A stretch of DNA of 64,000 nucleotides from positions 278,402 to 342,401 of the forward strand of contig CAWUCO010000001.1 in NCBI GenBank assembly GCA_963920705.1. The letters are read 5' to 3'. A model generated the notes under the pieces. The model ran no database searches. It worked only from the letters and a program-made list of their open reading frames with translations, and was not told the DNA's origin. Positions 1 to 64,000 of this stretch are shown here, in pieces. Positions within the stretch are counted from its first letter, which is position 1. Every line of letters begins with the position of its first letter. The position numbers and the translations under genes were made by a program. This DNA comes from Odiellus spinosus (lineage: Eukaryota > Arthropoda > Arachnida > Opiliones > Phalangiidae).

Positions 1-1400
1 CCAGGCCCGCACCGGGGCCCTACCGACGGCGGCGCGAGAAATGTATCCAATTAAATAAAAAATTTAAAAGCTTATTACTCGTAATTTACATTATAAAATA
101 AAATATTACTAGTCTTAAACGATCATAATATAATATTCAAATTTAATTATATTTATTAAATGAATTTGACGTTAACTTTTTGTCACAGGTGACGCTAGAT
201 TAGTAGGAAGTAGGACTACAGCAGTATAACGAAATAAAGGCGTACGGTTTTTTTAAAAACTTTAATTATGCTTGATTTAAATTCTATAATAATTAGTTTT
301 AGTCCTCTCTCAAAAAATAATATTTAAATTTAATTTTATTTTGTAAATTAACTTTCTATCTGTAGGCATGGAATAATTAGTAGCTTATGCTGTAGGTGAC
401 ACTAGTTTCCCTCGAACTCGGCTTAAAGCTTACCTTAATACCTTTCAGTCAAGGAAGGTCAAACTCATTTAGTCATTTTCTATAATTTGTTTAATCACAT
501 CATTCTCTTTAATTCAGTCTTAGGTTTAAATTAATTAATAATAAATAATCTAGAAATTCAGTTGTGTTTATTCTTGTAAAATCCATTTCAACTACAATTT
601 GTTTAATCATAGTTAATTTGATTCTATCATCATTACGTTTAATTTAGTCCTATAGCTTGAAAATAATTTAATTATGGTTTTATTGTTTTACTTTTGGTTA
701 GAATAATTTTAATTTAAGATAAACTTCAACTATTATGTATCTGTAAAATAACAGAGACTCGAAAATTAAGGTAGTGGTATGGCGCGTCCGTGCTTGCACG
801 GAGCATGGGGTCTCTTCGTAGAATATTCGACTCTTTCGAGAGAGTGAAAATAAAACTAAACATGACCATGTAAATGAATACGTCGCTCTCGGGACGCTCC
901 TATTTTTAATTGTCATTAGAATTTGACTAGTTATTTTAATTCGATTTTTTCGAATCATTTACGCTTAATAAAATAGTATTAGTCTTCTTCTATCAAAATA
1001 TCATATTTTAATTTAATTTTATTTTGTAAATAAATATGATGTAAACGTTCTACCAACAGGTGACACTAGTTTCATCGTGTAAACAGTGTAGCGGCAAAAG
1101 TAACCTTATAGCAAGAAGTGTGCCACTCCTCTTTCTTATTTTAACCCAAAAATTATAAAATAAATTTTTAACATCGTCTACCTGTTTTCATTAGTTTTCT
1201 TGTTTAGCATTGTTATTTTAATACAATTTTTTCGTATCAATTATGCTTAATAAAACAGTATTAGTCTACTGCTATCATAATATCATATTTAAATTTCATT
1301 TTATTTTGTAAATAAATATGCTGTAACTTTCTACCAGCTGGCGGCATAAGTAACCTTATAGCAAGAAGTGTGCCACTCCTATTTCTTATTTTATATATAT
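1..1400. repeat. Degenerate tandem repeats, no gene
   Basis: AT-rich sequence built from diverged copies of a unit of roughly 200-260 bp. The motif GGTGACACTAG or close variants recurs near 187, 393 and 1061, each time preceded by a similar run reading like TTTTATTTTGTAAAT. A 55-bp stretch at about 1091 (AGTAACCTTATAGCAAGAAG and onward) recurs near 1346 with few changes. No open frame in this stretch looks like protein. The 63-86 aa frames here cover repeats and homopolymers. Confidence 0.6.
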
Positions 1401-1417
1401 ATATTTTAATTGTAAGG

Positions 1418-1518
1418 TAAGATTGTACTTTGAGTGGGATCAGCTGTAACAGGCGTAATTCACCGCCTATCTACCGGAAACTATTTTATAGTATATATCA
1501 GACCTTGACGACTTCCGG

Positions 1519-1549
<31 letters not shown>

Positions 1550-1643
1550 GAATTTTTTTTTTTTTTTTTTTTTTTCAGTTTTTTTACATGGCTTTGGTTA
1601 GCTTGGGTTGGGTTAGGTTAGGTTAGGTTAGGCCCCACCAATG

Positions 1644-1675
<32 letters not shown>

Positions 1676-1832
1676 AAAATGAAAAAAACCTAACAAATAA
1701 TAATTATGTTTATATTTTTTTTTGGTTTCCGGAAGTCGTCAAGGTCTGACATATACTATAAAAATAGTTTCCGGTAGATAGGAGGTGAATTACGCCTCTT
1801 ATGGCTGATCCCACTCAAAGTATAATCATACC
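1418..1832. mobile_element. Palindromic MITE with poly(A)/poly(T) interior
   Basis: About 95 bp at 1418-1515 (from TACTTTGAGTGGGATCAGC through CTACCGGAAACTAT to GACTTCCGG) is repeated in reverse complement at 1729-1832. Between the arms lie A and T homopolymer tracts of over 20 bases and a short (TTAGG)4-like run at about 1610-1634. The element lies just downstream of the THAP gene's stop codon. Flanking sequence at 1149-1210 and 1836-1897 is near-identical, so the target region was duplicated around it. No coding capacity. The superfamily is not determinable. Confidence 0.7.
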
Positions 1833-1859
1833 AATTATAAAATTAATTTTTAACATCGA

Positions 1860-2853
1860 CTACCTGGTTTCATTAGTTTTCTTGTTTACAATTAGACTTG
1901 GGACGAGGAGAGGTAATATTTTGGTTTCCCAACTTGTTGATATTCTCGGCGTTACTACCCTATTTGGTGTGGTAATAACTGGGGTTTCCACTGGTGCAAC
2001 TCTTAATCTTCTTGGTGTTGAACCTAACCTTTTTGGAATGGAAATCTCCGGAGTTCTTGATGTATTACCTTGGGCATCACGTTTTGCTGCTCGTGATTTT
2101 TGTACCGGAGTTACGGGGCTGGGAAGTATTTCCACTTCAGCCTCAAAAATAGTTGGAACAGCTTTTTTGATTAGTCGCTTCTTTAGAGGGTTCATAAACT
2201 GTCCAAGTTCAAAATGGTCCGAGCAAATCCCGCGATTTTTGTATAACACTGCCGGGCTCAGTCCGTAGAGCTTGCTATTTCCACAATTTAAAACCCATTG
2301 TTGGCATCTAAAATTTATATTACCTCAATTATATGGGTGAATTTAAAAAATTTTGCAATCGCTCAGCGGAAAAGAAATTTAAACCAAAAATATTTAAACG
2401 CGTATCTGTGTATAATAAAGGTATCTTTCAAAACAAAATTAACTTGCCATGAATTTGAATAGGCTTTAAGAACGCTGGTTGGTATGATTTTCCTCATTTC
2501 TATTATAGTACAAATCCGGGCACTTAGGCTTATAACTAGGCATAGTGGTCACCTTTTTATGGTACGAATTGGCGTTAACAACGCTGGTTGGTATGATGTT
2601 AGTAATTTCTCCTTGATCTTTTTATAGTACGAATCTGGGCACTTTTGCTTATAACTAGGCATAGTGGTCACCTTCATATGGTATAAATAATAACAATATA
2701 ATATGCAAACTTTTGGATCCAGCAAACAATATATAAAAAAACATACCTTTCAGGTTCTTTCGGAAAACGAAAAAAAGAAAAACTAGACAACGGTCCTTGC
2801 TTGTTAGCGCAACTTGGTCCTGCACAACGGTGCACTCCATCTTTGGGAGGCAT
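1860..2853 (-). CDS. THAP-domain zinc-finger protein, two exons, ~184 aa
   Basis: Exon 1 is 2747-2853 and exon 2 is 1860-2307, both minus strand. The start is the ATG at 2853 (MPPKDGVHRCAGPSC). The donor AAAG|GTATGT and acceptor TTTTAG match in phase. The spliced protein shows a full THAP C2CH finger: C-x4-C at residues 10 and 15, SFFRFPKEPER around 27-36, W and C of the WVLNC segment, then ICSDHF (third Cys and the His) and the closing AVPTIF motif. THAP domains are sequence-specific DNA binders, often in transposase-derived proteins. The ~80-residue tail is basic, Pro/Thr-rich and without a recognised domain. It ends inside sequence that recurs elsewhere in the window (1912-1947 resembles 3568-3596 and 51299-51330), so the C-terminus may be repeat-derived. 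It could be a host THAP gene or the remnant of a P-type transposase. The domain call is strong; the gene's functionality is uncertain. Confidence 0.75.
2468..2685. repeat. Two-copy tandem repeat inside the THAP intron
   Basis: AACGCTGGTTGGTATGAT at about 2470 and 2580 each begin a ~110-bp unit ending in TAACTAGGCATAGTGGTCACC. Both lie within the 439-bp intron (2308-2746) of the THAP gene. The copies are similar but not identical. Confidence 0.7.
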
Positions 2854-3877
2854 CTCCTTTGATCTTCAATTATAAAAATTAATATAAGGAAAATCAAGTT
2901 ATCATAAAATTTATATTTCTCAAACTCAGAAGTAATTATCTACGCTTCAATTGTTTCAGATGAGGGTAGCTCGTGGATATATATTCCCAAAGTGTGGATT
3001 CAAATCAAGAGAGTAATGTAATCATTAATCAGGTACGGTTCTTTTTCTTCTAGATTGATTAACGTAAGACTACAGGTATTTAAATTTTTAATCCAGAAGC
3101 AAATATAATTAAGAAAGTTTTTTAAAAGCACGCAGCTTTAATTACGCGGTAGAATTAAAAACCGCGAACAAAAATACACGGTGAGACGACTAGTTTCGTG
3201 TCTTACAGGCAAATCAGGTCTGAATTCTATATTGCGATTTCATTTTCTACAATAACTTCGTCACGTGACTCGAGGGGGGCGTGTATAGATTTTTTTAAAC
3301 CAAAGATCGATAATGAAGCTGGGCCGTCGTCACGATTAAGGGACTGATGTTCCAACGATTCGCGTACATTCAGTTTTATATAATGGTCAATCATCGCAAT
3401 ATTTTGGACATTTAAAAAAATCAAACTTATGACTTTGATAATTGGCAGCATGTTCAGCCAAAGCTGAGGAGTAAATCGATTGGTGTACTTGGATTTGTTC
3501 TAAAATGATTTTGGACCTTATTACCACCCTAAAACTGAATGTACGCGAATCGATGGAAATAAGACAAGTTGGGAAACCAAAATAATACCTCCCCGACAAC
3601 CACGTGATGTTAACTAACCTAACCTTACCTAAAATATTAAAATTTATGGCATTTGTGGAAGACGAAGATTGAAAGCAAAAAGAAATAATATCTCAATTAA
3701 ACACTAAATATATTAAACCAATAATTCAGATCAAAAATATACTTCTTATCAAGATAAATTTGAATGCAAAAGAATCAAACTTAATTCAAAATAAAATTTT
3801 GAGAACCAGAGTCGGAAAAAAATTTGCTGAATAATGAATTAATTTTAATATAAATGCGTATCGAGTAAAATAAGCAA

Positions 3878-4637
3878 GGTCAAGGTTCTTCTTTTAAAAC
3901 CATATAATAATTTTGAAGGCTCTAGAGTTTTTGCAGACCAAGTAACGCCAATAGGCAAAATATTATATCACATTGAACCTATAAGCATTTCTTCAGTATA
4001 CCAACACAACCCTCAATAATTCTCTACTTAAAACCAAACCTAACTAGAGAAAAAAAGGAAAATAAATAAGATATAACCACATAGATTTCAAGATAAATAA
4101 TCCAGTCCATAATTCAGTATTAAAACAAAAAAGTCAGAATTAAGACAACTGAAATTAGCAACCTTTGGTAATATGTAAAATAGCCCTTACACGAACAATT
4201 TAAGTAAAGCAAATTATCAAATAAACGCCAAATAAGTCAATTAATTAAAATGAAAAATATTAATCTTACCACTACCAAATAGCGGGCAGAAAACACAGAC
4301 ATCAAGATAACATTAGCAAAATAAATTTTCAACACCGGTAATCCTGAGAACTAGGTTCTACAAAATCTTCCTGAATAATAAATTTATTTTAATCTTAAAA
4401 AAATAAAATCTTAAAAAAATATATATACAAATAACATATTGATAAACCAATTAAAATTAGATGCGAAAAACATTTAATCTCGATATGAGATTAAATACAC
4501 AAGGTCAAGGTTCTTCTTTTAAAACCATTTCAGAATTTTGACGGTTGTAGAGTATTTGTAGACCAAGTAACGTGAAAAGGCAAAATGTTATATCACATTG
4601 AACCTATACATGGCTTCAGTATACAACACAACCCTAA
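3878..4637 (+). repeat. Direct repeat pair of ~140 bp
   Basis: The block starting CAAGGTCAAGGTTCTTCTTT occurs at 3878-4019 and again at 4501-4637, both running to a CACATTGAACCTATA...CAACACAACCCT end. The rest of 3257-4930 is AT-rich and has no supported gene. Confidence 0.65.
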
Positions 4638-4931
4638 TAAACCTATCAATAAACAACTAACGCATTGGCTTTCCGTATATCAGGTTAAACTAAAAATTAC
4701 GATGTAAAATTTCGCTTATTTGCGCTACTCGGTCTACATATACTCTACTTGTCTGTACAGAAAGTTTTAAGTAACCTTTTTTTAAGTTAACCTTCTTTGT
4801 GGATTAAGGCTGTGAGTGAAGAATAAAATATATTCTTTTAAGGCAGGACAGATCAGAGTAAAATTACACCAAGTTGGGAAACAACGTCATATGACGACAA
4901 ACTAACTAGAATATTTTTCAAAATATTTAAG

Positions 4932-5230
4932 GCCTGGTTCTTCGCGCGACTTTCGTCGATTTGCCGGAAATGGGCGCTTGTCTCATAGCCGCGCCGCCAT
5001 CTTTTTGCAGTAACAGGTTGCCAGACTATTTCTAATTTTATTTCCCACAAACCAAATTCAAGTTGTTAGTCCAACACCTCCGATATGATAAAATATAGGA
5101 GGCGTTGGTTAGTCTGTCGCTATATTCACACTACAAAAAGATGGCGGACGATCACGTGACAAAAGTTTTCCCCGCCAAAATTTTCGCGAGGGTCTCTAGA
5201 CTTCCGGTTTTGGAAATCGACCAGGACTAT
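4932..5230. mobile_element. MITE copy, related to the one at 24263-24543
   Basis: About 290 bp at high identity to the complete MITE at 24263-24543. It includes the inner palindrome at AGGAGGCGTTGG, the run AAAAAGATGGCGGACGATCA and the right end GAAATCGACCAGGACT. The left terminus is altered: 17 extra bases separate CCTGGT from CGATTTGCCGG. The open frames here (76 aa plus, 65 aa minus) are accidental. Confidence 0.7.
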
Positions 5231-5439
5231 ACTGCAAATCCAGCGCTTCTCCTGACACACGCGAAATTTAAACCCTCGCGCGAGTTTCAAGCATATTTGA
5301 TTTTTCGAACAACTTCAATGTGCATCCGCTTATAGAATTTTTGCAACTTGTCGAGTGTAAACCGGCTCGATCTTTTCGCGGGATCACAGTTGCGAAGTTT
5401 GTACAACTTAAAGCAAGTTCGCAAATTGAACAAGTACTC

Positions 5440-5990
5440 TAGTGAACTAATTGCAGACCGGAAGTGTGTGGCGGCTTATTGAACTTGCCTACCTTAATTA
5501 CCGTATAGCCTATCCTAGTAGTAGGAATGGGGCTGCTATTGAGTAGTTGTCCATTTATTAAAGTCTGGGTCTATACTCTATAGCACATCCTAGTCGCGGG
5601 ACTCAAATACATTTATAAATAAAGTAGAGATTAGGATTTTAAGTATAATTGAGCACTTGGTGTAGGATGTCCAACTTGATCGTATTTTTTTCCCTATTGT
5701 AAAGTCATACTTGCCTTACAGTCTAAGAATTGCGAATCAAGTCGCCGAAAAATAGGTACTTGCAAAGGGTTCTTGCAAGAAGTACGTGCCTTATTTAAAC
5801 ACACTACTCAAAATATGTGATAATAGGTGCGTTTTACCACCGCCTTAGCAACCAGGAGCCGTTGCCGAATCAATGAGGCAACACCGCTAGCGTGAAAGCC
5901 TAACGTGAACCTCTCCTCGCCCTACACAAGGTTATCATTGAGTGGGAAAAATGATAATCTCGCTTATTTATACCCCGAGAAGCGATGCTT
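5440..5990. repeat. Diverged copy of repeat also found in the 44-50 kb palindrome
   Basis: Segments such as CTAGTCGCGGGACTCAA with AAATAAAGTAGAGATTAGGA and GAGCACTTGG match, with changes, the palindrome arms at about 45480-45840 and 48530-48760. A related piece lies at 51340-51660. No coding signal. Confidence 0.5.
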
Positions 5991-6074
5991 ATACAAAGTT
6001 AAAAAATATATCAAGTCTACTTTTTAACCAAAAATAGATAAAAAACAAAAGTATACAAATTGGTCTATAATGTT

Positions 6075-6350
6075 ATTTAAATTCTTCAATCCACCCCGAG
6101 TTTGCAGAAAGCCAAAACCTATACTGCCCGTTATACCTCGGCTTTTTTTACTAAATGATATATGGAAAATAGCTTAGCGCTTGCTGTCAACTCAAGCTGG
6201 TATTAGTATAGAAATTGGCTTAAATTTTTCAATCCACCCCGAGTTTGCAGCAAGCCTAAGCCTATACGGCCCTTTATACCTTTGCTATTTTAACTAAATG
6301 ATATATGGAAAATAGCTTAGCGCGTGCTGTCAACTCAAGCTGCTATTAAA
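6075..6350. repeat. Tandem duplication of ~150 bp
   Basis: TTCAATCCACCCCGAGTTTG at about 6086 and 6227 each begin a block ending GCTGTCAACTCAAGCTG. A third copy in the opposite orientation lies at about 43705-43820. Noncoding. Confidence 0.65.
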
Positions 6351-6479
6351 CGGTCAAATATTTAGAGAATTTCTTAAATATCTTCAAAACTATCGCCAAT
6401 TTAAAATTTAATTTTCAGCTACATTATTAATAAGATTAAGAGACATAATTATAATATTTTGAATTATATTTTAAATTAA

Positions 6480-8000
6480 TATTATGTTTCAATTCACTAA
6501 AAGATATCACGCCATAATGCTACAATGTACTATACTTCCAAAGAGACTATATAAGCGAATCGAATGCCATTATACAGTATCCGATTGTGATAAGATCTTG
6601 TGGAGATCCCACCTTATCAATGCTCAGACGTTTGTCGTAACCCTGAGTGCTCACGTGTCGGCCAATTTACCCTTGGGGGGCGATGTTTGGAGAGTGGAGG
6701 GTCGATGTGGACCATATTAGTGAGGGACGCCTCGCTAGTATGGCCCGCTGACATCCGACACTAGTGGTTGGACCTTGGTGCGTGATGGTCGGAGGTGATT
6801 ATAACAGTGGGAGACGTCCCATTGCGTATAATCGCCTTCAACTGTCCAGCATCGAGGTTTGACCGTAAAGTGGATGGTGGAAGGTGATAATATGCAATTG
6901 GAGACGTCCTGTTGCATATCATTGCACGACACTTGAAACTTAATGTTGCAGCCACGCTTAAAGGAGGTAATTCCCGTTAAACGGAATTGAACGATAAGCT
7001 GGTATGATAATGTCTCTAGACTTTTGGCTCTACGAGCTAGGTCACGTGATATCCGCGTACACAGGATATCCGGTTACACAGGAAGTGACACACACACACA
7101 CAGCCACGACCAGTGTAAAACCTCCCCAGTCGGGGAGGTAAAAAACCTGTAAATTATTGTAGAGAATGAAATCGCAATCTAGCCTGATGTGCCTGTAAGA
7201 CACATTTTTGTTCGCGTTTTAATTCTATCGCGTAAACTTTGTTGATTATATTTGCTTATGTATTAAAAATTTAAATACCTGTAATCGTACGCTAACGAAT
7301 CTAGAAGAAAAACAACCGTACCTGATTAATGATTACGTTACTCTGTTGATTTGAATCCACACTTTGGGAACATATTTATATCCACAACCACAAGCTACCC
7401 TTATCTGAAACAAATGAAGCGTAGATAATTACTTATTACTACTGAGTTTGAGAAATATTTCCAAATAATCATTTACCTTAAGTTTCTGAGATTATCTGAG
7501 ATAGATAAATAATTTATTAATTAGACAGTTTACGCATTAAATGGATATGAATTCTTTTAACATTGAAAGGAAAATTGAACAAAGACATCAAAAAATAAAA
7601 ACAAAGACATTGTTAAGCCTTTGTTTAAGGCTTAACGGTATTTTAAAATACATTATGATTATTACGCGTAACTTACCCAGTCAAGTTTAAATAAATAAAT
7701 GAGCCTTATAAAATCAAACGAAACTTAAATAGAGCAGATTAGATAAAAATTGGTTAATTATTTGAAAACAACATTACGCGTCGCGACGCCCGACGGGCGC
7801 TGACAAGAAAAAGTCGTTAACAATGAATCATACCACGTGATATTTCCAAAGACTAAAAGCCTCCGACAAAAGTAGCGTTAAATAGTCTTTGCTTTGCACT
7901 TGCTCCAGCTGGAAGGGGGCGCTGAAGTCTTGTAAAAGTTGTATGCAAGTAGCTCTATAGAGCACGCCTGTCTAGTAAGCGTAGCGTTAGGAAGTCTTTG
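6480..8000. other. No gene recognised
   Basis: Contains an imperfect direct repeat at about 6787-6920 (GGTGATTATA/GGTGATAATA with GGAGACGTCC), a short CA run at 7088-7103, and the right inverted repeat of the 2.9-7.5 kb interval. Frames of 64-78 aa show no domain or splice support. Confidence 0.5.
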
Positions 8001-8009
8001 GTTTCGCCT

Positions 8010-8200
8010 TCACCTCATCACCGGCGGAACGGGAAATTAAGATGGCGGCCGTTTACGCGCGCGTTCGTTAATTGTGAAATTAAAATCGTGTTAATTGAAG
8101 TTTAAAGCGCGGTATTTGTGACTACTGGATGGCATAAACAACCAAGATTCAAATTCAATCAAGGATCAAGATTTAATCGCTGTAAGTCGAATTTGCCATT
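8010..8200 (+). promoter_or_regulatory. GC-rich promoter-like block with exon-like 5' splice site (copy 1)
   Basis: TTCACCTCATCACC is followed by GGAACGGGAAATTAAGATGGCGGCCGTTTACGCG. AAGATGGCGGC is the YY1-type core found at many metazoan TATA-less promoters. About 110 bp later comes GATTTAATCGCT|GTAAGTCG, a good plus-strand 5' splice site. No acceptor or downstream coding exon was found. Copies lie at 16110-16310 and 30215-30415. The promoter role is inferred. Confidence 0.35.
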
Positions 8201-9079
8201 TGGAGTTAGGGACTTTGCTTCAATTTAAGGAACGAAAATAATAGTTTTTTAAAGCCAATTTTGGGGGAAATAATAATTTTAAATCAATACGCTTTGGGTT
8301 AAAACAACCTATTATGTTTTACAATGTCGATTATTCGACAGTTGTACAGATTTCTATTCTGGAATAGAGTCATAGGGTTAAGTTGACCTCTCGAGGTTTA
8401 AGCGCCTCTATATTTTCACTCGAAGCAGTCACTAATGATATGGGTAGATAATTTCATATAATAGTGCTTAATTATTCAAGTAGTTATATATAAATACATT
8501 TCATTAAGAACACATTTAAATTTAAGTTATATAATGCATTAATATACCATTTTCAATTGGCATTCAGGGATAATCTGACAAAGTGACACCCTTTAATATT
8601 ATTTGCTAAGAAATATTGCTTGAATAATTTTTTAAAAAGTTTTAAACGCTGTTTATGATCATTCGAATATTGCTGTTGAAACGTTTCTTCGAAGTTCTTG
8701 TTATTAATGATATTAGCCATCAGCTTGGATATAATAATAGGCTGTAAAGATATTTAATCAGCTCCAAAGTGTAGTGTTCAGAACCAAGCTAATAAGAGCC
8801 GGAATAACATTAATTCATTGTGAAAGAAATTTCCTTATTTATAATATTAGGTTGAAAATAAAACTGTTCTTGATCCAAGAGCTCGGAATCGGATAATGAA
8901 TAATTTAGCATATCCATTTATAACTAGGCTTTTTTTAGATATTTTAATCTCGAATAAATTAAGTTAGTATAAATATACAAATTAAATAAACATATGCGTA
9001 TTAAATGCTGGATACGAATTAGACCCGGAGATAAAATTTTTAAGCTTGATTAATAAACAAATTACGCGTTTATTCGAAC

Positions 9080-9172
9080 CGAAGATAAAAATACGACCGT
9101 CGTATTTTTATCTTCGCACGGATTTCGAGAAACGTCAGAAACGTCGTATTACGACGTTTCTCGAAATCCGTG
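9080..9172. repeat. Compound perfect palindromes, unit 1 only
   Basis: 9080-9116 is a hairpin (CGAAGATAAAAATACGA, 3-nt loop, perfect reverse complement). 9117-9172 is a second one (CACGGATTTCGAGAAACGTC and its reverse complement) enclosing a third at 9139-9159. Units 2 and 3 have only the simple single-copy sequence at this site (about 17170-17210 and 31276-31325). Confidence 0.9.
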
Positions 9173-9488
9173 TAGAATGAAATATAATAATTCGATTGTT
9201 TCATCTAAATTGAAAAGAACAGCGACTATTCTAGCTTCGATATCCCAATTTGGCTTAAAATACGCGAAGAAACTCGAGTTTCAAATGTTTCTTATCGGCG
9301 AATGAATAACACGAATAAGAAATGGATAATGTTTTCGCGAACGGATAATATCTGATTGACATTCAATTAACTAAAGTTCTACGAATTCCGAGCTCTCTAC
9401 ATAATTTCCTTCAAAGTCCATTTAATCTGATTGAGGGTCAAGTTTTTACGAAGGAAATGCAGCTTGGAGATGTTGAAATATTGTATAA

Positions 9489-11562
9489 TCAGTCTTGAAA
9501 TCCAATGTCACGTGTTGGCGATTCCTTCGAGAGATAAACTCCCAATTTATTCGCGATAATCTCAGAGAAGAGGGTTAGACAAGCGATTGTGATTCCGGAC
9601 AACCAAATCTGGAACATGATGGACAATTCGTCGATGGTCGTGACAGTGGCTGCGTTCATCTCAGTGCCGGCGTCCTTTGCCAACACTGATCTAATCTTTA
9701 GAAACCTTTGTAAGTCTCTCGGGCCGGATTGAACAGTTTCCACGTATCTAAGCGTCCTAAAAAGGAATTTGCAAAGAATATTAATGCAGTTATATAAAAA
9801 AATAAGTCTCTTTGCAAACTCTTGAGTGGAGGAAGCGAAACCCTCAAAAATGACTGTCTATAGCTCAAATGCTAGAGCCAATTAATTGGGATTAGAGTAC
9901 TCGTCTGCCACTATCGGCCTTATTCTCTCGATTTGCAAATTTTGAGGGAGCCATCTAGTTTCACTCTCGAGAAATCGGAATGTGACGAAGCTTCCGCCTC
10001 ACTCGTAAAGAGTTTGAAAAGGCAAAGTAGCCAATGGGCGCTAGAGAAGACGGTTCCGTGTCTTAATTCATAAATTACGTAACGAGCCATTGATTGAAAA
10101 GTAGGAAATTGCCTTTATACGCTTATTGGCTTTATAATCAAGGTTGTTTTACGGATGTTTCTCTAGCGCGCATGAAAATAAAGTTAAAACATTAATTACA
10201 AATAATTAATTTCCTTCAAAATTATTTTCGGTAATGAAGAATAAAACGTTCTAAACGCAAATTTTCCGAAATATAATTTTTGGCCCGCGTTTTTCATTTT
10301 CTTTCGGATAAGATTATCCGTTGGACTAATTTGACTCTTCAAATATTCGTCGTCAGATAATATGGCGTATTTCCCGGTGCCGTTTGGGAAAGAGTCAAAT
10401 AAATCGGAATTAAATTCTTCGAAGTAGAATGCTTCTTTGTATAGTTGATCCATTATTGGAGAATTTTTACTGAAGTGTTCAATGTAGGTTTTTAACGCAA
10501 GGTCAGTGTGAGAAATTGCCGGTCTCATTCCGGGATATTTCTTGATATCTTCGAGAGTGTTTATTCGAACCGCGTTGGACACCATCATCTTGCTCTTTAA
10601 GTTGCCCGTGTACGCTTTGATCAAGACTGACGTCCCCAGTAACCAACCGCTCAACATCAGTTTTGCCGAAAGTCGCCTCGGGAAAACATCCGCGGCTAAT
10701 TGTTCAAGATTGATTTTTATTCTTTAGATTACTTATTCTATTGTTTTTACTCGCAATGAGGCACTCAACCATCGCTGCGCTATAGAGATACGCCTCATTG
10801 GGGAAAAGTGACTTCTTGAGACGGGTGGGGCTACGCGTCATAATCGATGGAAAGATTTAGAATTCTATATAAAAGTTCTATCACTCTGACCGTCAATTAT
10901 TCGTAAAGCTGACTATCAAAACCACGTATTACCCTCCCTTCCAGAGATGGTGCTAGAATCAACACGCGGTTTGTCGACGTCATAGGTGGGATGGATAGAG
11001 GCGTATTATATCTATAGCGCATGCATCATGCGTTGTAAGATATCCTCACTCTATGGCGAGGTACTCAACGGTTCTGAAGCAGATGAGAAACGTAAAACCA
11101 GGCGTATTCCAAAAACGGGAAACGCTTTCCGATTGACGAACGAAGGAATCTCATTTTGAAAAGCCCGCAGACGAGGGATAATAACAGCACACTGACTATG
11201 AGGGAAACCCAAATTGTGGACTCGATGCCTTCCAACGAAAATTTCTTTTCCGCGTAAATTCCATCACTTACGACAGTTATAATTCTTACCGTTACTGCTC
11301 TCGACGGAGGGGAAGTGTAAAATAATTTAGTATATTGTGTTTCATAACCATACATACACGAATCGCAGAACTGCAATGGAGGAAAAATTAACAACCCGAA
11401 TAACTCTAATTTAGCTATTAGATACTCCGAAACGTACATTTGCCACAACGCAATACGCTGAATATGCAGTTGCAGGAATCGTCATATTTTGTTTCCGCGC
11501 ATAATCATCCACCACGACCTTGACATCATCCCATGGCACGATTGTGAGACTAAAGTGAAACA
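9489..11562 (-). CDS. Ionotropic receptor (IR/iGluR-like), copy A, C-terminal exons
   Basis: This is a ligand-gated cation-channel subunit of the ionotropic glutamate receptor superfamily, divergent IR type, expected in the plasma membrane. Four exons on the minus strand: 11438-11562 (end of S1, VFHFSLTIVPWDDVK), 11070-11370 (pre-M1 loop, M1 at STIWVSLIVSVLLLSLVCGL, pore loop at PFLEYAWFYVSHLLQ), 10200-10695 (M3 at MLSGWLLGTSVLIKAYTGNL, then S2) and 9489-9756 (M4 at IMFQIWLSGITIACLTLFSE, stop). All introns are GT-AG and phases match (0, 1, 2). The acceptor before exon 2 has a strong pyrimidine tract. Exon 1 begins at a CGAG|TG acceptor with an in-frame stop upstream in copy C. The 5' exons (signal peptide and start of S1) are not recognised. 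No frameshift or stop in these exons. Closest relatives are copies B and C. Confidence 0.82.
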
Positions 11563-12310
11563 CTCGTTTTTCAATGACTAGTATATTCAAAAGTCTATCA
11601 CTTTATTCCACGAAAGTGAACAACAGCCCGTAGCTTAATACTATCAGCAAAGGTCCAGTTTTAAGTCAGAGCCCATCACTTAAAAATAGCCAAAAAGTCA
11701 TCATCCCTGTCTGCCTCGAGTGATTTGGACTCTCGATATTTTGAGTCGGGAGAGAGTGTTGGAATTTAGGCGGGCCGCGCTTGGCTAAATTGTTTTCCCT
11801 CACAACTCCGGAATTTCTCCATAGAGTGGCGCTTCCTCCGTTCACTATTTACAGGGCGACTCCGAACGCTGGAGTGTCTCGAATCAGAATCTGCCGGACC
11901 TTTGCTGATGGTATTAAGCTACGGGGCGTTGTTTACTTTTATGGATTAAAATGATAGACTTTTGGTATTTTATTAATGTTGGCCTTACTTGATGTTTGAT
12001 AGGTTATCCCAAACATAGTTGAACGCGTTTGTGCCATTTTTTCCCGCTAGTAGTTTCATAACTATTTCCTCTGTGTATAGTGTATCAGTCTGATGTAAAA
12101 TACATAATATAACTTATGGTGACGGGAAAAAAATCAAACAATTTAACTCACTCCTATTTTGAAATTGTAAATCTGTTCTTCTCGTAGCTCTGGCATCTTG
12201 CGTAATGTAGATGGTCCTTCAACTTAATTTTGATCTTCAAGTCAAGTCCAAATCCAAACTCTTCTTGGCCGCTTTATTTCAAATAATAATGCTAGCTGGA
12301 TTCGTGGAGA

Positions 12311-12404
12311 TCCTGAATTTCTTCGCATTAAATAGTCAAGGACCAATCGAATGTTATTGGAAGTCTCATTGGTCGTTGACGCATCAATGCGAAGAAATTC
12401 AGGA
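12311..12404. mobile_element. Small palindromic MITE (TCCTGAATTTCTTCGCATT ends)
   Basis: The inverted arms TCCTGAATTTCTTCGCATT (12311-12329) and its reverse complement (12386-12404) enclose GGACCAATCGAATGTTATTGGAAG-type sequence. Related copies lie at 26863-26973, 36952-37062 and, more degenerate, at about 40640-40760 and 41590-41700. The first three occupy the same place in the three units, so the insertion predates the triplication. Confidence 0.7.
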
Positions 12405-14328
12405 TTTTCTAGGTTTTTAAATTTTATTTCTAGGTTATGTCCCTGAAATTCAAATTTGTCTAAATGTGTGTAGAAATTAATTTCATTATTGAAAATCTCC
12501 TCTTAAATATCTTAATCATATTTCTAATTAATTAAAAAGTTTTAAATTTTTATCTTCGAGTTTACCTTTGAATATGTTCTACAGGAATACTAGATCTGGT
12601 AAAGATATATTTTTAATATTAAACTCTTTAAATTGATCGCGGGAATTTCCAATTTTTTATCAAATGAGCTAAGAATTGGATAATGAATTATTAGGCATAT
12701 CCATTGATAACTAGACTTTTTTCAGATATTTTAATTTCGGATAAATTGTTTAAGTTAATATAAATCCACAATTTATATAAGCAGACGCGTATCAAATGCT
12801 GGATCCGAATTAGACCTGGAGATAAAATTTGAAGCTCGATTAATAAACAAATTAAGCGTTTATTCGAACGGATAATGCGAAATCCGTGTAGAATGAAATA
12901 TAATAATTAGATTTTTTCATCTAAATCCAAAGGAACAGCGATTAAATTCCTACATTCTAGCTTCGAGATCTGAATTTGGGTTAAAATCAGCGAAGAAACT
13001 CGAAAGTTTTCTAATGTTTCTTATCAGCGAAAGAATAACTCGTAAAACTTTTATCAATTTCCTAAATAACAATGAGTACGAATTGTAAGTTTACAGTTAC
13101 ATTCGGGTATACGTTAACTCGAATAAGAAATGGAAATGTTTTCGCGAACGGATAAAATCTGATTGACATTCACGATGGTCTTATTCGATTAACAAAAGTT
13201 ATACGAATTCCGAGCTCTAACAGTTGCTAATAGCCCCAAATCAAATATTTGGCTGGCCATTGCCAGGAAGGGACGGGTAGGCCTGTGACCTTGATTGCCA
13301 CCTTTGATTATTATCACAATTGAACTTACGTATTTTCTTCACTTTCTTTTGACCACCTTATGATCGACTTGAATTCTCCGGCTATCGTCGACCGAGTGCT
13401 TTATTGTAATCGTAACTTTAGTCATTTTATTATTAGAGCGAAAGTATGCTTTCTTGCCCTAGAAAGTATGCGAGCCGGTTAATTACTGGCGAGTCATAAA
13501 CACGCCATCTCGAAATAAGTTTAACAGGCTATCAAGAGTGGATCAAGCATTTGTAACTCACCAAAAAGTGTTATTTTCCATACCTATTATCAAGCGAACC
13601 ACAAACGATATCAGTTCGTGGCTTTCACCTTTTGAATTGAAATCTTCTTTAGTTCTTGACTTAATTTTGATAATTATAACGCGAGAAATGAGCGAATCTT
13701 GTTTAAAAATAACTTATTCGAAATTTGATCATTTCCGGACCTATTATCTCGCGTTCTAATATCGCTAGAACTTTACTTCCGACGAACCGTAAAAGTCGGA
13801 CGTAGTTCGTGGTATAATTTAACAATTTTAAGTTTAATATTTACTCTAATTACGATAAGAAATCTATATTATAACGGGGTTTTCCGTGTAAACTCGAAGA
13901 TGTCGCCACGATAGAGCCTATATTATCCGAGACCCGTCAGCGTTTAGCCTACAGCGTGCCCAACCGCATCCAGGATAGGCGGGATACTCGGGGAAAGAGA
14001 TAAGATTGAGTTCAGTAGACTGGGAAATAAATCATTCCCAAACGAAACTTACCCCCAGAAACACTGAGACCCCTTTTATGCAAATCAGAGCCATCTCTTG
14101 TTTCTTCCATCGTACTAAATAACCGCCTTAATCCTTTTGGAATATACTCCTAAGTTCCTAGCTGGTTCGCTCTTGATTCTAATCATTAAACTTCATTTGA
14201 AACGCAACGAAAAGTTTTAGCGTAGTTTTTTCTATTAGCATCGTTTATGGGAGCGTGTCCGTGACGCTCCTATTATTATCGTTTCGGCAAACTTTATAAA
14301 ATATAAATAATAATAATATAAATATCAT

Positions 14329-14792
14329 CACAAGTAAACCATGCTTCAAGTTTACAATACAATAAGACATATTACGAGTGGTACGTGGTTCAGAAAGTTT
14401 TGTCTCAGAGCTTTCGCCCGAGGAGATAGGGAAAAAATCCAAAAACTCTAAAATGGTCGAGATACGGAACTCGAAATTGCCCTCTAGCGGTTGTGATTTG
14501 AACTAAGTAAGCGGTGTTAATATCCCGCTGAACTTTCTAGACGTTTACGAGGGTGAAAATGTATCGACGGAAAACGATTCTTCCCTCCCTCTCGCGAAAC
14601 GACGGAGCGTGTCTCGCCCGGCCGTCGCTATTTCGAGTCTGATTTACTCTAGAAAGAATATACGGAGCCCGGCCACCTTTCTGTACAAATTTCGGAATAC
14701 TTTGGGTGAAACCTTGGACTCAGAAAATCGAACTCACTTCATTGTCACCCGCAGTATGTCGTCTTAAATACTTGGAGGATGATTAACTTGTG
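14329..14792. mobile_element. 464-bp TIR element, CACAAGTAAA family
   Basis: Begins CACAAGTAAACCATGCTTCA and ends ATGATTAACTTGTG, the inverted form. Flanks ATATCAT and ATATTAA are an imperfect 7-bp target duplication. The interior matches the 488-bp copy at 48023-48510 and the fragment at 25160-25455, for example GCTTTCGCCCGAGGAGA and TAGACGTTTACG. No transposase. Nonautonomous. Confidence 0.75.
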
Positions 14793-16109
14793 ATATTAAC
14801 TTCTATAATTATAACACAGCCTACAAAGGAGAGGATGTAGCTAAATATGATGAGATTGGTGGAGAGAATTAGATTTTTCTATGGGGTTTATTATTGCGTA
14901 TTTATTCGCCTAATATTTCTCTAGTGTTTGCAATTTGTATATATTTTATTAATTGGAGAGATCGAGTGAATTAATTTCAGACATTAATCTTATTATCAAT
15001 TTGCTTAAAAGAGACTATCAATCCAATTAACTTATCCAAAGAAAATATAAATAAATAATTCTCATATCTGTTTTTATCCGAAAATGGCAACTTATCCTAG
15101 AATATTATCCTAGTTATATAATTCGGATAAGAACAATTTAAAAATATATTAACTTCAAAAATAATAAATAAAATTTAAACCAAACAGCTTGATTTTATTA
15201 TTTTATTGATTTTCTTCGAATTGTAAATAAGTGAAAACCGCGAATTGGTTCGTTGTTTGATAAAAGGTACGGCAAATGATCGTTTTTGGTGAGTTGTCCA
15301 TTGACTACCGCCTTAAATAACCATTTTTGTAAGATAGTAATTATAGTAATGCCATTTTTAATGTTTATTGAACTATACAACTCTTTTTTATATTCGTGCG
15401 GATACAAGATTAGTTACATATGTGTTTTTAAGAGTTTATAAGATTAAGATTCTTAATATCGAAACGGGATTTTATTAAAGAGACAAAAATGTGCTTTAAA
15501 CCACCTCCAATGAATATCTGGATGATGTTGTCCAGAAAAACCGGACATAGCGCAATCAGCCATAATTTAATTTATATTTATATTCATTTATTTAATTTAT
15601 ATTTATTTATTAAGACTAAGAATATGACGAGTCTAGCAAATTTGCTTTAAGAAATTTTTTAAGGTGCTTATTATGTCCCATATTTTATGAAGACCTCTTA
15701 AACAACGCCCGGTAGCTTAATACCAGCAAAGGGCTGGATTTTAATTAGTGCCCGTATTGATCTGATTTCGTGGAAACTTATTTCTTAATGACTAAGTTTT
15801 AAAGAAGCTCTTAATGTTTTAACCTCATTATATCCATTCCTTTCAAAATTTATTGACAAATGTGTGTACTGTTCACGGCGGAATAATCATACGATTATTA
15901 GGTCGAATTTATTCTTGAAATCTTAATCAAGCTTTAGAAAAAACAAATAGAAAAAACAAATTAGGCTAATTAATTGAATCTTCTCGAATAGGTTTTTTGT
16001 CACTAAATAAAAACCTTTAAAAGTAGAATTACCACAAACCGCGAATATTTTTTAATTTTTCGAAATGTTTGATTTATTTCCAGCACTCGCGTTCGCTCGA
16101 CCCCTGCGT

Positions 16110-16310
16110 TTCGGCTTCACCTCATCACCCGCGGAACGGGAAATTAAGATGGCGGCCGTTTACGCGCGCGTTCGTTAATTGTGAAATTAAAATCGTGTTA
16201 ATTGAAGTTTAAAGCGCGGTATTTGTGCGGAATTTGTGACTGCTGGATAACATAAACAACGAAGATTCAAATTCAATCAAGGATGAAGATTTAATCGCGG
16301 TAAGTCGAAG
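16110..16310 (+). promoter_or_regulatory. GC-rich promoter-like block (copy 2)
   Basis: Second copy of the AAGATGGCGGCCGTTTACGC block, with a downstream exon-like end ATTTAATCGCG|GTAAGTCG. It lies 4.5 kb upstream of the recognised part of IR copy A, which runs the opposite way. It could therefore serve either strand. Inferred only. Confidence 0.35.
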
Positions 16311-19300
16311 ACATTTTGCGTATCTTAATTTGCCATTTGGAGTTGGGGACTTTGCTTCAATTTAAGGAACGAAAATAATAGTTTTTTAAAGCCAATTTTG
16401 GGGGAAATAAGAATTTTAAATCAACACGCTTTGGTTTAAAACAACCTTTTATGTTTTACAATGTCGATTATTTGAGAAAAAAACATCAGTTGTACTGATT
16501 TCTACTCTGGAATAGAGTCATAGCGTTAAGTTGACCTCTCGAGGTTTATTTAAGCGCCTCTATATTTTCACTTGAAGCAGTCACTTGATATGGGTAGATA
16601 ATTTCATATAATAGTGCTTAATTATTCAAGTAGTTATATATAAATACATTTCATTAAGAACACATTTAAATTTAAGTTATGTAATGCATTAATATATCAT
16701 TTTCAATTGGCATTCAGGGATAATCTAACAAAGTGACACCCTCTCATATTATTTGATAAAAAATATTGCTTGAATAATTTTAAACGCTGTTTATGATCAC
16801 TGGAACATTGCTGTTGAAATGTTTCTTCGAAGTTCTTGTTATTAATGATAATAGCCATCAGCTTGGATATAATAATAGGCTGTAAAGATATTTAATCAGC
16901 TCCACAGCGTAGTGTTCAGGACCAAGCTAATAATGTTACATTGAAAATAAAACTGTTCTTGATCCTATAGCTCGGAATCGGATAATGATTAACTTAGTAT
17001 ATCCATTGATAACTAGGCTTTTTTCAGATATTTTAATCTCCGATAAATTAAGTTAATATAAATCCACAGATTATATAAACAGACGCGTATCAAATGCTGG
17101 ATACGAATTAGACCCGGAGATAAAATTTAAGGCTCGATAAATAAACAAATCGCGTTTATTCGAACGGATAACGCCTAGATAAAAACAGGACGTTTCTCAA
17201 ATCCGTGTAGAATGAAATATAATAATTATAATTTAATCTAAATTGAAAGGAACAGCGACTATTCTAGCTTCGAGATATCAATTTTGGGTTAAAATCAGAG
17301 AGAATAAACTCGAAAGGTTTCAAATTGTTCGTTATCGGTGAATGAATAACTCGTATCAATTTCCTATAACAATTAATGAGTACGAATAGTAAGTTTGCCG
17401 TTACATTCTTGTATACGTTAACTCGAATAAGAAATGGATAATTTTTTCGCGAACAGATAAAATCTGATTGACATTCAATTAACAAAACTTCTACGAATTC
17501 CGAGCTCTCTACATAATTTCCTTTTAAGTCCGTTTTATCTGATTGAGGGTCAAGTTTGAAGGAACTGGGAGATGATGAAATATTGTAAAATCAGTCTTGA
17601 AATCTAATGTCACGTGGTGGCGATTCCATCGAGAGATAAATTCCCAATCGATTAGCTAGAATCTCGAAGAATAGACTGAGACAAGCGATTGTGATTCCGG
17701 ACAACCAAATCTGGAACATGATGGACAGTTCGTCGATGGTCGTGACAGTGGGTGCGTTCATTTCGGTACCCCCGTCCGTTGCTAAGAAGGATTGAATTCT
17801 CATTAATCGACTTAAGTCACTCGGGCCTGATTGAACAGTTTCCACGTGTCTAAGAGTTCTAAAAAGGGAATTTGAAAAGGATATTAAAGCAATAATATCA
17901 TAAATACAGTCTCTTTGCAAACTCTTGAGCGGAGGAAGCGAAACCCGCAAAAAGGACTGCCTAGTTCAAGTACTAGAACCATCTAGCTTAACTCGGAATG
18001 CGACGAAGCTTCCGCCTCACTGGTAAAGAGTTTGAAAAGGCAAAGTAGCCAATGGGCGCTCGAGATGACGAATCCGTGTTACCAATCGGACTGAATCGGA
18101 GGTCATTAACATTATTGAAATGTGAGAAAGAAAAAAATTCTTAATTTTCTCTACGAAAAGAGATACGCCTCTTCGGGGAATAGCGAGTTCGGGAGACGGG
18201 TGCCTTGCGGTGTTTCGACAACAAAGAAGGTATGGAAAGAGTGGTTTTACGGAGGTCTCTCCAACGCGAGTGAAAATAAAGTAAAAACATTTATTACAAA
18301 TAATCAATTTCCTTCAAAATACTTTTCGGTAGCATCAGATTAAACATTAATGAATCATAACGGCTTTTAAAAGCCTTTGAATAAAAGTATTTCCATTGAT
18401 TCCTTTCGTTAGAGACTCTTCGGTAGTTATTATGGCGTATTTCGCAGTGCCGTTCGGGAAAGTGTCAAATAAACCTGAATTGATGTTTTCATAGTAGAAT
18501 ATTTCGTTGTATAGTTGGTCGATTATTGGAGAATTTTTACTTAAGCTTCTAATGTATTTTTTTAACCAAAAGTGAAATTTATAAATTGCGGATCTCATTC
18601 CTGGATGCTTCTTGATATCTTCGATAGTGTTTATGCGATTTGCGTTGGACACCATCAGCTCGCTCTTTAACTTGCCCGTGTAAGCCTTAATCAAGACAGA
18701 CGTCCCTAGTAACCAACCGCTCAACATCAATTTCGCCGAAAGTCGCCTCGGGAAAACATCCGCCGCTAAGAAGTCAAGATTAAATTTGGTTTTATTACTT
18801 TTACTCTCATTGAGGCACTCAACGAGAGATCTTACGTCGCTGAGCTATAGAGAAATGCCTCTTTGGGGAAAAGTGACTTCTAGAGACGAGTGGCGCCATC
18901 CGCCAAAATGGGAAATCGGATGCAAATACTTGTTTTCAAGAGATTTCAAATGAGCCCTTTTTCAAATATGCGCGGAACATGTCATATTTTAGCAATCAAT
19001 TTGCATATTTCTAGAAAACAAATAGGCGCGCGTCGTGCGCGCTCGGGAGCTCCAGTCTCGAGGTGGGGTGGGAAAGGGGGAGGTACTGTCAAAGCCACGT
19101 ATTATCCCTGACTCAGAGATGGCGCTACAATCAACCCGTGGTTTGTCGACGACATCATGGACCAAGTATACTGTAAACGGCTCCACAGCGACAGTGACTA
19201 AATTCCCTGCATTTCGATCTCTCTAGTTTCTCCTACACTGAATTAATATCTTCCCCACGTCTACATACCGCGACTATAGCGCCATCTCCTACGCGTCCTA

Positions 19301-19927
19301 CAGCAAACTAAATTTTATATCTCAAGCAAAAACCAATGGGGGCTGCGATTTTGTCGTGGTTCCCTCTACGGTATAATTTCTCCATGACGACATAAAGAAT
19401 ATGGGTGGAGGCGTATTTTATCTATAGCGCGTGCTACTCTATGGCGAGGTACTCAACGGTTCTGAAGCAGATGAGAAACGTAAAACCAGGCGTATTCCAA
19501 ACACGGGAAACGCTTTCCGATTGACGAACGAACGAATCTCATTTTTAAAAGCCCGCACAAGTGGGATAATAACAGTACAATGGGGGCAATTCTCTAACTT
19601 TTTTATCGTGCACGCGCATACGATAACTCCGGTTTTATCGTAAATGTGATAAGTTATCAAAAAACGGTATTCTCTAACTTCCAAACGTGAAATTATCGAG
19701 CGCGAGATACGATAACCACCCGATAACTTAACAACAGGGTACTTGCTGTCGGTAACTCTTATCGAACGAAGAAAAAACATTTTTCATCATCCCCAATGTC
19801 ATTTCAGAAGAGTTTTTAGGATATATAAAACAAAATATTAAAAAAATATTTGAATTTGGCGCCTAAAACTTTCCGGAAACCCGTTTATTTGGTGTGGGTG
19901 GTGTCTAACTTGTTTTTTTTTATCAAA

Positions 19928-21591
19928 ATGGCAGCTAACGCTTTAATGTGTCTGGAGCTTTTACGCCGAAATGATTTAGAAAATAGACGAGCTTTACGTA
20001 GAGAGAGAGAGTTTTACGCGATCCAGGTCAAGCTTTTGAACTGCATGAAAATCAGTTTGTTAAGCTATTTCGCTTGTCGCGACCACTCGTCATTAATCTT
20101 TGCGAGCGATTGGACGCAAGGCTTAGCGGAATACGGATCAGTGCTTTGACTGTGGATTCTAAGGTAAGCCTGGGTTTGTCAAATTACTTTTTATGGTTGA
20201 ACCCCTGAACATTGTTTTACAACTTTTAGATCTTGATTGCCCTGCGTTTTTACGCAACTGGGTCTTACCAAACTGGAGTTGGTCAAGAATTGTTATTAGC
20301 TGTGAGCCAACCAACTGTGAGTAGAGTTGTAAAGAATGTCAGCGAAGCTTTAGTCGATGAACTCCTTGATGAGTGCATAAGATTTCCATGCACTTTGGAA
20401 GAGCAAGCGAGAGTTAAAGTCCCGTAAGTATAAAACCTCAAAGCTAATTAGAGACTGTATTAATAACACCTTTAATCCTAGGTTTTTGGAGAGAAAGAGC
20501 TTTCCTGGTGTTATCGGAGCCCTTGATTGCACGCATGTAGGAATTGTTACCCCTACAAAGAAGGATGAACAATTAGATGCGGTTCATTTCTTTAATCGCA
20601 AGGGTTTTTACTCTATCAATGTTCAGCTTGTAAATTTCACTGTTTAATTTTTATTTGTATTCTCAATGATTTCTCATGACAAATTTGATGCGTAGATTTG
20701 TGATTTGGATCTTCGCATTCTAAATGTAAATGGAAAATTTCCCGGATCAACTCATGATTCTTTTATTTGGAAGTCTTCCATGGCGTGCAGTTTTCTGCAG
20801 TCCAAGCATAGGGAGGATGGGTTTAAAAACTCTTGGCTTCTCGGTAAGTAGTTGATCTAGTTTTTAATAAGTAGTCAGATCATAAGAAGTAAAATAAGGC
20901 AAAACTCTACACCTGGTCTTTAGGTTCAAATAATTGCTATCCCCATATTTATCTTTACCAATTTTATCATGTTCTCTAAATTATGAGAGTCGATTTAATG
21001 AAGGAATATTCCCGCTGTTTATCTGGCCAATTTGATCAATTCGCTATTAAAGGCCATACAAGTTTTCTGTATGGTTTTATTTTTAGATTAAAATGATTTT
21101 ATTTCCTGCTACTTTGAAATGATATTGGTTTTGAAGATATTAAATTCAAATAATTTATTTAAGGTGATGCAGGCTACCCGCTTCAGCCTTGGCTAATGGT
21201 GCCAATATCACAGCCAGCCAATTTAGAGGAAGTCCGCTTCAATTCTCACCACAAAGAAGCCAGGAAGGTAGTTGAAAGGTGCAATGTAGTTTTGAAGGAG
21301 AGGTTTCGGTGCCTGCTAAAGGACCGGATATTGCATTACTCTCCGAGACGAGCTGCCAAAATTATATATGCTTTCTGCATACTCCATAACATCTGCATCA
21401 TAAATAAAATCCCAGAGGATTATGATGAAGGAAATGTTCAGTTGGCACCAGAAGACTTACTCAATAGTGCTAATGATGACAACGAAGACCCAGAAGAACA
21501 ACAACCAATCCTACAACCTCCAGGAGCTGGCACTAATTGGTTCAACGCTGGGCTTCAAGTTCGGAAACGAATTTTGAGGCATTTCCGATAG
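19928..21591 (+). pseudogene. Harbinger DDE transposase (HARBI1-like), five exons, one frameshift
   Basis: Exons: 19928-20163, 20230-20423, 20482-20629, 20696-20843 and 21164-21591. All use GT-AG introns of about 58-320 bp with matching phases. Catalytic triad: D in GALDCTH (exon 3), D in GDAGYPL (start of exon 5), E in RKVVERC (exon 5). FFNRKGFYSINVQL, STHDSF, LKERFRCL and CILHNICI are the usual family motifs. Exon 1 starts MAANALMCLELLRRND. The frame that continues into exon 2 (LHENQFVKLFRLSRP) is one base off the starting frame, and the shift falls in or near the GA run at 20000-20011. This looks like a slippage mutation or a sequence error. From 20163 on everything is open to the TAG at 21591. 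It would cut and join element ends in the nucleus together with the Myb-like partner. Confidence 0.85.
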
Positions 21592-22033
21592 GAGTTTAAG
21601 CTGGAGGATTCAAAGGCCCTTTTAAGGGCCATTAGGCAATCAAAAAAAGGTAAACATAATGGGTTCTCCGCAAGTAATTATTATGTATAATAGAAACTTT
21701 CCTTTTTCAATGGTATACCCATATAAAAAAGAAAGTACAAATCAAATTTTCTTATCCCTGTTGTTCAGCAATCATCCATTATGATTACCTAATTTTGATT
21801 GTCTAATGACACCAGAAGTTTGTGAATTTGTTTTTTAACGCGAATAACAAACACGCGCGGAGTGCCTACCTTCTCGTGGTTGGTGTTGTTAACTAAGTTG
21901 CAGTTTAAATTATCACGTGTTAATTATTTATCGAGGCTAACAAGCAACTTAAAACTAAATGGCACACGTTTTATTCTTAAGGTAAACAATATTTAAAGAT
22001 ATGACTAAATGACTAAACATTCTTAATAAAAAA

Positions 22034-23720
22034 TTAAGGTGAAGGAAAAGATCTTTCAACAAAGGTTTCGGCACACTTTACGAAGCACCGCAGTATATCA
22101 GTTCGTTCACTTTCAACTCTCGCACATTCCTCTGCGGCATCAGCAAGTCGCTTGAATTGTTGTGTAGTTTCTTCCAAAGCTTTAGTTCGCTTGGTTTGGA
22201 CCTCAAACATGTTCCGGAAGAACTGGTCAGTAGATAAAGCTGAATCTGCCAGCACCCTGTCATATGGCCCAGCTCGTCTGGCTCTTGCTCTGCCTGTAAA
22301 TCAATTTTAGACTCTTTCATCCCTAGAAACTGCGGCTGAAAGTAAATTACCAGCATTGGAATCTCTAGCAGAACTACCGCGTCTAGAATTACCGCGCCCG
22401 TGATTGTCAACTCTCTCAAACTGCTCAGGAGATCGCGCGGGTATGGGCGATTCTGAAATTTTATTGGTACTGTAGTAGAAATCTCGAGAAATTAAATGGT
22501 TTTCCATTAAAAATACCATTGTCATAAATTGGTACTTCCCGAGGGGTAAGGGACCTTCTGGCCTGACTACGAGGTGAAACTCCTTGTCTAGGTGGTGTTA
22601 CGAGACGTTTTGTATGAGTTGCCGAATTTCGCGGATGAGAATAGGCGGGGGATTGTCTCGCCTGGTTACGAGGTGAAGCAACACGTTTCGGATGAGTTTA
22701 TGAATTTAGCGGACGAGAAAATGGTGGGGCCAAATTTTGAGTTAAATTTGAAACAAGAATAGGAGGAGTAGTAGAAGTTGATGGACGCGATGAAGTTGTA
22801 ACAGAGTTGGGTGACAAACTAAACCTATGTTCCTCGTCGAAGGCCAAAATTTGAGACAGAGCATTGTTATACAACTGACAATTTTCTTGAATTGACGTGC
22901 TATAAGAATCGTGCACCTATTGGTTATACAAATCTAGTGAATTACTCATTCTAGCTAAATATTTTAAGTACAATTTCACCACTCTAACTTACAGAGGTAT
23001 CTATTTGAACATCTGACTACTCCTTAATGTATCAAAAAGAAAAATAAACATTTGAGTTCCTTAAACTTTTATGGTACTTTTTAAACGTAAAATTTTGTAA
23101 TAAATATACATAGTAATGAAATTACCTCCATCAATGGAAAACCACCTTCACGCAAACTAGGGTTCTCAGTCACCTTTTGCCAGCCACCAGCCAACGCCAA
23201 CAAACGCCCATCCAACTCAGATAAACCTCTGTTTAGAACCTTCTGGTCGATTTCCCCACCGCCAGTCTTTTTTTGCTCCTTAATAACATCCGCCGCCTTT
23301 CCCAAAACTTTGGTTTTCCAATCGGCTAAGGACTTTAAAATTAAGAAGTTGTAAATTATTGTTTTAATGAAGGGGACAACCAAGCTAAAAGCCCATTGAA
23401 CCATAGAAAATATATATTTTCTATGATTGAACTAACTTAAATCTAAAAAAATTTCGGACTTGATTCTTTACTATAGTTATATCACTTTCTAAGGTTTATT
23501 CATGTTTTCAACTTACTCTTTTCCATGCAGACACGTTTTTAGTTGGGGGTCCTTCTCTATTAAGCTTCTTCGCCATTTCATCCCATAGTGAGTCTGAGAG
23601 TTCCTTGCTGAAGGAGCAAGACTACCTACCGCTTATTAATTGCGGATTAGCTTCTAACAAGCCTAGCATATTTTCCCGTTGGCGAGTTGTAAAGCGACCA
23701 CATCTCGACTGTTTGCTCAT
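22034..23720 (-). pseudogene. Harbinger Myb/SANT-like DNA-binding protein, stop codons inside
   Basis: The ATG at 23720 starts MSKQSRCGRFTTRQRENM. Exon A is 23517-23720 and has an in-frame TAG at 23622-23624, after which LWDEMAKKLNREGPP and NVSAWKR continue the Myb-like fold. Exon B is 23126-23332 (SLADWKTKVLGKAADVIKEQ), joined in phase 0. Exon C begins at 22916 and has an in-frame TAA at 22698-22700, beyond which a Pro/Arg-rich linker stays open. The C-terminal part ends at 22034 with a helical, Glu/Arg-rich segment (TKALEETTQQFKRLADAAE). The Trp spacing and NPQL...LN motif are those of Myb/SANT-like proteins that escort Harbinger transposases to element ends. Two nonsense codons mark this copy as dead. 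Confidence 0.75.
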
Positions 23721-24262
23721 TTCACTTGATTAAATAAAATTATTTAAATTAAAATAAAAAAAAATACAAACAGACAAACGAAAAATTACTTAAACTGGTT
23801 TCACGCAATCCCGCTCTTTTAAAACCGAAAAGTCGTCTGCATTCCGTGAAACATTTAGGATTGGTTAGATAGCGAAACCACGTGACCGGAAACAATATTT
23901 TTGGCGGCTTACGATTAATTTATCGTATCACCAAAGTTACCGTAAAAATGCTTATCGTAGATGGCGCGCGAGAGTTAGGGAATACGGATTTATCGAACGA
24001 TCGATAAGGTCCCGCCCGGTAAAGTTATCACTTATCGTTTACGATAAAATACAGAAAAGCTAGAGAATTGCCCCCAATGACTGTTAGGGAAACCCAAATT
24101 GTGGACTCGATGCCCTCCAACGAAAATTTCTTTCCCGCGTTTATTCCGTCATTTACGACAGTTATAATATTTGCCGTTAATACTCTCGACGGAGGGCTAA
24201 TGTAAAGTAATTGAGAATATTCGGTTGGAGCTCGATACAAACAAGAATCGCAGAGCTGCAAT

Positions 24263-24543
24263 AGTCCTGGTCGATTTGCCGGAAATGGGCGCTCGTCTCA
24301 TAGCCACGCCGCCATCTTTTTGTAGTAACAGGTTGCCAGACTATTTCTAATTTTATTTCCCACAAACCAGATTCACGTTGTTAGTCCAACGCCTCCTAGA
24401 TGATAAAATATAGGAGGCGTTGGTTAGTCTGTCGCTATTTTCACACTACAAAAAGATGGCGGACGATCACGTGACAAAAGTTTTCCCCGCCAAATTTTTC
24501 GCGAGGGTCTCTAGACTTCCGGTTTTGGAAATCGACCAGGACT
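24263..24543. mobile_element. 281-bp MITE in intron 1 of IR copy B
   Basis: Ends AGTCCTGGTCGATTT and AAATCGACCAGGACT are perfect inverted repeats. The flanks carry a 2-bp AT duplication. Copies A and C have the uninterrupted CTGCAATGGA-type acceptor region, giving the empty site. It contains the inner palindrome AGGAGGCGTTGG and a CACGTG. A second copy lies at 4932-5230. Confidence 0.88.
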
Positions 24544-24627
24544 ATGGAGGAAAAATTAACAACACGAAAGGTGAATATAAACCAATAACTCAAATTTAGC
24601 TATTTGATATTCCGAAACGTACTTTAT

Positions 24628-24920
24628 CATAAGTAACATAATAGACATAAGTATGCCAATAAAGTAATTTATTTACTAACACCTTGTTATACAGTGATGA
24701 CGTAAATTACGTCGATTTTTTTCAATGACGAAATTTACGTCATCAGCGTTACTCCTATAAAACGGATGTCGCGATATCCATTCGCCAAAGACTAAATATG
24801 AGACTAGACCAGAACATGTTAGTCCAATTATTTTATAGTTCGTGTAGAACAAGCTCTTAGTAAATATTTTGTATGGAAGAGATCCTTAATGGCATACTTA
24901 TGTCTATTATGTTACTTATG
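24628..24920. mobile_element. 293-bp MITE with 7-bp target duplication, splitting an IR splice donor
   Basis: Begins CATAAGTAACATAATAGACA and ends with its reverse complement. The target duplication ACTTTAT is at 24621-24627 and 24921-24927. The interior holds TGACGTAA and AATTTACGTCAT palindromic motifs. It entered two bases into the 5' splice site of IR copy B exon 1, changing GTACGT to GTCATA. Confidence 0.9.
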
Positions 24921-25159
24921 ACTTTATACACAACGCAATACACCGAATATGCATTTGTAGGAATCTTTAGTCCTCGCGAATAATTATCCACCATGACCTT
25001 GACCTCATCCCGTGGCACGATTGTGACACTAAAGTGAAACACTCGTTTAGTCACGCGTTCTCGTAAAGATTTCTAATTATTAGTATTTATAAAAGGCTAT
25101 CACCTCCTTCCTTAAAGTATACAATGCCCCGTAGCTTAATACTTTCAGCGCGGGTAAAT

Positions 25160-26460
25160 CATGCTTCAAGTTTCAGCAAGGTATATTTTGATTGATACGT
25201 GGTTCTGAAAGTGTTATCGTCAGAGCTTTCGCCCGAGGAGAGACGAAAAAAATCCAAAAACTCCAAAACGGTCGAGATACGGAATTCGAGATTGTCCTCT
25301 CTAGCGGTTGAGATTGGAACCAAGTAGGCGGTGCTAATATCGCGATGAACTGTCTAGACGTTTACGGGGGTGAAAATGTATCGACGGAAAACGACTCTCC
25401 CCCCTCTCTCGAAACGAAGTCTCGCCCGGCCGTCGCGAGTTCGGGTCTGATTTACCATGGATTAATTGTAAGTGCCTAAGGATAGACAGCGGAGGAACAT
25501 TTCTTTAAAAAAGAAGCTAAACCAGTCGGCCCGGGGTTTAGGCTTCATACCTCTTACTACTCCCCTTTTTAGTGGATCAAACTTCTACCAGGGTTTTTAG
25601 AGTATTGTGAAGGTTAGAGGCCGAAGGGTTTTCTGGTTGTCCCTTGTGCTTGGAGCACCACCCACAAAACTCTAAACATTAGTTTCTTCCAACACCTAGC
25701 GACAGAACGTATATAATAATAAAAAAATCCATCTTTTTTTATTAAAATGTATTCTAAAATTCTTTGTGTATATCTACTTATATTCTTATAATATTTTTTA
25801 ATATTTATTTTTGGTTAAATTTAAATTTTATTCCTGTCTGGAGCTAGATGGCGCTTTCTTAAACTCGAGTACTATCTGTACTGTGTAAGCCTGATTTTGT
25901 TAACCGCGGATTCGTGGAAGTCCTTGATTCGGGGACTCTCCGAAATTCGTCGCTAGATGGTCCTCCCTGTATAATATTAAGGTTTGAGCCCCTCTCTTCT
26001 TTCCCCTCCTCTTCAGAGATTCCTCCCGCTTCGAACGCCCGTGAACTAAGGGATTTTGCGTGACAGATACGTTCGGCCTCTAACCTCCCCAAATACTCTA
26101 AAAACCCTGCTTCTACAACGGACGGCTTCGAGCGAGAGAGAAAAGGGGGTGTAGCCCCATAAACTTAATACAAAGACTTTTTATCAGTAAATAAAATGTA
26201 TAGCTGGCCTTCCCTAAGTTCGAGTGAAATTCTAAGAATTTACGAGGAGGCTAGGGTTCGATCGCGGATTGCGGTCCTTCTACATTCATTTTGATCCAAA
26301 AAAATAGGCCCTAAATCCAGTTTACCAATTACGGCCGCTACGTTGGTTAGGGCTGAAGAATTTTGAACTTTATCCGCCTGCTGTCTATCCTTAGGCACGT
26401 ATAATTAATCCATGGATTTACTTTAAAAAGAATATACTGGGCCTGGCCGCCTTTCGGCCT
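25160..26460. mobile_element. Fragment of the CACAAGTAAA-family element, split by a nested insertion
   Basis: 25160-25455 and 26415 to about 26460 together match the 5' two-thirds of the elements at 14329 and 48023 (GTAAATCATGCTTCAAGTTT, GCTTTCGCCCGAGGAGA, TCTGATTTAC). The 959-bp element sits between the two parts. Both outer ends are truncated. Confidence 0.7.
25456..26414. mobile_element. 959-bp TIR element with 7-bp target duplication
   Basis: Starts CATGGATTAATTGTAAGTGC and ends with the inverted form GTATAATTAATCCATG, sharing GTGCCTAAGGATAGACAGC inside each end. The target duplication GATTTAC is at 25449-25455 and 26415-26421, confirmed by the uninterrupted family member at 14640. No transposase. 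It is related to the element at 62053-63108. Confidence 0.88.
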
Positions 26461-27390
26461 ACTTTGATAGTATTAAATTACGTGGCGTTGTTTACTTTTA
26501 TCGATTAAATGTGACAGACTTTTGGTATTTTATAAATATTTGCCTTACTTGACGTTTGATAGGTTTTCCCAAACATAACCGAACACGACTGTGTAATCTT
26601 TTCTCGCTAGTAGTTCCTTAACTGTTTCCTCTGTGTATAGTGTATCAGTCTGATGTAAAATACATAATATAACTTATGGTGCTTTGATAAAATCTATCAT
26701 TTTAACTTACTCCTATTTTGAAATTGTAAATTTCTTCTCGTAGCTCTCGCATCTCGCGTAATGTAGATGGTCTTTAAACTTAAGTTTGATCTTCGAGTCA
26801 AAATCCAAACTCTCCTTGGCAGCTTTATTTCGGATTCAACAGGCTTAGTTGGATTCATGGAGATCGTGAATTTCTTCGAATTTAAGGCTCATCGACCAAT
26901 CGAATGTTATTAGAAGTCTCACGGAGATCTCGCCTTAAGGATCGATGATCCTTCAAATTGAAGAAATTCAGGATGTCCCTGAATCAGGCTAAGCGTAGTT
27001 CTGGGTAAATTTTAATTTTATTTCTAGTTCATTTCCACGAAATTGAATGTGTCTAAACTATAGAATTAATTTAAACATTTCTTATTAATTACTAATTAAT
27101 TGGAGTTCCCCTTTAAATGTTTATTACAATAATACTAGATTCTGGAAACAAGATAATTTTAATTATCGCGGTTATTTTCAAGGGAAATTAAATTGGTTAA
27201 TGCTATTTTTTAAAATTAAATGTCTCTCGGGGAAGTTACGTTAACATATCTCATTTAGTAAACAAAAAAGACCGCCTAAAAATCGTTATCACTATTAAAT
27301 GAATTTTAAAGTTAATTTAAAAATTATCTTTAAACTTAATTGAAAATGTTACTCGAGGAAGTTACTTGGAATTGGCTCTAGTTTCATTAT

Positions 27391-27430
<40 letters not shown>

Positions 27431-29385
27431 TCCCCTTAATTCGAACTGAAAATTGCTAGGAAGGGACGGGTAGGCCTGTGACCTTGATTGCCACCTTTGA
27501 TTTTGACCACAATTGAACTTACGTATTTTCTTCACTTTCTTTTGACCACCTTTTGATCGGCTTGAATTCTCCGGCTATCGTCGACCGAGTGCTTTATTGT
27601 ATCGTACCCTTACAATGTATTCATTTTATTATTAGAACAAAGGTGTGCCTCCTTGACCTAGAAAGTAAGCAAGCCGATAATTTAATGTCAATTACACGGG
27701 AGTCATAACTTGAACAGCTGGCCATCAAGAGTGAATCAAGCGTGGGTAACTCACCAAAAAGGCTCATTTTCCATACCTATTATCAAGCGAACCACAAACG
27801 CTATCAGTTCGCGGTTTTCACTTAAATTTGAATTGGAATCTTCTTTAGTTCATGATGTAATTTTAATCATTATATCCCCAGAGATTAGCGAATCTTGTTT
27901 AAAAATAAATTAATCGAAATTTGCTCATTTCCGTACCTATTATGTCGCGTTCAAATATCGCTAGAACTTCCGACGAACCGTAAAAGTCGGACGTAGTTCG
28001 TGCTATAATTTGACAATTTTAAGTTTAATTTTTCTCTAGTTTCGATTAGAAACGTATATCATAACGGTGTTTTACGCGTAAACTCGAAAATGTTGCCACG
28101 ATAGAGCCTATATTATCCGAAACCCGTCACCGTCTGGCCTACAGCGTACCCACCAGCTTTCGCGAGAGGCGGGATACTGGGGAAAGAGGTAAGAGAGAGT
28201 TCGGTAGACTGGGAAATAAATCAAACCATCCTTACTCCCAGGAAAGACTGAAACCCCTATTATTATAATATCAGCGCCATCTGGTGTTTTTTCATCGTAT
28301 TAAATAACCCTTCATTACCGCCTTAATCATTTTTCTATCCGTTAACGTATATACTCCTAAGTTCTTAGCTGGTTCGCTCTTGATTCTAATCATTAAACTT
28401 CATTTGAAACGCAACAAAAGGTTTTAGCGAGTTTGAGAAACTAAGTCTATTAGCATTGTTTGTGGAAGCGTTTCCATGACACTCCTATCATTAAATTTTT
28501 CGCGTCGGTCAGCTTTGTAACTCAAAACTTGTAAAGAAGTTTTATAATTTTATTTATTTTTTTCGAAATGTATTTCTTTAACTTTCCACGAATTCTAAGA
28601 AATGCGAATTTTCTTGTCCATCGTTATTCGTCTTAATTCGAGTGACTTTATTAATAGAAAAAGCTTCGAGCGTTTATCTTCGGATAAACCCAACATCCAA
28701 TTAAATTTTATCCCAATTTACGACTCGTATTTGTTTATTAACAAATATCTGAAAAAATATGAATAACAGAAGTTATCCGATTCCCTGCACTAATTTTCTC
28801 TCTATATCAAATATAATTAAAATATGCAAACAATGAACAACTCATACTTAAAAACCTATTGATTATCTTAATTAATATATTAAATACGACTTAACTTAAT
28901 TTAAGGATAATTATACGAAATGAAATAGTACTCGTGTAATTGTTTTATTTAATTAATAAGTAGGAATTACTTCTTGGATCGAGACAATATATGATTATCC
29001 TATGAATAAAATTCCCGGTTATTTCGTCACAAAAAATATTATTTAAAGCCGTTTTATGACGTCATACCATTGTCACTTAATAAATTTATTCGTTTTGTGG
29101 CGCTTGGTATACTTGAAATAATATTGATCGACTCGCACGATCAGTTCTTATGGTAACTAGACAAAAATTAATCTTAAAATTGTCAAATTATACGACGAAC
29201 TACGTCCGACTTTTACGGTTCGTCGGAAGTAAAGTTCTAGCGATATTAGAAAGTGAGATATGATCAAATTTCGATTAAGTTATTTTTAAACAAGATTCGC
29301 TCATTTCTCGCCTTATAATTATGAAAATTACATCATGAACTAAAGAAGAGTTCAATTTAAATTGAACTGATAGCGTTTGTGGTAC
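27391..29385. repeat. Inverted-repeat-bounded segment in unit 2
   Basis: 27790-28035 (AACCACAAACGCTATCAGTT through CCGTAAAAGTCGGACGTAGT) recurs in reverse complement at 29150-29385. The left arm alone is present at 13600-13835 and 37980-38215 in the other units. The arms probably belong to an old TIR element about 1.6 kb long. The plus-strand frames at 13538-13759 and 27710-27913 lie on the left arm and are not conserved as protein. Confidence 0.55.
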
Positions 29386-30214
29386 GACAAATGATCCTTT
29401 TGGTGAGTTGTCCATTGACTACCGCCTTAAATAATCATTTTTGTAAGATAGTAATTTTAGTAGTGCCATTTTTAATGTTTATTGAACAATACAACTCTTT
29501 TTTATATTCGTGCTGTTACAAGATTAGTTGCATACGTGTTTTTAAGAGTTAAAGACTAAGATTCTTAATATCGAAACGGGATTTTATAAAAGAGACAAAA
29601 ATGTGCTCCAATGAATATCTGGATGGTGTTGTCCAGAAAAACCGGACATAATGCAATCAGCCATAATTTATGTTTATATTCATTTATTTAATTTATATTT
29701 ATTTATTAAGACTAAGAATATGACGAGTCTAGCAAATTTGCTTTAAGTAATTTTTTAATGTGCTTATTATGTCCCATATTTGATGAAGACCTCTTAAACA
29801 ACGCCCGGTAGCTTAATACCAGCAAAGGACAGCGTTTGAATTAGAACCCGTATTGATCTGATTTCGTGGAAACATATTTCTTAATGACTAAGTTTTAAAG
29901 AAGCTCGTAATGTTTTAACCTCATTATATCCATTTCTTTCAAAAAAGTTTGACAAATGTGTGTACTGTTCGAGGCGGAATAATCATATACGTGAAATCTT
30001 AATCAAGCTTTAGAAAAAAAATAGAAAAAACAAATTAGGCTAATTGTTTGAATCTTCTCGAAAAGGTTTTTTGTCACTATGATTCCGAAAATAAATAAAA
30101 GCCTTTAAAAGTAGAATTACCAATTTTTTGCCACAAACCGCGAATATTTTGGCGCGTTTTTAATTTTTCGAAATGTTTGGTTTATTTCCAGCACTCGCGT
30201 TCGCTCGACCCCTG

Positions 30215-30415
30215 CGTTTCGGCTTCACCTCGCTACCGTTGGAACGGGAAATTAAGATGGCGGCCGTTTACGCGCGCGTTCGTTAATTGTGAAATTAAAA
30301 TCGTGTTAATTGAAGTTTAAAGCGTGGTATTTGTTCGGATTTTGTGACTACTGGATGGCATAAACAACCAAGATTCGAATTCAATCAAGGATGAAGATTT
30401 AATCGCGGTAAGTCG
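30215..30415 (+). promoter_or_regulatory. GC-rich promoter-like block (copy 3)
   Basis: Third copy of AAGATGGCGGCCGTTTACGC with the downstream ATTTAATCGCG|GTAAGTCG splice-donor-like site. The YY1-type core and the donor are both retained across the three copies. Inferred only. Confidence 0.35.
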
Positions 30416-31639
30416 AAGACATTTTGCGTATCTTAATTTGCCATTTGGAGTTGGGGACTTTGCTTCAATTTAAGGAACGAAAATAATAGTTTTTTAAAGG
30501 CAATTTTGGGGGAAATAATAATTTTAAATCAATACGCTTTGGGTTAAAACAACCTATTATGTTTTGCAATGTAGATTATTCGAGGAAAAGTATCAGTTGT
30601 AATGATTTATGCTCTGGAATAGAGTCATAGGATTAAGTTGACCTCTCGAGGTTTAAGCGCCTCTATATTTTCACTTCAAGGAGTCACTAATGATAAGGGT
30701 AGATAATTTCATATAATAGTGCTTAATTATTCAAGTAGTTATACATAAATACATTTCATTCAGAATACATTTAATTTTAAGTTATATAATGCATTAATAT
30801 ATCATTTTCAATTGGTATTCGGGGATAATCTGACAAAGTGACACCCTTTCATATTATTTGATAAAAAATATTGCTTGAATAATTTTTTAAAAAGTTTTAA
30901 ACGCTGTTTATAATCACTGGAACATTGCTGTTGAAATGTTTCTTCGAAGTTCTTGTTATTAATGATATTAGCCATCAGCTTGGATATAATAATAGGCTGT
31001 AAAGATATTTAATCAGCTCCACAGCGTAGTGTTCAGGACCAAGCAAATAATGTTACATTGAAAATAAAACTGTTCTTGATCCTATAGCTCGGAATCGGAT
31101 AATGATTAACTTAGTATATCCATTGATAACTAGGCTTTTTTCAGATATTTTAATCTCGGATAAATTAAGTTAATATAAATCCACAGATTATATAAACAGA
31201 CGCGTATCAAATGCTGGATACGAATTAGACCCGGAGATAAAATTTAAGGCTCGATTGATAAACGAATCGCGTTTATTCGAACGGATAATGCGAAGATAAA
31301 AATACGACCTTTCTCGAAATCCGTGTAGAATGAAATATAATAATTATATTTTAATCTAAATTGAAAGGAACAGCGACTAAATTCCTACATTCTAGCTTCG
31401 AGGTCTGAATTAGGGTTAAAATACGCGAAGAAACTCGAGTTTCAAATGTTTCTTATCGGCGAATGAATAATTCGAATAAGAAATGGATAATTTTTTCGCG
31501 AACGGATAATATCTGATTGACATTCAATTAACAAAAGTTCTACGAATTCCGAGCTCTCTACATAATTTCCTTTTAAGTCCGTTTTATATGATTGAGGGTC
31601 AAGTTTGAAGGGACTGGGAGATGATGAAATATTGTATAA

Positions 31640-34600
31640 TCAGTCTTGAAATCCAATGTCACGTGGTGATGATTCCATCGAGAGATAAATTCCCAATTGA
31701 TTCGCGATAATCTCGAAGACGAGGGTTAGACAAGCGATGGTGATTCCGGACAACCAAATCTGAAACATGATGGACAGTTCGTCGATGGTCGTGACAGTGA
31801 CTGCGTTCATCTCAGTGCCGGTGTCACTCGCCAATATTGATCTAATTTTTAAAAACTGACGTATTCTTTTCGGGCCGGTTTGAACAGTTTCCACGAATCT
31901 AAGAGCCCTAATAAGGAATTTTCAAAGATATTAAGGCAATAGGGTCATTCCATGTGAAAACGACCAATGTCCCCGCGGCACCGACTCCGATTTTATTTAA
32001 ACTCCACACATAACTAAAATGGTCATATTTAGTGGGAAATCCCAAGTTTCAAGTGAAAATTCCTGTAATTTTCGGAGATATGTGATTTGGAAGTTTCGTA
32101 GTAGCGGAGCTATTTCTTAAATCCATTATATATGCCAATTTTATGTATTTATATCTAACTAATGAATTAATGCATATCTATGAAATAAATTGCACTTATT
32201 CTAGGCTTGGTGGAGATCAGTTAAAAAATAATAGGACCTCCTTCTGCGAAATAGATTTCTCAATATAAATTCATAAAGTCGCCAAAAAACTCGCAGTGAC
32301 CCCCAAAGTGGATAACTTTAATTGCCTAAAACTAACAGTTATCTTATTTCAATTGAAATTAAATTACTATCAATAAGATTTATTAATGTCCTTTACAGGA
32401 AAAGACATCCAATTCGGCAACTGAGAAAATGGTTCTTACGTAAACTGTCTCCAAAATAAATGTTTTTACGAAAAATGTTAAAACATGGTAGTGGTTTTAG
32501 TGTTATAAGGCTTGGGATTCTAATATTCATAACAAAAGCTAGTTCATTAGAAAGCTTAGATTTTAAGCTACAACATGCAAAAATAAAAAGTTTGTCCATA
32601 GGGTTTTTTCTTGCCCAAAAATAATGCTCAATTATGGGATTTTTTCTCATATTTATTTGTCAAGTTTGAGCCTACTTAATATTATTATTACATTATTATT
32701 ATAAATTATTGTTACAGTTATATCTGAGATGGTTAGTTTCTATTAGATAAACAATTTAAGAAGTAATATGTGTTTTTGTTATAACATATTTGTGAAATTG
32801 AACACCCCTTAAAAACTATAATGGTTTAGCCCTAGTCATGTATATTATTTCTCGACATTTAGCCGTATAAAGAGGCCCAAATAAGGGAACCATACCACTG
32901 TTTTTTACTCTGAGTTATACCCTTTTCAAACGAGGCCTAACTAGCCGGTTTTATCAGATTTAACTGGTGTTTAATCACAATTAACCGAGGTTTTTTGAAA
33001 TGAGAAGGCTTTGTAAACCTCGATGAAATCTAGTTAAACCACGGCTAAGTACGCCTCGTCTGAAGAAGGTAAAAGTAACTCATCCTGTATGTTCATCTGG
33101 GCTGCTGGGCATCGTTTAAAAGAAGCTTGCGATAGTATGAAGCTATACAGTTCGCTGTGTTAGTTCCATATTATCGTGAGTTTCTTTTGAAAGATGCCCA
33201 GCTGAACATAAAGGATGAGATACTAGTTCATTCATTTTTAATTTTAAACTAGGAAATCACTGTTATAGTGTAGCAGACCTATATACTTTATTAGAATTCT
33301 AATGAATCACGCCACGCAAACGTAATTATTAATATACGAACTTTCCTCTATGAAATTTATTTTTAGAATGAATCAGAAGAATGAAATTGCTCCTTATAGC
33401 CTCTTCAGACGAGAAGCAATTAGCCATGGTTTAATTAGTTTGAACTGTGGTTTACTTACCCTTCTCAGTTCTATAAACCTAGGTTAATTGTGATTAAACC
33501 ACGGTTAAATCTGATTAAACAGGCTAGTTAAGCCTCGTTTGAAAAGGGTATAACTCAGAGTAAAAAACAGTGGTATGGTTCCCCTTATTTGGGCCTCTTT
33601 ATACGGCTAAATGTCGAAAAATAATATACATGACTAGGGCTAAACCATTATAGTTTTTAAGGGGTGTTCAATTTCACAAATATGTTATAACAGTAACACA
33701 TATAACTTCTTAAATTGTTTATCTAATAGAAACTAACCATCTCAGATATAACTGTAACAATAATTTATAATAATAATGTAATAATAATATTAAGTAGGCT
33801 CAAACTTGACAAATAAATATGAGAAAAAATCCCATAATTGAGCATTATTTTTGGGCAAGAAAAAACCCTATAGACAAACTTTTTATTTTTGCATGTTGTA
33901 GCTTAAAATCTAAGCTTTCTAATGAACTAGCTTTTGTTATGAATATTAGAATCCCAACAAGCCTTATAACACTAAAACCACTACCATGTTTTAACATTTT
34001 TCGTAAAAACATTTATTTCGGAGACAGTTTACGTAAGAACCATTTTCCTGTAAAGGACATTAATAAATCTTATTGATAGTAATTTAATTTCAATTGAAAT
34101 AAGATAACTGTTAGTTTTAGGCAATTAAAGTTATCCACTTTGGGGGTCACTGCGAGTTTTTTGGCGACTTTATGAATTTATATTGAGAAATCTATTTCGC
34201 AGAAGGAGGTCCTATTATTTTTTAACTGATCTCCACCAAGCCTAGAATAAGTGCAATTTATTTCATAGATATGCATTAATTCATTAGTTAGATATAAATA
34301 CATAAAATTGGCATATTTAATGGATTTAAGAAATAGCTCCGCTACTACGAAACTTCCAAAGCACATATCTCCGAAAATTACAGGAATATTCACTTGAAAC
34401 TTGGGATTTCCCACTAAATATGACCATTTTAGTTATGTGTGGAGTTTAAATAAAATCGGACTCGGTGCCGCGGGGACATTGGTCGTTTTCACATGGAATG
34501 ACCCAATAGAATTTTTTTAATTCATTTTGTTTGCAAACTCTTGAGTGGAGGAAGCGCAACCCTCAAAAAGGACTGTCTAGCTCAACTGCTAGAGCCAATT

Positions 34601-36253
34601 AATTGGGATTAGAGTACTCATCTTCCACTATCGGCCTTATTCTCTCGATTTGTAAATTTTGAGGGAGCCATCTAGTTTCACTCGCGAGAAATCGGAATGT
34701 GACGTAGGTTCCGCCTCACACTTGAAGAGTTTGAATAGGCAAAGTAGCCAATGGGCGCTCGAGAAGACGATTCCGTGTCTTAATTCTTAATTTACATAAC
34801 GAGCCATCGATTGAAAAGTAGGAAATTTCCCTTTATACTCTTATTGGCTTTAGTATCAAGGTGGTTTTACGGATGTTTCTCTAACGCGCGTGAAAACAAA
34901 GTTAAAACATTAATTACAAATAATCAACTTCCTGCAACATTCTTTTCGGTAGCAACGGATTAAAAAATAATGAAGTGTAAAAGGTTTTAATCACAAAATT
35001 TCCGAAATATAATTTTTGGCCCGCGTTTTTCGTTTTCATTTGGGTAATAATATTTTTTTTTGTAATTTCACCCATGAAATGTTTTTCGGTGCATAATATG
35101 GCGTATTTCGCAGTGCCGTTTGGGAAAGAGTCAAATAAATCGGAATTGTATTCTTCAAAGTAGAATGTTTCTTCGAATATTTGATCCATTATTGGAGAAT
35201 TTTTTCTTAAGCGTTCAACGTAGGTTTTTAACGCATGATCACGTTTATAAATTGCTGGTCTTATTCCGGGATATTTCTTGATATCTTCGAAGGTGTTAAC
35301 TCGAACTGCGTTGGACACCATCATCTCGCTCTTTAGGTTCCCCGTGTAGGCCTTGATCAAGACGGACGTCCCCAGTAACCAACCACTCAACATCAATTTT
35401 GCCGAAATTCGCCTCGGGAAAACATCCGCGGCTAAGGGTTCAAGAAGGAATTTACTTTTGTTAAATTATTTTTAATAGTTTTATCAGAAGCGGATGACCG
35501 TCCTTTGAAGTCCTTTATACTCAAAACGTGATGTAAATTCCGCTTTCATCCAAACACGGGGAAGAGGGAGAGAGAGAGAGAGAATTTCCAATTTTCCGTA
35601 GAGAGAGGGTTTGAAGTAGCTCCACTCCCCCCCCCCCCATGAACCAGTAAAAGAGGAAAATTTTCCCCATCAGAGGAACATTGAACTAATATAGACTTCA
35701 CAGGATGGTTTAATCGGCGATTTGTTTTACTAATGATCGAGGTACTCAACGGTTCTGAAGCAGATGAGAAACGTAAAACCAAACGTATTCCAAAAAGGGG
35801 AAACGCTTTCCGATTGACGAACGAACGAATCTCATTTTGAAAAGCCCGCAGACGAGGGATAATAACAGCACACTGACTGTTAGCGAAACCCAAGTTGTGG
35901 ACTCGATTCCCTCCAACGAAAATTTCTTTCCCGCGTTTATTCCATCATTTACGACAGTTACCAATTTTGCTGCTCTTGTGTCCGTCGGAGGGGAAACGTA
36001 TATAAATGCGTTAGAACTTTGGGTTGCAACATTATGCGCACACGAATCGCAGAACTGCAATGGACGAAAACTTAACAATCCGAAAGGTGAATGTAAATCA
36101 ATAGAAGAAAACGTACCTTAGTTACAACGCAATACATTGAATACGCTGAATATAATGAAGCTACATCGGTCGGCGCATTGCTTGCCTTGAACAAAGCATC
36201 TATTGCGACCTTGACATCTTCCCATGGCACGATTGTGATACTAAAGTGAACCA
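31640..36253 (-). CDS. Ionotropic receptor (IR/iGluR-like), copy C, C-terminal exons
   Basis: Exons on the minus strand: 36117-36253 (VHFSITIVPWEDVK, end of S1), 35751-36054 (M1 at STTWVSLTVSVLLLSLVCGL, pore loop at PFLEYVWFYVSHLLQ), 34918-35431 (M3 at MLSGWLLGTSVLIKAYTGNL, then S2 ending MLQEVDYL) and 31640-31907 (M4, stop after DIGFQD). Phases match copy A and all exons are open. Exon 1 ends CTAAG|GTACGT. Intron 3 is 3,010 bp, against about 440 bp in A and B, because it holds the foldback element. Intron 2 holds a MITE at 35479-35732. The exon 2 insertion relative to A is one codon. The 5' exons were not found upstream. A functional gene is possible if the large intron is spliced and upstream exons exist. 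Confidence 0.8.
32918..33071. mobile_element. 154-bp Harbinger-type MITE, left arm of foldback
   Basis: Starts TACCCTTTTCAAACGAGGC after TTA and ends GCCTCGTCTGAAGAAGGTA. The same element in best form is at 44034-44187. It lies at the inner edge of the left inverted arm. Confidence 0.75.
33077..33222. mobile_element. Palindromic element at the centre of the foldback transposon
   Basis: CTCATCCTGTATGTTCATCTGG (shown in part) at 33077 and its diverged reverse complement ending AAGGATGAG at about 33222 form arms of roughly 45 bp around a ~55-bp loop. Noncoding. Confidence 0.65.
33397..33550. mobile_element. 154-bp Harbinger-type MITE, right arm of foldback
   Basis: Starts TAGCCTCTTCAGACGAGAAG and ends GCCTCGTTTGAAAAGGGTA, followed by TAA, the complement of the TTA flank on the other side. 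Same family as 32918-33071. Confidence 0.75.
35479..35732. mobile_element. MITE-like insert in IR copy C intron 2
   Basis: Left end TTATCAGAAGCGGATGACCG and right end CAGGATGGTTTAATCGGCGA are imperfect inverted repeats with CTTTGAAGTCC/GACTTCAC inside. The interior has an AG microsatellite (35563-35582) and a C tract near 35627. A related sequence lies at about 43347-43560. Copies A and B lack it at this site. Confidence 0.55.
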
Positions 36254-36328
36254 CTCATTCAGTCGCGCGTTCTCGTAAAGATGCCAAAAAACGTATAAGA
36301 GAATTTTCGGACAATTTTTAGAAACAAT

Positions 36329-36547
36329 TTTGGTGTTTAAATTAATTTCTAAAGTTTTGGTAAAATTTCAAAAGTAAATGCAAAATCGGATTAATCACAT
36401 TCTTTCAGCCTTCAACAGTGCTTGTAGCGTCCTAACATTAAAAGAATAGTCCGGCATTTATGTCCAAGGTCTTAGGCATCAAACGCCGCCATATTATTTT
36501 AATTTTAGGACATTACAAGCGCTTTAGAAATTAATTTAAACGCCAAA
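36329..36547. mobile_element. Palindromic MITE (CAACAGTGCTTGTA family)
   Basis: TTTTGGTGTTTAAATTAATT at 36329 and its reverse complement ending at 36547 bound a near-palindrome with inner arms CAGTGCTTGTAGCGTCC and GGACATTACAAGCGC. A second copy at about 43098-43347 has inner arms that match better. Confidence 0.7.
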
Positions 36548-38953
36548 AACGTGTCAACGAATTCTGGAATAGGTTTTTGGCACGGTGATTCCGAAAATAA
36601 ATGGAAAAGCTTTTCCATATTTAGCTCCAAGTTTCCCTTTAATGTTGGCCTCACTTGACGTTTGATAGATTTTCCCAAACATAACCATGCTCGTCTACAT
36701 TTTTTCCCGCTAGTAGTTCTACAATCCATTCTTTTGTATGTAGTGGATCAGCCTGATGTAAATAATAATATAAAATGGTGCATCGAAAAAAATCGATCAT
36801 TAGAACTTACTCCTATTCGGAAATTGTAAATTTCATCTCGTAGCTCTGGCATGGTCCTTAAACTTAAATTTGATCTTTAAGTCAAGTCAAAATACAAACT
36901 CTCCTTGGCAGCTTTAATTCGGATTAAACAGGCTGAGCTGGATTCACGGAGATCCTGAATTTCTTCGCGTTGAAAGGTCATCGACCAATCGAATGACTTT
37001 AGAAGTCTCACGGAGATCTCGCCTCATTGGTCGATGACGCGTCAATGCGAAGAAGTTCAGGATGTTCAGGCTAAGCTTATTTTCTGGGTAAATTTTTTAA
37101 TTTATTTCTAGAGTATGTCCCTGAAATTCAAGTGTAACATAACTGTAGGAATTAATTTAAACATTGAAAATCTCGTCTTAAATATCTTAATCGTATTTCT
37201 AATTAATTTGGAATGTTTTTCATTTTTATCTTGGAGTTCAAGAATACTAGATTCTGGAAATAAGATATTTTCAATTGGTTTACGCGTGAAAGCGTAATCA
37301 AAACTCTTTAAATTGATCGCGTTATTTTAAACTTTATTATCAAAGATTCGAACCGTTCTTAGAGCTCGGAATCGGATAATGAATAATTTTGGGTATCCAA
37401 TGATAACTATGCCTAGGCATTTTTTCAGATATTTTAATCTCGGATAACTCGTATCAATTTCCTAAATAACAATGAGTACGAATTGTAGGTTTAGCGTTAC
37501 ATTCGGATATATCCGTTAACTCGAATAAGAAATGGATATTTTAACATCTGATTGACATTCACGATGGTCTTTTTCAATTATAACAAAAGTTATACGAATT
37601 CCGAGCTCTAACAGTTTTTGCTAATAGCCCCAAATCAAAATTTAGGCTGGCCATTGCTATAGGAAAGGACCTTGATTACCACCTTTGATTATTATTACAA
37701 TTGAACTTACATATTTTCTTCACTCTCTTTTGAGCACCTTTTGATCCGGCTATCGTCGACCGAGTGCTTTATTCTAATCGTACCATTTTATTATTAGAAC
37801 TCAAGTGCCTTCTTGGCCTAGAAAGTAAGCGAGCCGATTATTTACTTTAAATTTAAAGGGAGTCATAAACACGCTATCTCGAAATTAGTTTAACATTGCT
37901 CTCAAGAGTGGATCAAGCGTGGGCATTGGGCAACTCACCAAAAATGGGTCATTTTCCGTAACTATTATCAAGCGAACCACAAATGCTATCAGTTCGCGGT
38001 TACACTTAAATTTAAATTGAACTCTTCTTTAGTTAATGATGTAATTTTGTTAATTATAACGCGAGAGATTAGCGAATAATGTTTAAAAATAACTTAATCG
38101 AAATTTGATCATTTCCGTATCTATCTCGCGTTCTAATATCGCTAGAACTTTACTTCCGACGAACCGTAAAAGTCGGACGTAGTTCGTGGGATAATTTGTC
38201 AATTTTAAACTTAATTTTTACTCTAATTAGGATAAGAAACGTGTATTATAACGGTGTTTTACGCGTAAATTATTATTATTATTCGAGAGCTATCAACTTC
38301 TGGCCTACAGCGTACCCACCCGCTTTCGCGAGAAGCGGGATACTGGGGAAAGAGGTTAAGAGAGAGTTCGGTACACTGACAAATAACCCATTTCCAAACG
38401 AAGGTTACCCCCAGAAAAACTGAGACCCCTATTATGAAAATCAGTGCCACCCGGTGTCTCTACCCTTTAACGTATATACTCCTAACAAGTTCTTAGCCGG
38501 TTCGCTCTTGATTCTTATCATTAAACATTATTTGAAAAAGTTTTCGTGAGTTTTAAAGCTCAGTCTATTAACATTGTTAGTGGAAGCGTGTCCGTTACGC
38601 TCGTATTTTTCGCTTCGATTAGCTTTATAACTCTCGCTTTTAAAGAAGTTTTATTATTTTATTTATTTTCTTCGACGTATATTTCTTTTACTTTCCACGA
38701 ATTCTGAGAATGCGAATTTTCTTATCTATCATTATCCGTTTTAATTCGAGTAACTCGATTAAGAGATAAAGCTTCGAGCGTTTATCTTCGGATAAACCCC
38801 ACATCCAATTAAATTTTATATGAATTTACGACTCGTATTGGTTTATTCACAAACAATTAGGCCGAAAATGAAAGATCTGAAAAATTTGAATAACAGAAGT
38901 TATCCGATTTCGATCACTAATTTTCTCTCTATATCAATGAATAGAAGCATAAT

Positions 38954-40212
38954 CAGGGGCGTAGGAACGTTTTTCAGATTGGAGGGGGCAAAATACGCAA
39001 ATGTGATAATTTTTTCGCATTTTTTCCTACATAGAAATTTATTTTCAAACCCATACCTTTTTTAGATGGGAGGGGGGGGGGCAGATATCATAATTTTATT
39101 TTTTCACTAAAAGGTATTTTCATTTTTCAAATACATACGTCCTAGTCCTACCCAAAGGTGTTGTACAACCCCAAGTATTGAAGAATACTTTTCAAATAAA
39201 TCACTAGAGTAGAGACAGTTACTCCATGGTTCAAAATAAACAGTTTCATAAATAAACGTTCGGACGTATATTTGTTATTTTTGTAAATTTTGTTATGTTA
39301 GAGTAGAAATGGATTGAAATGGGAGTCACTACTCTAGCAGGTCCGAAAGCTCCCATATCCATTTAATAAACTGTTTCTTTTAATTACGCAGTAGCTGACT
39401 CTTAAATTATTTTGTTATTATTATACGTTATTCACCATGGTCAAGCTGGTCAACAAATTTTGCGTAAAGGCCCATACATTGTATTTACCTTCATATTTTG
39501 ATTTTATGTCCGCAATATTCTCCGTCAGTTTTCTTTTTTAGACGTTACTTAAGTTAAAAGGTTAACGTAGAGAATTCACGCAACAGCCCAACGGCCAGTC
39601 TAATCTAGTCAGGGCTGAGATTCGGGAGTTTATGTGTTTAACATTTAATTTTAGTTTTGGCCATTATGTTTTTGAAGTATACTTTTAGTTTTATTTTAAG
39701 CGATTAAAGCGAAGCGTGAGAATGTCTGTGTATTATATTTACACAACTTTAAAGGCTTACTTAGTAATTTTTCCGCGGTCTTAGCCGATGAGTAGCCAAC
39801 TCTTTATACTACGGTGTTTTTTAATAACAGTAAAATTTTTCCATATGAGCATAATTAACTAGGTCTAGTAGTATCCAAAGAAATACATGTTTAGAGCTAC
39901 ACGATTTTGATATAAATTATTTCTCCCAAAATAGGATAAGTAGAAGTATTTATTTAAATAATTATTGGGTGTTTAGCAGGGAAAATGTTCTACTCCACAA
40001 AATCTAAACATTTCGTAGGGGCTTCCTAAACGTTTTGGAGGGGGCAATCAAAACATTTTGCAGGGGGCAAGTTTGACATTGCAGGGGGCAAAGGAATTTA
40101 TTGCAGGGGGCAAAGGAATTTATTGCAGGGGGCAAAGGAATTTATTACAGGGGGCAAGATTAACATTGGAGGGGGCAATGCCCCCTGTGCCCCCCTAGTT
40201 GTTACGACCCTG
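38954..40212. mobile_element. hAT-like nonautonomous element, 1.26 kb
   Basis: Ends CAGGGGCGTAGGAACG and, inverted, CAGGGTCGTAACAACT. The 8-bp target duplication AGCATAAT (38946-38953) / AGTATAAT (40213-40220) differs at one base. Terminal CAGGG and 8-bp duplications are hallmarks of the hAT superfamily. Near its right end are tandem GCAGGGGGCAAAGGAATTTA units, and GGGGGCA recurs subterminally on both sides. No transposase frame. Unit 2 at about 28810 is the empty site. Confidence 0.85.
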
Positions 40213-40509
40213 AGTATAATCAAAATATGCAAGCAATGAACAACTCATGCTTAAAAAACTATTAATTATCTTTATTAATATATTAAACATGACACAAAAA
40301 TTTACAGAACTTAATTACAATTATACGAAATTAATTGGATAGTACCACATGTTTGAGAGTGTATTTGTTTTATTTAATTAATAAGTAGGAAATACTTCTT
40401 GGATCAAGACAATTTATGGTTATTTCGGCACCAAAAATATAATTTGAAGCCGTTTTATGACGTCATAGCATTGTAACTTGATTTCAAAAATTTATTCGTT
40501 ATCCGATGA

Positions 40510-41437
40510 TTGGTACACTTGAAATACAACTTTAATATTTTTTAATTATTTAATTAATCCAACAGCAAAAAAAACTACAAACAAATATTTAACTTAAATT
40601 TAAATCTTACGCAAAATTTGTTTGCATTGATGGATCAACCACCAATGAGCAAAGACCCGACGTTAAGGCGAGATCTTAAACTGAGACTTCCAATAATATC
40701 TGATTGGTCGTTGACCCATCAATGCGAAGAAATTCAAGATCTCCATGAATCCAGCTAAGACTATTTTTCGATTAAGTTTTAAATTTATTTCTGGTTTAAT
40801 AGTTGTTTGTAAATTTTATTGGTGGATTAAGCCTATTTAAGTGATAAGGAATCGATCCAAAAATCACTTGTTAAGAGCTTGAATTCCCCCTTAACTAAAT
40901 CTAACTAACGAAATATCACAGTCTATAATTTGCGTAACTTATTCAGGACGTTATCATTTTTAATAATTAGTTGACTCTCGATTAATAATCGAAGAGTTTA
41001 AATAATTAAAAATTAGGTTATAGTTAATTATTGCGCCTTTACTTTTAATGAATTAATTTAGACTAATTATCTTACAGATCAAACACGATTTATAAATTAA
41101 AATCAACCACTAATTATAATTCAAAGAAAAGTAGCAAATTTTTTTCATATTTATATTTAAAAAAAATTATATAATATATAAATTAAATAATTTACATATT
41201 TTTAATTACCGCCCAATTAAATTTAATTATGTTAGTTCAGTACCATAACGTCTTTGTGCTTATAAATCCAAAATTAGTTGCAATTAACGTACTTTTAATT
41301 TGCAAACATTAGCAAAGAAAAATAATCCAATTTAATCGTTAATTAGATCGTTAATTTAGACATTAATTTCTTTAGATGTGCCTTGCAAATTCCGGTTAAC
41401 ATAGAACCCACTTGTGACGTGGATGTCGGCTTTGTGA

Positions 41438-41478
<41 letters not shown>

Positions 41479-42480
41479 GAAACTAGAAATAAATTTAAAA
41501 CTTACCCGGAAAATATTCTTAGCTGGATGCATGGTTATTATGAATTTATTCTCAATGATGACTCGGCGATTAATTGTCAAAGGCTTATCGTTAAGGCGAG
41601 ATCTTAAGCTGAGACTTATAATAACATTCGATTGGTCGTTAACCCTTCAATGCGAATAAATTCAGCTGATCTCCATGAATCCAGCTTAGCCTATTTTCAG
41701 GGTAAGTTTTAAATTTATTTCTAGTTCAATATTTGTTTGTAATATTTTTTACAGATGGATTAGCGATATTTTAACGATAAGGAATCGATAACAAAATCAC
41801 TTGTTGTTTGGTTGCATTCCCCTTTAAAGTTTGGAAACATTTTCTATGGCTTAGTACCATTGGATCGAAATTCATTGGATCGACACAGGGTCCATTAGAT
41901 CGAAATTCAATGGATCGACATGCAGAACCAAATGATCGACACTTACAAAAAGAAGATTCAAATGATCGACAGTTAAAAAAGATTGAGTGGAATAGATATG
42001 AAGTATCATTGGATCGACATGCAGAACCAAATGATCGTAAATATCAAATATCAGTTTAAAAAAAGCCAAAAATTCTTGAAGTTTGATCTTATGGGAAGTT
42101 AAAAAACGCATATATATACAAAAAAATTAGAGTGAGGCTGTCATTATTTTAGAATGCCCATGGATTATTTAATTATTATTTACATCTCTGGGTTGTTGTG
42201 GCTAAAAATTGAGGCGGTTGGGTACGTAATGTTTTTACTCGAGTTTATAGAGAGTAACGACTTCAAAGGATCAGACTTCAAAGGCGGGTTTCACCTACCC
42301 CTGTCCAACATTATATATGACCTAACCTAACCCTACAAAACCCAATCATTTTATTTATTAACCAAATAATTTCTATTATTTAACACACCATTTTCACGAT
42401 GCGGATTCAAACTCAGTATCTTTTTACAATCCACGCGGGCTACCCTTTCGGGCCACGGGTCACGGTATCTCAATTAAAAC
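40510..42480. other. AT-rich repeats, no gene
   Basis: Contains two degenerate copies of the 12.3-kb MITE (about 40640-40760 and 41590-41700), an (AT)n microsatellite at 41440-41474, and repeated AATGGATCGA/AATGATCGA motifs at 41860-42050. A weak tRNA-like B box is found on the minus strand near 42400. No coding signal. Confidence 0.5.
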
Positions 42481-42482
42481 GA

Positions 42483-42752
42483 GAGAGACTGTCAATCAAA
42501 TAAATTTCGATCAAATGGGGCTATTCCGTCGATCAAATGAGACACACTGTCGATCAGATAAATTTCGATCCAATGGACCCTTTGTCGATCGAATGAATTT
42601 CTATCTATTGGTAAAAAAACGAGAGACTGTCGATCAAATAAATTTCGATCAAATGGGGCTATCCCGTCGATCAAATGAGAACCACTGTCGATCAGATAAA
42701 TTTCGATCCAAAGGACCCTTTGTCGATCGGATGAATTTCTATCTATTGGTAA
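42483..42752. repeat. Tandem duplication of a ~138-bp GATCGA-rich unit
   Basis: GAGACTGTC begins at 42485 and 42623. Each unit holds several TCGATCAAATG / TCGATCAGATAAATTTCGATCC motifs. Frames open across both units (60 aa minus, 93 aa plus) are by-products of the repeat. Confidence 0.75.
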
Positions 42753-43097
42753 TATCCCATTTTGGCTTTATTTTAGACAATTTAGTTTTGGTATAAAAAA
42801 TGTTTTCGTGATATGATTGGATGAGTCGCTATATTAATTACCTTTAATTAGATTTAATTGTACAAATGTTCACGTACAATGTCTTATATTTCACGTTTAA
42901 AAACCCTCACATCATATTTTCTTATCTATAAAATATATTTTATTTTAAACCCAAAATGTGCATCCAGATTATACAGTTGTTCTATGGAATTTATTTGTTT
43001 TTTTCAATATTTCATGATTTTGACAAATTTCAAAATTAAAATAGCAAATTTTAATTTATTTTCGCATATCCCAGAATTTTTTCACAATTTTTAGACA

Positions 43098-43347
43098 CTT
43101 TTTTGGTGTTTAAAATAATTTTCAAATTTTGGTAAAATTTGAATTTTAGTAAATATAAAATCGGACCAATCATATTGTTTCGGCCTTCAACAGTGCTTGT
43201 AATGTCCTAACATTAAAAGAATAGACAGGTATTTGATGTGCAAGGTCTTAGGCATCAAACGCCGACCTATTCTTTTAATGGTAGCACATTACAAGCACTG
43301 TTGAAGGCTGAAATAATATGATTGGCCGGATTTTATATTTACTTTTA
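43098..43347. mobile_element. Palindromic MITE (CAACAGTGCTTGTA family), second copy
   Basis: CCTTCAACAGTGCTTGTAAT at about 43183 and its reverse complement near 43285-43310 form long arms around a loop containing GGTCTTAGGCATCAAACGCC. The arms extend outward through AAATATAAAATCGGACCAAT. Same family as 36329-36547. Confidence 0.75.
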
Positions 43348-44033
43348 TCAGAAGCCGATGAAACCCTCCTTTGAAGTCTACTACTCTAATGTTCCAAATA
43401 GCGCTCCTCTCTGTATGGGTAAAATTCCCAATTTTACGAGATCGAAGGGATCCTACTTCATAACCCCCTGTCTTTGGAAAATTGGAAATTTTCTCCACAA
43501 ACGACGACGTTTTTTTGACGAACTCCAAGGTTGCTAGAGATATTCGCTCGACGAACTCCCGCTCAAAAAAAATATCTACCGTTAGGAGGCGTACGAATCG
43601 CGCTTTAATTAATAATGTAGCCGAAAAATCAATTTAAAATTCGAGATATTTTAGAAGTTATTTAAGAAAATGTCTAAAAATATAGAGAAATTTGACCATT
43701 TAATAACCAGCTTGAGTTGGCAGCATACGTTAAGCAGTTTTCCATACATCATTTAGTCCAAGAAGCAAAGGTGTAACGGCCAGTATGGGCTTAGTCTTGC
43801 TGCAAACTTGGGGTGGATGAAGAATCTAAATAAAAGTGCGTTTACACGGGTATCCAAGATCCCACCGTCCACTGAATTAGAATTAATACAGACAAAGGTA
43901 CTTCGACAAAATTTGATAAGACTTCTTTCGGTACGTAAACATAGATTTAAATGATGAAATATTGATAAAGTATATGAAGTAATAAAATGTAAGGTGCATG
44001 AATTGGTTACAAAAGGGTGAGATCATAAGCTTA

Positions 44034-44187
44034 TACCCTCTTCAGACGAGGCGTAATTAGCCGTGGTTTAACCAGATTTAACCGAGGTTTACATAGTCTT
44101 CTCAGTGCAATAAACCTCGGTTAATTGTGATTAAACCACGGTTAAATCTGATTAAACCGGCTAGTTACGCCTCGTCTGAAAAGGGTA
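44034..44187. mobile_element. 154-bp Harbinger-type MITE, best copy
   Basis: TACCCTCTTCAGACGAGGCG and its near-perfect reverse complement bound an almost fully palindromic element. The target duplication TTA is at 44031-44033 and 44188-44190. TTA targets and palindromic TIRs are typical of PIF/Harbinger MITEs. Its TIR differs from that of the Harbinger at 19582, so another autonomous partner is implied. Confidence 0.88.
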
Positions 44188-44296
44188 TTAGCCGATTTTT
44201 ATTAATTGCTTCAAAATGGTAAACAAAAATTTTATGTCTTGAACAGTAGAATGATAATGAATATCCATTGAATTCGAGTTAATAGAGAGAAAGTAT

Positions 44297-47200
44297 ATTA
44301 GGATAAACACGTTCGTGTTTATCCCTTTATCTAAACTCGAATTTCATCAGAAACCGTAATGTCTTTTCCAATGGACCCGCGGCGCTTGATAACTGAAATT
44401 GTCGTCGTTTCCCTCATCCCACCGTCCACTGAATTCGAATTAATACAGACAATGGTACTTTTGAAAAAATTTGATAAGACTTCGATCAGGTACAAGAGTA
44501 TCTCTAGTTAAACACAGATTTCAATAATGAAATGTTGATTAAGTATATGAAGTAATAGAAAGTAAGGTGCCTGAATGGGTTACAAAAGGGTGAAATCTTA
44601 AGCTTAGCCGAGCTTTACTAATTGCTTCAAAATGATAAACAAAAATTTTATTTCTTAAACAGTAGAATGATAAGGAATCTCCATCGAATTCGAGTTAATA
44701 GAAAGTAAGGTGCCTGAATGGGTTACAAAAGGGTGAAATCATAAGCTTAGCCGAGCTTTATTAATTGCTTCAAAATGGCAAACAAAATTTTGTTTCTTAA
44801 ACAGTAGAATGATAATGAATATCCATCGAATTCGAGTTAATAGAGAGACAGATGCCTGTATGGGTGACGAAAAGGGTAAAACATATAACTAGCCGAGCTT
44901 TATTAATTGGCTTTAAATTGATAAACAAAAATTGATTTTATTAAACAGTTGATAAGTTTTTTTTAATGGCATTTTTTATCGTTAACGGAAAATTGCATTT
45001 ATAGGGTTCTTTTACTAGGGTAGCCCTCTTCAGCCGTCTAATTTTGACTATTATGTCATATCATGAGTATCCCATTATATTCACCCTAATTCACCTTAAT
45101 TAAAAAGTTGGCATGATTTTCTTATCATTTGATTTTTTAACTTTAATAATATATCTCTTCTCGGCCTATATAAACGAGATTTGCAAATTCAGTACTTACA
45201 GATGCACTGTACCAATGCGTGGTTTACGTTAGCGTTTAAAATTGTGGCGAGCCCTCTATTTTGTGCAATGGTGACGTCTTCGATTGTTTAGGCAATCGTT
45301 TCTCACCTATATTTCGGTGATAAGAGACTCATTTCTCACGATCTTTTGGCTAGAGTACTCGAATTAACCGAGGCGATTGAATGTAAATCGCCTTAGAAAT
45401 GTGGCCAATATAATATAGTAAGTCACTGTAAAAACATTTCACAATGAGAGTTCTAGGGATTAAATATCACTCGAGTTGGACTTCATATCCTGCCAAGTGC
45501 TCGATTACACATGAAATTTATAGTTTAACGTTCTCAATCTCTACTTTATTTTTTAAAGTACTTGAGTTTTGCGACTAGGATGTGCTTTAGATCCAATAGC
45601 TTCGATTTGGGTCGAAATGATCGAATTTCATATGATCGATTGAGTTAAAAAACTAACCTAACCTAACCTAAATATTTCGATCATTTAATCCAAAAAACTG
45701 GTTTCGATCACTTAAAAGTCGATCAATTGGGACGATACCAATAGCTTCGTCATTACAACTACGTAATAACGTTGCTATTAAGTAGTTGGCCAATTATTGA
45801 AGTCTGTATCTAAAGCACGTCTAACTTAATTATAATAAAAAATAAAGATTTAGAATGTTAAATAGGATATATGAAACGGAAATTGATGTCGGCGAATTAA
45901 ATAAACGGCCCTATACTTCTGGTCTCCAGAATTATGTTCTCATGCTGCTTTAAAGAATTGTTTCGCTTTCCATCCTCATTTTTTGTCGATGCGTTTCAAT
46001 ATTATAAATTTAATCTCTAGCTCGGTCTAGCCCGTCCCTCTTGTAATATTTTAGGTAAGGCTAGGCTAGTTAATCCCTCCACCTCCCCCGTCCATCTGGT
46101 AATCTTTAAGGTGAGGTTAGGTTAGTTAATCCCTCTAATTAGCCAATCCTTCCAACTAGTTAATCCTTAGCTCGGACTATTTGTAATATTTTAGGTAAGG
46201 CTAGGTTAGGTTAGTTAATTCCTCGAATTAGCCCGTCGTTCCAACTAGTTAATCCCTCGGGTTACCCATTTCATCAAGTAATCTTTAAGGTTAAATTAGG
46301 TTAATTAAACCCTGGAAATAGCCCATCCCTCCAACTAGGTAATCCCTATAACTCGGGCTAACCCGTTCCTCTTGTAGTATTTTAGGTAAGATTAGTTTAG
46401 GTTAGTTAATCAATTGAACTAGCCCATCCCTGTTTTTCAACTTAGGTAAGGTTAGGTTAGTTATTCTCTGCCTTTCGAGATTTGTACCAGGGTCTCAATT
46501 ACGAATAGATTGAAGCCTCAATTAAACGCTTTAATTTTTATTCAGCATTAGTAAGAATTAAGGTTCAATAAACATATAAAGCAAAATAGTGAAATGTGGA
46601 AAAGGTGTATATTTTTGGAGAAAAAAAGGACAGAAATTATACAAAAAAGAGGTTGCTTCGCACCCTTAAAAAAACTCTTTATCTAACTCGAATGAAACCC
46701 GTGAAGGGACAGAAATTATTTGTTAGAGAAAGAGCAATTTCATATCTTTAAAATTATAGTTAGTAGATTTAGTCTACTACTTCAAAGATTTTATTACTAT
46801 TATATATTTTCCAAAAAACGGATAAAGACGACCTAGTTAACCGTCCTCTCCCATTGATGTTTATTTAAAATTCTATCAGTATCACTAATAAAATTAGCTA
46901 AAGATGGAGTTCCTTTAATGTATATATATTTATCATTAGTCATTTAGGACTAATGATAAATATATATACATTAAAGGAACTCCATCTTTAGCTAATTTTA
47001 TTAGTGATACTGATAGAATTTAAAATAAACATCAATGGGAGAGGACGGTTAACTAGGTCGTCTTTATCCGTTTTTTGGAAAATATATAATAGTAATAAAA
47101 TCTTTGAAGTAGTAGACTAAATCTACTAACTATAATTTTAAAGATATGAAATTGCTCTTTCTCTAACAAATAATTTCTGTCCCTTCACGGGTTTGCTTCG

Positions 47201-49927
47201 AGTTAGATAAAGAGTTTTTTTAAGGGTGCGAAGCAACCTCTTTTTTGTATAATTTCTGTCCTTTTTTCTCCAAAAATATACACCTTTTCCACATTTCACT
47301 ATTTTGCTTTATAGGTTTATTGAACCTTAATTCTTACTAATGCTGAATAAAAATTAAAGCGTTTAATTGAGGCTTCAATCTATTCGTAATTGAGACCCTG
47401 GTACGAATCTCGAAAGGCAGAGATTAACTAACCTAACCTTACCTAAGTTGAAAAACAGGGATGGGCTGGTTCAATTGATTAACTAACCTAAACTAATCTT
47501 ACCTAAAATACTACAAGAGGAACGGGTTAGCCCGAGTTATAGGGATTACCTAGTTCGAGGGATGGGCTATTTCCAGGGTTTAATTAACCTAATTTAACCT
47601 TAAAGATTACTTGATGGAATGGGTAGCCCGAGGGATTAACTAGTTGGAACGATGGGCTAATTCGAGGAATTAACTAACCTAACCTAGCCTTACCTAAAAT
47701 ATTACAAATAGCCCGAGCTGAGGATTAACTAGTTGGAATTATTGGCTAATTAGAGGGATTAACTAACCTAACCTCACCTTAAAGATTACCAGATGGACGG
47801 GGGAGGTCGAGGGATTAACTAACCTAGCCTTACCTAAAATATTACAAGAGGGACAGGCTAGACCGAGCTAAAGATTAAATTTATAATATTGAATCGCATC
47901 GACAAAAAATGAGGATGGAAAGCGAAACAATTCTTTAAAGCAGCATGAGAACATAATTCTGGAGACCAGAAGTATAGGGCCGTTTATTTAACTCGCCGAC
48001 CTCAATTTCCGTTTCGTATATCCACAAGTAAATCATCCCCAAGTCTACAAGACGACATACTACGGGTTACAATGATGAAGGTCAGATTTCCTCAGTCAAT
48101 GATTCCACCCTAAGTATTCCAAATTTCTACAGAAGAGCGGTATGGCCCAGTATTGCTGGTAGAGTAAATCAAACTTGAACTCGCGATGCCCCGGCGAGAG
48201 CCTCTTTCGTTTCGCGAGAGAGAGGGGAAAGCCGAGATTCTTAGTTACATTTCCTACCCCCCCTTAACGATTCTACAGACGACGCGCGAAGTCGCGAACG
48301 AACTTCAACGAAGGCAAAATAATTAGCACCGCCTACTTAGTTCCTATCTTAACCGTTAGAGGGGGCAATTTCGACTTCTGTTTCTCGGCCGTTTTACAAT
48401 TTTGAGATTTTTCCTCTCTCCCCGCGTGAAAGTTGTGACGACACAACTCTCAGACCTTCAGTTCATTCGTTATATGCCCGGTTGTAGACTTGAAGCATGA
48501 TTTACCTGTGGTATATCCTATTTAACATTCTAAATCTTTATTTTTTATTATAATTAAGTTAGACGTGCTTTAGATACAGACTTCAATAATTGGCCAACTA
48601 CTTAATAGCAACGTTATTACGTAGTTGTAATGACGAAGCTATTGGATCTAAAGTACATCCTAGTCCCAAAACTCAAGTATTTTAAAAAATAAAGTAGAGA
48701 TTGAGAACGTTAAACTATAAATTTCAGGTGTAATCGAGCACTTGGCAGGATATGAAGTCCAACTCGAGTGATATTTAATCCCTAGAACTCTCATTGTGAA
48801 ATGTGTTTACAGTGACTTACTATATTATATTGGCCACATTTCTAAGGCGATTTACATTCAATTGCCTCTACCCAAAAAGATCGTGAGAAATGAGTCTCTT
48901 ATCACCGAAATATAGGTGAGAAACGATTGCCTAAACAATCGAAGACGTCACCATTGCACAAACGAGAGGGCTCGCCACAATTTTATACGCTAACGTAAAC
49001 CACGCATTGGTACAGTGCATCTGTGAGTACTGAATCTGCAAATCTCGTTTATATAGGCCGAGAAGAGATATATTATTAAAGTTAAAAAATCAAATGATAA
49101 GAAAATCATGCCAACTTTTTAATTACGGTGAATTAGGGTGAATATAATGGGATACTCATGATATGACATAATAGTCAAAATTAGACGGCTGAAGAGGGCT
49201 ACCCTAGTAAAAGAACCCAATAAATGCAATTTTCCGTTAACGATAAAAAATGCCATTAAAAAAAACTTATCAACTGTTTAATAAAATCAATTTTTGTTTA
49301 TCAATTTAAAGCCAATTAATAAAGCTCGGCTAGTTATATGTTTTACCCTTTTCGTCACCCATACAGGCATCTGTCTCTCTATTAACTCGAATTCGATGGA
49401 TATTCATTATCGTTCTACTGTTTAAAAAATAAAATTTTGTTTACCATTTTGAAGCAATTAATAAAGCTCGGCTAAGCTTATGATTTCACCCTTTTGTAAC
49501 CCATTCAGGCACCTTTCTTTCTATTAACTCGAATTCGATGGATATTCCTTATCATTCTACTGTTTAAGAAATAAAATTTTTGTTTATCATTTTGAAGCAA
49601 TTAGTAAAGCTCGGCTAAGCTTAAGATTTCACCCTTTTGTAACCCATTCAGGCACCTTACTTTCTATTACTTCATATACTTAATCAACATTTCATTATTG
49701 AAATCTGTGTTTAACTAGAGATACTCTTGTACCTGATCGAAATCTTATCAAATTTTTTCAAAAGTACCTTTGTCTGTATTAATTCGAATTCAGTGGACGG
49801 TGGGATGAGGGAAACGACGACAATTTCAGTTATCAAGCGCCGCGGGTCCATTGGAAAAGACATTACGGTTTCTGATGAAATTCGAGTTTAGATAAAGGTA
49901 TAAACACGAACGTGTTTATCCTAATAA
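44297..49927. repeat. Giant near-perfect palindrome, ~5.6 kb with 6-nt centre
   Basis: The outer ends TTAGGATAAACACGTTCGTG are inverted at about 49927, and each end is itself a hairpin (GGATAAACAC/GTGTTTATCC). The centre is at 46942-46947 (ATTTAG) between CTTTAATGTATATATA...ATTAGTC arms. The central 1.4 kb is almost perfectly inverted; outer parts differ by scattered changes. The arms contain tandem pieces (GGGTTACAAAAGGGTGAAAT at 44575 and 44715), many TAACCTAACC tracts and repeats also seen at 5.4-6 kb. The right arm alone has a 488-bp insertion. No gene. It could be a foldback transposon or a genomic inverted duplication. Confidence 0.9.
48023..48510. mobile_element. 488-bp TIR element inside the right palindrome arm
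   Basis: Begins CACAAGTAAATCATCCCCAA and ends with the inverted form TTGAAGCATGATTTACCTGTG (last 20 used). The TIR is about 28 bp and the target duplication GTATATC is at 48016-48022 and 48511-48517. The left palindrome arm at about 45870 is the empty site. Complete copy of the family at 14329. Confidence 0.92.
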
Positions 49928-50241
49928 TGAAAGATTGATAAGATATATGAAGTAATAGAGAGAAAGGTGGCTGAATGGGTTACGAAAAGGTTAAAACATA
50001 AAACATAAATAGAAACGACGTAAGATCTAAAGCTGAGGCTGATTGATACAAAATGTTAGAAATGATAGTCGAGAAAACTCTCCTTGAACAGAAGTACAGA
50101 AGGTTTCCCGTGTTTAAAAAACAACAATTTTGAATAAAAAGTGGATATCCGATGTTGAAAAAAAAATAGGCTTCAGTTTCTCCGCTATAAAACCAAGAAA
50201 CATTTCCGATAATTTTCATAAGCAAAAGTAGCCGTGTTCAG

Positions 50242-50938
50242 TGAACTTCGTTAGCAGACCAGGAGACGAGGCGAAACCAGATCAGACGAAAGAACGCTAT
50301 AATAACTTTAGTGAGATAATCAACCAGCGCAGAATGTCATCACCATTTGAAGTCAACAGAGCAAGGACACGGCTTTCATTTATCACAAGAAAGAGACGAC
50401 CTGGCTACGAAGAATTGACACATGCAAGCAGTGAGTATTTTCGGACTCGACTTATGAGATACCAACAGTCAGTAAAAGTTCGACAGTTCTTCATAAGCCT
50501 CGTTATTCTAAACATAAAAGGAGCTATTCAAGTATAAATATTAACGGTATGGAAGTTATTCTACATTCAGTCTTTTAGATTTTTTTTTTGTCATAGGAGT
50601 GGAAACTAACGTCTTGTCAGCCGGTTTGGAAAATAACCTCTCGACCAGATCCATCCTTGGATTCTTCCAATGACTGGGATCTCTCGTATGATGAAATATC
50701 AGTAATGGTCGTCAAACAAGAACTTCAGACGATAACTGTACCGAAAGAAATTGCCGATCATCTACCGACAATGGGTTATGAATGGAGCATTCAGCCTATA
50801 ATATTTTCTGGTATGTCCAAGAGGAACTTGCTACCATATCTTCGACGTTTTAATTCCTTGTCTTCCTTGCCATCCCAGACTAAATCCTTCGTCTTTATCA
50901 AAGATAATCACACAGTACAGCCTATGCTCAAGTGTTAA
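50242..50938 (+). CDS. Unrecognised protein, last two exons (~190 aa C-terminal part)
   Basis: Exon 1 is 50242-50471 and exon 2 is 50597-50938, with a 125-bp GT-AG intron in phase 0 (donor CAGTCA|GTAAAA, acceptor after a T-rich tract TTTTTGTCATAG). An AATAAA at 50980-50985 sits 40 bp past the stop. The upstream edge is an acceptor-like TTCAG at 50237-50241, with an in-frame TAG just before it, so earlier exons must exist. A short open piece at 50053-50133 (MLEMIVEKTLLEQKY) might be one but does not join in phase. Exon 1 is basic (RARTRLSFITRKRRPGYEEL) and exon 2 mixed (SYDEISVMVVKQELQTITVP). I recognise no family or domain. It lies directly outside the giant palindrome. It could be a host gene fragment or part of a transposon. 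Confidence 0.5.
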
Positions 50939-50987
50939 CTTATATTACAAGAATTTGTATTTTACATATTTACTTTGAAAATAAACA

Positions 50988-51130
50988 GTTCATTTGGTGT
51001 GTCTATTAAGAAGTCTACGCCATGCCGCATATAATTATAGTTAACGCAGGACATATCATTTGGTGTGTCTATTAAAAAGTCTACGACCTGCCGCATATAA
51101 TTATGAGAAATGCAGCACACTCTTTTGCAT
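50988..51130 (+). repeat. Two-copy direct repeat after the poly(A) signal
   Basis: CATTTGGTGTGTCTATTAA at about 50991 and 51058 each start a ~67-bp unit containing AGTCTACG and TGCCGCATATAATTAT. Noncoding. Confidence 0.7.
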
Positions 51131-53100
51131 TTTCTGAATCCTTGAGGTTAAAGCAAAATACTTATACTTCGTAACGTGGATGGGAAATAAAGAAATGTTA
51201 ATCAATGTGAATCTTCTACTCTTCCAATACTCTACATTACTTTTCATCTTTTATTTTAGGTAGGGTTAGGTTAGATTATGTTACCTTAACGTCGGGGAGG
51301 TTATATTTTGGTTTCCCAACTTGTTTAACTTTACTAATATATCTCTTCTCGGCCTGTATAAATGAGATTTACAGATTCGGTATTCATAGATGCGCTGATC
51401 CAATGGGTGGTTTACGTTTCCGTGTATAATTGTTGCGAACCCTCCCGCTTGCGCGATGGTGTCGTCTTCGATTGTGTCGGCAATCGTCTCTCGCCTTTAT
51501 TTCGTTGATAGGAGGCCTCTTTCTCACGATCTGTTGGGTAGAGTACTCGAATAAACCGAGGCGATTGAATTTAAATCACATTACTTAGAAATGTGGCTAA
51601 TTTAATTTATGTCTTTTAAAAACATTACACAATGAAAAGTCTAGGGATTGACTTCAATTTGGGCTATTTGGTTTCCGCAAGTGACATCTTTTCTTTCCTA
51701 ATTAAATTAAGTTAAATCCGTCATTGATTTCACTTATGCATTTCATTTCTCAACATTAAAACTAAAACCTTTGATTATTAAGTGGAACTGAAGTGAACTG
51801 ATCCCAATAGCGCCTGTAAATCCCTTAACATTTCACTGAATAACAACAATGCGTAAGGGGAAGTATCTCGACTGGACGCCGGCGAAGGTTTCCACCCTGT
51901 ATAGAGCGGAAAGCGTTAAGACTGCCTTGCGCATCTTGTTTTATTTTAAAGAACTCTCTTCATATTGGAGTTTAATAATTTATTACTTGATTCGTCCAAT
52001 GAATGACTATAAATCCAGTTTTAAAGTCTACAAACATCACTTTTAGGTCCTATACCACATGGTAATAGTGATTTAAAATACACTATGTTCCATCTGGGTG
52101 AAATCAGTGGCGCCATGTATCACATCTATCCGTATGGGTTTTATCCAATCCCCCCGTTTTTGAGCCGAGATATATGGCTTAATATGTACCCCCCCGGATA
52201 TTTATATAGTATAAAATTTGTGAAAAAACTAGATTTTTCCTAATTTTCATAATTTTATTTCCTAATGAAGGAAAGAGATGTTTTTAACGAGACGTATCTC
52301 ATTCGAAAGAGGAGTTTAATTAGAATAATTAAGAATTATTTAAAAAAACTTTGACCGTTTTTGAGCCGAGATATACGGTTTTTCATCCACCCCCTTGATA
52401 AATATACAGTGCATGTGAAAAAGCTAGTTTGAATTTTGAAGCTTTATTTGCGTCATCAATGCGCCATCTATTGTGAAGTGGTTACGTAAAATTTTGTTAA
52501 CTTTAGTTGAAATGCTTTTTTTACAAAGCATTTATAGTTAAAATATTAAAAATAATGAATATTATGATAAATGATTTCAGTTACCCCTAATTTTAACGTT
52601 TTTACCGTAAAATTCGTCGAAAACTAAACCTTGATAGGTAGGTATGAAAATGGTTTTAGGCCATATCTCGAGTCGCGAGTCTGGCAGAATCTGGGATATT
52701 TTTTGGACGGTTGATATGGCCGAATGAACGACCGATTCTGCCAAATTGACACCACAAATTTGACCACCGTCAATCTGCCAGAATACGCCCTAATAAAGCG
52801 TATCGTCGCTGGGTGGATTATTCCACCAGATCCGCGACGGACAATATAGCTATAACCAATTTCAGACTAAGGTAGAAACGAACGGATTTATTCATTTTAA
52901 GCTGAATAACTAGACGGTATATGAAAAAAAAAACTAATTAAAACGAAAAAAATATTAATAATTGCTATACGTGTGTAAATGCGTTTCGTTTTAAATATAA
53001 CTTTTTAACAGATAATCAATTGTGGCGCCCACGTTCATCAAAACGGAATTTTTACAGGGAAATTAATCAATTTAGAAAGTGAACAATAAGGGGTTATGGA
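51130..53100. other. No gene recognised; diverged repeats
   Basis: 51297-51330 matches the tail of the THAP gene region (TTTTGGTTTCCCAACTTGTT). 51340-51660 is a third copy of the CTCTTCTCGGCCT...TATAAA...GAGATTT repeat of the palindrome arms. GTTTTTGAGCCGAGATATA occurs at 52158 and 52359. The 65-aa frame at 51849 lacks support. Confidence 0.5.
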
Positions 53101-53103
53101 TTA

Positions 53104-54770
53104 TATCTCCGCTCACACACATAGGAACTTTCTGAAATTAAAACATATTGTAGAGTATTTAATTATCTATCCAATGGTACTAGCGTCATATCTGGGCCCT
53201 AAGCCGTTTTGGAGTTATTAATAATAATTCACATGGAAAAAAATCTCTACTCAAAAATTCCTACAGAAAATTGTTAGGGGGGTTGGCTTTTTGGTTAATA
53301 TCTCCGCTCACACACATAGGAACCTTCTGAAATTAAAACATATTGTAGAGTATTTAATTATCTATCCAATGGTACTAGCGTCATATCTGGGCCCTAAGCC
53401 GTTTTGGAGTTATTAAATAATTCACATAGAAAAAAATCTCTACTCAAAAATACCTACAGAAAATTGTTAGGGGGTTGGCATTTTGGTTAATATCTCCGCT
53501 CACACATATAGGAACCTTCTGAAATTAAAACGTATTGTAGAGTATTTAATTATCTATCCAATGGTACTAGCGCCATATCTGGGCCCTAAGCCGTTTTGGA
53601 GTTATTAAATAATTCACATAGAAAAAAATCTCTACTCAAAAATTCCTACAGAAAATTGTTAGGGGGGTTGGCTTCTTGGTTAATATCTCCGCTCACACAC
53701 ATAGGAACCTTCTGAAATTAAAACGTATTGTAGAGTATTTAATTATCTATCCAATGGTACTAGCGTCATATCTGGGCCCTAAGCCGTTTTGGAGTTATTA
53801 AATAATTCACATAGAAAAAAATCTCTACTCAAAAATTCCTACAGAAAATTGTTAGGGGGGTTGGCTTTTTGGTAAATATCTCCGCTCACACACATAGGAA
53901 TCTTCTGAAATTAAAACATATTGTAGAGTATTTAATTATCTATCCAATGGTACTAGCGTCATATCTGGGCCCTAAGCCGTTTTGGAGTAATTAATATTGA
54001 TTCACATAGAGAAATATCTCTTCTCAAAAATACCTACAGAAAATTGTTAGGGGGTTGGCATTTTGGTTAATATCTCCGCTCACACACATAGGAACCTTCT
54101 GAAATTAAAACGTATTGTAGAGTATTTAATTATCTATCCAATGGTACTAGCGTCATATCTGGGCCCTAAGCCGTTTTGGAGTTATTAAATAATTCACATA
54201 GAAAAAAATCTCTACTCAAAAATTCCTACAGAAAATTGTTAGGGGGGTTGGCTTTTTGGTTAATATCTCCGCTCACACACATAGGAACCTTCTGAAATTA
54301 AAACGTATTGTAGAGTAATTAATTATCTATCCAATGGTACTAGCGTCATTTCTGGGCCCTAAGCCGTTTTGGAGTTATTAAATAATTCACATAGAAAAAA
54401 ATCTCTACTCAAAAATTCCTACAGAAAATTGTTAGGGGGGTTGGCTTTTTGGTAAATATCTCCGCTCACACACATAGGAATCTTCTGAAATTAAAACATA
54501 TTGTAGAGTATTTAATTATCTATCCACTGGTAATAGTGTCATATCTGGGCCCTAAGCCGTTTTGGAGTTATTAATAATAATTCACATAGAAAAAAATCTC
54601 AACTAAAAAATTCCTACAGAAAATTGTTAGGGGGGTTGGCATTTTGGTTAATATCTCCGCTCACACACATAGGAACCTTCTAAAATTGTAACATATTGTA
54701 GAGTATTTAATTATCTATCCAATGGTGTTAGCGTCATATCTGGGCCCTAAGCCGTTTTTAAGTAATTAAT
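53104..54770. repeat. Satellite array, ~193-bp unit, nine copies
   Basis: TATCTCCGCTCACACACATA starts units at 53104, 53299, 53491, 53684, 53877, 54071, 54264, 54457 and 54652 (spacing 192-195 bp). The units are highly similar and include ATATCTGGGCCCTAAGCCGT and GAAAATTGTTAGGGG. The last copy is truncated near 54765. No open frame persists. The period is close to nucleosome spacing. Confidence 0.95.
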
Positions 54771-55111
54771 GTTAATTTAAATATTAACATTCTTAAATTA
54801 AAATATTCATTGAACTTTTCTAGATTTTTATATAGCGTCAAACTAATTGGTTTCCCCCTTTTCGTATTTAAACATGGTACTCACAGCTCTCGCCACGTGA
54901 AGGCTAGTTTGACGCGCTTGGACTAAATCCTTAAGAGAGCCGCTAGGGAGCCTGATTGTTTATATTTTGTTGGCACTTGGTCAGACTCCCTAGGGACGAT
55001 TGGTTAACTAAGAACCTTAAAGTTATATATATACTGCTATGAAATATCTACATTTCAGACCTTAGTACAATTTGCAGAATTTTTAAAGAAGTATAAATAT
55101 ATTCCTTATCG
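54771..55111. other. Spacer between satellite and minisatellite with short inverted repeats
   Basis: GCGTCAAACTA (54835) pairs with TAGTTTGACGC (54903). GCTAGGGAGCCTGA (54943) pairs imperfectly with TCAGACTCCCTAGG (54982). These may be the downstream end of the transposon at 55.8-61.6 kb, but no matching partner was found beyond 61.6 kb. Confidence 0.4.
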
Positions 55112-55770
55112 TCCTTGAGCAAACGAGGCTCACTCCTTGGACAGAGCAAACGAGTTTCACTCCTTGGACAGAGCAAACGAGGCTCACTTCTTGGACAGAG
55201 CAAACGAGGCTCACTTCTTGGACAGAGCAAACGAGGCTCACTTCTTGGACAGAGCAAACGAGGCTCACTTCTTGGACAGAGCAAACGAGGCTCACTTCTT
55301 GGACAGAGCAAACGAGGCTCACTTCTTGGACAGAGCAAACGAGGCTCACTTCTTGGACAGAGCAAACGAGGCTCACTTCTTGGACAGAGCAAACGAGGCT
55401 CACTCCTTGGACAGAGCAAACGAGGCTCACTTCTTGGACAGAGCAAACGAGGCTCACTTCTTGGACAGAGCAAACGAGGCTCACTTCTTGGACAGAGCAA
55501 ACGAGGCTCACTTCTTGGACAGAGCAAACGAGGCTCACTTCTGGGACAGAGCAAACGAGGCTCACTTCTGGGACAGAGCAGAGGCTCACTTCTCGGACAG
55601 AGCAAACGAGGCTCACTTCTCGGACAGAGCAAACGAGGCTCACTTCTGGGACAGAGCAGAGGCTCACTTCTGGGACAGAGCAGAGGCTCACTTCTGGGAC
55701 AGAGCAGAGGCTCACTTCTGGGACAGAGCAGAGGCTCACTTCTGGGACAGAGCAGAGGCTCACTTCTTGG
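55112..55770. repeat. 27-bp minisatellite (24-bp variant at one end), ~25 units
   Basis: The unit GAGGCTCACTTCTTGGACAG plus AGCAAAC is 27 bp. Toward 55580-55770 many units are 24 bp, having lost AAC. Period multiples of three and the absence of stops leave several frames open on both strands (194-275 aa). These are artefacts of the repeat and are not accepted as genes. The unit resembles the last codons of the adjacent Ulp1 frame. Confidence 0.95.
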
Positions 55771-55778
55771 ATTTTCGG

Positions 55779-57213
55779 CTAAATTTCATTCAAGAGCAAA
55801 CAAGGCTCGCTTATTGGATTCAGGTTTTTATAAACTTCATAAAAATTCATTTTTTTTATCTCTTGTTCATAAATATTTCTACAAAGCAGGATGTCCTTTT
55901 TGGCTAATTCATGACCTGGATATCCCAAAGCAATCCATTTAGCGTACAAGCATGTTATAGGCCCACAGTCATAACCATTGTCTTGCTTTGGAAAATTATC
56001 TGTAGATCTTTCTATTTCCCAGCTTGGCTCTCTATCTTTACGATTAAGATTAAAGCCCTCGATAATGTTGACAATCGTTCTCAGATGTTTACCATCGTAC
56101 TTTCCCTTATACTTATGAATTGGTTGTTCTTCAGTGTTAGAGTCCCAAGTAGAATCATAAACAGTTATTTGAAAGATTTCCTTGACACCCGTTAAGTTTC
56201 GCTTAACGGTGAACATAAAAAAGTGACCTTCTCTAGCCATGACAATGAAAGATAATTTGGAACGTTGGATATTTTCATACGCTTTTTCAATCCATCTGGA
56301 ACTAGATTTTAACTCTAAACACCTAAGAACGTGTGAATAGAAATGTATGTCCTGGAATGAAAGTTCAGGACATCGGTTTACTAGCATTTCGAAATAGCCT
56401 CTAATCATGTTATCGTGAAACCATTCTTTATTCTTAATGATATTATATTCTCGTAACCCTAATTGATATCCTCCATCAGGTTTACTTTTTTCAGGGCACA
56501 AATTATCATCAGATGATAAAATATCCACAATTATTTCATCTTCAACTTCGTTAATGCTCACATCTTGAAAAGGGGACTCAGAAACTGGATCTTCACATAA
56601 GAAATCTATTTTTTTCTTCTTTATTTTTCCTAAATCGTCGTTTGACCGGGGTTTGTTCAAGGTTCTCTTTTTGGTTTGTGACGCTTGTGGTGTTTCCGGA
56701 CTTCCTCCAGTTTTCTTTTCGTATCGACGAACAAGGGATGACCCTGGACTTCGTTGATATACGCCTCTAGATCTTTCAGAAGCATCTTTCTTCACTCGAG
56801 GTCTAGTTTTCTTAAATGTATCCTTTATTTCCTTAATTTCATCGTACATCCTTTTGCGTCTGATTTGATTTGGGAGAGGCGTAGATGAGTTTATCAAAGC
56901 ACGCAAATACTGTTGTTTGTTGTACGTTTCAAGCTTTTGTACAACTAAGTCAGCGCGGAGTAAGAACTCTCGGGGAAGGCAAAGCTCTTTCAGAAGTTTG
57001 TGGTATCCTTCAACGTGACCTTGGGTATACACCGGGTGATCAATGTAGTTAACTAAGCCCTTCTTAAATTTATCTCTTGGTCTGTAAGCCTCGGGTATTG
57101 GTTTCGAGTTTTGTTCAAAGTGCCTGGAAAGATCTCCGGAAAGCAACCTGGTCCACAACGGTAAAGTAGGAAAATAATTCTTCTGCATGTATGCCAATAA
57201 ATCTGGTCCAATA
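55779..57213 (-). CDS. Transposon C-terminal segment: DDE glutamate region plus Ulp1/C48 protease
   Basis: Open frame of 472 codons; the first in-frame ATG gives MQKNYFPTLPLWTRLL, but the protein probably continues from the preceding frame. Its first ~100 residues complete the transposase: LPLWTRLLSGDL, then QGHVEGYHKLLKELCL, whose Glu fits the third catalytic residue. A basic, Ser/Lys-rich linker with a bipartite-type nuclear signal follows. From about residue 240 comes a C48/Ulp1 fold: WFHDNMIRGYFEML, HFFMFTVKR (His region), YDSTWD (Asp region) and PKQDNGYDCGP with the catalytic Cys. Ulp1 proteases cleave SUMO-like modifiers. It ends ISEPCLLLNEI just before the minisatellite. The upstream join needs a one-base shift near 57207. 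Confidence 0.85.
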
Positions 57214-59148
57214 GTAGGGATTTAATTCTCGGGATTGATCCAAATTCTCGTGCTTCTCAACTTCAGCCTTTGCTCGATCAATTAGACAATCTGATAAGTT
57301 CTTAAAAAACTTATTACCGGACAATAGATCCTCCTCTTCGTTTTTGGCCAAATTAATGGTTGATGCGTCATTTTCTTCATTTGTTTCTTCTTCGTCTTTT
57401 CTTTTTTGTTCGTCTTCTTTGGTTTCTAACTTCTCGTCAACAGTATTATTAGCAGTTTTTCCCAAGGAATCTGCCAAATTCGACATTTTTCGGACATTTT
57501 CATTGGTGAAGTCATTTTTGTACTTAGACGAGAGAATGACTGCTGCACAAAATATCTTGTCTCTTACTTCTTTAAAATAATGACTATTTATAATGACGCT
57601 CAGCATAAACAATCCGAATCTACGCTCAGAGCTATAGCATTTCCTCATAAGCCTACTACCGTCGTTCATCATATGACAAAGACCGCACTGGATTATTGTC
57701 ATTTCCAAGTCTTTTCCATTGGCATTACCCTCTAGAATCTTTCTACACACGTCCAAGTACTCGGGTAATTCCATGGAGTTGAATTCCTTCAGAGCGGCAC
57801 AAATAAGAACTAAACTTCTGTCACTGGAAATAACTGCGGGCTTTATGATATCTCTATGACCTAGAAGAGTTTTTTGCGCCTTGAGAAATCCATTTAACAT
57901 GCCTTCAACAGTCTCGCGTGTTTGGCTATCACTCAAAAGTTCAACTAGAGGTAAAGGAGTTGAACTATCTTGCCCCTTCTCCGTTATTTTAGCGCATCGC
58001 ATAACCATGACGATATACATGAACTGATGGTTGCCAACCTTTTGCGATACTGTTCCTGTTGCGTCCCATGAAAAATCTGTCCGTTTACAATTTTCACGGA
58101 AAGTTCTAACTGAAGCTTTCGTGTACATCAGTATGGTACATGGATTTAAGCCCACACGTCGCACATAGTCACCGTGGGTTTCAACGAGTTTATTTAAACT
58201 CACGAAAACATCTCTCGCTAACCGTTCCTTTTTCCACATTTCCGCTTTCACCTGCCTCATTGTTCCCTTTCTTAAAGTAGATTCTGTTAAAGCTCCCTTT
58301 GCTATATCAGATGATTTTGTTTTACCATCCAGTTCCAACAGCGCTTCTGAAGGCTTCTTATTCTGATTTTTAACAAATCCTTTTCGCAACTTCTGTCGTG
58401 GCTTACCACGAAGTTGGGGACAAGCTATTGTACCGAATGCGTGGGTTGGGTTGCCGTGATTTTCAATGACGCATGTATAGTCATTAAAAATTTTAATTTC
58501 ACATTTGGCTCTGCATTTGAATTGTTTGGACTTTCGACGTGAACAATAGAGATTACACTGAAACCGAAACCCAGAAGCCTCTGAATCATAGGGAGCGTTG
58601 TGATTTTCGATACACCACATGCAATGAGGATTTTTAGTTTTTAATATATCAAGTAAAGGACTTCTATAATAATCTACGTTTAACCTCTCGTTGGCGTATC
58701 TGTTGATTACCATTTTCGACCAAATGTCCTTGGAGATACTAAACTCAACCACACGAGGTGGTGGCTTGTTTATTTCTCCTTCGGAGCTGGCTTCACGGCC
58801 TAAAATATCCTTGTAAACCTCCGGAGACATTGAACTCGATTCCAAAACGCTGTTGGAAGAATGGTCGGCGAAACCATTACTTGAACTACTACTGTCGTTG
58901 GATATAGACTCGACTGTAACGGGGCTGTAAGGCTGGCATCCAGGATCAGATTGAGATAAATCATCAGACAAACCTTTCATATTGTAATCTGATTGAGAAT
59001 CGGAAATAAAAACACTAGGGTTATCATCTTGATTTTCATCTACATCTATTTGAGACTGACTAGAAGTTTTTGTAGATGCATGACTTGTGGTGCTTTCAGA
59101 ACTGGTGATATCCAAAGGAATTATTCCGTCCACCTCGTAGAATGCCAT
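57115..59148 (-). CDS. DDE transposase with FLYWCH-like zinc finger
   Basis: 677-codon open frame. Residues ~1-130 are acidic and Ser-rich. Around 180-240 is a Cys/His cluster resembling FLYWCH/WRKY-GCM fingers (CNLYCSRR, KCRAKCEI, CVIENHGNPTHAFG). The RNase-H-like core follows: TDFSWDATGTV (first Asp), FMYIVMVMRC, PLPLVELLSD, AVISSDRSLVLICAALKEFN (second Asp) and QCGLCHMMNDG, a C-x2-H. The third acidic residue lies in the next frame downstream. After NPYYW an extra base (57207) breaks the frame; shifted by one, the protein reads on into LLAYMQKNYF. The core looks Mutator-like or KDZ-like, and I cannot choose between them by eye. The listed start is internal-looking, since the frame is open upstream (DEKTTVEGDPDIAHDWV), so it may continue the PHD/USP frame. 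Role: transposition of its own element. Confidence 0.8.
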   Translation of the reverse strand: MAFYEVDGIIPLDITSSESTTSHASTKTSSQSQIDVDENQDDNPSVFISDSQSDYNMKGLSDDLSQSDPGCQPYSPVTVESISNDSSSSSNGFADHSSNSVLESSSMSPEVYKDILGREASSEGEINKPPPRVVEFSISKDIWSKMVINRYANERLNVDYYRSPLLDILKTKNPHCMWCIENHNAPYDSEASGFRFQCNLYCSRRKSKQFKCRAKCEIKIFNDYTCVIENHGNPTHAFGTIACPQLRGKPRQKLRKGFVKNQNKKPSEALLELDGKTKSSDIAKGALTESTLRKGTMRQVKAEMWKKERLARDVFVSLNKLVETHGDYVRRVGLNPCTILMYTKASVRTFRENCKRTDFSWDATGTVSQKVGNHQFMYIVMVMRCAKITEKGQDSSTPLPLVELLSDSQTRETVEGMLNGFLKAQKTLLGHRDIIKPAVISSDRSLVLICAALKEFNSMELPEYLDVCRKILEGNANGKDLEMTIIQCGLCHMMNDGSRLMRKCYSSERRFGLFMLSVIINSHYFKEVRDKIFCAAVILSSKYKNDFTNENVRKMSNLADSLGKTANNTVDEKLETKEDEQKRKDEEETNEENDASTINLAKNEEEDLLSGNKFFKNLSDCLIDRAKAEVEKHENLDQSRELNPYYWTRFIGIHAEELFSYFTVVDQVAFRRSFQAL

Positions 59149-61580
59149 GACCCAGTCATGAGCAATATCTGGATCACCCTCAACAGTTGTTTTCTCATCA
59201 TTGTAACATCCCCAAAAATGTGAATAGAGCTTTGAATAGGCAATGTAATGACTGTTGCTCTTTGATGTGCGTTATCTACATCATCAATTCGCCTGCTCTC
59301 CTGCGTACATGGTTCTCCACAATCATTTGTTGCAGGACAGATGCGATTACGTTTTGGTTCTAATTCCGCAGCATACTGTGAAATGTTGTCTTTATCATTT
59401 CCTAAAATGAAATATTTAACAACAGAGTCGTTGGTTTCTGCAAAATGTGGAGTTTTACAAGAATTGCAAAGGTACATTATGACATCCTGCAAGGTTTGAA
59501 AGCTAGCTCCAATAAACGGCAATACCAAATTTAAGAATTCCAAAGGGTCGTGCATCCCAGCTAGTTCCATATTCCCTTTAGACAATATTTGAACGTGTCG
59601 AAGAAGCACTTCTACATCAGCTCGTGAAACAGATTTTTCGGTTTTCTCCTTAAGTTTTGACACAAAGCTACATAACTGTTGATCAGTTATTTTGGCATTA
59701 AAAAACGCGCGGGTCTCTAATAAAGACTGTAATAAAGAAGATAACCAACAATTCTGCAAAACATTTTGAATACCTCTACGCAAGGAGGCTTTCCAACACG
59801 GGGGACATTTGAGGTTATCATCATTTTCCACTTGTTTAGCTGTTCTTGGACTATCACGCAATCCAACACACGTAAAATGGAGCCATTGATTGCAGCCGGT
59901 GCACATAAAATACGCGGTATTCTTGTTGTTGGGTTTACCACAGAAACAGAAAGTTTCTCGATTCTTTTTTTCTAAAGTTGGATAGACCATATCTTGATCT
60001 ACTTTCTTTGAAGCGATTCGGTTGGTTCGTCTTAAAGGAAAAACTCCCAAATTGCGGGAAGCCGTAACCTGCTCAGGTAAAACGGCCACACCAGATGGAG
60101 TCTTAACAGGCGTAGGTGGAACATTAACGGAACGAGAACGAACCTCTACGGGCGAAGCCCCGGAGCTACAAATAACTTTGACAGGTGGAGCTGTAGAACA
60201 AGTATGAATCTTGTCCTTCAATTTGCGTTTTGGTTTTACTAATGAAAATCTCTTATTTTTGTCTTCTTTTGTGAAGATTTTGGAAACATGAGGATCTTCA
60301 GGGTGTGAAGACGCGCCCATGACCAAAGTGTTAGATGGCGCAGTAATGGCAGAAAGATCAGACGCCGCAGCAATGGTTAATTGATCTGATAACGTATCGA
60401 TGACCAAAGGGTCGTATGATCGATCGATGGCCAAGGGATTGGATGAACCATCGATGACGAAAGGGTCGGATGATCCATCGATGACCAAAGGGTCGGATGA
60501 TCCATCGATGACCAAAGGGTCGGATGGTCCATCGATGACCAAAGGATCGAATGACCCATCGATGAGCAAAGGATCGAATGACCCATCGATGACCAAAGGG
60601 TCGGATGACCCATCGATGACCAAAGGGTCGGATGACCCATCGATGACCAAAGGGTCGGATGACCCATCGATGACCAAAGGGTCGGATGACCCATCGATGA
60701 ACAAAAGGTCGGATAACGCATCGATGAACAAAAGGTCGGATAACGCATCAATGTCAAAAGGGTCCGACGACGCAGCAATGACCAAAGGATCGGACGACGC
60801 AGCGATATCTGAAGGGTCTAACGGCACAGCTATTGGATCTAATGACGCAGCGATGACCGAAAGGACGGACGGTGCAGAAGTGGCCAATGGATCTGATGAC
60901 GCAGCGATGACCGAAAGGACGGACGGTGCAGAAGTGGCCAATGGATCTGATGACGCAGCGATGACCGAAAGGACGGACGGTGCAGAAGTGGCCAATGGAT
61001 CTGATGACGCAGCGATGACCGAAAGGACGGACGTTGCAGAAGTGGCCAATGGATCTGATGACGCAGCGATGACTAAAGGTTCGGCTGGAAGGTCTGACGA
61101 CACAGCTATTGGATCTGATGACGCAGCGGTGACTAGAAGTTCACACGACGCAGCGATACCGGGAAGGTCTGACGACACAGCTATTGGATCTGATGACGCA
61201 GCGATGGCTGAAAAATCTGACGACACAGCTATTGGATCTGATGACGCCGGTAATGGATATGACGACGCAGCGATGACTAAAGGATCGGACGACGCGGTAT
61301 TGGCTGACAAGTTGGTATGATGTTTTTGAATATCAATAATAATCTCGTGGAAATAGGTATTAAAGCCTTTGTAGTTCTTCGTGTACTTTTTATGGAAGTA
61401 CTTAGACGCATACTTAAAACTTCTTTTACTGATCCCTACTTCGTAAGCTACTCGATTATAAATCTCTGACCATTCACCATCAAATTCATGAATTCTTTTA
61501 TAGTCGAAAACAATGACCCGTAACATAGCCTGGAGAAGATCGTAATGAAGAACCTTAGAGTGCTCCAAAGTAAACACCAT
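59121..61580 (-). CDS. PHD finger plus USP-like protease domain, with 9-aa repeat array
   Basis: The ATG at 61580 (CAAGATGG context) is preferred; the frame is open 18 codons further but only to a TTG. Residues ~1-90 are a small helical domain of unknown type (EWSEIYNRVAYEVGISKRSF). A long array of 9-residue repeats (SSDPLVIDG and variants) is encoded by 27-bp DNA repeats at about 60400-61310. After a basic Pro-rich linker comes a C4HC3 PHD finger (FCFCGKPN, CTGCNQW, LHFTCVGL, LKCPPCW). It is followed by a USP-like fold starting GIQNVLQNCWLSSLLQSL, with a plausible catalytic Cys, HDPLEFLNLVLPF and CNSCKTP. The frame ends after SSIHIFGDV, but a one-base slip at a T5 run (59214-59218) reads on as FWGCYNDEKTTVEGD into the transposase frame. 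USP-type enzymes remove ubiquitin or SUMO. PHD fingers read histone tails. Confidence 0.78.
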   Translation of the reverse strand: MVFTLEHSKVLHYDLLQAMLRVIVFDYKRIHEFDGEWSEIYNRVAYEVGISKRSFKYASKYFHKKYTKNYKGFNTYFHEIIIDIQKHHTNLSANTASSDPLVIAASSYPLPASSDPIAVSSDFSAIAASSDPIAVSSDLPGIAASCELLVTAASSDPIAVSSDLPAEPLVIAASSDPLATSATSVLSVIAASSDPLATSAPSVLSVIAASSDPLATSAPSVLSVIAASSDPLATSAPSVLSVIAASLDPIAVPLDPSDIAASSDPLVIAASSDPFDIDALSDLLFIDALSDLLFIDGSSDPLVIDGSSDPLVIDGSSDPLVIDGSSDPLVIDGSFDPLLIDGSFDPLVIDGPSDPLVIDGSSDPLVIDGSSDPFVIDGSSNPLAIDRSYDPLVIDTLSDQLTIAAASDLSAITAPSNTLVMGASSHPEDPHVSKIFTKEDKNKRFSLVKPKRKLKDKIHTCSTAPPVKVICSSGASPVEVRSRSVNVPPTPVKTPSGVAVLPEQVTASRNLGVFPLRRTNRIASKKVDQDMVYPTLEKKNRETFCFCGKPNNKNTAYFMCTGCNQWLHFTCVGLRDSPRTAKQVENDDNLKCPPCWKASLRRGIQNVLQNCWLSSLLQSLLETRAFFNAKITDQQLCSFVSKLKEKTEKSVSRADVEVLLRHVQILSKGNMELAGMHDPLEFLNLVLPFIGASFQTLQDVIMYLCNSCKTPHFAETNDSVVKYFILGNDKDNISQYAAELEPKRNRICPATNDCGEPCTQESRRIDDVDNAHQRATVITLPIQSSIHIFGDVTMMRKQLLRVIQILLMTGSWHSTRWTE
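60400..61310. repeat. In-frame coding minisatellite, 27-bp and 54-bp units
   Basis: At 60400-60720 the unit is 27 bp (ATGACCAAAGGGTCGGATGA plus CCCATCG, plus-strand sense). At 60850-61070 four near-identical 54-bp units (two 27s) contain GACGGTGCAGAAGTGGCCAA. On the minus strand they encode 9-aa repeats in the PHD/USP frame. The plus-strand 306-aa and minus-strand 133-aa frames across it are shadows. Confidence 0.9.
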
Positions 61581-61639
61581 CTTGAATAATCTATATATAA
61601 AGCAGTAAAACATATAAAAAAAGATTACTGGCAAGACTA

Positions 61640-62052
61640 AACAGTTTGCGCAGTAAAGCTTTAACAGCTTACTGTGATAAGTTGCTTTTAACGCGCAAAA
61701 GCATTGCGATAATGAAAATAAGCTTTTACTACAGTAAAATGAAGGGTGATTTAACTGAAGGGTGATTTAAGCGTAAAACGAGTTTTGCCAGTCTCAGAAA
61801 GGGTATGGAAATTATATCCAAGCTACAATAACCCAACACTCCACCTATTAAGTTATATAGAAATTCAAATCATATCTCAGTTGATCTGCCAGCCATTTAA
61901 GGGAGTAGAAACTAATTCAAGGAAAACCTAAACTAATTTAAGGAGCCTAAACTAATTCAAGGAAGCCTGAACTAATTCAAGGAAAACCTAAACTAATTTA
62001 AGGAGCCTGAACTAATTCAAGGGTGCGTAAACTAATTCAAGGGAGCATAAAC
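61640..62052. repeat. Upstream flank: hairpins and ~20-bp tandem repeat
   Basis: 61640-61740 holds overlapping short inverted repeats (GTAAAGCTTTAACAGC, AATAAGCTTTTACTACAG). 61905-62052 is a degenerate ~20-bp tandem repeat (AACTAATTCAAGG alternating with AACTAATTTAAGG). This may be the 5' end of the transposon. No gene. Confidence 0.55.
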
Positions 62053-63108
62053 CTTGGATATATTAATGGTATCACAGTGCCTAGGAACATTTCTTGGAAA
62101 AGTAAGCTAAACCAGTCGGCCAGGAGTTCCAGGCGTCAACACCCTAATTACTCCCCTTTTAGAGGATAAAGCTTCTATTATGGAAGGCTTCAAGCGAGAG
62201 AAAAAAGGGATTGTTGCCCCAAAAAGTGAATACAAAGACCCTTTTTTATCAGAAAATAAACTGTAGCTATGCATCTGCAGGGTTTCCCTAAGTTCAAGCT
62301 TAGGCGGTTTGATAAAAATGGTTAAAATCAAAGAGTACCCAATTTCCGCTTGAAGATAAGTATGCCTCTTATGTAGAATTCAAGTGAAATTACAGGAATT
62401 TACGAAGAAGCTAGCGTTCGAATAACATAGAATTTGATCCAGCTCTAAATCCGCGCCTTATAAAGGGGCTATCATATTGTTCGTTCGCCACAGTTCCACC
62501 CCCAATCCGCCATTTTAGTCACCAAAAAACAATCACCTCCTTTCTTGGAACCATGGAATAACAACAACCGGAAGGTTCGTGTAACGTTATAACTACGGTA
62601 GCCCAAACCTCTTACGTTACTGGCTTTTAGCTACGGTACTACTTGTTTTCGATTTATTGAGTTTGTTTGTTTGGTCATAACTCTTATAATTATTCACAGA
62701 ATGCCTCTCATTTCCTCTCGCTTTTTCACACGAGAGCGAAAAGTTCCACCTCACCCCTTTTTTTGACAAAATGTCAATCACTTTTATTTATTCCCCTACA
62801 ATCCATTTACATGCAGGTGGTCACCTATATGTTTATAAACCATTGTTACAAAATGACGTATTGCCCACCGATAATGCGCAGTTAGAAACTAACGCCAGCC
62901 AACGCCGAAAATGAGTCACGTGGAGATTTCTATACTATTGAACCTTCCCGTTGTTGTTATTCACGGGGGAACGGGCAAAACTGTAGCCCCCTTCAGTATA
63001 AGGCCTGGCTGGCAAAAAGTCTAGCGGCCGCTAGATTAAGTTGGGGCTGAACAATTTTGAACATTTTTTCCCTGCTGTTTATCCTTAGGCACTATTGTTT
63101 AATCCAAG
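62053..63108. mobile_element. 1.06-kb TIR element related to 25456-26414
   Basis: Starts CTTGGATATATTAATGG and ends inverted TTTAATCCAAG. The flanks CATAAAC (62046-62052) and AATAAAC (63109-63115) are a 7-bp duplication with one mismatch. Inner TGCCTAGGA/TCCTTAGGCA and AAGCTAAACCAGTCGGCC match the 25.5-kb element. No transposase; short frames inside (72-74 aa) are not supported. Confidence 0.75.
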
Positions 63109-63115
63109 AATAAAC

Positions 63116-64000
63116 CGATGAAACAAGATCATTTATGTGAAGTTCGGTCAGTTTCAAAATTTTCCCGAACATCCACATTAATACATTATTTGTACATTAA
63201 TTAACGCTCCATTAATTTTATTTGTAAAATTTGAGATAAAACTTCGTGGCTAATCAGTGCGTTTTGATATCTCACGCGCTAAACATAAGAATTTAGTTCC
63301 TTGGGATGATTTCAACGGATTGTTGTTTCTATGTTCTATATTACAATCGATAAAATTAAGAATAAATAAAAACTGATATACTTTAAAATGCATCAAATGA
63401 ATCATCAGCTTTAAGCGTAAAAGAGAGTTTACGAAGTTGGAAGTTTCAAAACTAGTTTCAAGAATCTTATCTACAGTTTAAGATATTAGATAAAGCTAGA
63501 GAAAGGTGTTTTAAAAAGACTGAACTTATAAAAATGTTTAAATGGATTAAAGGAATACATAAAAAAAAGTATATAAAAGACTGAGGGGCCAAACACTTCC
63601 CTAGAATCTGTACACCGATTACGCGATTAGGGAAATGATTTCAGCCTTTGGTAGTAGTCAGCGAGTTACTTAATCACTTTAGTGCAATCAAAGCTTAAGG
63701 CCTAAAATACCAAATTCTTTGAAATTTTCTTATTGGTAAATTTAAGATTAACTCCATTAAGGGCGTTTGAATAATAAACAATTTGTGGTTCACGAGGAAT
63801 TTAAAGTAACACATGCAACCTGACTCAATTCGGGCCACGTCAAATCGATCTCGCGCCAAACGTGAATTTCCTTTACAAAAATTTAAAAAATTCCAGAGTG
63901 CCTACACGCGTATGACGTCATTTTTACGATTGATTTTACTCTCGCCATTGAAAATAACGCAAAAAAGTCGGTTTTGATTCGCGGTTCCTAGGAAAAGTTT
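63116..64000. other. No feature recognised
   Basis: AT-rich, no long frame, no repeat match to the rest of the window that I could see. Confidence 0.5.

Follow-up and report, generated by a model that had tools for sequence, protein, structure and literature searches.

A damaged transposon gene at the locus

The stretch of Odiellus spinosus DNA that we analyzed (64,000 nucleotides, referred to here as the window; all positions count from its first letter) carries a damaged copy of a transposon gene on its minus strand, within positions 55779-61766. The features of this copy and of its surroundings are the following.

52763-53102, plus strand: left end of the element (3' side of the gene), beginning ACCACCGTCAATCTGCCAGAATACGCCC..., a start shared by three copies
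53103-54770, just inside the left end: array of 8.6 copies of a 193-bp satellite (TRF)
55117-55771, directly after the stop codon: 27-bp minisatellite (TRF)
55779-57221, minus strand: ORF3, 480 aa; end of the transposase with the candidate catalytic Glu, spacer, Ulp1 domain
55848-56474, minus strand: Ulp1 (Peptidase_C48) domain; Pfam E 4e-7, above the cut-off
57000-58110, minus strand: DDE-like core, assigned by motif only; frame change near 57207
57011-57009, minus strand: codon of the candidate catalytic Glu in TQGHVEGYH, in ORF3
57115-59271, minus strand: ORF2, 718 aa; end of the USP domain, acidic/Ser linker, Cys-rich segment, most of the transposase
58065-58063, minus strand: first D of the DDE-like core, in FSWDATG
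58432-58629, minus strand: Cys/His-rich segment (PHCMWC...CNLYC...C...C...H), FLYWCH-like by eye only
59121-61766, minus strand: ORF1, 881 codons; N-terminal domain, repeat linker, PHD finger, first part of the USP domain
59134-59774, minus strand: USP (UCH, C19) domain, damaged; Cys box NCWLSS and His box SHYIAY flank the missing stretch
59262/59263, minus strand: site of a 136-bp deletion inside the USP domain that breaks both domain and frame (blastn against the intact copy L009)
59796-59948, minus strand: PHD finger; Pfam E 2.8e-4, under the Pfam cut-off
60300-61310, minus strand: coding minisatellite with 27/54-bp units (..IDGSSDPLV../..SVIAASSDPLAT..; TRF)
61580, minus strand: likely ATG start of ORF1 (an earlier ATG lies at 61613)

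The three long minus-strand frames noted in the preliminary description are indeed open, over 881 (59124-61766), 718 (57118-59271), and 480 amino acids (55782-57221); the longest frame with the tandem-repeat part excluded (718 codons) compares with a maximum of 183 codons in 500 controls made by simple shuffling of non-overlapping base pairs. The overlaps of 28 and 83 bases given for these frames hold only for particular starts, the former if counted from the ATG at 59148, while the latter would fit a TTG at 57197; from stop to stop, they amount to 151 and 107 bases. The first break had been ascribed to a frame shift at the T5 run 59214-59218. However, the codon of the USP histidine (SHYIAY, 59250-59248) lies upstream of this run and already in ORF2, and the frame is instead broken by the 136-bp deletion; the stretch lost from the window is retained in L009, L011, and the subfamily-2 copies. 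The second break, near 57207, does correspond to a one-base length difference from the intact copy. Programmed frameshifting or introns at both junctions were considered and rejected, since the frame of the intact copy runs on across both and the first junction stems from a deletion. Sister copies should hence be compared before frame breaks in one copy are called frameshifts. The full protein is now beyond the reach of the window copy, and the element extends further than the 55779-61634 initially assigned to it, from the left end at 52763 along homology to the intact copy up to the window edge at 64000.

An intact copy encodes a single protein

The same genome contains, on contig C18, a 97%-identical copy (L009) whose single frame stays open over 2,471 codons, corresponding to 2,409 aa when counted from the likely ATG. 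Its protein consists, in this order, of an N-terminal domain, the minisatellite-coded linker, the PHD finger, a full-length USP domain, the Cys/His-rich segment, the DDE-like core, and Ulp1. The continuity of this frame over PHD, USP, DDE, and Ulp1 supports the earlier proposal of a single protein, and the search for intact copies without the two shifts, made in this genome only, thus yielded one. Intact relatives encoding separate proteins with introns at the junctions were not seen, the sole intact relative found being the single frame on C18. The size proposed earlier (~1,950 aa) was too small, mainly because the repeat-coded linker is longer in the intact protein (875 vs 425 residues); for one unit of the coding minisatellite, 24 occurrences were counted in the C18 copy, against three in the window copy. 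The N-terminal ~90 aa of the C18 copy are 30% identical to subfamily 2 (E 1e-11), and the last C-terminal residues of its frame are unlike those of the window copy.

Domain assignments

The PHD finger of the window copy matches the DIDO1 and BPTF PHD structures (phmmer), and a profile built from both subfamilies matches PHD structures at E 3.2e-8. By Pfam, the finger passes the cut-off in L036 (E 2.8e-6), but neither in L016 nor in the C18 copy. At three of the four positions that we take to form the aromatic cage of BPTF, the finger of the element carries aromatic residues. The UCH profile is matched in the window copy over positions 2-43 only (E 0.024, under the Pfam cut-off), over 2-239 of 254 in the C18 copy (E 1.8e-8), and at E 1e-12 in L016, both of the latter above the cut-off. 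Significant USP and PHD matches, on which the preliminary description hinged, are therefore present in relatives of the window copy. These relatives possess the full-length UCH profile together with the Cys and His boxes of the USP/C19 class, which is broken in the window. Similarity of the USP domain to solved structures is weak (best E 0.0086 by profile and 0.014 by phmmer). An assignment to the USPL1-type peptidases was rejected: Peptidase_C98, presumably the Pfam family of USPL1, is absent from the Pfam matches up to E 5, and UCH is named instead.

The Ulp1 domain belongs to the C48 class by its Pfam matches (in the C18 copy E 3.1e-6, above the cut-off) and by its candidate His-Asp-Gln-Cys residues, which are all present (GHFFMF, VYDST, FPKQDNGYDCG); in L016, Glu replaces the Gln. 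The window domain matches the SENP1 and SENP2 structures at E ~1e-5 (phmmer).

The DDE-like core comprises, besides the first D and the candidate Glu, the D in ISSDRSL and a C-x3-H in QCGLCHMM (D 1668, D 1749, C 1794, H 1798, and E 2019 of the C18 protein); most of the aligned rows, in either subfamily, have these motifs. MULE transposases have a D-D-E motif with a C/H motif (C-x2-H) between the second D and the E; the candidate C-x3-H of the element lies between its putative second D and E, and its spacing departs from this pattern. No Pfam transposase family, MULE or other, was matched by pieces of the core up to E 10 or by 13 relatives up to E 5, with the HMMER filters discarding most matches above E 0.1. 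ORF2 of the window copy as a whole matched no Pfam family. The Cys/His-rich segment had no Pfam match either, and is mostly conserved between the subfamilies.

Termini and satellites

The homology of the window copy and the copies at C18:7.84M and C9:907k begins at 52762/52763, outside of which the flanks differ. An inverted array of the 193-bp unit (92-97% identical) is also present at C9:349920-350994, a stretch that may or may not belong to the window element, and the 27-bp minisatellite recurs in L009, L011, L017, and L018. On the right, the window element continues past the window edge, where a masked stretch follows (5,000 bases given as N), and it ends on the far side of this stretch. 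Both ends could be delimited in a subfamily-2 copy, C18:4782007-4797439, in which inverted ends of 322 bp (98.8% identical) enclose satellite units on both sides, in inverted orientation, with about 1.4 units on the left and six on the right. Similarity of this copy to the one at C18:4.88M continues 304 bp beyond its inferred left end, and its right end meets another end head to head. No 9-bp target-site duplication was found at this one copy with both ends.

Subfamilies, selection, and genomic distribution

A second subfamily, represented by L016, is ~40% identical and has the domain order unchanged, and the candidate catalytic residues of USP, DDE, and Ulp1 are retained in most covering rows of both subfamilies. 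Between L009 and L016, non-synonymous divergence lies far below synonymous divergence in four domains (p = 1e-11 for PHD, 2e-19 for USP, 2e-37 for DDE, and 5e-12 for Ulp1), in a comparison in which dS is saturated. Between L009 and L011, omega is 0.17 for USP, 0.40 for DDE, and 0.32 for Ulp1. Over all domains, omega is 0.39 for the window copy, 0.35 for L011, 0.28 for L012, 0.53 for L017, 0.55 for L024, and 0.73 for L025; among these six, only the window copy, L011, and L012 cover the USP domain, with USP omegas of 0.20, 0.17, and 0.18. Linker rows and the PHD finger in two L013 pairs (dN > 1, misaligned) were excluded from the selection argument. Among copies of subfamily 2, the USP domain evolves almost neutrally (seven pairs, omega 0.51-0.89, no p value < 0.05), as is expected of dead copies, but of a passenger too. 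The USP row of L016 vs L035 (omega 0.84) probably includes misaligned stretches. The subfamily-2 rows for DDE (0.35-0.77) and Ulp1 (0.10-0.67) were left out of the argument.

A transposase match lies at most 6 kb away from 16 of the 28 PHD-USP loci and 13 of the 15 Ulp1 loci, and both PHD-USP and Ulp1 are near seven of the 29 transposase loci, in one of which (C10) Ulp1 is on the opposite strand; the transposase search behind these counts scored 62 of 104 candidates. With an alignment of three rows as the query, no relatives were found in viral contigs or in contigs of prokaryote genomes.

Comparison with known transposons

The PHD finger and the satellite-bearing inverted ends most likely point to Rehavkus, a Mutator-related group that either branches early within the Mutator-like elements or lies outside them. 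Rehavkus elements have a single ORF with a PHD finger and a minisatellite ahead of the 3' terminus (PMC6446971), and the inverted termini of a 9.5-kb Tribolium element contain a satellite with a 164-bp unit (PMC10218199). The Odiellus element likewise has a PHD finger in its transposase protein and repeats on the 3' side and in inverted termini (satellites of 193 and 199 bp), and the inverted repeats of its subfamily-2 copy (322 bp, with similarity running past the inferred left end) fall into the 26-400 bp range of Rehavkus. This likeness concerns the PHD finger and the termini. The copy with both ends spans 15.4 kb, in contrast to the 9.5 kb given for the Tribolium element.

Ubiquitin and SUMO proteases recur in unrelated transposons, and their role there has been posed as a question (PMC2836005). 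The same paper lists Ulp1 in Mutator elements of hydra, lancelet, and plants, Ginger1 elements with Ulp1 or OTU, Ginger1-9_HM with Ulp1 and PHD, and the Trichomonas protein XP_001314237.1, a transposase_11 with a Peptidase C19 (PMC2836005). Like Ginger1, the Odiellus element has a C-terminal Ulp1 in a DNA-transposon protein; unlike the Ulp1-bearing Mutator and Ginger1 elements as described there, it has a USP domain. Ginger identity was rejected, since an integrase-like core would be expected and no such Pfam match was obtained. The Trichomonas protein shares the fusion of a USP-class peptidase to a transposase; it differs in its transposase class, and neither PHD nor Ulp1 is named for it in the passage on this protein. 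Each of Ulp1, PHD, and C19 peptidase is already known with transposases; our literature search found no paper with all three and a transposase in one protein.

Proposed function and alternative explanations

We consider it probable (about 0.65), judging from sequence, that the window holds a defective copy of a large DNA transposon whose intact form encodes one protein with functional roles for PHD, USP, DDE, and Ulp1. The element most likely moves by cut and paste, and its place among the DDE transposons would be on the Rehavkus/Mutator side. The DDE core would cut the element at its satellite-bearing ends, while the PHD finger might tether the protein to histone H3 tails. USP and Ulp1 could act on ubiquitin and SUMO attached to the transposase itself or to chromatin and repair proteins at the cut sites; removal of these modifiers may shield the complex from degradation and ease repair. 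Two findings weaken this explanation, namely the similarity that continues past the inferred left end and the weak match of the USP domain to solved structures. More tentatively, both kinds of protease, the PHD finger, and the transposase, joined in one protein in two diverged subfamilies, might mark a lineage whose own chromatin reader, deubiquitinase, and deSUMOylase have long been under selection and whose transposition depends on local ubiquitin/SUMO editing; if so, these marks would be edited at the target or donor site during transposition. With one intact frame at hand, each domain can be tested separately.

It is quite conceivable that the element is an ordinary Rehavkus whose domain set is familiar to Repbase curators and merely undescribed in open papers, as a PHD finger and a minisatellite are already given for this group; yet the passages on Rehavkus that we consulted name neither USP nor Ulp1. 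The term polyprotein in the preliminary description suggests a chain that USP and Ulp1 would cut into PHD-USP, transposase, and Ulp1 products, and two proteases in one long protein with long linkers between its domains would fit such self-processing. Both families cut after Gly-Gly. However, only two Gly-Gly pairs occur in the C18 protein outside its repeats (1,534 aa), and the pair preceding the Ulp1 domain is replaced by Gly-Asn in all three subfamily-2 rows covering the site, so that self-cleavage is unsupported and appears unlikely.

Mutator-like elements tend to pick up host gene fragments (PMC6446971), and PHD-USP could be such a fragment, carried along by chance in some copies (transduplication) and without use to the element. 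The 12 of 28 PHD-USP loci without a transposase match nearby and the near-neutral USP of subfamily 2 would agree with this. Yet PHD-USP sits at the same place and in the same order in the ~40%-identical subfamily, with low pN/pS between the two, and stop-free, unsplit matches over most of the PHD-USP query occur in the genome only in the C18 copy and L016; because the architecture is common to both subfamilies, a captured fragment is largely refuted and very unlikely. It is likewise very unlikely that the C18 frame is a domesticated host gene, although no other frame with all domains intact was found and USP omega between L009 and L011 is low: its left end and satellite array are common to the window and C9:907k copies while the flanks differ, and over 1,488 codons only 30 substitutions, 18 of them non-synonymous and 12 synonymous, separate it from the window copy. 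Because these differences are so few, the C18 copy looks recent rather than long domesticated.

A Single Reading Frame in an Intact Copy Encodes All Four Domains

The coding region of the window copy is distributed over three long reading frames on the minus strand, as the preliminary description had reported:

59124-61766, minus strand: PHD finger and first part of the USP domain
57118-59271, minus strand: end of the USP domain; bulk of the transposase-like core
55782-57221, minus strand: end of the transposase-like core and Ulp1 domain

In this copy, Pfam matched Peptidase_C48 with an E-value of 4e-7, while PHD (E 2.8e-4) and UCH (E 0.024) stayed under the cut-off. We searched the genome containing the window (443 Mb, 286 contigs) with the middle frame and, with 62 of 104 candidates scored, obtained at least 66 matches that merged into at least 31 places (at least 29 when strand was disregarded); one of these matches, on contig C18, sits inside an unbroken frame of 2,471 codons (2,409 counted from the ATG equivalent to window position 61580). 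The proposal that the PHD, USP-like, transposase and Ulp1 domains belong to one protein is upheld by this uninterrupted relative. A Pfam search covering 2,300 amino acids of the C18 frame placed two families above the cut-off, Peptidase_C48 (E 3.1e-6) and UCH (E 1.8e-8, spanning positions 2-239 of the 254 in the profile), and PHD (E 8.4e-4) below it. Against solved structures, the USP part matched weakly (E 0.014 by phmmer, 0.0086 by profile), whereas the PHD finger (3.2e-8 by profile) and the Ulp1 domain (about 5e-6) performed better.

Relative to the C18 copy (L009), 136 bp of USP-domain sequence are missing from the window copy at 59262/59263, and a one-base difference in length lies near 57207, where the second frameshift had been predicted. 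The first shift had been assigned to a T5 run; this placing is wrong, because the USP histidine (59250-59248) already lies in the second frame. Since the missing USP stretch is present in copies L011 and L012 and in copies of the diverged subfamily 2, and since L009, L011, L017 and L018 stay in frame across the second site, the two breaks appear to be confined to the window copy. Copy L025 carries a separate break of its own at the second site (about 1.1 kb). A coding minisatellite (window 60300-61310) differs strongly in copy number from that of the C18 copy, with the frame kept.

Conservation and Genomic Linkage of the Domains

PHD-USP sequences gave 43 matches at 28 loci of this genome (57 of 57 candidates scored) and Ulp1 gave 18 at 15 loci (21 of 21 scored). 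With 62 of the 104 transposase candidates scored, a transposase match lay within 6 kb of 16 of the 28 PHD-USP loci and 13 of the 15 Ulp1 loci, and both PHD-USP and Ulp1 occurred near 7 of 29 transposase loci, including one on C10 with Ulp1 on the opposite strand. At C1:2624649-2626231, PHD-USP and Ulp1 lie close together with no match between them among the same 62 of 104 transposase candidates; the locus may be the remnant of a decayed element or a derivative that carries the proteases alone. Contig C158 holds mirror-image element copies (432-454k and 494-509k) whose frame breaks, in L011 and L012, agree wherever both cover them; this suggests a large inverted duplication.

Subfamily-2 copies, whose proteins are about 40% identical to those of subfamily 1, are found on C18 (4.79M, 4.89M), C9 (1.35M), C10, C13 and C2. 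One of them, L016, is itself split into frames and is colinear with the intact protein over the PHD-Ulp1 span (q109-679 and q689-1528). Its 591-aa frame matches UCH at E 1e-12 and PHD at E 2e-4; in part of another copy, L036, PHD rises above the Pfam cut-off (E 2.8e-6). About 90 N-terminal amino acids are also related between the subfamilies (30%, E 1e-11). Most alignment rows covering them keep the USP Cys and His boxes, the core D-D-E residues and the Ulp1 His, Asp and Cys. Exceptions are the second D (N in the two subfamily-2 rows L013 and L014), the first D (E in L011, at a frame break), the expected Ulp1 Gln (E in L016), the Ulp1 His and Asp (absent from L036, beside a frame break) and the C/H motif (R and Y in L018).

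In the comparison of L009 with L016, PHD (p 1e-11), USP (2e-19), DDE (2e-37) and Ulp1 (5e-12) all show non-synonymous divergence far below synonymous divergence, with synonymous sites saturated, and omega between L009 and L011 is 0.17 for USP, 0.40 for DDE and 0.32 for Ulp1. Other pairs speak against this with higher values: USP omega within subfamily 2 was 0.51-0.89 in seven pairs (p <0.05 in none), and further subfamily-1 pairs gave 0.53-0.73 for all domains together; these copies are decaying. In our reading, all four domains were maintained over a long period, after which most copies died.

Element Ends and Likeness to Known Transposons

Three copies (window, C18 and C9:907k) have a common left end, at window 52763, beyond which their flanks differ. 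Inside this end lie two arrays:

53103-54770: 193-bp satellite array
55117-55771: 27-bp array

The satellite recurs, inverted and 92-97% identical, at C9:349920-350994, which may be the other end of the same element; 5,000 masked bases past the window edge and other elements intervene. A subfamily-2 copy at C18:4782007-4797439 provides the clearest two-ended case: its inverted ends measure 322 bp and share 98.8% identity, with satellite units on the inner side of each (about 1.4 left, 6 right). However, its likeness to the C18:4.88M copy extends 304 bp beyond the left end, and no target-site duplication was seen there. Just 12 bp outside 52763, a subfamily-2 element has its end in inverted orientation (window 52155-52750; 92% identity in the satellite unit and 91% in the terminus). 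Comparable head-to-head ends occur at the right terminus of the C18:4.78M copy and to the left of the one at C18:7.84M, perhaps reflecting insertion beside existing ends.

By anatomy, the element fits Rehavkus, a Mutator-related group described from arthropods and annelids with 9-bp target-site duplications, terminal inverted repeats of 26-400 bp, one ORF, a PHD finger and a minisatellite ahead of the 3' repeat (PMC6446971); a 9.5-kb Tribolium Rehavkus carries a 164-bp satellite within its inverted termini (PMC10218199). PMC2836005 describes Mutator elements with Ulp1, the occurrence of Ulp1, OTU and PHD domains among Ginger1 elements, and a C19 peptidase together with transposase_11 in Trichomonas. 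The combination of PHD, USP, transposase and Ulp1 is absent from the portions consulted of five Rehavkus accounts (PMC6446971, PMC13359780, PMC10218199, PMC1634758, PMC4298943). Nor did it appear among the papers listed by our literature searches, which is weak evidence of absence as Repbase Reports and most subscription literature lay outside their coverage.

Possible Working of the Protein

Domain order, the single frame and the conservation of candidate catalytic residues are established here at the sequence level. The PHD finger may bind histone H3; of the four alignment positions that we take to be the aromatic cage of BPTF, three hold F, Y and W and one holds N. The USP and Ulp1 domains would then have the transposase, or proteins at the cut, as their substrates. 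It appears unlikely that the protein cleaves itself, because its 1,534-aa non-repeat part contains only two Gly-Gly pairs, one of which is not kept in subfamily 2.

Other Features of the Window

10199-10723, 18350-18844 and 34917-35465, minus strand: three ionotropic-receptor-like gene pieces (below the Pfam cut-off for Lig_chan, with E from 8e-5 to 3e-4)
21163-21588, plus strand: transposase piece (Pfam DDE_Tnp_4, E 4.8e-16), presumably of PIF/Harbinger type
1863-2324, minus strand: THAP domain in a 154-aa open frame (E 1.1e-7)
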